A stretch of DNA of 29,725 nt. It comes from a virus. The stretch's first letter is position 1; the number at the start of each line of letters is the position of its first letter. Made by a program: the position numbers and the translations under genes. This document shows positions 1 to 29,725 of this stretch, piece by piece. The stretch is taken from the IMG/VR virus record IMGVR_UViG_3300012209_000022, positions 1 through 29,725 of that record, one strand, 5' to 3'. A model generated the notes under the pieces. The model worked only from the letters and a program-made list of their open reading frames with translations, was not told where the DNA came from and did no database searches.

Positions 1-65
1 AGGCTGCAGGAAACTGCCCGTAGAACCACAGTCTGCAAACTGCACAGGAAAGGATAGCCAGCACG

Positions 66-410
66 ATGCCACAGCCAAATGCAAGTGCTGTTTCCAGGGT
101 CACCGCGCCAGGTGCGGCAGCAGTACTGGCGACCTTGGCCGATTTCGTCAATCCTGGCACCTATCGCGTGGATGTCTACGCATCGTTCACTGGCGCTGCC
201 CCGGCCGCAGCTGATGCTGCGAACATCAACCTCCGGCTGGGAGGTGCAGTCCTGTGGGCGGTGCCTGTCGACCCAATCCAGAACCAGCAGCAGCTGTTCA
301 CGTACATCATCCAGGCGAACGTGCCCAGTACCATCGACCTGGTTACGATTGGCGCAGGAACAGCGGCAGTCGTCTACCAGACCCAGATCGTCGTCACCGA
401 AACCGCATAA
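66..410 (+). CDS. Small beta-rich hypothetical protein, possible virion decoration
   Basis: A 114-residue protein with no Cys, no signal peptide and no membrane segment. It is rich in Ala, Val and Thr, with alternating hydrophobic runs such as GTYRVDVYASF and AVVYQTQIVVTETA that suggest a beta-sandwich. It opens a run of small genes leading into the terminase genes. The start is the ATG after a purine-rich AGGAAAGGA at 46-54, a spacing of 11 nt. Short beta-sandwich proteins of this kind are common accessory virion proteins in actinobacteriophages (from memory, not searched). I infer a surface or decoration role only from fold appearance and context, so the function is unknown. Confidence 0.7.
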   Translation: MPQPNASAVSRVTAPGAAAVLATLADFVNPGTYRVDVYASFTGAAPAAADAANINLRLGGAVLWAVPVDPIQNQQQLFTYIIQANVPSTIDLVTIGAGTAAVVYQTQIVVTETA

Positions 411-420
411 GGAGGGCATC

Positions 421-546
421 ATGGGCAAGGGTAACAGTTTCAGCAATGGTCCGGACAAGAAAATCCTGAGCATCAACGATGGGCCGATACCAGTCCTGCA
501 TGGCGACATGTGCGCGTGCAGCTGGTGTCTCCAGGGAATCAAGTAG
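421..546 (+). CDS. 41-residue hypothetical protein with C-x-C-x2-C motif
   Basis: A 41-codon ORF. Its ATG follows a good Shine-Dalgarno sequence (AAGGAGG, 409-415) placed just after the previous stop codon. The product begins MGKGNSFSNG and ends with the Cys-rich segment HGDMCACSWCLQGIK, giving C-x-C-x2-C, which could bind a metal or form disulfides. There is no membrane segment. It lies in the same direction, 10 nt after the preceding stop and 17 nt before the next start, as part of the same transcript. I do not recognise a family. The strong RBS and tight packing support it being a real gene. Confidence 0.55.
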   Translation: MGKGNSFSNGPDKKILSINDGPIPVLHGDMCACSWCLQGIK

Positions 547-563
547 GAGCAGGAGAATACGAC

Positions 564-869
564 ATGCCTAGCCCCAATCACACCGGCTACAAGACCGCGA
601 CTGGCGTCGGAACGGCCATCGACCTGGGCGCAGGGAGCGCATTCAGCAACCTGAGCCTGGTCCCCACAGCCTACTCGCCCGACACTGTCATGCAGATGGA
701 GGTCAGCCCGGACAACGCAACCTGGACGCCGGTCGGGCGGACCCTGGGGGCCAAGCCGGTAAGCGTGCTTGGATGCCACATCCCCATTCGCTGGATCCGG
801 TACAATGTCATCACCCTGGGCACCGGCACGCCGGGTCCGGGGATCGGTGGCGTCATCTCGGTCGCCTGA
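564..869 (+). CDS. Small beta-rich hypothetical protein
   Basis: The chosen ATG gives 101 residues beginning MPSPNHTGYK and follows GGAGCAGGAG at 546-555. An in-frame upstream ATG at 510 would overlap the preceding gene and lacks a clear RBS. The sequence contains a VSPDNATWTPVG segment and an IRWIRYNV strand, reminiscent of beta-sandwich (discoidin-like) virion proteins in which a residual-strand 'R-x-I/V-R' pattern recurs. No catalytic motif is visible. The role is unknown; an accessory virion protein is plausible because the flanking genes are of similar type. Confidence 0.65.
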   Translation: MPSPNHTGYKTATGVGTAIDLGAGSAFSNLSLVPTAYSPDTVMQMEVSPDNATWTPVGRTLGAKPVSVLGCHIPIRWIRYNVITLGTGTPGPGIGGVISVA

Positions 870-873
870 CGCT

Positions 874-1086
874 ATGTGCAGGCTGAGATACCTCTGGCTG
901 GACAGGCGATACCTGCTGGCCAAGCGCAAGGAGAAGGCTGTCATGTGGATGGCATGGCACCTTCCAAAGAAGCTGGTGATGTGGTGCTATTACCGCGTGG
1001 CTGCGAATGCCACAACCGGCCAATACGGCAATACAGTGGCGACTGAACTGACGATGATGGACGCCATTCAGCGCTGGGAGGCGTGA
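874..1086 (+). CDS. Small basic, Trp-rich hypothetical protein
   Basis: A 70-residue product starting MCRLRYLWLD. It has an Arg/Lys-rich N-terminus, an aromatic stretch (WMAWHLPKKLVMWCYYRVA) and a C-terminal AxATTGQYGNT...ELTMMDAIQRWE segment. I recognise this pattern from small conserved proteins beside actinophage terminase genes, but no function is known to me. The start at 874 lies only 4 nt after the preceding stop and would be translationally coupled. A second start at 943 (47 residues) has a stronger RBS, AAGGAGAAGG at 928-937, so the N-terminus is uncertain. The stop codon overlaps the next gene's ATG by one base. Confidence 0.62.
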   Translation: MCRLRYLWLDRRYLLAKRKEKAVMWMAWHLPKKLVMWCYYRVAANATTGQYGNTVATELTMMDAIQRWEA

Positions 1087-1553
1087 TGGGCGGACCAGGC
1101 AGCGGCAGGGTCAGCAAGAAGCTGCCCGAGGAGCGTATGGGGCATGGCAGCGTCGAGCATGAGGACCCACGCTATCTCAGCACCACTAAGGCCAGGCGCA
1201 TGCCTGTGCCGCACATCCCTGAGGCTGACCCACGCTGGAAGCCCATCGTCCGGTCATGGTACAACAGCCTCAGGGTCTCCGGCCAGACATCGCTCTGGCA
1301 GCCAAGCGACTGGACAACGGCCGTGCTGGCCGCCGACACCTACAATCGCTTCATCCAGACCGGCAACGGCCAGATCTTGGTGACATTCAACAGGATGAGC
1401 GAGCGATTGGGCGTGACAGAGATCGACAGGAAGCGCGCGCGGATTGAGCTGACCACCGAAGGAGAAGTGGACCAGGATAAGGCGCGTGCCACACGACAGG
1501 TAATCTCGTGGAAGGGTCGTCTTGGATTGGTGATGCCCGATGCTGACGGCTGA
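1086..1553 (+). CDS. terS: Terminase small subunit (probable)
   Basis: A 155-residue protein with the glycine-rich leader MGGPGSGR. A region around residues 45-120 has the form DPRWKPIVRSWYNSLRVSGQ...LWQPSDWTTAVLAADTYNRF...TFNRMSERLGVTEIDRKRARIEL. This matches my memory of actinophage small terminase subunits, which recognise the packaging site on concatemeric DNA and hand it to the large subunit. The C-terminus is basic (RATRQVISWKGRLG), as expected for DNA binding. The ATG at 1086 overlaps the previous stop codon (TGATG). The large subunit lies about 1.4 kb downstream, separated by a methyltransferase and an unknown gene. The assignment rests on pattern and position. Confidence 0.7.
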   Translation: MGGPGSGRVSKKLPEERMGHGSVEHEDPRYLSTTKARRMPVPHIPEADPRWKPIVRSWYNSLRVSGQTSLWQPSDWTTAVLAADTYNRFIQTGNGQILVTFNRMSERLGVTEIDRKRARIELTTEGEVDQDKARATRQVISWKGRLGLVMPDADG

Positions 1554-2121
1554 CGACTACCTCCTGACTGATCCGACGGCAATGGACATTGCTACTAGGG
1601 CTGTGCGTGATTACGGTGCGCTCCAGGATGGGTGGGAGTTCGCCGTGCTGCTGGACCTGGTGAAGCAGGCCGGTGTGCGCACGATGATCGAGATTGGCTC
1701 GTACACGGGTGGTTCGCTGTGGGCCTGGCGCCAGGTTGTGCCCAACGTCCTGGCCGTGACGATGGAGGCTGCTCCTGGCCAGTTCCATTCGCATGGAGCC
1801 AGCATGATCTACGGCGATAGCACCAGCCCTGACGTCCATACCAGGACGGCCCAGCGGCTCGGCGGGACACAGGTGGACTTCATGTTCATCGATGGCGGGC
1901 ATGACTGGTTTACGGCCAAGTCAGACTTCGAATGGGCAGTATCGCTTGTCGAGCACGGCATCATCGGCCTGCATGACATCAACCTGCACCTACGATTCCC
2001 CGGCCCGGAATTCGAGGGCCCACGGCGGCTGTGGAATGAGACCAGGGATCTGTATCCGACATACGAGATCGCAAACAAGGATATGGAAGACCCAGGCGTA
2101 GGCATCTACTGGATCCGGTGA
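1540..2121 (+). CDS. Class I SAM-dependent methyltransferase-like protein
   Basis: A 193-residue Rossmann-type protein. Residues 49-60 (MIEIGSYTGGSL) form a methyltransferase motif I for S-adenosylmethionine binding. Residues 113-123 (DFMFIDGGHDW) form the strand-4/DGxH segment typical of the Methyltransf_24/CmcI-like group, and GIIGLHDI at 140-147 is the following strand with a conserved HD. The length is normal for a compact single-domain enzyme. The start overlaps the small terminase gene by 14 nt, so the two are translationally coupled. The acceptor is unknown: sugar, small molecule or protein are more typical of this group than DNA, and no DNA-methylase catalytic motif (DPPY or PC) is present. 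Confidence 0.85.
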   Translation: MLTADDYLLTDPTAMDIATRAVRDYGALQDGWEFAVLLDLVKQAGVRTMIEIGSYTGGSLWAWRQVVPNVLAVTMEAAPGQFHSHGASMIYGDSTSPDVHTRTAQRLGGTQVDFMFIDGGHDWFTAKSDFEWAVSLVEHGIIGLHDINLHLRFPGPEFEGPRRLWNETRDLYPTYEIANKDMEDPGVGIYWIR

Positions 2122-2124
2122 GGC

Positions 2125-2952
2125 ATGGCATTCGATCCTAGCGAGGCACGTGACCCGCGCGGTAAGTGGACCAAGCTGGCCCAGGCTATCAAGAAGCTGT
2201 CGGAGGCTGATCACACGACCGTCGCCAACGCGATAGGCGAGCTGCCCAAAGGTGGCCATGGCAATCGCACCAGCATCAAGGGTGTGGAGGTTCGCCGGCA
2301 CCGATCCGGGGCGGTGAACGTCAAGATCGGTGGTGAGTCGCGCCAGTACGCGAGCCATGAGGATGCCGCTCGTGCAGTGATTCGCCGCGAGCACGGCGCT
2401 GGAACGTCCGGAACAGGAACAAGACTGACATCCGGCCAGGCTCTGAAGGCACATCACGATTACCTGGCCGGCAAAGGTGGCCGTGATGTATATGGCAATC
2501 CGACAACTGACTCGCATAAGATCGCTGAGACGGCGGTACTAGCTCAGCAGGCTAGGAGTACTGGAGGGAGAGAAGAAGCTCTAACCCATGAGAACCGGGC
2601 TGCTCAGGAACCTCCGACATATAAGCCTCCAAGGCAGGGAGGGCAACATCCGACGACATCGTACATCCAGGCTACTAGGGATCAGGGTGGTGCCAGGCAG
2701 GATGCACCTGTCTCCTCGGTGCGCGCAAAGCAAGGTGGCAGTGCCGCTAGCCGTGCCTCTTCAATACCATCCGGACTGGCCATCACCATGAGGCAACAAC
2801 TTCAGGAGCAGATAAAGAAGATTGAGGACCGTGCTGCTCATAGGTCTCAGTCTGCAAGACTCAAGGGTCGTAGTGCCCCGAGCTCTGCGGCCGATCAGAG
2901 GGACAGAGAGGCATTGCTGAAACTGTATGAGAAGCTGCGAGAGATGCAATGA
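2125..2952 (+). CDS. Basic hypothetical protein with DPRGKWT leader
   Basis: A 275-residue hydrophilic protein. Residues 1-16 (MAFDPSEARDPRGKWT) match a leader motif I know from actinophage head-associated and MuF-type proteins. Residues about 50-95 contain a basic beta-rich stretch (GVEVRRHRSGAVNVKIGG, then YASHEDAARAVIRREHG). The rest is Gln/Arg/Ser-rich and probably disordered, ending in a predicted helical or coiled-coil tail (MRQQLQEQIKKIEDR; REALLKLYEKLREMQ). There are no Cys residues and no membrane segment. It sits between the methyltransferase and terL, and its stop overlaps the terL start as ATGA. Function unknown; DNA contact or a virion-packaged cargo are speculative options. Confidence 0.75.
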   Translation: MAFDPSEARDPRGKWTKLAQAIKKLSEADHTTVANAIGELPKGGHGNRTSIKGVEVRRHRSGAVNVKIGGESRQYASHEDAARAVIRREHGAGTSGTGTRLTSGQALKAHHDYLAGKGGRDVYGNPTTDSHKIAETAVLAQQARSTGGREEALTHENRAAQEPPTYKPPRQGGQHPTTSYIQATRDQGGARQDAPVSSVRAKQGGSAASRASSIPSGLAITMRQQLQEQIKKIEDRAAHRSQSARLKGRSAPSSAADQRDREALLKLYEKLREMQ

Positions 2953-4658
2953 CAATACGGCAGCTGATATCTCCGCGTGACCGCATGGTCACGCTACCGG
3001 ATGGCATTCCCGAGCTAACGCTGGGCTGGGAGGCCATTAACTGGGCGTCCACGTACATCAAGCAGCCGGATGGTGAGAATGCCGGCCAGGCCTGGGAGTT
3101 TGTGGAGTCGCAGACAAGGTTCATACTGTGGTGGTACAGCCTGTCTGACAATGCACGGTGGATATACACGCACGGCGTGCGCCGTTTCGCCAAGGGATAC
3201 GGCAAATCGCCATTCGCTGCGGTGATGGGCCTGATTGAGTTGCTTGCACCAGTACGATTCGCTGGCTGGTGCGACAATGACGGGCTGTGCGTGGGATGTC
3301 GGACTCATTCCGGGTGCGACCATGTGGTCGGGCGACGTGTTGGGATGCCGCTCGTCCAGATAGCCGCAACCGCGCATGACCAGGCTAACATCAACACCAT
3401 GCGAATGGTGCGGGCAATGGTGCCCAAGAAGTCCCGCATACGGGATGACTATGAAGTTGATACCGGCAAGACAGTCTTCCATGTGCCGGGCGGCGGACAG
3501 CTGATGATCATCACCAGCAGTCCGACAACTGCCGAAGGCGCACTGGTGACGTTCGGGATCCTAGATCAGACGGAGAGTTTCTACAGTGTCAATGGGGGAA
3601 TTGATCTTGCAGAGGCTATGGACCGCAATGCGCGGAAGTCAGGCTCTAGGCTGCTTGAGACCAGTAATGCCTGGATACCCGGTAAGGATTCTGTTGCTGA
3701 GAGTACGTTCGAGGCTTGGGTCGCGCAGGAAGAGGGCAGGCTCAAGGGTGAGCAGAAGATCCTCTACGATGCCAGGCAGGCTCCGCCGAATGTCGACTGG
3801 GAAGATGTAGGCAGCATTCGCAGCGCTGTTGAGTTTGCATATGGCGACGCCTACTGGGTGAACGTTGAGGACATCGTCGAGGCCATCCTTAGTCCGCGCA
3901 CTCCGCTGGACGTTACCAAGCGCTTCTACCTGAACTGGCCAGAAGCTGCCGAGGATGCCTGGGTCCTGCCGGAGCAATGGCGCGCCATGGCCGCTCCAGC
4001 GCACCATCTTCCCGACGGTGCGCCGATTACGCTCGGGTTCGATGGCAGCCGGGTAGATGACGCCACGGCGCTAATCGGCTGCGAGATTCTCACGGGATTC
4101 GTGTTCGAGATCGGCATATGGGAGACCAGAGATGCGCGTGGCGGCAGGATCCCCATTCCTATCCACGAGGTTGAGGCTGCACTTGACATGGCATTCGACC
4201 GCTGGGACGTCTGGGCGTTCTTCGCCGACGTCAAAGAATGGGAGGAGAGCACCAAGGTTGCCTGGCGCGCCAAGTACATGGAGATCCTGGAGGAGCGTGT
4301 CTGGGCCGTGCCTGGCGGCCGGGATCCACAGCCTATCGCCTGGGATATGCGCAGCCACGTGGGCGAGTTCACCGCCGCCTGCGAGATGGTACAGAAGGAG
4401 ATCGAGAATGGTGCGTATGAGCACGATGGCTCCAGTCTGCTAGGTAAGCACGTCATCAACTCGCGCCGTGCGCCGAATCGCTGGGGTATCAGCATCTCTA
4501 AGGAAGCGCCGAAATCTGTGCGCAAGATAGATGGCAATGTTGCCCAGATCATCGTGCGCCATGCGCGGAGACTGGTACTTAGCAGCAAGCCATGGCAGGA
4601 GCGCAAGGCCAAGGCTGGCAGGCCAGCCAAGGGTGGACGAGTCTGGAGCTGGAGCTAG
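2949..4658 (+). CDS. terL: Terminase large subunit (ATPase and nuclease)
   Basis: A 569-residue packaging motor. It translocates phage DNA into the procapsid by ATP hydrolysis and cuts the concatemer. The N-terminal ATPase has a divergent Walker A at residues 79-88 (RFAKGYGKSP) and a Walker B-like FGILDQTE at 202-209 with E209 as the probable catalytic acid. The C-terminal RuvC-like nuclease shows the expected acidic residues D365 (GFDGS), D427 (FADVKEWE) and D528 (KIDGNVA). An unusual insertion at about 107-126 carries C108, C114, C117, C123 and H125, a possible zinc site between Walker A and the next beta strand. The start overlaps the upstream stop (ATGA). Length is typical of the family. 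Confidence 0.93.
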   Translation: MTIRQLISPRDRMVTLPDGIPELTLGWEAINWASTYIKQPDGENAGQAWEFVESQTRFILWWYSLSDNARWIYTHGVRRFAKGYGKSPFAAVMGLIELLAPVRFAGWCDNDGLCVGCRTHSGCDHVVGRRVGMPLVQIAATAHDQANINTMRMVRAMVPKKSRIRDDYEVDTGKTVFHVPGGGQLMIITSSPTTAEGALVTFGILDQTESFYSVNGGIDLAEAMDRNARKSGSRLLETSNAWIPGKDSVAESTFEAWVAQEEGRLKGEQKILYDARQAPPNVDWEDVGSIRSAVEFAYGDAYWVNVEDIVEAILSPRTPLDVTKRFYLNWPEAAEDAWVLPEQWRAMAAPAHHLPDGAPITLGFDGSRVDDATALIGCEILTGFVFEIGIWETRDARGGRIPIPIHEVEAALDMAFDRWDVWAFFADVKEWEESTKVAWRAKYMEILEERVWAVPGGRDPQPIAWDMRSHVGEFTAACEMVQKEIENGAYEHDGSSLLGKHVINSRRAPNRWGISISKEAPKSVRKIDGNVAQIIVRHARRLVLSSKPWQERKAKAGRPAKGGRVWSWS

Positions 4659-4660
4659 AT

Positions 4661-4735
4661 ATGATGATCGGCAGGCGTGTCAGCAATTTCAATGAGATCG
4701 AGCGTCCGGGTGATTACTATGGCCCGGTGTCGTAG
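4661..4735 (+). CDS. 24-residue ORF, possibly a truncated conserved small protein
   Basis: A 24-codon ORF (MMIGRRVSNF, then IERPGDYYGP, stop) filling the gap between terL and the portal gene. GGAG at 4651-4654 lies 6 nt upstream of the first ATG. The IERPGDYYGP segment resembles the beginning of longer small proteins that sit at this spot in other actinophages (memory only). The early stop suggests either a genuine micropeptide or a truncated remnant. Its end overlaps the TAGGAG that serves as RBS for the portal gene, so its translation could couple portal expression. Confidence 0.45.
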   Translation: MMIGRRVSNFNEIERPGDYYGPVS

Positions 4736-4743
4736 GAGAAGTT

Positions 4744-6354
4744 GTGATCATAGACCAGCCGGATCTCGCCAAGGTTGCCGGAGCCCTCATCAACACTCAC
4801 ATGCGCGACCAGGCGCGCCTGCGACGGATAGACAAGTACATGCGCAACCGGCCGGATCCGCCATTCGCGCCCAAGGGTGCCAGCACTGAGTATCGCTGGC
4901 TCATGGCGCGCTCCAAGCGAAACTTCCTGCCATTGGTAACATCCGTTATCAGCCAGAACCTGCACGTTGATGGTTACCGGCGCTCTGGCGCCACGACGGC
5001 CGATATGGCGAAAGCCTCGGTGCCGGAATGGGATGCATTCCGGGCGAACCGTTTCGTCAGCCGGCAGCATGGCGTCCACCGTGCGGTGATGAAGCATGGG
5101 ATCTCGTACGTTGTCGTCCTGCCTGGATCCATGGCTGTTGGACAGGAGATACAGAATGTTCCGGTGATGCGAGCATGCAGCGCGCGGAGGATGGTGGCGC
5201 TGTACACTGATCCGGTGAATGATGAATGGCCGCAGGTTGCCATGGAGCGTCTTGATGTCTATGACCCTGCTGTCGTGGGCAAGCGTCGCATCATCGTCAC
5301 CATCTATGACGAGCAGAATCGCTATATCCTCACCGGCGTGCCAGGCGAGAACACTGCGCCGTTGCAGCTTGCTGAGGATGGCGACCCGTATCTGGACGGC
5401 AAGGCTCCAGTCGCTGCCCACAACATGGGTCTCGTTCCGGTGGTCAGGTTCTTGTATGAGGACGACCTGGACGGCGAGGATGTTGCCGGCGAGGTTGAGC
5501 CGCTCATTGCCATCCAGGACCAGATCAACTTCTTCACCTTCAACGAGATGATGACGACCCAGTTCGCTGCCTTTCGCCAGCGCTGGGTGAGCGGGATGGC
5601 CTCCGAGGATGAGCAGGGTAGGTCGACCGAGCCATTTCGACCGGGCATCGACCGTATCTGGGCTAGCGATGATCCTGCTACCAAGTTCGGGGAGTTTGAC
5701 GTCTCACCGTTGCAGCCCTACATTGACTCGCGTGAGGCAGCTATTCGGCATATGTCCACGGTGTCGCAGGTGCCGCCATATCACCTGCTCGGGCAGATCG
5801 CCAACCTGTCCGCAGAAGCACTTGCAGCCGCCAGGGATGGCCTAGACCGCAAGATCGAGGAAGAACAGTCAATGCTCACCGACAGCTGGAGGAACTGCTT
5901 CCGGCTGATGTCTAAGGCTGTTGATGACAATGATGGCTGGACAGACATGAATGGCATCGTGGTGTGGCGCGACACCAGTGCCCGGTCCTTCGCCGCCACC
6001 GTTGATGGGCTCACCAAGGTTGCCCAGATGCTGGGTGTGCCGGTCGAGGAACTTTGGCGGCGCATACCTGGCGTCACGGCTGATGACATCGAAGCCTGGC
6101 TTGAGGCCAAGGCGCGTGCTGAGGCTGAGGCGACCGCCCAGGAGGCGGCCAGGGTTGCCATGGCCGTGCAGACGCAGCAGCTGCTCTCGCCGTATCCACC
6201 GCCACAGGGTGGGCAACCGGCTGGCCCAGGCCAGCCAGGCTTGCAAAATGGCGCACAATCGCAGCAGAAGGCTTTGCCAGGCATCCCCGGCGGCCAGGCC
6301 CAGCCTCGCAGCCCGGCGACCGCCCGGGGACCGGGAGGTAAGCCACCGCAATGA
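4744..6354 (+). CDS. Portal protein (SPP1 gp6-like family)
   Basis: A 536-residue protein that should form the dodecameric ring at the capsid vertex through which DNA enters and leaves. The N-terminal RRIDKYMRNRP...NFLPLVTSVISQNLHVDGYR pattern, the IYDEQNRYIL wing region, and the VVRFLYEDDLDGEDVAGEVEPLIAIQDQINFF helix region are typical of SPP1 gp6-type portals. The last 70 residues are Ala/Glu- then Pro/Gly/Gln-rich and probably disordered. The start is GTG at 4744, preceded by TAGGAG (4733-4738). The gene ends in a 4-nt ATGA overlap with the MuF-like gene. Length and order (terL-portal-MuF) fit well. Confidence 0.93.
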   Translation: MIIDQPDLAKVAGALINTHMRDQARLRRIDKYMRNRPDPPFAPKGASTEYRWLMARSKRNFLPLVTSVISQNLHVDGYRRSGATTADMAKASVPEWDAFRANRFVSRQHGVHRAVMKHGISYVVVLPGSMAVGQEIQNVPVMRACSARRMVALYTDPVNDEWPQVAMERLDVYDPAVVGKRRIIVTIYDEQNRYILTGVPGENTAPLQLAEDGDPYLDGKAPVAAHNMGLVPVVRFLYEDDLDGEDVAGEVEPLIAIQDQINFFTFNEMMTTQFAAFRQRWVSGMASEDEQGRSTEPFRPGIDRIWASDDPATKFGEFDVSPLQPYIDSREAAIRHMSTVSQVPPYHLLGQIANLSAEALAAARDGLDRKIEEEQSMLTDSWRNCFRLMSKAVDDNDGWTDMNGIVVWRDTSARSFAATVDGLTKVAQMLGVPVEELWRRIPGVTADDIEAWLEAKARAEAEATAQEAARVAMAVQTQQLLSPYPPPQGGQPAGPGQPGLQNGAQSQQKALPGIPGGQAQPRSPATARGPGGKPPQ

Positions 6355-7295
6355 CGACGCCTGCGATTGGGACGGGAAATAGGCTGGCTCAGCCTGGTCG
6401 ACCCATACCCGTACCTACCCGGACGCTTCCGGCGACCCTGATGTCCGATCCAATCGCATCCAGGACGCTGGTGCTCCCTGGCCAGGTTACGCTGGCCCAG
6501 CTTGCCGTCCTGTACCGGCAGAGGCAGATGGCTATCGGCCTGGCGGCCAGCCGGGCGATCTCGGCGCTGTGGGCTCGGCATATCGATCCAGCCCGCATGG
6601 CCGACAGCTGGGCCAGCATCCGCGATATCGTGCTGAGTCTGGTGAGACAGTACTTCCAGGCCTCTGCGGCGGACTCTGCTAAGTCGTATGAGCAGATGCG
6701 AGTGCTGGCCGATCTTGGACACAGATCGACGGCGATGGCCAGGCTTCCGCAGCGTGAGCTTGAGAGGGTTGTGGACAGCCAGGGCATAGGGCACTTCTTC
6801 CAGATGATGCCGACGCTGGAAGATCCCCAGCTTGCTTCGGATGCGGCTGACCTTTCGCTCCAGTCCTCCGGTGCTAGGCTGGCGCTCAAGGGCGGCCGAC
6901 AGACAATCGTTGATGCCGTTCATGTGGATCCGGAGGCGAATGGCTGGGAGCGTATCATTTCCGGGAATGCCTGCAGCTTCTGCTCCATGCTGGCTGGTCG
7001 CGGCGCGGTCTACAAGTCTCAGAAGAGCGCTGACTTCCGCGCGCATGATCATTGCAATTGTACGGCTGCGCCGTTGTTCCAGGGCCAGGAGCTGTTGCAG
7101 CAGAGCAGGGAACTGGCCCAGCAGTGGCAGCAGGTGACCAAAGGCAAGGCAGGAGCTAATGCCAGGAAAGCCTGGCAGCAACATTGGGAGAACCAGAATG
7201 GCGGCATCGGATCTGACAGCGGAAGCACGCCAGCGTTTGAAGAAAATCGGACAGGCGATGGCGCCCAGCAGCAGCAACGAATCGGACAGCCCTAG
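6351..7295 (+). CDS. MuF-like minor head protein
   Basis: A 314-residue protein of the phage Mu gpF / VG15-like family, a minor internal head protein associated with the portal. The diagnostic region has C208-x2-C211 (ACSFCSMLAGRGAVY) followed by H232-D-H-C235-N-C237 (AHDHCNCTA), a probable zinc-binding cluster. The N-terminal two thirds is helical (ASRAISALWARHID; WASIRDIVLSLVRQYFQ). The C-terminal 35 residues are Gln/Gly-rich and are encoded in a region that overlaps the next gene by 98 nt in another frame. It starts by ATGA overlap with the portal gene. The family call is strong. Confidence 0.9.
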   Translation: MTTPAIGTGNRLAQPGRPIPVPTRTLPATLMSDPIASRTLVLPGQVTLAQLAVLYRQRQMAIGLAASRAISALWARHIDPARMADSWASIRDIVLSLVRQYFQASAADSAKSYEQMRVLADLGHRSTAMARLPQRELERVVDSQGIGHFFQMMPTLEDPQLASDAADLSLQSSGARLALKGGRQTIVDAVHVDPEANGWERIISGNACSFCSMLAGRGAVYKSQKSADFRAHDHCNCTAAPLFQGQELLQQSRELAQQWQQVTKGKAGANARKAWQQHWENQNGGIGSDSGSTPAFEENRTGDGAQQQQRIGQP

Positions 7296-7497
7296 GTTCC
7301 CTATTAATGGGCGTGGACCTGGACCGGGAACGCTCCAGGCTGCAATAGCAGCCGTAGGTAGGGCGCGTCCGAATACGCCGGAGGAGCGCGCTAAGGTCCG
7401 GCGATATATCATTGGCGTAGCCAGAAAGAAAGGATGGTCGTCCGACATTCCGGATACCTGGGCAAGCGACGGCAGCCTGACGACCGGAGGTAGTTAG
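7198..7497 (+). CDS. Small head-module protein with DUF6582-like segment
   Basis: A 99-residue protein. The ATG at 7198 follows GGGAG at 7186-7190, giving MAASDLTAEARQRLKKIGQAMAP. An upstream in-frame ATG at 7159 has no RBS. The motif order RFPIN...LQAAIAAVGRA...RAKVRRYIIGVARKKGW...IPDTW matches a short domain (DUF6582-like, from memory) often found at the ends of phage capsid or protease proteins. Its 5' third overlaps the MuF-like gene out of frame. The exact role is unknown. It is part of the head operon, and its stop directly abuts the next ATG. Confidence 0.7.
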   Translation: MAASDLTAEARQRLKKIGQAMAPSSSNESDSPRFPINGRGPGPGTLQAAIAAVGRARPNTPEERAKVRRYIIGVARKKGWSSDIPDTWASDGSLTTGGS

Positions 7498-7761
7498 ATG
7501 GTCGCCGGTAGGGAGGTAACTCCTCAGGATGTCTCATCTACGGAGCGCCTGATGAAGTACTGGGCCGAGGGTGCTGGAGCGGCCAAGATTCGCTGGGGTG
7601 TGCCGGGCGACTTCGATCGTTGCGTCGTCGAGCTTGGCAAGTATGTTGGGCCAGGCGTCGTCAAGGGACTGTGCGCCAACCTGCACAAGAGAGCCACAGG
7701 CGGATGGCCGGGCCATGCACCTGGAGTAGAACAGGCGATGTCCGAACAGAAGAAGGGATAG
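7498..7761 (+). CDS. Conserved hypothetical protein, KIRWG/CANLHKRATG type
   Basis: An 87-residue protein with the pattern RLMKYWAEGAGAAKIRWGVPGDFDRCVVELGKYV...VKGLCANLHKRATGGWP. I recognise it as a short module frequent in actinophage head operons, sometimes fused to capsid proteases or portal-linked proteins. Two Cys residues (C42, C59) are present, with no membrane segment. The ATG follows the previous stop codon directly, with GGAGG upstream at 7486-7490. The function has not been established to my knowledge. The conservation pattern and packing make it a confident gene. Confidence 0.75.
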   Translation: MVAGREVTPQDVSSTERLMKYWAEGAGAAKIRWGVPGDFDRCVVELGKYVGPGVVKGLCANLHKRATGGWPGHAPGVEQAMSEQKKG

Positions 7762-7763
7762 CA

Positions 7764-8066
7764 ATGGCAATCACTAAGACATACCTCGGACAGAACGAGG
7801 ACGGTACCCCGCACTTCGACTACGTGTCGGACGGGCACGTGCTCGTTACCGGTCCAGTCTACGGGAAGATGACGACCTCGGACGGTACGGAATACGACGT
7901 ATCCGATCAGGTGATCGAAGTTGCCTCGCCGGAGCACGGCGGTGAACTCGCGCATCTCATCGGCGTTTACCACGAAGAGTACGGACACCCGCATCACGAC
8001 CCATCGATTCCGTTCGTGCACACCTGCACCGACTCGTGCGGCGTGCTGAAGCGAGAGGACGCCTAA
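7764..8066 (+). CDS. Conserved hypothetical protein with His/Cys-rich C-terminus
   Basis: A 100-residue acidic protein starting MAITKTYLGQ. The ATG at 7764 lies 2 nt after the preceding stop and follows AGAAGGGA. The N-terminal two thirds looks beta-rich (HVLVTGPVYGKMTTSDGTEYDVSD). The C-terminal part clusters H and C (LIGVYHEEYGHPHHDP; FVHTCTDSCG), a possible metal-binding site. Codon use is strongly biased to C/G at third positions, like the capsid and major tail protein genes, which hints at high expression. It resembles small proteins of Streptomyces phages I have seen, with no known function. A capsid-associated role is inferred only from position and codon bias. Confidence 0.72.
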   Translation: MAITKTYLGQNEDGTPHFDYVSDGHVLVTGPVYGKMTTSDGTEYDVSDQVIEVASPEHGGELAHLIGVYHEEYGHPHHDPSIPFVHTCTDSCGVLKREDA

Positions 8067-8069
8067 GTC

Positions 8070-8462
8070 ATGGCACTGCTTGGAACTGCAGGACAGAGCC
8101 AGGCTCTCAATGCGCAGGATGCCACGGGTACTGGTGCCGGAACAGGCGCTGTCAACCTGATGGCGGCCGTGGCGCTGCATACTGCTACGCCTGGTACAAC
8201 CGGTACCTCGGAGAATGCTAACTCTGGCTCCTACGCTCGACAGACAACGGCGTGGAGCTCATCGTCGGCGGGATCGGCTAAGACCAACTCGTCGGCGCTG
8301 ACGTTCTCGACGCTAGGTACCGTTGCTGTTACGCACGTAGCAGGATGGTCGTCAGCTACCTATGGTGCAGGCACCTATGGTATCGGTGCTCCCCTGGGAT
8401 CGTCTGTCACGGCGGCATCGATTACCGTTGCATCTGGCGCAATCAGCTTTACCGCTAGTTGA
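8070..8462 (+). CDS. Tail-fibre-like / surface beta protein
   Basis: A 130-residue Ser/Thr/Ala/Gly-rich protein. The pattern AVALHTATPGTTGTSE...GSYARQTTAWSS...TFSTLGTVAVTHVAGWSSATYGAGTYGIGAPLGSSV...ITVASGAISFTAS is the compact domain commonly annotated as a phage tail-fibre protein in actinobacterial prophages: a jelly-roll-like virion accessory protein. Its location in the head module, upstream of scaffold and capsid, makes a head-surface role as likely as a tail one. It starts 3 nt after the preceding stop. No enzymatic motif is seen. Confidence 0.7.
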   Translation: MALLGTAGQSQALNAQDATGTGAGTGAVNLMAAVALHTATPGTTGTSENANSGSYARQTTAWSSSSAGSAKTNSSALTFSTLGTVAVTHVAGWSSATYGAGTYGIGAPLGSSVTAASITVASGAISFTAS

Positions 8463-8475
8463 GGAGGAGAACGAT

Positions 8476-9045
8476 ATGTCTGTTCGCTGGACCTACCCCG
8501 TCGGGCCAAGCCTCGGCTTCGCAGACGGGGCCACCGCTTCCACCGCCGCGCTGGTGGACATCACCCCTGGCACCGAGCCGCCGCTGATTCCTCCGATCTG
8601 GGAAAAGGGGATGCGGCTGCGGGTCAAGGCGCACGGCTGGTGTACTTCTGGGTCTGCGACTCCGACATTGCAGATTGGCCTATACCTGGCCGCGCCAGCG
8701 ACGGCGATCGCGTCGGCGCTGGTGCTGGCAATCTCTGGGGCCATGCCGCTGCCTGCATCGGTTACGCAGGGTCCGTGGGAGTTGAACTACGAGGCTGACT
8801 GCCGGGCGCTGTCCACGCCTGCGGCGGCTACGGCCGGGCAGCTTGCCGGGCGCGGCCACATCCTGCCGCCCAGCTCGCTGACCGCGTTCGGGACGCCGCA
8901 GGCGATTCCCGGCACCTATGCGGGGCGGCTGCTGTCGTTCAACTCGACCCTTCAGCAGAATCTGCTGATCGGCGCCACCTTCTCGGCGATAACAGGAACA
9001 CCGTCATTGGCGTGCGAGCATCTAACTGCTGAGCTAATCGGATAG
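8476..9045 (+). CDS. Beta-rich virion-associated hypothetical protein
   Basis: A 189-residue protein. The ATG at 8476 follows a very strong RBS (GAGGAGGAG, 8461-8469). Upstream in-frame ATGs at 8362 onwards would run through the preceding gene and are rejected. The sequence is hydrophobic-alternating (LRVKAHGWCTSGSATPTLQIGLYL; WELNYEADCRAL) and looks like a beta-sandwich of about 180 residues. The end is AITGTPSLACEHLTAELIG. A diverged second copy of this last segment lies downstream at 9291-9356. Third-position GC is high. Function unknown; a head decoration or surface protein is plausible. Confidence 0.7.
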   Translation: MSVRWTYPVGPSLGFADGATASTAALVDITPGTEPPLIPPIWEKGMRLRVKAHGWCTSGSATPTLQIGLYLAAPATAIASALVLAISGAMPLPASVTQGPWELNYEADCRALSTPAAATAGQLAGRGHILPPSSLTAFGTPQAIPGTYAGRLLSFNSTLQQNLLIGATFSAITGTPSLACEHLTAELIG

Positions 9046-9057
9046 GGAGTTCCGTAA

Positions 9058-9291
9058 ATGGCTAATACGCAGGGTTACATCGTCATTAATGACGTGTTCG
9101 CCAATGGCCCGAGCCCAGAAGCCAGCGCTTCCGCCTGTGTACTGGCAGCAGACGGTACGCAGGCCAGGTATGCCCTTCAGGTGATTTTTGCCTACGGTGA
9201 CCCAGTTCAGAAGATTAGGCAGTCGCTGGTGGACAGCCTTCAGTCAGTGTCAGGAATTCCTGATCTTGACGTGAACTTCATTACCGGATGA
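9058..9291 (+). CDS. Small hypothetical protein
   Basis: A 77-residue protein (MANTQGYIVINDVFANG...), starting after GATAGGGAG at 9042-9050. It has a beta-like N-terminus, a segment ARYALQVIFAYGDPVQKIRQSLVDSL that looks like strand plus helix, and ends LDVNFITG. I do not recognise the family. Codon third positions are more mixed than in the genes on either side, and it ends exactly where a fossil copy of the previous gene's C-terminus begins. It may therefore have been inserted or exchanged by recombination. Confidence 0.6.
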   Translation: MANTQGYIVINDVFANGPSPEASASACVLAADGTQARYALQVIFAYGDPVQKIRQSLVDSLQSVSGIPDLDVNFITG

Positions 9292-9356
9292 TGAATATGA
9301 TCACCGGCAGTGTGTCGCTGACCTGCGAGCACATGAACGTCGAACTGGCCGGGTAG
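9291..9356 (+). pseudogene. Fossil C-terminus of a paralogue of the 8476-9045 gene
   Basis: A 21-codon ORF (MNM then ITGSVSLTCEHMNVELAG). Aligned with the end of the 8476-9045 protein (ITGTPSLACEHLTAELIG), it is identical at 11 of 18 positions with no gap, and both end in TAG at the same point. Most codons differ at the third base, so the copies are old or come from different phages. The ATG overlaps the preceding stop (TGATG), so it could still be translated, but no RBS of its own is needed or seen. I read it as the remnant left by a recombination event. Confidence 0.6.
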
Positions 9357-9381
9357 CCCTTTCCGGCTTAGGAGGGCGCCC

Positions 9382-11910
9382 ATGGTTGCCACTCTCCGTG
9401 CCAGTACGCCTACATACACCAGCGCTGCTAGCGATACCTCTTTCCCGATTGCGATGCCCACTGGGTGGCAGCCCGGTGATGTCGTTTACATCGGGATAGA
9501 GAATCGCGGTACCGGTGCGGGTGTTACTACTCCGGCCGGATGGACTGCGGTTGCGCCCGTGTTCAATCCAGTGGGGCAGACCAACACCTGCCAGGTTGTT
9601 CTCCGCCGGGTGATGCAGGCCGGTGATGCCGATCCGCTGGCCATCACCGTGGTCTCAGGGCGCATCGCCGCCATCTCCGTGGCGGCGGTGGGCGCTGACA
9701 CTGCTGCCCCCGAAGACTCGGTCACCCCCTCGGAGGCCGCCCAGTCGGCGGCGACCAACAGCCCGGTGGCGAACTCGGTCACCCCCAACGGGGCCGATGA
9801 CCTGCTGCTCACGTTCTTCGGCGCGGGCGACCCGACCACGGCGAACGTGGCCATGACGTTCACCGCCCCGGCCGGGATGACATTGGTAGCTCAGGCGAGC
9901 ACCGCCCAGGTCGGCGCTACTGACGCCGGGCTGATGATCGCCAGCCTGGCGCTTACCAGCAATGCGGCTACGGCTACGCAGACGGCGACTATCACCCCAT
10001 CATCCGGGGCAGTGGCATGTAATAGCCAGGCTGTCACGCTGGTCGTCAAGTCTGCCGCCGTCGCTGCCGTTGCCGCAGCTACGGCTCAGCCCGCCTGGCT
10101 GCCCACCGGCCCGGGAATGCCCGGGGCCGCGCCGTTTACCCAGAACCCGCAGGAACCCGGGCCACCGCCGCCTTCGTATGCGCTGGCGTCCGACTCGCAG
10201 CCCGCTGGGTCGTCGTCGTTCCAGAAGACAATCACCCACGACGTGGCACAGGGTGATACGCTGGTGGCGTTTGTTTCTTCTAACAGCCAGGCGACAGCAG
10301 GCAACGGGTTCAGCGACTCGGCTGGAAACGACTGGCGACAGGTGGCGCAGGATACCAACCGGTCTCCTAACCTGACCGTGTTTGTGGCGCAGAACGCTCG
10401 ACCGATGGCCAGCGGAACGGGTACGGTAACGGCAACGTTCGCTGGCACAGCCACGGTCAAAAATATGGTTGTCCGGGGCTGTCCTGGGATGGCTAGCGTG
10501 TGCGCCGTGGACCAGTTGGTGATGGCCGATCTGGGCTCGGGCACCACGCCGGGGGTGACTACGCAATCGCTGTACGCACCGGGTGAATGGGCACTGTTGG
10601 GCATCACTGATGGCACCGCTGGTGGGGCGCCTTCGAACTGGCTCGGCGGGTTTAGCCCCGGCCCGTCCATAGGTCCCGGCCCGTTCCTGACGGTCGGTGA
10701 CTGTTTCCCGCAGGGCACATCTCCGTTGGTCGGCACAGCGAACATAGTTGCTTCGACGTGGACAGCCGTCATCATCACCCTGTCCCCGGTGCAGGTGAGT
10801 CCGCCACCGCTAATGACGCCTTACCTGCTAGCCGGGTTGCCTGGGTTGCCCGGTATGCCCGGAGGCCCGCCATTCATGTCGTGGCCGCCAATAATCCCTG
10901 GTGCCCCTACAGGTGTAGTTACTGCTACTGCGTCGGGTAACCTGAATATCTCTGGTACGGCTATCGGTGCGGCTCCAGTTACGGCTGCAGGCAATCTGGA
11001 CGTCTCTGGAGTGGCTGCCTGGCAGATATCAGCTGTAGCGGGAAGTATAAGCATATCCGGAACTGGTCCGCCTGGGGCTCTGATCCCTGCCGTATCTGGA
11101 TCCTTGAACCTTGCCGGGACGTCTGCTGCAGCTGCTCCGATAGCTTTGGCCGGGTCACTAAGTCTTACAGGATCAGCTTTGGCTGTGGCTACGGCTGTCG
11201 CTAGTGGCTCGATCAGCCTAGCCGGCACGGGTCCGCCAGGGGATGTTGTTACGGCCGTCTCTGGTTCGCTGAATATCTCTGGCACTTCCGTGGCTGTAGC
11301 CAGGGCCACTGCCTCTGGCTCGCTGAGTCTATCCGGAACTGCTACGGCTGTGGCCGTGGCTGTGGCGTCCGGATCACTGGTAATAAACGGAACAGCGGCA
11401 TGGCAGATATCTGTCGTGGCCGGATCGTTGGCGATAACTGGAACGGTTACCGCCAAGGCTGCAGCTGCAGCAGTGGGGTCGCTGGCAATAAACGGAACGG
11501 CAATTGGCCCCGGCAATAATGCAGCCGGATCTTTGTCTATTGTCGGCACTAACATCACGGCACAGGCTGCCGTATCTGCAGCAGGCACCCTTGCTATTGC
11601 CGGTGTGGCCACAGCCAGGGTGGCTATACTAGCGTCTGGCATACTGGTTATTACTGGCTCGGCACAGGCAGGTGTTCAGGCGACTGCTATTGCAACTATG
11701 GCAATCGTCGGGTCTGTTATGGCAAGGGCTAATGCCGTTGCCTCTGGCTCTCTGTCTATCGTCGGCGTGGCCGCTGCATTTGCCGGTGTGCCAGATTTCC
11801 ATGTGAAGGCTGTCGTTCTCCTTGATGGATTGTCGGCTATCGTTTCCATTGATGGATTGTCGGCTGGCGTGCAAACCGACATACTTAGTGCGGAGGTTAC
11901 AGGTGGCTGA
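9382..11910 (+). CDS. Large modular repeat protein, probable virion surface fibre or decoration
   Basis: An 842-residue protein; the ATG follows TAGGAGG at 9369-9375. Residues about 1-225 and 268-475 look like two beta-sandwich domains with related patterns (ending TATITPSSGA...VTLVV and TAVIITLSP). They are joined by a Pro/Gly linker (LPTGPGMPGAAPF) and followed by a second collagen-like linker (LLAGLPGLPGMPGGPP). Residues 519-796 contain 16 tandem units with a GSLxIxGT core. The tail has short DGLSAxV repeats (LDGLSAIVSIDGLSAGV). No signal peptide, transmembrane segment or catalytic motif is seen. Third-position GC drops from the linker onwards, suggesting a mosaic gene. It lies among head genes, so a capsid-surface adhesin or fibre is inferred. 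Confidence 0.8.
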   Translation: MVATLRASTPTYTSAASDTSFPIAMPTGWQPGDVVYIGIENRGTGAGVTTPAGWTAVAPVFNPVGQTNTCQVVLRRVMQAGDADPLAITVVSGRIAAISVAAVGADTAAPEDSVTPSEAAQSAATNSPVANSVTPNGADDLLLTFFGAGDPTTANVAMTFTAPAGMTLVAQASTAQVGATDAGLMIASLALTSNAATATQTATITPSSGAVACNSQAVTLVVKSAAVAAVAAATAQPAWLPTGPGMPGAAPFTQNPQEPGPPPPSYALASDSQPAGSSSFQKTITHDVAQGDTLVAFVSSNSQATAGNGFSDSAGNDWRQVAQDTNRSPNLTVFVAQNARPMASGTGTVTATFAGTATVKNMVVRGCPGMASVCAVDQLVMADLGSGTTPGVTTQSLYAPGEWALLGITDGTAGGAPSNWLGGFSPGPSIGPGPFLTVGDCFPQGTSPLVGTANIVASTWTAVIITLSPVQVSPPPLMTPYLLAGLPGLPGMPGGPPFMSWPPIIPGAPTGVVTATASGNLNISGTAIGAAPVTAAGNLDVSGVAAWQISAVAGSISISGTGPPGALIPAVSGSLNLAGTSAAAAPIALAGSLSLTGSALAVATAVASGSISLAGTGPPGDVVTAVSGSLNISGTSVAVARATASGSLSLSGTATAVAVAVASGSLVINGTAAWQISVVAGSLAITGTVTAKAAAAAVGSLAINGTAIGPGNNAAGSLSIVGTNITAQAAVSAAGTLAIAGVATARVAILASGILVITGSAQAGVQATAIATMAIVGSVMARANAVASGSLSIVGVAAAFAGVPDFHVKAVVLLDGLSAIVSIDGLSAGVQTDILSAEVTGG
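10936..11769 (+). repeat. 16 tandem coding repeats, GSLxIxGT core, 17-19 residues each
   Basis: Within the 842-residue protein the 8-residue core recurs 16 times: for example GNLNISGT, GSISISGT, GSLNLAGT, GSLSLSGT, GSLAITGT, GSLSIVGV. The cores are separated by 9-11 residues rich in Ala and Val. DNA period is about 51-57 bp. A higher-order pattern is visible: GTGPPG follows the 3rd and 6th cores, and AAWQIS follows the 2nd and 9th. Such regular short beta units would suit a beta-solenoid or a stacked fibre. DNA copies are diverged at third positions, so this is not a recent expansion. Confidence 0.85.
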
Positions 11911-12247
11911 CGACGGTAGTATTCTGGCATTCCCGCAGAATAACGACATCGTTCTGACCTTCAAGGTCACTGATCCTAGCAATGGGAATGCGCCGTTCGT
12001 ATTGACCGGGTGTACCTTGACTTTTCTTCGTAAGAAGGGCAAGTATGTGCCTGATACTGATCCGTCTGCCAGATCGTACTCTGTTGTTATCGATCCAGAT
12101 CAGGTCACGAATCCTGGTAAGGCTACTGTGTCTATACCGGCTGCAGACAATGGCGTCTCTGGAGTTTCGTGGGCGCGTATGGACGTTGTAAAGAGCGGGA
12201 AACTGAGGACGGCCAACACATGGGTGATGGAAATAGGAGCAGTCTGA
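11903..12247 (+). CDS. Ig-like / BppU-N-like beta-sandwich protein
   Basis: A 114-residue protein starting at GTG 11903, selected because GGAGG (11892-11896) lies 6 nt upstream. It overlaps the end of the repeat protein by 8 nt. The upstream ATG at 11822 would overlap that gene much further without an RBS. The pattern NNDIVLTFKVTDPSNG...FVLTGCTLTFLRKKG...SYSVVIDPDQVTNPGKATVSIPAAD...SWARMDVV resembles small phage Ig-like domains such as the N-terminal domain of baseplate upper proteins, used to plug fibres onto virions. It may be an attachment partner for the preceding repeat protein; this is inference from adjacency. Confidence 0.68.
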   Translation: MADDGSILAFPQNNDIVLTFKVTDPSNGNAPFVLTGCTLTFLRKKGKYVPDTDPSARSYSVVIDPDQVTNPGKATVSIPAADNGVSGVSWARMDVVKSGKLRTANTWVMEIGAV

Positions 12248-12249
12248 GC

Positions 12250-12333
12250 ATGAAGAAATCAGATTTGGCGGCATACATCCTCTTGTTCGTGGGGCCAGCC
12301 GCATCATTTGCCTACCTACTGGCGCATTTCTAG
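12250..12333 (+). CDS. 27-residue single-pass membrane peptide
   Basis: A 27-codon ORF (MKKSDLAAYI, then LLFVGPAASFAYLLAHF) starting 2 nt after the preceding stop, with TAGGAGCAGTCTGAGC upstream. Lys-Lys near the start followed by about 20 hydrophobic residues predicts one transmembrane helix with the N-terminus inside. Its last codons form the left arm of a terminator-like hairpin. No family is recognised. The coding nature is moderately supported by position and RBS. Confidence 0.5.
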   Translation: MKKSDLAAYILLFVGPAASFAYLLAHF

Positions 12334-12350
12334 ATATTGCGCCGGTAGGC
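12310..12350 (+). terminator. Terminator-like hairpin after the accessory head genes
   Basis: GCCTACC (12310-12316) plus GGCGCA (12321-12326) pairs with TGCGCC (12338-12343) plus GGTAGGC (12344-12350): 13 base pairs with a 4-nt bulge and an 11-nt loop that includes the stop codon of the membrane peptide. Only a short TTT follows, so termination may be partial. This is a clear structural element seen directly in the sequence; its function is inferred. Confidence 0.6.
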
Positions 12351-12351
12351 T

Positions 12352-12379
12352 TTGTCATAAAGGCGCGATCAGCTAAGAT
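12352..12379 (+). promoter_or_regulatory. Candidate sigma70-type promoter for the scaffold-capsid transcript
   Basis: TTGTCA (12352-12357, 5 of 6 to the -35 consensus) and TAAGAT (12374-12379, 4 of 6 to the -10 consensus) are 16 bp apart, immediately after the terminator-like hairpin and about 30 bp before the scaffold ATG. A second small inverted repeat, GCGCGA/TCGCGC (12363-12385), surrounds the -10. Placement between a terminator and the most highly expressed genes is what one expects of a capsid promoter. It is not proven. Confidence 0.4.
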
Positions 12380-12408
12380 TCGCGCTATATCGTAGGAGAG
12401 GAACCGAT

Positions 12409-13092
12409 ATGTCGCATTCAGCAGCCGGGGAGCCAGCCGGAACGGCAGGCTCCCAGGGCGATGGCGCTGGTCAGCCGCAAGGCGACGGCCAGCGCCAGGA
12501 CCCAGCTGCCCAGCCTGATGGCGCAACGTCTGGGGCTGCGGATGGCAGCGACGATGGCGGCCAGGAGGACCTGGCCGCTCAGCTGGCGCACTGGAAGGCC
12601 CAGGCCAGGAAGCACGAGGCTAGGGCCAAGGACAATGCCAAGGCAGCAGCCGAATGGCAGAAGCAGCAGGACGCCAACAAGACGGAACTACAGCGTGCCC
12701 AGGAAGCGCAGCAAGCGGCAGAGCGCGAGCGCGATGAAGCCCGAGGAATGCATGCGCGGATCATGGCGGCTGCAACTCACGACGTTCCAGTGGACCTGAT
12801 TGACCTTCTCGGAACCGGAACGGCCGAGGAGATCGGAGAGCGTGCCGAGATGCTATCCAGCACGATCAGGGCCGAGGCCATGGCGATTGCCAGGCAGACG
12901 GTGGAGGCGATGGGGTACACGTGGCCGGGAAATGGCCAGAGTGGTACCGCGTCAACTGCTGCAGGAGCAGCCCGTGCGTCTGGCCGTCCGGTGGAGTCGT
13001 TGGCAGGCGGAACTAGCCCACAGCACGGCACCCAGCCGGTGACGAGCGACGAGTGGTTCCGTGACATGGTCAGTCAATCTCGAGGTTACTAA
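12409..13092 (+). CDS. Capsid scaffolding protein
   Basis: A 227-residue protein with the composition of siphovirus scaffolds: a Gly/Gln/Asp-rich disordered N-terminus (about 1-55), a charged helical coiled coil (LAHWKAQARKHEARAKDNAKAA through QEAQQAAERERDEARG, about 59-115), a helical middle (AEEIGERAEMLSSTIRAEAMAIARQTVEAMG), and a disordered tail ending near DEWFRDMVSQSRGY. It directs capsid assembly inside the procapsid and is then lost. The ATG follows TAGGAGAGGA at 12393-12402. It lies directly before the major capsid gene, as usual. No protease motif is seen. Confidence 0.85.
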   Translation: MSHSAAGEPAGTAGSQGDGAGQPQGDGQRQDPAAQPDGATSGAADGSDDGGQEDLAAQLAHWKAQARKHEARAKDNAKAAAEWQKQQDANKTELQRAQEAQQAAERERDEARGMHARIMAAATHDVPVDLIDLLGTGTAEEIGERAEMLSSTIRAEAMAIARQTVEAMGYTWPGNGQSGTASTAAGAARASGRPVESLAGGTSPQHGTQPVTSDEWFRDMVSQSRGY

Positions 13093-13135
13093 TCGCGCGC
13101 AGCGATAAGGGTCGTTGCGCTGAAAGAGGTTCAAC

Positions 13136-14389
13136 GTGACGAACGTATACAACACGTCGATCTCGAGGACTTCCGGGCAGGCGGATGCGCTCGTCCCGGA
13201 GCCCCTGTCGACGTCGATCATCGAGGAGCTGCCGCGCAAGTCGGCTGCGCTCAGCCTGATGCAGCGGACTACTCTCTCCAGCAAGACCCAGCGTATTCCT
13301 GTGCTGGACATCCTGCCCGTCAGCTACTGGGTCTCCGGCGACACCGGCATGAAGCAGACCACCTTCCAGGGATGGAAGAACGTGGTCCTGGTGGTCGAGG
13401 AACTGGCCACCATCGTTCCGATCCCGCAGGCGTACCTGGACGACGCTGACATGCCGATCTGGTCGGCCGTGCAGCCGCGCATGGTCGAGTCGGCAGGTGC
13501 CCTCATCGACAATGCCGTCCTGTTCGGTCTCAACAAGCCGGCCACCTGGGGTGAGTCGGTGTTCGTCGGCGCCAAGAAGACGTTGCAGGTCGTGAAGGCC
13601 GGCACCGGCGTTGACTATGGCGTGGACGTTACGAACCTGGCGCAGAAGATCGTGCAGGCCGGATACAATCCGGCAGGCGCAGCAGCCATGCCTGGGCTCA
13701 GCTGGAAGCTGGTCGGCATTCGGTCGGCGCAGGGTGTGCCGATCTACGAGCCGGACATGCAGGGTGGCGACGGCAACGCCAATGGCAGGCTGTACGGCCG
13801 TCAGCTTGCCGAGATCGACAACGGTGCCTGGAACGCTACGTCGACCGGTGCCGAGCTGCTGCTCGGCGACTGGAGTAAGTCGATGGTCGGCGTCCGTCAG
13901 GACATCAGCTTCAAGATGTTCACCGAAGGTGTCGTGTCGAATGACTCCGGCAAGGTCATCCTGAACCTGATGCAGCAGGACGCCGTGGCCATGCGGATGG
14001 TCATGCGGCTCGCCTATGCTGTCGTCAACCCGGTGACGGTCCTCAACCCGGCTTCCAGCATCACGGCCCGCTGGCCGTTCGGTGCAATTCTGCCGACGAC
14101 TGCGACGGCTCCGATCACCGCTGCGGCGCTGACTCAGATGACGTCCTACGCAACGGCCGGTGCGTACACCGGCTTCGACCCGTCCAGCATCTCGGGTCTG
14201 AGCGACGAGGCGGCCGTTGAGCATGTCAAGCAGATGCACGCTGTTGCGGCGTCGCAGGCTGCGGACTACGAGGACTTCCTCAGGGAGAAGGGTATCAGCG
14301 CAGCTCAGCTGCGTCGCAACGTCAAGGAGCTGCGGACTCCGAGCGAGGAGGGTGCTGCGCCGGAGCAGACGCCGGAGCAGGAGGGCTGA
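13136..14389 (+). CDS. Major capsid protein (HK97 fold)
   Basis: A 417-residue HK97-fold shell protein. Recognisable parts are the N-arm (SGQADALVPEPLSTSIIEELPRKSAALSL), the E-loop and P-domain start (SKTQRIPVLDILPVSYWVSGDTGMKQTTFQGWKNVVLVVEELATIVPIPQAYLDDA), and the A-domain region with ADYGVD/LGDWSKSMVGVRQDISFKMFTEG and NLMQQDAVAMRMVMRLAYAVVNP. A C-terminal extension (about 350-417) is Glu/Pro-rich and helical. GTG start at 13136 with AAGAGG (13124-13129) 6 nt upstream. Third-position GC is very high compared with the packaging genes, consistent with heavy expression. No upstream delta domain or separate maturation protease is evident in this window. Confidence 0.93.
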   Translation: MTNVYNTSISRTSGQADALVPEPLSTSIIEELPRKSAALSLMQRTTLSSKTQRIPVLDILPVSYWVSGDTGMKQTTFQGWKNVVLVVEELATIVPIPQAYLDDADMPIWSAVQPRMVESAGALIDNAVLFGLNKPATWGESVFVGAKKTLQVVKAGTGVDYGVDVTNLAQKIVQAGYNPAGAAAMPGLSWKLVGIRSAQGVPIYEPDMQGGDGNANGRLYGRQLAEIDNGAWNATSTGAELLLGDWSKSMVGVRQDISFKMFTEGVVSNDSGKVILNLMQQDAVAMRMVMRLAYAVVNPVTVLNPASSITARWPFGAILPTTATAPITAAALTQMTSYATAGAYTGFDPSSISGLSDEAAVEHVKQMHAVAASQAADYEDFLREKGISAAQLRRNVKELRTPSEEGAAPEQTPEQEG

Positions 14390-14428
14390 GCTAGCCGGTA
14401 CAAGCCCGACGAGTGACAGGAGAAGGGC

Positions 14429-15064
14429 GTGACGCTCCCACCGCTGGCGAATCAGTCTGATGTGGAAGCTCGGTTGGGGCGCAGCCTGACAACGCAAGAG
14501 GCTAGACGGATAGACGCACTCTTGTTTGACGGGAGTGCGTTTATCCGTCAGTATGCAAGGAAGGACTTCGAGAGCCATCCGGGCGACGTTGTCGATATCA
14601 AGGCCAGCGGTGGAGTTATCAAGCTGCCATATCGGCCTGTTCAGGCTGTCAATTCGGTCGTAGCCATTTCAGGTGCGCCCGGTATTCCGAACATCAACGT
14701 CTTCTGGTATGTCTTCGACAGCATCGATGAGATCACCGTTGCTGATCCAGGTTACTCGGGGATCATCAACCTGCCGGAGTACTGGTATGACATAGGCTGG
14801 TTCAGCAGCACCTTCCGGGTCAACTACGATCATGGCTTTTCGGTCGTTCCAGAGATTGCCATCTCTATCCTTTGCACTGCTGTGATATCCGTGCTCACCG
14901 CGCCGACAATGGCGGCCGGTGTTATCGGAGAGACCGTAGGTAACTACAGCTACAGGTTGCAGCGAACGGGCGGTGGAATCAGCGCCGCACTGAAGGATGC
15001 TGACCTGACAGCGCTTGACGACTTCCGTGGCGGTAAGTACAGCACGATCCAGCTGGGGTCCTGA
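14429..15064 (+). CDS. Head-tail connector / adaptor protein
   Basis: A 211-residue protein starting GTG 14429 after AGGAGAAGG (14419-14427). The pattern SDVEARLGRSLTTQEARRIDALLFDGSAFIRQYARKDFE at the N-terminus, a beta-rich middle (VIKLPYRPVQAVNSVVAISG), FRVNYDHGF, and a C-terminal helix region matches HK97 gp6 / SPP1 gp15-type adaptors. These bind under the portal and extend the DNA channel. It is the first of four consecutive connector genes; its last base is the first base of the next ATG. Length is somewhat longer than the minimal family because of the middle beta section. Confidence 0.82.
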   Translation: MTLPPLANQSDVEARLGRSLTTQEARRIDALLFDGSAFIRQYARKDFESHPGDVVDIKASGGVIKLPYRPVQAVNSVVAISGAPGIPNINVFWYVFDSIDEITVADPGYSGIINLPEYWYDIGWFSSTFRVNYDHGFSVVPEIAISILCTAVISVLTAPTMAAGVIGETVGNYSYRLQRTGGGISAALKDADLTALDDFRGGKYSTIQLGS

Positions 15065-15417
15065 TGCCATTGACGACGCTGCCGCTAGGCCAGACGGTGA
15101 CGCTACATCAGCGAACCGTTACCAGCCAGGATGCCAGGGGCAATGATGTCTACAGCGACAATGCCATTCAAGTGACCGGCTGCGCCGTTACCTATGGGGC
15201 CAGTACTGAGAACGTGGAAGGAACGGATACGGTCGTATCAGACGCTACTGTGTACATGCCCGACGGTTCGGATCCTACGGCATATGACCGGATGACGCTG
15301 CCGGACGGCAATACCTACGAGATTCAGGGTAAGCCTGTGCAGCAGAAGTCGCCATTCTCAGGTACCACTAGCTATATCGAGGTACATGGCAGGCTAGTGA
15401 CCGGGAGCACGGTATGA
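15064..15417 (+). CDS. Head closure / stopper protein
   Basis: A 117-residue small beta-barrel protein. The pattern LGQTVTLHQRTVTSQDARGNDVYSDNAIQVTGCAVTYGAS...DATVYMPDGSDPTAYDRMTLPDGNTYEIQGKPVQ matches phage head-tail joining proteins of the SPP1 gp16 / phage_H_T_join type, which close the connector after packaging. It begins at the ATG overlapping the preceding gene's TGA by one base, and ends with an ATGA overlap with the next gene. Order adaptor-stopper-gp10-terminator is standard for siphoviruses, supporting the call. Confidence 0.8.
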   Translation: MPLTTLPLGQTVTLHQRTVTSQDARGNDVYSDNAIQVTGCAVTYGASTENVEGTDTVVSDATVYMPDGSDPTAYDRMTLPDGNTYEIQGKPVQQKSPFSGTTSYIEVHGRLVTGSTV

Positions 15418-15740
15418 CGGCCAAGTACACCGTGAGTCGTCGGGGCATGGCCGACATGCTCGACTCTGGATTCATGGCAGGTGCTATGGACTTGGTTGCC
15501 CAGATGATCAGGAACCATGCTGAGGCTATAGCTCCGGTCGGCCCACCCAGTGACCCACATGCTGGCCGTTACAAGGCTAGTTTTCGTACCCGTTCGCATA
15601 GGCATGGCGGTGCGACGCATGACCGGGCTGAGGCGATCGTAACGAACTTCGCGCCAGAGGCTCTGTATGTTGAGTTTGGCACCGAAGGCCGAGAGCCGTA
15701 CCACACCATGCTCCGAGCAGCCACGGAGATTCGCATATGA
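15414..15740 (+). CDS. HK97 gp10-like head-tail junction protein
   Basis: A 108-residue protein with the features of the HK97 gp10 family: an N-terminal helix (MADMLDSGFMAGAMDLVAQMIRNHAEAIAP), a GRYKASFRTR basic segment, and the conserved C-terminal ALYVEFGTEGREPYHTMLRAA motif (the VEFGT...PYHTML signature). These proteins sit in the neck and help join tail to head. The start and stop overlap neighbours as ATGA. It is strongly basic/His-containing in the middle (RSHRHGGATHDRAE). Confidence 0.85.
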   Translation: MTAKYTVSRRGMADMLDSGFMAGAMDLVAQMIRNHAEAIAPVGPPSDPHAGRYKASFRTRSHRHGGATHDRAEAIVTNFAPEALYVEFGTEGREPYHTMLRAATEIRI

Positions 15741-16126
15741 CGAACCTGGCTGCATTCCCGGATGCTGAGATTGAACTGCTCGGCGTGCTCGGCTCGAAGT
15801 TCTCTAGCTACCGATTTTGCACCAGTCTGCCGGCCCAGATAACCCAGACCACGGCTCGTATCAAGCGTATTAGTGGTGCAAATCGTAACATCGGCTGGGA
15901 CCGTCCAATTGTGGACATCGATGTCTTCTCGCCAACTGGCGAGGCGGATGCCAGTACTGCGGGCAGAGCGATTCAGGCAGCGCTCCTCTCGCTTGCTGGT
16001 ACGACTACCACGAATGGCGTGATTCAGAGAGTTGCGACCATCAATGGCCCACGCTGGCTGCCAACTGACAATCAGTCAATCATTAGGTATGGAGCAACGT
16101 ACGAGGTGTTTATTCGTGCCTCGTAG
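15737..16126 (+). CDS. Tail terminator protein
   Basis: A 129-residue protein that by position and pattern caps the tail tube on the head-proximal end. FPDAEIELLGVLGSKFSSYRFCTSLPAQ, then a beta-rich TARIKRISGANRN...DRPIVDIDVFSPTGEADASTAGRAIQAALLSL and IRYGATYEVFIRAS, resembles lambda gpU / SPP1 gp17-type tail terminators, including the 'DV-FS' strand and following helix. It begins by ATGA overlap with the gp10-like gene. Its 3' end is overlapped by the HNH gene, whose GTG lies 11 nt before the end. Confidence 0.8.
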   Translation: MTNLAAFPDAEIELLGVLGSKFSSYRFCTSLPAQITQTTARIKRISGANRNIGWDRPIVDIDVFSPTGEADASTAGRAIQAALLSLAGTTTTNGVIQRVATINGPRWLPTDNQSIIRYGATYEVFIRAS

Positions 16127-16460
16127 CGCTAGACTTTGTAGATGCGGCAACAAGATCAGGGGCCGCAATAAGTCAGGGCTTTGCTTCTTGTGTTTCAGAC
16201 AGCCTTCTGGCTCAGATAGTTATTTCTGGCGCGATAAGAGTCACAACTGGAAAGGTGGTGATGTGGGTCGTACTCAGCTTCACAGGAGGATTAACGACGA
16301 AAGGGGAAGAGCCAAAACTCATGTCTGCATATGTGGCGGGCAGGCTGAGGAATGGTCGTATATACACGGCACAGATAAGTATGATGCAGGCAATTATCGT
16401 GCTTTGTGCGTACCTTGCCACAGAAAATATGATCTAGGTCGTAAGGAGACGAAAACATGA
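16116..16460 (+). CDS. HNH endonuclease (probable homing type)
   Basis: A 114-residue protein from GTG 16116, with GAGG at 16103-16106 upstream. It has an N-terminal zinc-ribbon-like C-x-C...C-x2-C (LCRCGNKIRG; GLCFLCF), then GDVGRTQLHRRINDERG, and a C-terminal HNH-like core: HVCICGG, WSYIHGTD, YDAGNYRALCVPCHRKYD with C-x2-C-H. Free-standing HNH genes between virion genes are typical phage homing endonucleases that cut cognate genomes lacking the insert. The base composition is visibly AT-richer than both neighbours, and rare codons are frequent, supporting recent transfer. Its stop overlaps the major tail protein start (ATGA). Confidence 0.85.
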   Translation: MPRSARLCRCGNKIRGRNKSGLCFLCFRQPSGSDSYFWRDKSHNWKGGDVGRTQLHRRINDERGRAKTHVCICGGQAEEWSYIHGTDKYDAGNYRALCVPCHRKYDLGRKETKT

Positions 16461-17107
16461 CGGCCGAAGTCAAGAACAACTCAGCACTATTCGCCGCAGG
16501 TGACGTGGTGGCATACGTCGCCGTTCCCAGCATCGCAACGGCTGGAGTCCCTGTCGGATTCGAGGATCTTAGCACCCTGACGGCCGGAGCATGGCGCTGC
16601 CTCGGATGGCTGGATGTTTCCGGCTACATCTTCAAGAACGACGAGACCACCAAGGACATCGGTGCGGCCGGTACCCTCTCGTCCATCAGGACCGTTCTGA
16701 CCGGCGGACAGAAGTCTGCACAGGTTACGTGCCTGGAAGCGATGAATCCCTACGTCCGTGCGCTGTACGACGATGTCCCTGTGTTCCCGGTCGCAACCAG
16801 CCCGCTGAAGCCGGCCACCGCCACTCTCATCGCCAGCTACGTCATCCCCGATCCTCCGGCCGACAACAGGTACTCCATGGTCTTCGATGCCATCGATGGT
16901 ACCAAGAAGCAGCGCTTGTTTGCGCCCAACGTCAAGGTGACGGGGCGTGGCGACGATCAGCAGCAGCAGGCCGACGTTGAGAGCATGCAGTTCACGCTCT
17001 CGTTCTACCCCGGCACCATCAACCAGGCCTCCCCGGTCACTGGCGTGGCCAAGCGCTACATCAACTTCACTGGTTCTGGCGTAACCATCGCAGCCTACTT
17101 CACCTGA
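16457..17107 (+). CDS. Major tail tube protein
   Basis: A 216-residue protein forming the tail tube. The pattern NNSALFAAGDVVAYVAVPSIATAGVP...WRCLGWLDVSGYIFKNDETTKDIGAAGTLSSIRTVLTGGQKSAQVTCLEAMNPYVRALYDD, with a second half DNRYSMVFDAIDGTKKQRLFAPNVKVTGRGDDQQQQADVESMQFTLSFYPG, is typical of siphoviral tube proteins. A short C-terminal strand region (GVAKRYINFTGSGVTIAAYFT) follows. Third-position GC is high, as in the capsid gene. It directly precedes the tail assembly chaperones, the canonical order. Confidence 0.9.
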   Translation: MTAEVKNNSALFAAGDVVAYVAVPSIATAGVPVGFEDLSTLTAGAWRCLGWLDVSGYIFKNDETTKDIGAAGTLSSIRTVLTGGQKSAQVTCLEAMNPYVRALYDDVPVFPVATSPLKPATATLIASYVIPDPPADNRYSMVFDAIDGTKKQRLFAPNVKVTGRGDDQQQQADVESMQFTLSFYPGTINQASPVTGVAKRYINFTGSGVTIAAYFT

Positions 17108-17118
17108 TCGGAGCAGAC

Positions 17119-17517
17119 ATGGCGAACAAGGATGCGGCTGCTCTGAGACCAGTCGAGCAGGAGCCGCAGGATGAGGCCGATGTCGAGGTTGATATCGACC
17201 TTGATGAGATGCAGGATCAGCTTCGTGCTGAGGCAGTCGGGAAGTCAACCACCGTCAGGATCGACGGCAAGATCGTCCACATCATGCATGCCGGTGACTG
17301 GACGGCCACCGCGTATCGCTCGATGATGAACGGCGACTTCGACACCTGGGCGCAGGAGGTCATCCTCGACGAGAAGGAACTGAAGGTCTGGCAGAATGCC
17401 GAACTTCGGCTTTTCGAGATGGAGGCCATCGTCACTCAGTGCGCGCGGTCTTCTAGGCTCGGCCTGGGGAAATCGAGAAAGTCCTCTGGCTCGTCGAGAC
17501 GTTCCCGGAGGAGCTAG
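17119..17517 (+). CDS. Tail assembly chaperone, short (G) product
   Basis: A 132-residue zero-frame product. It has an acidic N-terminus (EDADVEVDIDLDEMQDQL-like), a core with TTVRIDGKIVHIMHAGDWTATAYRSMMNGDFDTWAQEVILDEKELKVWQNAELRLFEMEAIV, and a short Ser/Arg-rich end produced when no frameshift occurs (SRKSSGSSRRSRRS). It acts with the frameshifted long form to load tube protein on the tape measure during tail assembly (known for lambda gpG/gpGT). Position between major tail protein and tape measure is diagnostic. The stop codon lies within the right arm of the predicted hairpin. Confidence 0.88.
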   Translation: MANKDAAALRPVEQEPQDEADVEVDIDLDEMQDQLRAEAVGKSTTVRIDGKIVHIMHAGDWTATAYRSMMNGDFDTWAQEVILDEKELKVWQNAELRLFEMEAIVTQCARSSRLGLGKSRKSSGSSRRSRRS

Positions 17518-17960
17518 AGGCTGATCTGCAGCGCTACTTTGGCGTCAACTTCATAGACCTGTTCCGGCCTAGGAGTGGACTTACCTGGCGTCGTTTTTCG
17601 GTTCTGGTGGGCCAGCTTCCGCCGGAGAGTGCTACCTCGACTGCTGTTCGGAATAGCATTCCGGAGGATGAGCTCGAGAAGCGTCGTGTAGGTGACCCGA
17701 AGAGAGCGCCATGGTCCTCCATTGAGTTCTTGCTAGCCACGCTCATTGACGAGGTTAGGAATCTGTCGTGGATGTACGCCCAGTCGCATTCCAAGGGCAA
17801 GGTGCCGAGGCCGGAGCCTATTCCGCGACCTGGCGTCCAGGCCGGGAAACGACGTAGGCAGATGAGTGTTGAGGAGATCAAGGCCATTGACCCACGCCTC
17901 CGAGAGTTGTCTGATGAGGAGGCCATGCAGCGTTACAGGGAGATGACTGGCCGTGGCTGA
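17119..17960 (+). CDS. Tail assembly chaperone, long (GT) product via -1 frameshift
   Basis: A -1 slip at GGGGAAA (17466-17472) joins the first ORF to an overlapping frame that reads EIEKVLWLVETFPEELEADL and RYFGVNFIDLFR, then a helical, basic tail ending in DPRLRELSDEEAMQRYREMTGRG. The fused protein would be about 280 residues. The second frame has no convincing start of its own before 17607, and its first 45 codons read as good protein (the ETFPEELEADL segment is characteristic of the T part). The T domain binds the tape measure protein. Coordinates span both frames. The long form ends 8 nt into the tape measure gene. Confidence 0.88.
17466..17520 (+). promoter_or_regulatory. Programmed -1 frameshift signal: slippery site plus hairpin
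   Basis: The slippery heptamer G.GGG.AAA is in the correct phase at 17466-17472. Ten nt later a hairpin is seen: CCTCTGGCTC (17483-17492) pairs with GAGCTAGAGG (17511-17520), 10 base pairs including one G-U, with an 18-nt loop. The zero-frame stop (17515-17517) lies in its right arm. G.GGG.AAA is a known actinophage chaperone slip site; a downstream stem that stalls the ribosome is a classic stimulator. Confidence 0.8.
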
Positions 17961-20679
17961 GATCTTTGTTGGAGAAGTGGCTGTTGGCGTCGTTCCGGAT
18001 GCTAGGAACTTCAACGATGAGATGCGCAAGCAGTTGTTCCCTGAGGCTGATAATGTGGGCCGGGAGTATGGAGCCAAGCTCGGTCGTGGTATCCAGGAGT
18101 CCATCAGGATAAGCATCGAGAAGGTAAAGGCTGATCTGGAGAAGGAGGGATTCAAGGCCAATGTGGACGCTGATACCACAAAGGCCAAGGACCAGATCGA
18201 TACCATGCGCGCGGAGCAGGAGGCTCGGCCGGTTAAGGTCAAGGTGGAGACTGATCAGAACAGTCTCCGAAGGTTCGGCAGCAATCTAGCATCGCAGCTT
18301 CGTCAGTCACTTGGCCGTATTGCACTAGGCAGCCTTATCGGTGGCGGCCTGTTCGGAGGCGGCTCGGCATTGTTGGCCGGTATTGGGCCACTGGGTGCTG
18401 CGACGCTCGGAATAGGTGCAGCCGCAGCATTCATCGTTCCTGAGATCACCAAGGCTACTGCAGCGCTTGGCAAGTTTGGCGCGGCACGCAAGACAGCGTT
18501 TGCTAGGCTGACACCGCAAGAGCGTGAAATGGCGCGTTCCCTAGAGGGCATCAAGAAGTCATTCCAGGATCTACAGAAGGAGCTAGCTCCGGCTGTAGAT
18601 AAGTTGATCCAACTGGGAGCCGGGTTCATCAAGAGCATCCTCCCGGAATTGCTGTCATTTGCTTCTGTCGGGATCAGTGTCATTCAGAACTTCCTCATGC
18701 CATTTTCGGCCTGGGTCAAGACGAAAGCATTCGAACAGCTCTCCGACCAGTTTGCCCAGTTCGGTGATGCGGCTGGTGCTATTGTAGGTCCGCAGCTGGT
18801 TCAGCTCATGAAGGCATTCTCGCAGCTGTTCCTACAGTTGCTTCCTACTGGATTGCAATTGCTCAAGGTTCTGATCCCGCTTATCACGATCCTGATCATA
18901 GCACTTACTCCGGGCATCGTAATTATGGCCAAGCTTGCCGTGGCCGCACTTACCTGGCTAACGGCTAACCATCTTCTGATTCCTGCTATTTTCGCTATTT
19001 CGGCTGCTATTGTCATCCTCATGGGCGCTACTGGCCTTGGCGGTATCATCGCGGCCACCATTGCCGTTGGCTTGGCCACTGGCTTTCTGGCCACTCACTG
19101 GAAGCAGATCTGGCAGGACATCAAGAACTGGGCCCAGGATGCCTGGAACTTCCTGACTCATGGCTGGGGCCAGTTCCTTTTCCCCGGCCTGAAGCTGATC
19201 ATCATCACGGTTGATTTCGTGAGTGCCCACTGGCGTGCAGCCTGGAATGGCATGAAGAGTGCGGCCACAACATTGTGGAAGTTTGTCGGGCCATTGTTCA
19301 AGATTGGCTTCGATATCATCGTCGGTCTCTTCCTGCTGTTGGCCAAGATTGCCGGTGTGGTATGGAAGGCTCTGGTGCTTGATGCTAAGATATGGTGGGC
19401 TGTGACAAAGCCTATCCTGGACGTATTCGGTAAGGTTGCCGTCTTTGTGTTCAAGAACATCATTCTGCCTGCCGCTAAGTTCCTGTGGGACCATTTCCTG
19501 TCTCAGATCAGTTCCGCCATCGAGGGCGGAAAGCGGCTGTTTCGAGTGTTCCTTACGGTGCTGCTCAATATCTTCGGCGCCATCATTCACGGGGCGGCAC
19601 AGGCATTCGGATGGGTTCCCGGTCTTGGCGGTAAGCTGAAGGATGCTGCCCACCAGTTCGATATCTTCAAGTCTCGTGTCAACGCGGCGCTCGGCGGTAT
19701 TAACGGCAGAACCGTGAATGTGGGCGTGGCGTTTGCTGCGGCTCGATCCGGCAGGGGCCAGGGCCCAGCCCTAGCGAAGCCTCTGGCCAGAGGTGGCCCT
19801 ATCTATGGCGAGGGTACTGCCACGAGCGATTCCAACCTGGCGCTACTCAGCCATGGGGAATGGGTCATCAAGCAAGCTAGTGCTGCCAAGTACGGCAACA
19901 AGGCTATGGCCGCCATCAATGAAGGCCGAGCCTGGATCGGATATGCCAATGGTGGCCTGGTTGGGTATGCGACAGGTGGTGGCGTGAATGTCAAGACCGT
20001 TCTACCCTCTAGCTCTGCCATAGCCGATGCGCTTATTCCCGTTGTCATTGCGATGGCAAAGACATTCGGGAATCAGCTAGCTGCAGCCGCAGCTGCTGCT
20101 GGTGGTTCGGGAGGGCCAGCCTCCGGCGCGGTGCGTGCGTTGCAACAATATGCGGCGTCCCTGTTCCATTTCTACGGCTGGGGCGGCAATCAGCTTCCAC
20201 CATTGATAGCTCTGTGGAATGGCGAGTCTGGATGGAATCCACGCGCGCGGAATCCGTCGTCTGGGGCATTCGGGATCCCGCAGGCACTACCGCCTGGGAA
20301 GATGGGCGCCCTGGCCGCCTCGGGCAATGCGGCTGCTCAGATCAGATGGGGCGAAGGTTATATTCACCAGGTCTACGGAACTCCGGCTAATGCGTACGGT
20401 ACATGGCTGCGCCGGTCCCCGCACTGGTATGACGAGGGCGGCTGGATGTATCCTGGCGAGATCGGCATGAGCAAGGCTACCAAGCCTGAGCCGGTCCTGA
20501 CGTCGGGCCAATGGGATGCCATCTACTCGGCTGCCAGCAAGGGTGGCAGCGGTAGTACGGAATACCATGCACACTTTGATGGGATGACTCGCCAGGTGTT
20601 GCGGGCTGAAGTTCGCCAGTCGTTCCAGGAGATGGAGATTGGAAAGGGCAAGCTGGCGAGAATGGGACGGAGGAATTGA
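17953..20679 (+). CDS. Tape measure protein with lytic-transglycosylase-like domain
   Basis: A 908-residue protein that sets tail length and is ejected with DNA. It starts at GTG 17953, overlapping the chaperone by 8 nt. Residues 1-115 are helical and charged. About 115-165 and 300-385 are hydrophobic, membrane-interacting segments (SLIGGGLFGGGSALLAGIG; LKVLIPLITILIIALTPGIV). A Trp-rich middle (WKQIWQDIKNWAQDAWNFLT) follows. Around 735-830 is an SLT/lysozyme-like domain: LIALWNGESGWNPRARNPSSGAFGIPQ with E758 as probable catalytic acid, to cut peptidoglycan. At about 0.15 nm per residue, a tail near 135 nm is expected (inference). Confidence 0.92.
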   Translation: MAEIFVGEVAVGVVPDARNFNDEMRKQLFPEADNVGREYGAKLGRGIQESIRISIEKVKADLEKEGFKANVDADTTKAKDQIDTMRAEQEARPVKVKVETDQNSLRRFGSNLASQLRQSLGRIALGSLIGGGLFGGGSALLAGIGPLGAATLGIGAAAAFIVPEITKATAALGKFGAARKTAFARLTPQEREMARSLEGIKKSFQDLQKELAPAVDKLIQLGAGFIKSILPELLSFASVGISVIQNFLMPFSAWVKTKAFEQLSDQFAQFGDAAGAIVGPQLVQLMKAFSQLFLQLLPTGLQLLKVLIPLITILIIALTPGIVIMAKLAVAALTWLTANHLLIPAIFAISAAIVILMGATGLGGIIAATIAVGLATGFLATHWKQIWQDIKNWAQDAWNFLTHGWGQFLFPGLKLIIITVDFVSAHWRAAWNGMKSAATTLWKFVGPLFKIGFDIIVGLFLLLAKIAGVVWKALVLDAKIWWAVTKPILDVFGKVAVFVFKNIILPAAKFLWDHFLSQISSAIEGGKRLFRVFLTVLLNIFGAIIHGAAQAFGWVPGLGGKLKDAAHQFDIFKSRVNAALGGINGRTVNVGVAFAAARSGRGQGPALAKPLARGGPIYGEGTATSDSNLALLSHGEWVIKQASAAKYGNKAMAAINEGRAWIGYANGGLVGYATGGGVNVKTVLPSSSAIADALIPVVIAMAKTFGNQLAAAAAAAGGSGGPASGAVRALQQYAASLFHFYGWGGNQLPPLIALWNGESGWNPRARNPSSGAFGIPQALPPGKMGALAASGNAAAQIRWGEGYIHQVYGTPANAYGTWLRRSPHWYDEGGWMYPGEIGMSKATKPEPVLTSGQWDAIYSAASKGGSGSTEYHAHFDGMTRQVLRAEVRQSFQEMEIGKGKLARMGRRN

Positions 20680-20680
20680 T

Positions 20681-21637
20681 ATGACGATCATGGGGCTAGG
20701 TCCTCCCGATACCTTTGCCCAGTCTGGAGTCAATCCGATATTCGACTCTATTCCTCCGCCGCAGATCAGTTACATAGATCCGGACGGCAATACCTGGCCA
20801 CTGACAGATCTGACGCTCGTTAATGGTTACATCTGTACGGGGATCACCGGTGTGTCAGGGCTGCCGGTCAGCTTTTCGTCCATTCCATTGCTCCAGGGCG
20901 GAGCACTTTCGCAGCTATATACGCCTCAGCCTGGAGCCGTAGGGCTTGGCTTGTTCTTCCAGAGCCAAGGAAACATCAATGCCTATATGAAGCTGCTTGA
21001 TTCATTTGCATATGCCTTTTACAATGTCCGGAATAATGTCCCGGTACCAGGAAAGCTTGTTATTCAGCGCCAGGACGGTACCTCGCGCTTTCGGAATGTG
21101 TTCTGTGTCGGAGGCCAGGACATCCCTACAGATGAAGGTGTTGACTGGTCTACTTACACCCTTTCGCTCCAGGCGGACGACCCATTCTGGTATGACCTGA
21201 ATCCTAACGTCATAACTTACGGGCTTGCCGGTGCTACTCCGATTGGGATTCTTCCCATTCTTCCGATTCAGTTTGGTAGCAGTACGGTGTTCGGCAGCGA
21301 TATCATCGACAACGAGGGTGGTGCTGAAGCCTATCCGGAATGGCTCGTTACTGGCCCTGGACTTGCAACGGTGCAGAATCAGACAACCGGGAGGCAATTC
21401 AGCTTCACGACGGCCCTGGCAGACTTGCAGCACATACAGGTGAACACGCAGCCAGGGCAGCAGAGCGCTATCGATGTAGATGCCAATGTGAGCGTCTGGT
21501 CCCAGATTGTCCAGTCAACTCCGCGCGATCTATGGGCCCTGGCACGCGGGCAGAATGAGATATTCCTGACTATGGGTGGCGCTGGCCCTGATTCGTCTAT
21601 ACGGCTGACATGGACCAGGAGGTGGCTGCGGGCATGA
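20681..21637 (+). CDS. Distal tail (Dit-like) protein
   Basis: A 318-residue protein. ATG 20681 follows ACGGAGGA (20667-20674); an earlier in-frame ATG at 20639 lies inside the tape measure gene. The pattern ISYIDPDGNTWPLTDLTLVNGYICTGITGVSGLPVSFSSIPLLQGG at the N-terminus and ...FRNVFCVGGQDIPTDEGVDWSTYTLSLQADDPFWYDLN in the middle is typical of siphoviral distal tail proteins, which form the ring between tube and hub. The C-terminal half is a second beta domain (EAYPEWLVTGPGLATVQNQTTGRQFSF...PRDLWALARGQNEIFLTMGGAGPDSSIRLTWTRRWL). It lies between tape measure and hub, as expected. Confidence 0.87.
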   Translation: MTIMGLGPPDTFAQSGVNPIFDSIPPPQISYIDPDGNTWPLTDLTLVNGYICTGITGVSGLPVSFSSIPLLQGGALSQLYTPQPGAVGLGLFFQSQGNINAYMKLLDSFAYAFYNVRNNVPVPGKLVIQRQDGTSRFRNVFCVGGQDIPTDEGVDWSTYTLSLQADDPFWYDLNPNVITYGLAGATPIGILPILPIQFGSSTVFGSDIIDNEGGAEAYPEWLVTGPGLATVQNQTTGRQFSFTTALADLQHIQVNTQPGQQSAIDVDANVSVWSQIVQSTPRDLWALARGQNEIFLTMGGAGPDSSIRLTWTRRWLRA

Positions 21638-24600
21638 TGGCTTTCGCGCCAGCACAATTTGATGCAGGCGGCCTTCTCCAGAACATCTACTTCTCTGGCG
21701 ACGGCTATCTGTATATGGGCTCGGACACCCAGGGTACATCCAGGACCCAGCGTGACGGTACGACCCATCTGTATGGGCAGCAGTGTGTCACCCGTCTTCG
21801 CGGGCAGGGCCCCCAGAGTGCCTGGCATCAGATAGCCTCTGTATTTGCGCCGCAGTTCGACCCGGCCGGAGCTGGCAACACGGTCCTGATTGCCGTAGGT
21901 AATTCCGGTAGCAATGGTGGCATCATGAAGTCCACCGACCGTATGGACACCTGGGCCATGCTCAGTAATATTCCGCAGTATGCCGGGAACACTTATCATG
22001 TGCCCGGAGGGGTAAGCAACAACTGGCAGCGTTCTGGCCGTCGGTACTTTGCCGAGGACAGCAGCTATCTATTCACGGCTACGATGAAGCAAGGCATTAT
22101 GCGTTCAGCCGACCATGGCAATACATGGCCGGTAATATGTAGTATGGCCGGTGTTGCTCCTGGATCCAGCTACTATGCTCGTGCTATGTTCCAGGATCCT
22201 GCACTTAATACGACAGTGTATGCCGGATTCGGGGACAAAGGAACGGGCAGCTTTGGCGGCCTATGGAAATGTGCGAATGCACATGCCACTGCGCCTAACT
22301 TCATCCAGTGCTCTGGGCTTCCGACCGGCTGTACCGTAGAAGACGTCGTAGTCGCAGATGGATGGGTGTATGTGGCCCTGGGCTTCAACGGTCTGTGGGT
22401 GGCGCCAACATCGAACACCAATAGCTGGACTCAGATAGGCGCCACCGGTGCTCTGGATCCAACATCGTGGTGGTCGAGTGTTGATGTCATCAACGATGGA
22501 TCGGGTAATCATTGGATAGCTATCGGAGGTGCCAAGCCTGTCAAACTAGCAGGCGATGACACCCATCGATGCATCGTCAAGTTTGTCAGGAACCTTACTA
22601 CCGGGGCAATTAGCAGTACGCTCCAGATGACGAACCTGAATTCGCAGCTGAACGTCGGAGTCATCCAGACCGTTGGCGGAACAAGATCCTGGTGGAATAG
22701 CGGCAGCGGAGAAGCGCTCGGCGGTGCAGGATTCGTCAATCCGAATATCAAGTGGGATCCGGATCCGGCTCACTTCGGAGACCTGTACTGCGGGGCATCC
22801 CAGGGCTTGTACCGCTGGGTGAACTCGCTCTCCCAGTGGCAGCATTGCAGCAATATCATTCCACAGTTCCTTGCGCATGCGATTGCAGCCGCCTCCTGGG
22901 GCAGTATATACACTTGTTCCGACTTCGGCACCATCATCGACCTGGCAGTCGGTAGCGAAAATGCCTCGTCGTTGAATGCCGTAAACCCGCTTGGCTCTGC
23001 TGAGGCATATGCAGTAGCCATCAGCGAAGATGAAACGCTCATCTACACTAGCTCGACCGCGACCAACCAAAAATACACGACAATTGCTGGAGACGTCTAT
23101 AAGGCGACCAAGGCTCTTAATCCTGCCTGGTCTGCGATGGGCCTGGCAACGGCCGTAGATTCTGCTACTAGTGTTGCTGAAGGCCATAAGGTTGCCGTTG
23201 GGCTTTGCGCTCTGAATAACTCGGGTGGCACAAAAACACTTCTGGCCGCTACGCCTAACACCGGGCTATGGTATCACAACGGGACGACATGGTCTATTGT
23301 TTCGAGCGCATTTTGTACGGGTGGAACGGGCAACCTTGTCAATTTTGCTCATAGGCCGGGCAGCCAGTATGTGTATGTGTTCGACCAGGCGTCTGGAATC
23401 TGGCGTTCTAACAACTACGGCCTAGCCGGTAGCTGGGTCCAAGTTCTTGCAGTTACCAACTCGGACGGGCAATGCGGCACGATCGCGGCGCACCCAACCC
23501 GGCTTGGAGAGATCTGGTATACAACCGGATCTGGCCTGTTCAAGATTACGGGTGCGCATACCGGAACAGTTGGCTCTGGCGCTATCAAGACCGGCCCGAT
23601 AGCTACTGGTGTTGGAAGTGGCCAGCCTGGCCCTTGCGGCATATCAGACACAGGCTATGTCTATTGCTGCGTCAAAGACACCGGCTCTGGCTCAGGACTG
23701 GCGCTGTCTTCCGACGGCTCGCACTGGGTAGATGGAGACCCGACTGGAAGCCTGGCATTCATAAACAGCCGACCGGAGAACATGGCGTTTATTCCACATG
23801 TCGGCACTACTCCTCCGGTATGTATCATCTCCGGAACCAACGTTATTGACTATGGGAGTCCCGAGACCATCCCTACCGGGCTGGGGACATCTGGGGCATT
23901 TACGGAACGCCAGCAATCACAGAACTTCACCGGGTCAAACTCTACGACAACCGGTAGTCTGGTCGGTGCTATATGCAATGTCAATCTACCTACGACCGCC
24001 CAGAATACGCATCAGCTGGCGGCTGACTTCTTCGACAACGTTCTTGGGTCACAGTACAGGTTTGGCTATTCGGCGCAGAAGGTCTATTACCAGGGCCAGA
24101 GCGGAAGCGGCCATGGCCATGCCGGTGTGTATCCGACTGCATTCATTGACGGCGCTGGTCGTGATATTACGCCCATCGTGATGGGTGGCGCGCAGATATG
24201 GCTCTGTTACCAGCCGAACTTCACGACATTTAGCCCGGCTGAGGATGCCAACTTTGTCTCCAGCGTGCAATGGTGGGCCAATAACCATCCGCAGGGAGCC
24301 AATGGCATCCGTGTTGTTCCATACCAGGAGCCACAGAATGCCAGCTGGGGATTTGCATCAGATGGAAGTGACTTTGCTGCAGGGTTTGCGCATTATGCGC
24401 CATTGATTCAGGCGATCACCGATCCGCTTGGGCATCATGTTAAGATCGTCTATGATGCAGCCGGCCATAGCCTGACGACGGCCGTTGATGGCGGGCCTGC
24501 GGCTGAGTGGCTGTCGGCTATCATTGCCCTGGGCATCACGCCTGATGAGGGCATCATTGACTTCTATGGTTCGACCTGGGAGACACTGACTAGTGGTGGA

Positions 24601-27378
24601 ACAACAAACCTGACACCGGTTGAGCCACTCCGGACATTGTGCATGACGCACGGGATGGCCTTCGGATATGGCGAGATTGGCCGAGCACTGGGCACGGCAT
24701 CCTATACGCCATCGCTGTTCCCGCAATACATCGCATATATCCAGTCTTCGGTTCTAGCTTGCCCGGCCGCCCAGCGGACGGCTGTTATGTGGTACAACGG
24801 TGATGTGGGCCTTCCGAACCAGAACACGCTGACGGCCGGCAGCGATATGATCGGTCCGTTGCAGAACTTGTGGAATGCGCTGACTGGTCTTGGAACAATC
24901 AGCCTGTGGAACAACCAGGCCGTTCCGCCAACAGGCGGTGCTGCTACGCTGGCAAACTCCAGCCTATTCGCAGAATTCGAGAGCAATGACTGTTCTCAGG
25001 TTGTAACTCCCATAGACTCCAACTGGGTTCTGGTTGCTGATGGCAGACCGGGCACAACGACCGGGCAGTGCCATGTCCGTATATGGGCCTACCTCAATGC
25101 TCCGGCAGGGCTGTATGGCGATGCCTCGCATCTGGCGACATTCACATATACCAATCCGAGCGCCGTTGTCAAGGGCAAGCTGTATGAGGAGACGATACCG
25201 GCTGGATACACGGCGGTCATAGATCAGACGGCAAGCAACGGTGCTCTCTCGGGTGTCGCCAGCCCGGCAGCCCTAAGCACAGGCTTGGTCACGAGCACGT
25301 ATCAGGGCGGTCTGATGCGGGGTGTCATCGGAGCGCTCGGAACAGCTGCATTCACAGGCCAAACTTGGGCTGCGACAGCGCCAGCCGTTGGGGATGGTAC
25401 TGCCAATAACTCCACCAACATATTCCACTGCCTGCGCGGAACGGTTCCAACAGGTGGCGTAAGCTCTATGGCCACGACTGACACCTATACAGGTGGCGGC
25501 CCGATGACGTCGTGGGCCGGTGCGATTGTAACAGTCTATGCCATTCCGGCTACGACGGCCCTTTCCTTCGTTACTACCTCGCTCCTGAATGGCCAGGAGG
25601 GGGCAGCCTACTCGCAGACAGTGGTGACTGCGGGAGGTATCGCTCCGAGAACCGTGTCTCTGGATACCGGCTCGGTACCTTTGCCCACTGGGCTGAGTCT
25701 GGCTGGATCTACTGGCGTGGTGTCTGGTACGCCAGTGACCGGCACGGGTGGTAGTTATGCCCTGGCGTTCAAGGTTACCGACAATGTCGGGGCAACGAAG
25801 TCGCAGGCCATTACGCTCGTCATTGATGTCCCGCTGACACTGGCGGGTGGAACGCTTCCGGTTGCCCAGGAGCAGCAGGCGTACTCGCAGGATTTGTCTG
25901 GTGGGGCCAGAGGTGGCATTCCGCCTGACACCTTCAGCACTGGTTCGCTTCCGACCGGGCTGACGCTGAGTAGTGCTGGGCTCCTTTCCGGCACACCAGC
26001 CATCGGCACCAACGGAGCCGTATCCATTACGGTCACGGTTACAGATTCTGCTAGTCACACTGCTAGTGCCACATTCTTCTTGACTATCAACCCTGCCGTT
26101 CCGATCATCTTCAATCCGCCAGGCGGATCGACTGATCCTGTAACGGCGACGCTGATGGATGAGAACCTGAATGTGCTGGCGCCGATCAACTTCACAGCTC
26201 TGACTGCACAGCTGTTCTACAACTTTGTCGGTGCCTGGGCCATGACGATTCCATTCGACGATGACTTCTGGCAGCTGGTGAAGAAGTTTATCACAGTAGA
26301 CCCGGTGACTGGAGTCGTTACGCAAAACGGTCTGTGCACGGTAGAGATTGACTGGCAGGGGCTCTTCAGCTTTGGCGGCAAGGTTGAGATCCCCGGGTAT
26401 ACGTTCGCTAGCAACCAGCAGGCAGGTACGGGGACGACATCTGGGCCGGTATCCGCGCCTGGCCCACTAATTACCCTGGCTGGGTCCGATTACCTCGCTC
26501 TAATCGCTAATCGAATCGCATTCCCGGATCCTACGAAGGGCTGGGCGGGCCAGACTGCGACCGGCGTCAAGACTTATACTGGCACTCTCGAGGATGTCAT
26601 TAAGAACCTGGTCTCCGACAATGTCGGGCCAACTGCGCAGGCCGCCCGGCGGATGGCCCTGATGGACATAGTACCGACGGCCAGCCGGGGTGGACAGGTT
26701 AAGTACAACGTCAAGTTTGCCCAGGGTGTCGATCTTAACCTGATGGACATCATCCGGACGCTGATCGGCACGGGCGGACCTATGGGTCTAAAGATCACCC
26801 GGAATGGACAGCGACTCTCCTTTGACACCTATGTGCCTACCGATAGGACGGGCACGGCCTACTTCAGCCCTGACATAGGCAACCTGACCTCTATCTCGCT
26901 TTCGCTTTCCGATCCGACGGCGACAACCGTCCTGGCACAGGCTGGTGCTGCACCATTGTTCTTCTTTGCGAATGACAATCCCAATCCTGAGACGGACTGG
27001 AGCCGCATAGAGGTCTACTCGGATCAGACCGGCCAGACCGATCCGGTGCAGGCACAGCAGGCTGCAGTAGATGTTCTGGTCCAGGGCCAGCCTAGTCCGT
27101 CTCTGGCTATGACCGCCACTGACATACCGTTGCTGACATTCGGACGTGACTACTTCCTAGGAGACCTGGTATCAGTTGAGCCACGTCCTGGAGATGTGTA
27201 TTCCGATATCGTCTCGGGCGTGACGTTGACTGCGGATGCAAGTCAGCAGCCTGCATTGTCGGTTATCCCGACAGTTGGATATGCCTCAGATCCAGGCTCT
27301 ATTGACCCATCATTTGCAGCACAGTTGCTCAAGCGTGTCCGGAGACTTGAGCGTCGGCTCAATGCCCAGATAGGATAG
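21634..27378 (+). CDS. Giant tail hub: beta-propeller, putative glycosidase, Ig-like x2, Gp37-like
   Basis: A 1914-residue fusion. The start at 21634 (ATGA overlap) follows AGGAGG at 21617-21622; ATG 21610 has no RBS. Residues about 5-735 form a BNR/sialidase-type beta-propeller with Asp-boxes: STDRMDTW (100-107), SADHGNTW (158-165), SSDGSHW (692-698). About 780-1090 resembles a clan-A glycoside hydrolase barrel, with VPYQEPQN (E899) and AFGYGEIGRA (E1014) as candidate acid/base and nucleophile, and IDFYGSTW between. Residues about 1306-1400 and 1400-1487 are Ig-like He_PIG-type domains (LPTGLSL...GVVSGTP; LPTGLTL...LLSGTP). About 1502-1914 is the Gp37-like tail-hub domain (LMDENLNVLAPINFTAL), ending in a coiled RRLERRLNAQIG. 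It likely anchors to the baseplate and degrades host cell-surface polysaccharide. Confidence 0.85.
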   Translation: MMAFAPAQFDAGGLLQNIYFSGDGYLYMGSDTQGTSRTQRDGTTHLYGQQCVTRLRGQGPQSAWHQIASVFAPQFDPAGAGNTVLIAVGNSGSNGGIMKSTDRMDTWAMLSNIPQYAGNTYHVPGGVSNNWQRSGRRYFAEDSSYLFTATMKQGIMRSADHGNTWPVICSMAGVAPGSSYYARAMFQDPALNTTVYAGFGDKGTGSFGGLWKCANAHATAPNFIQCSGLPTGCTVEDVVVADGWVYVALGFNGLWVAPTSNTNSWTQIGATGALDPTSWWSSVDVINDGSGNHWIAIGGAKPVKLAGDDTHRCIVKFVRNLTTGAISSTLQMTNLNSQLNVGVIQTVGGTRSWWNSGSGEALGGAGFVNPNIKWDPDPAHFGDLYCGASQGLYRWVNSLSQWQHCSNIIPQFLAHAIAAASWGSIYTCSDFGTIIDLAVGSENASSLNAVNPLGSAEAYAVAISEDETLIYTSSTATNQKYTTIAGDVYKATKALNPAWSAMGLATAVDSATSVAEGHKVAVGLCALNNSGGTKTLLAATPNTGLWYHNGTTWSIVSSAFCTGGTGNLVNFAHRPGSQYVYVFDQASGIWRSNNYGLAGSWVQVLAVTNSDGQCGTIAAHPTRLGEIWYTTGSGLFKITGAHTGTVGSGAIKTGPIATGVGSGQPGPCGISDTGYVYCCVKDTGSGSGLALSSDGSHWVDGDPTGSLAFINSRPENMAFIPHVGTTPPVCIISGTNVIDYGSPETIPTGLGTSGAFTERQQSQNFTGSNSTTTGSLVGAICNVNLPTTAQNTHQLAADFFDNVLGSQYRFGYSAQKVYYQGQSGSGHGHAGVYPTAFIDGAGRDITPIVMGGAQIWLCYQPNFTTFSPAEDANFVSSVQWWANNHPQGANGIRVVPYQEPQNASWGFASDGSDFAAGFAHYAPLIQAITDPLGHHVKIVYDAAGHSLTTAVDGGPAAEWLSAIIALGITPDEGIIDFYGSTWETLTSGGTTNLTPVEPLRTLCMTHGMAFGYGEIGRALGTASYTPSLFPQYIAYIQSSVLACPAAQRTAVMWYNGDVGLPNQNTLTAGSDMIGPLQNLWNALTGLGTISLWNNQAVPPTGGAATLANSSLFAEFESNDCSQVVTPIDSNWVLVADGRPGTTTGQCHVRIWAYLNAPAGLYGDASHLATFTYTNPSAVVKGKLYEETIPAGYTAVIDQTASNGALSGVASPAALSTGLVTSTYQGGLMRGVIGALGTAAFTGQTWAATAPAVGDGTANNSTNIFHCLRGTVPTGGVSSMATTDTYTGGGPMTSWAGAIVTVYAIPATTALSFVTTSLLNGQEGAAYSQTVVTAGGIAPRTVSLDTGSVPLPTGLSLAGSTGVVSGTPVTGTGGSYALAFKVTDNVGATKSQAITLVIDVPLTLAGGTLPVAQEQQAYSQDLSGGARGGIPPDTFSTGSLPTGLTLSSAGLLSGTPAIGTNGAVSITVTVTDSASHTASATFFLTINPAVPIIFNPPGGSTDPVTATLMDENLNVLAPINFTALTAQLFYNFVGAWAMTIPFDDDFWQLVKKFITVDPVTGVVTQNGLCTVEIDWQGLFSFGGKVEIPGYTFASNQQAGTGTTSGPVSAPGPLITLAGSDYLALIANRIAFPDPTKGWAGQTATGVKTYTGTLEDVIKNLVSDNVGPTAQAARRMALMDIVPTASRGGQVKYNVKFAQGVDLNLMDIIRTLIGTGGPMGLKITRNGQRLSFDTYVPTDRTGTAYFSPDIGNLTSISLSLSDPTATTVLAQAGAAPLFFFANDNPNPETDWSRIEVYSDQTGQTDPVQAQQAAVDVLVQGQPSPSLAMTATDIPLLTFGRDYFLGDLVSVEPRPGDVYSDIVSGVTLTADASQQPALSVIPTVGYASDPGSIDPSFAAQLLKRVRRLERRLNAQIG

Positions 27379-27382
27379 GACC

Positions 27383-28318
27383 ATGACCGCAACGAATGCC
27401 CGGCCCCAGCCTCTTCTTCAGCTTACCACTGATGCCGACTGGGAGACGCTTGCTGCTGGTATGGGAGCTGGTGACGGCGTCATCCTGAATCCGACAACGA
27501 GCCTGGCACCGAGCCTGGATAGCGTGGGCCGGAATGCCGTGATGGCTGCTGGTGCCTGTGTCGTTAAGGGCAAGCTATGGTCATGTGATGCCCCATTCAA
27601 TACGGCTATTCCTGCTGCCTCGGGGTCAAACCGGATCGATCGGCTCGTCATGCGTCTGAACCGAACGGCTGGAACAGCCACAGCCTTTCTACAGCCCGTG
27701 GTGATTACCGGCACGCCATCTGGAACTCCGGTCATCCCCGCCCTCACCCAGACCACTACTGGCATATGGGACCTGCCAATCTCGCACTGGACTAGTGCGT
27801 CTACCGGAGCGCTGACCGGGCTGATCGACGAGCGCTTTGACACCGGGAAGAGCATGCAGTCTGGGCTGGCGGCCAATATGCCTCTCTGGCTTGTTCGGCC
27901 GACCTTGTACTTCCAGACCGACACCGGCGTGCTCATGGTATGGACGGGATCGGTCTGGACTCCAGTCACCCAGGCACCCGCTGCCTTCAGTAATATGCCC
28001 GGCATGGCCAATGGCTGGGGGATAGGTGGTCACGCCCAGTACCGTTTGAACAATGGCGATCTCCAGGTCTCATTTAAGGATCTGACCGTTGGCTCTGCCT
28101 CGGATGGTACCAACATCTGGAATGCCGGTGCACTCCCGACGGGGTTTCAGGTCTCTAACACGCATCGTGTTGTCTGCTACAGCGATGCCATCAAGACCGT
28201 TAGCGGCAATCTGGAAACGCCTGCCCTTGAGTTCCAGACTGATGGCTCTATTCAGTGCTATGGAATTGCGCTGGCTGCAAGTCGAGTTGATTTGTACACA
28301 ACATTCCCTCTGGTCTAG
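27383..28318 (+). CDS. Minor tail / receptor-binding-like protein
   Basis: A 311-residue protein directly after the hub. The N-terminal half (DADWETLAAGMGAGDGVI...GRNAVMAAGACVVKGKLWSC...SNRIDRLVMRLNRTAGTATAFLQPVVITGTPSG...WDLPISHWTSASTGALTGLIDER) is the anchor fold shared by many siphoviral tail-tip fibres: it presents an 'RIDRLVMRLNR' strand. The C-terminal half (VWTPVTQAPAAFSNMP...AQYRLNNGDLQVSFKDLTVGSAS...ALEFQTDGSIQCYGIALAASRVDLYTTFPLV) looks like a jelly-roll receptor-binding domain. It probably contacts the host surface at the tail tip. The ATG follows GATAGGA at 27373-27379. Target unknown. Confidence 0.8.
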   Translation: MTATNARPQPLLQLTTDADWETLAAGMGAGDGVILNPTTSLAPSLDSVGRNAVMAAGACVVKGKLWSCDAPFNTAIPAASGSNRIDRLVMRLNRTAGTATAFLQPVVITGTPSGTPVIPALTQTTTGIWDLPISHWTSASTGALTGLIDERFDTGKSMQSGLAANMPLWLVRPTLYFQTDTGVLMVWTGSVWTPVTQAPAAFSNMPGMANGWGIGGHAQYRLNNGDLQVSFKDLTVGSASDGTNIWNAGALPTGFQVSNTHRVVCYSDAIKTVSGNLETPALEFQTDGSIQCYGIALAASRVDLYTTFPLV

Positions 28319-28332
28319 GGACGAGGTTGTGA

Positions 28333-28647
28333 ATGGACCTGGTATGGCTTGGGATAATCGTCACGGTCGCCATCGCCCTGAGTTCCGGCCTGGCCACCGT
28401 TTTGACGAGCCGCAGGATTGGGAGTGGCCGAGTCAGCACAAGCCAGGCAGACGATCTGTGGCAGCAGACCCAGGCAATGCTAGCATCGATGCAGAGGCGC
28501 GCGGAGCGAGCGGAGGATCAGCGCGACAAGCTTATGGACCTGCAGGAGCAGCAGACCATGCCGGTGCTAGAGGCTATCAGCCAATCGCAGAAGCATGTGC
28601 TTGGGCTGCTGACAGAATTGGCCGGCAGGATGGAGAAATCGTCATGA
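28333..28647 (+). CDS. Small membrane-anchored coiled-coil protein
   Basis: A 104-residue protein with an N-terminal membrane segment (residues about 3-24, LVWLGIIVTVAIALSSGLATVL), then a charged helical coiled coil (SQADDLWQQTQAMLASMQRRAERAEDQRDKL) and further helix to the C-terminus. It fits a type often seen just upstream of actinophage lysins; a holin or spanin-like role is possible but unproven. GAGG at 28323-28326 lies 6 nt before the ATG. Its stop overlaps the next gene as ATGA. Confidence 0.72.
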   Translation: MDLVWLGIIVTVAIALSSGLATVLTSRRIGSGRVSTSQADDLWQQTQAMLASMQRRAERAEDQRDKLMDLQEQQTMPVLEAISQSQKHVLGLLTELAGRMEKSS

Positions 28648-28820
28648 GATTCTCGCTCCGCCGTAGGGTTGATGGGCTAACGGACGATGATATCGATCGT
28701 GAGATAGAGGGACAGCAGCAGAGAGCCAAGGAACTGATTGCCGAGCTTGCCGAGACACTTGAGAAACAGGCTCATCTGTGGAAGACATTGAAGAGGGAGG
28801 ACCGGGATGGTGATGCCTGA
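28644..28820 (+). CDS. Small helical hypothetical protein
   Basis: A 58-residue, highly charged protein (MRFSLRRRVD, then GLTDDDIDREIEGQQQRAKELIAELAETLEKQ) that is predicted to be one long helix. It begins in an ATGA overlap with the membrane-anchored gene and ends inside the next gene by 14 nt, showing tight coupling. It lacks a membrane segment. A coiled-coil partner of its neighbours is conceivable. No family is recognised. Confidence 0.62.
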   Translation: MRFSLRRRVDGLTDDDIDREIEGQQQRAKELIAELAETLEKQAHLWKTLKREDRDGDA

Positions 28821-29190
28821 GTATAGAGATATGGACCCTATTCAGCTGGCGGAGATGCTAGGCGAGTCAATCCGGAGGATCGACAAGCTGTTTGCATTCA
28901 AGAAGCGCATCAACCATATTATCATCGGGCTGGCCGTGACAATCTGCCTGGACATAGCAATAACCATCACGCTTGTGCTGTTCTTCAATACTCTGCATAA
29001 TGCCCAGCTGTCGGCATGCCATACCGCCAACACAACCAGGCGCGATCAGATTGCTATATGGGAGGGCATAGTCAACAAGTTCGGAGCTAAGCATCCTACT
29101 CCTGCTCAGGCCAAGAAGAACAAGGAGTTCCTGGCGTTTGTTGGCCAGACTTTCAAGCCTATCAACTGCTCCAACCTATACGGGCGCTGA
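28807..29190 (+). CDS. Single-pass membrane protein, possible holin
   Basis: A 127-residue protein with GGGAGG (28795-28800) 6 nt before the ATG at 28807. It has a charged N-terminal helix (YRDMDPIQLAEMLGESIRRIDKLFAFKKR), one strong membrane segment (residues about 37-61, NHIIIGLAVTICLDIAITITLVLFF), and a C-terminal region with two Cys (SACHTANTTRRDQIAIWEGIV; KPINCSNLYGR). This resembles small membrane proteins near actinophage lysins that are listed as holin candidates, but holin function is not shown. The positive residues before the helix suggest N-terminus inside. Confidence 0.7.
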   Translation: MVMPEYRDMDPIQLAEMLGESIRRIDKLFAFKKRINHIIIGLAVTICLDIAITITLVLFFNTLHNAQLSACHTANTTRRDQIAIWEGIVNKFGAKHPTPAQAKKNKEFLAFVGQTFKPINCSNLYGR

Positions 29191-29241
29191 CGCGCTACGA
29201 TACGCTGAGGGAAGCACATCTTCGGAGACAGGAGAAAGGGA

Positions 29242-29454
29242 ATGGCTCTTAGTAATTCGCTTCACGAGGCGCTCAGGGAATTCGTGGCGACGAGGCAAGC
29301 TTCTGGGTCGGAGCAGGCCCGGAAGGATCTGGACGCTCTCGACGAACTGGACGCCGGTACCCTGGCCGAGCAGGAGGATGCCGCATTCGGCATCCTGGCT
29401 CGGTTGTACGGTGACTTGCCCGGTACCGGGAAGGGTGGTGCGAAGAAATCATGA
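29242..29454 (+). CDS. Small acidic hypothetical protein
   Basis: A 70-residue protein following ACAGGAGAAAGGG at 29228-29240. It is mostly helical (LHEALREFVATRQASGSEQARKDLDALDELDAGTLAEQEDAAFGILARLYGDL) with a Gly/Lys-rich end. The pattern is not assigned to a family. The 51-nt gap before it contains GCTACGATACGC, which resembles the -10 region upstream of the scaffold gene. It sits just before the lysin. Confidence 0.65.
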   Translation: MALSNSLHEALREFVATRQASGSEQARKDLDALDELDAGTLAEQEDAAFGILARLYGDLPGTGKGGAKKS

Positions 29455-29473
29455 CCTACAGCATCGATGCAAT

Positions 29474-29481
29474 GGAGGAGG
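29474..29481 (+). promoter_or_regulatory. Strong ribosome binding site deciding the lysin start
   Basis: GGAGGAGG at 29474-29481 lies 5 nt before ATG 29487. Two earlier in-frame ATGs exist, at 29451 (ATGA overlap with the previous gene) and 29472. The RBS supports 29487, though coupled initiation at 29451 may add 12 residues. Confidence 0.6.
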
Positions 29482-29486
29482 CCGTG

Positions 29487-29725
29487 ATGGCAATTCCTCC
29501 AGGTTCCGACACCAAGCCGGACTTTACATTCAAGTTCGCTACGGTGCATGCACCAGCGCTAACTCGCAACGGTGTGCCAGGCATCGACTATGCCTGGACC
29601 AAGCCCAGCATCAGTGCCGTCAAGTCGGCGGGCGACGTCTTCGTCGCACAGTACGCCAGTATGGACCAGAGCAAGAACCTGACGCCGAGCCGGGCGCACG
29701 ATCTGCTATCGGCCGGTATCAGCAT
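29487..29725 (+). CDS. Lysin-like glycoside hydrolase, Rv2525c/DUF1906-like (cut by window end)
   Basis: The first 79 codons of a gene that runs off the window. After a short leader, the sequence reads GVPGIDYAWTKPSISAVKSAG, then VFVAQYASMDQSKN, LTPSRAHDLLSAGISI. This is the N-terminal strand-helix of the Rv2525c-like (DUF1906) glycoside-hydrolase-like TIM barrel, with D and W in the first strand and a Y at the start of the next (QYAS), as used in some actinophage lysins that attack cell-wall sugars. The position after small membrane proteins fits a lysis role. The catalytic acids of the barrel's later part are outside the window, so the activity is inferred. No secretion signal is seen. Confidence 0.78.
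   Translation, partial: MAIPPGSDTKPDFTFKFATVHAPALTRNGVPGIDYAWTKPSISAVKSAGDVFVAQYASMDQSKNLTPSRAHDLLSAGIS

Follow-up and report, generated by a model that had tools for sequence, protein, structure and literature searches.

Introduction

The neck passage structure (NPS) of the lactococcal 936 and P335 phages is a collar fibre, accessory and BppU-like, whose heads are of CBM or beta-helix type (PMC6669499, PMC10747895, PMC4759559). Ig-fold mounts for fibres are known from BppU of TP901-1 and FibL/FibU of 80alpha (PMC7048315), and in T5 and DT57C a small stand-alone beta-sandwich, LtfC, is the mount of a separate long fibre, LtfA, whose short strands, in DT57C, are added to the LtfC sheets at their edges (PMC10713586). 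Beside the scaffold gene, in the head operon of SPP1, lies the gene of gp12, an accessory surface protein of 64 aa that forms a collagen-like trimer on the capsid (PMC6316719, PMC7602432).

We analysed a 29.7-kb viral record of a siphovirus-type phage (henceforth the window, meaning the whole stretch of DNA under study), in which an 842-aa fibre-like protein and a 114-aa Ig-fold protein are encoded side by side in the head operon. The initial annotation had suggested that the pair could be a capsid-surface fibre with its anchor, possibly for attachment to mucus, mycelium or soil polymers; a fibre-like protein with an Ig-fold anchor is supported below, and for its site the capsid surface is a less likely candidate. 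In our reading, to which we give roughly even credence, the window fibre is an accessory one that serves adhesion, the Ig-fold protein is its BppU/LtfC-like mount, and the most likely site of both is the neck or portal vertex. The kind, that of accessory BppU/NPS-type adhesion fibres, is already known, and the window pair is a variant of it.

The window fibre would share with NPS the character of an accessory, variable adhesion fibre of 500-900 aa with a BppU-like beta-sandwich mount and a stalk, present in only part of its group, and the CBM or beta-helix head of NPS is a further likeness. It differs in that its mount is a separate gene, whereas that of NPS is the N-terminus of the same chain, with the head C-terminal; in that it seems to be anchored by its C-terminus and begins with variable beta domains; in its location between MuF and scaffold, the NPS gene lying upstream of mtp; and in its stalk, a predicted beta-solenoid rather than a coiled coil. 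The single-chain architecture of NPS (BppU-like N-domain, stalk, C-terminal CBM or beta-helix) was not found in the window, which has two genes. Compared with BppU and FibU, the window mount is a free 114-aa domain without a coiled coil, collagen or fibre part, with no sequence similarity detected, and its site need not be the baseplate. With LtfC-LtfA it shares the combination of small beta-sandwich mount and separate long fibre and, as a proposal only for the window, docking by strand augmentation; LtfA, however, is anchored N-terminally, at the tail tip, and the Pfam LtfC family matches not the window protein but, weakly, the adaptor of a spike locus described below (L042). Like gp12, the fibre would be an accessory surface protein encoded beside the scaffold gene, but it has 842 aa, a predicted solenoid and a separate Ig partner, and a gp12-like collagen repeat was not found, Pfam Collagen giving no match to the fibre (P0001).

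Gene order of the window

The genes of the window that bear on the fibre and its partner are as follows, "slot" being the interval between the MuF and scaffold genes.

2949-4658, terminase large subunit
4744-6354, portal, SPP1-type (PF05133)
6351-7295, + strand, MuF/VG15-type minor head protein (PF25310), which bounds the slot upstream
7498-9291, small genes between the MuF gene and the fibre gene
8070-8462, PHROG 240 'head protein', among these small genes
9382-11910, + strand, fibre gene, 842 aa (P0001), without Pfam or PHROG family
11903-12247, + strand, partner of 114 aa with an Ig fold of BppU-N/LtfC-like type, putative mount of the fibre
12409-13092, + strand, scaffolding protein, downstream border of the slot
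13136-14389, + strand, major capsid protein
17953-20679, large gene, placed and sized like a tape-measure gene
20639-21637, Dit (phrog_33, E 3e-14)
21610-27378, Tal/Gp37-type tip gene, 1922 aa (PF14594, E 6e-26)

The annotated neighbours confirm the location first described for the fibre gene, with a MuF-type gene on one side and the scaffold gene on the other. Since the phage has its own Dit and Tal/Gp37-type tip gene, that is, a normal tail tip, the 842-aa fibre is additional. Elsewhere in the window, an HNH-endonuclease-like ORF (16126-16460, motif CxC..HRRINDERG..H..CVPCHRKYD) lies between two tail genes and a methyltransferase-like ORF (1540-2121, MIEIGSYTGGSLWAW) lies upstream of the terminase. 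For the gene after the tail tip, 27383-28318, the matching PHROG families carry the labels virion structural protein or head protein; such head-type labels beside the tail tip make them an unreliable guide to where a protein is located.

The fibre gene encodes two putative N-terminal domains and a sixteen-unit repeat

The fibre ORF starts with ATG and is uninterrupted over 842 residues. A minus-strand ORF at 10821-11642 was dismissed as a gene and taken as a GC-rich mirror frame. Within and around the fibre gene we distinguish:

9370-9375, + strand, strong Shine-Dalgarno AGGAGG of the fibre gene (direct reading)
9382-10056, + strand, N-terminal domain 1, residues 1-225, predicted beta-sandwich
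10177-10794, + strand, domain 2, residues 266-471
10795-10935, + strand, Pro-rich linker, residues 472-518, with ~4 GxP triplets (direct reading)
10936-11787, + strand, 16 GSLxIxGT-type units, predicted beta-solenoid stalk
11788-11910, + strand, C-terminal tail, residues 803-842, with 10-residue strand-like repeats
11892-11896, + strand, Shine-Dalgarno GGAGG of the Ig-fold gene, within the last codons of the fibre gene

The AlphaFold2 model of the whole fibre, built on a shallow alignment, was poor (pLDDT 51.7, pTM 0.40). The two beta domains of the initial annotation are plausible, with only residues ~11-100 modelled at pLDDT about 50-80 and residues 103-460 mostly below 50. Domain 1 is weakly like carbohydrate-binding modules, a lectin and C1q-like domains (VIA Z 4.3-5.3) and had a relative only in L004 among the loci compared; domain 2, probably a second beta-sandwich on a low-confidence model, is missing from L004. 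The linkers had been called collagen-like, a generous term because they are Pro-rich with only ~4 GxP triplets (GLPGLPGMPGGP), and on this point the description was overstated.

The 16 GSLxIxGT-type units begin at residues 519-789 with a spacing of 17-19 residues; 2000 shufflings of residues 510-815 yielded 0.7 pattern matches on average and never more than 4, against 16 observed, so that the 842-residue protein with 16 units is confirmed by its open frame and by the repeat count. Residues ~511-790 were modelled as consecutive beta strands, with pLDDT mostly 60-83. Compared with beta-helix proteins, residues 504-806 gave a VIA Z of 18.1 with the depolymerase of Klebsiella phage P560, 17.2 with the EtpA adhesin and 16.1 with a beta-helical ice-binding protein, and no Foldseek match reached E < 0.001. 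The units are therefore predicted, with moderate model confidence, to form a beta-solenoid stalk, which would be roughly 7-8 nm long as judged from beta-helix geometry (16 coils at 4.8 A per coil). A prediction of unstructured repeats had been named as what would speak against the fibre; the prediction obtained is instead an ordered solenoid.

The partner protein has the fold of known fibre mounts

The Ig-fold gene starts with GTG at 11903, overlapping the fibre gene by 8 bases, and its product gave a good model (pLDDT 82.7, pTM 0.73, from a 24-row alignment), which supports the small Ig-like protein noted at the 3' end of the fibre gene. Its nearest folds were chain 4v96_AL of the TP901-1 baseplate (VIA Z 10.6, rmsd 2.8, 104 aligned) and chain 6v8i_AM of the 80alpha baseplate (Z 10.6), the latter with 123 residues, the reported length of visible FibU (PMC7048315). 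Further matches were to the N-domain of TP901-1 ORF48 (3uh8, Z 9.4), the NF5 and Douge baseplates (Z 9.7 and 9.3) and neck chains of Sf14 and Bas63 (Z 9.6 and 9.4), and the protein thus has the N-terminal beta-sandwich fold of BppU (Z 10.6 and 9.4). Tail-tip chains of T5 and DT57C followed at Z 9.0 and 8.9; these have 139 residues, close to LtfC in length. Ig-fold matches are commonplace, and the immunoglobulin and antibody-type background for this protein stood at Z ~7.5, below the top phage rows; the best VIA rows were nearly all phage attachment proteins. The role of an anchor, as first suggested for the Ig-like protein, is supported by this fold match to known fibre mounts.

At the sequence level, no BppU, baseplate or LtfC Pfam family was found at E 1 among the 24 members of the Ig alignment (A1), PF23926 (LtfC) had no match in any of them, the best PHROG match of the family reached E 0.0055 only, to an uncharacterised family, and a PDB sequence search with the family gave no match. 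Judging from the model, the protein probably works like a BppU/LtfC-type mount by fold, although its sequence does not place it in those families.

The same matches bear on the site of the pair. That neck chains are among them is in line with a site at the neck, but the solved mounts nearest in fold (BppU, FibU, LtfC) sit mostly at the baseplate or tail tip, and among the top BFVD matches are Microbacterium phage proteins annotated as minor tail or tail-fibre proteins, the former again pointing to the tail. The pair could accordingly be a side fibre of the tail or baseplate whose gene lies in the head operon by chance, with the Ig protein ringing Dit or the tail tip in the manner of BppU, FibU and LtfC; the late genes form one transcription unit, and gene position therefore need not equal the site in the particle. 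We consider this reading rather unlikely, given that in all loci seen the fibre-Ig pair lies between MuF and scaffold, distant from the tail-tip genes, and that the window has a separate canonical tail tip.

The slot between MuF and scaffold recurs with other adhesin-like proteins

We compared 80 viral loci related by capsid, fetched with the major capsid protein (13136-14389), and 33 related by the Ig protein; the latter were fetched with a sub-alignment, the whole Ig alignment being too divergent as a query. The loci are numbered with the prefix L. In many phages, including two actinobacterial genomes that we found, the MuF-scaffold interval is about 0-1 kb, and none of the cultured relatives checked (Muddy, JacoRen57, ReT1v-2, Golden) has a filled slot. 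Filled slots span 2.4-6.5 kb, each with one of several unrelated-looking large proteins:

Type a, window-type fibre with at least 16 units of 18 residues: the window, L003, L004
Type b, fibres built on 20-residue GSSATVSSASGxL units, their N-terminal beta domains differing: L011, L021, L027, L030-L033, L050, L089, and further L092, L094, L095, L097, L099, L102, L105
Type c, fibres with 18-residue LTDSGTGADTL units, without an Ig gene: L005-L009
Type d, pectate-lyase/beta-helix spikes: L013, L014, L016, L017, L042, L063 (with Pfam applied to L042 and L017)

In type b the Ig gene lies directly downstream of the fibre gene, and the N-domain of the L032 fibre resembles carbohydrate esterases in a sub-threshold match. 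Type c fibres (L005:4366-7257, L006:2-1792, L008:4102-7038) have a common C-terminus ending in ..GGSxxHIHR, and by eye the N-terminal sequence of those of L005 and L008 is lectin-like; that two fibre types (L005, L008) lack a neighbouring Ig gene speaks against our reading of the pair. The spikes of type d (L042:4079-7362, L017:2547-7333) have collagen linkers in several cases. Immediately 5' of the spike gene is a distinct adaptor gene that is related to phrog_1084 and is weakly LtfC-like (sub-threshold match of the L042 adaptor to PF23926, E 0.003), and the Ig gene lies farther upstream; no sequence link emerged when the profiles of the Ig family and of these adaptors were compared.

An empty slot in many related phages, including the cultured relatives, also fits a non-adhesin, that is, an internal, scaffolding-associated, non-displayed or poorly expressed insertion (moron) in a permissive slot, and the contents are dispensable, since the slot is so often empty. 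We judge this very unlikely, the contents being adhesin-like throughout (solenoid repeats, the L032 N-domain, and pectate-lyase spikes that have collagen linkers), the window fibre having a good ribosome-binding site and an overlap with the next gene, and its size making packaging within the head unlikely. The recurrence of the slot with other adhesin-like proteins favours an accessory fibre on the particle.

Of the capsid-fetched loci, 34 were distinct and had both borders; 11 of these had an ORF of at least 300 aa in the slot, and such a large ORF and the Ig gene co-occurred (9/14 vs 2/20, split counted by hand; Fisher p 0.002, with kinship ignored). The Ig gene was also present without a slot fibre in L037, L040, L044, L051 and L052, and a slot-type fibre, sought by its C-tail in further stretches of two of these, was not found. 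Because such phages exist, the Ig protein is not solely the mount of the fibre, and the idea of an adaptor for the slot fibre only is weakened; these phages suggest instead that the Ig protein is a particle component in its own right, with or without a fibre on top. In three of these phages, with the Ig gene and without the slot fibre, a Pro-rich gene of 280-309 aa lies directly 3' of the capsid gene (L040:9239-10168, L051:5096-5938, L052:7715-8593). In Ig-only phages, LamG-like domains (SGPxRYWPLND) occur in tail-tip proteins (L112:196-1845, L114:7207-10557), which suggests that adhesion modules are traded between sites.

An Ig gene kept without a fibre could equally be that of a capsid decoration protein, and with it returns the capsid-surface fibre of the initial annotation, which would then be placed on pentamers or hexamers. 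The gene pair adjoins the scaffold and capsid genes, the SPP1 gp12 capsid spike is encoded between scaffold and capsid genes (PMC6316719), and the capsid fibres of phage 7-7-1 are thought to be anchored at pentamers by Ig-type proteins (PMC12796354). Against this, the nearest folds of the Ig partner are ring mounts at neck or tail, unlike the capsid-lattice binders Hoc and pb10, and gp12 is a short collagen-like trimer, unlike the window fibre; we therefore regard a capsid site as unlikely.

C-terminal ends of slot fibres are more conserved than N-terminal ends

Across the 16 complete slot fibres, the C-terminal 75 residues matched in 66 of the 120 pairs and the N-terminal 180 residues in 19 of the 120. 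Because the C-ends, which lie beside the Ig gene, are the more conserved, these comparisons suggest that slot fibres are anchored by the C-terminus and carry a variable head at the N-terminus. Most phage fibres have the opposite polarity.

An HMM of the other slot-fibre tails recovered L003 at E 2.8e-4 and the window tail at E 0.004, roughly the level of a false positive, and a profile-profile comparison of the window tail with the other tails gave E 8e-8 over 36 columns, as a one-pair comparison; the window tail is thus a marginal candidate for a divergent relative of the others. Many related fibres terminate in GAGGTGAC.TAATG, and in the window (11892-11910) the terminal fibre codons are also the ribosome site of the Ig gene. 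The conserved AEVT end was rejected as proof of a protein contact, its codons being shared with the ribosome site of the next gene, and these residues may be conserved at the DNA level owing to that site.

Searches for homologues

Pfam, PHROG and a tblastn search against 50,697 phage records gave no relative of the fibre, a sister fibre or the Ig protein. A search of 396 actinobacterial genomes with the Ig profile gave no match (a weak negative, with no positive control), nor did a scan of genome contigs with Ig patterns. The capsid protein relatives found were only 55% identical, on Streptomyces and Nonomuraea contigs whose slot is empty.

Discussion

The adjacency of fibre and Ig genes beside the scaffold, the ordered repeat, the mount fold and the exchange of slot contents were computed here. 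In the mechanism that we propose for an accessory fibre with its mount, the Ig protein would build a ring or a set of mounts on the particle, onto which the short strand repeats at the fibre C-terminus would dock by strand augmentation, proposed because LtfA-LtfC of DT57C gives a physical model. The solenoid would keep the N-terminal beta-sandwich domains at a distance from the particle, where they may attach to a glycan of the host or the environment through many weak contacts, and such multivalent binding would boost adsorption ahead of tail-tip engagement. Placement at the neck or portal vertex, most likely from gene position and by analogy with neck-type precedents (the NPS collar and the whiskers of Sf14 and Bas63), is the least certain step of the proposal.

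A more far-reaching version, which we hold to be doubtful, is that the head operon of these uncultured soil phages holds an exchangeable adhesin socket, in which a conserved Ig-fold ring at the head or portal vertex would receive C-anchored solenoid fibres by strand augmentation, with a polarity opposite to that of ordinary phage fibres and with N-terminal heads swapped freely from lineage to lineage.

What appears unusual about the window pair is the separate, overlapping genes for mount and fibre, the apparent C-terminal anchoring and a hypervariable head-operon slot in uncultured phages. If our reading is true, it would be uncommon for a mount and its fibre to be split in this way with the fibre apparently anchored C-terminally, and adhesion of these phages would not be set by the tail genes alone, the head-operon slot constituting a second binding device that can be swapped. 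The two proteins of the window go unnamed in annotation libraries, and host-range prediction from tail genes only would overlook them.
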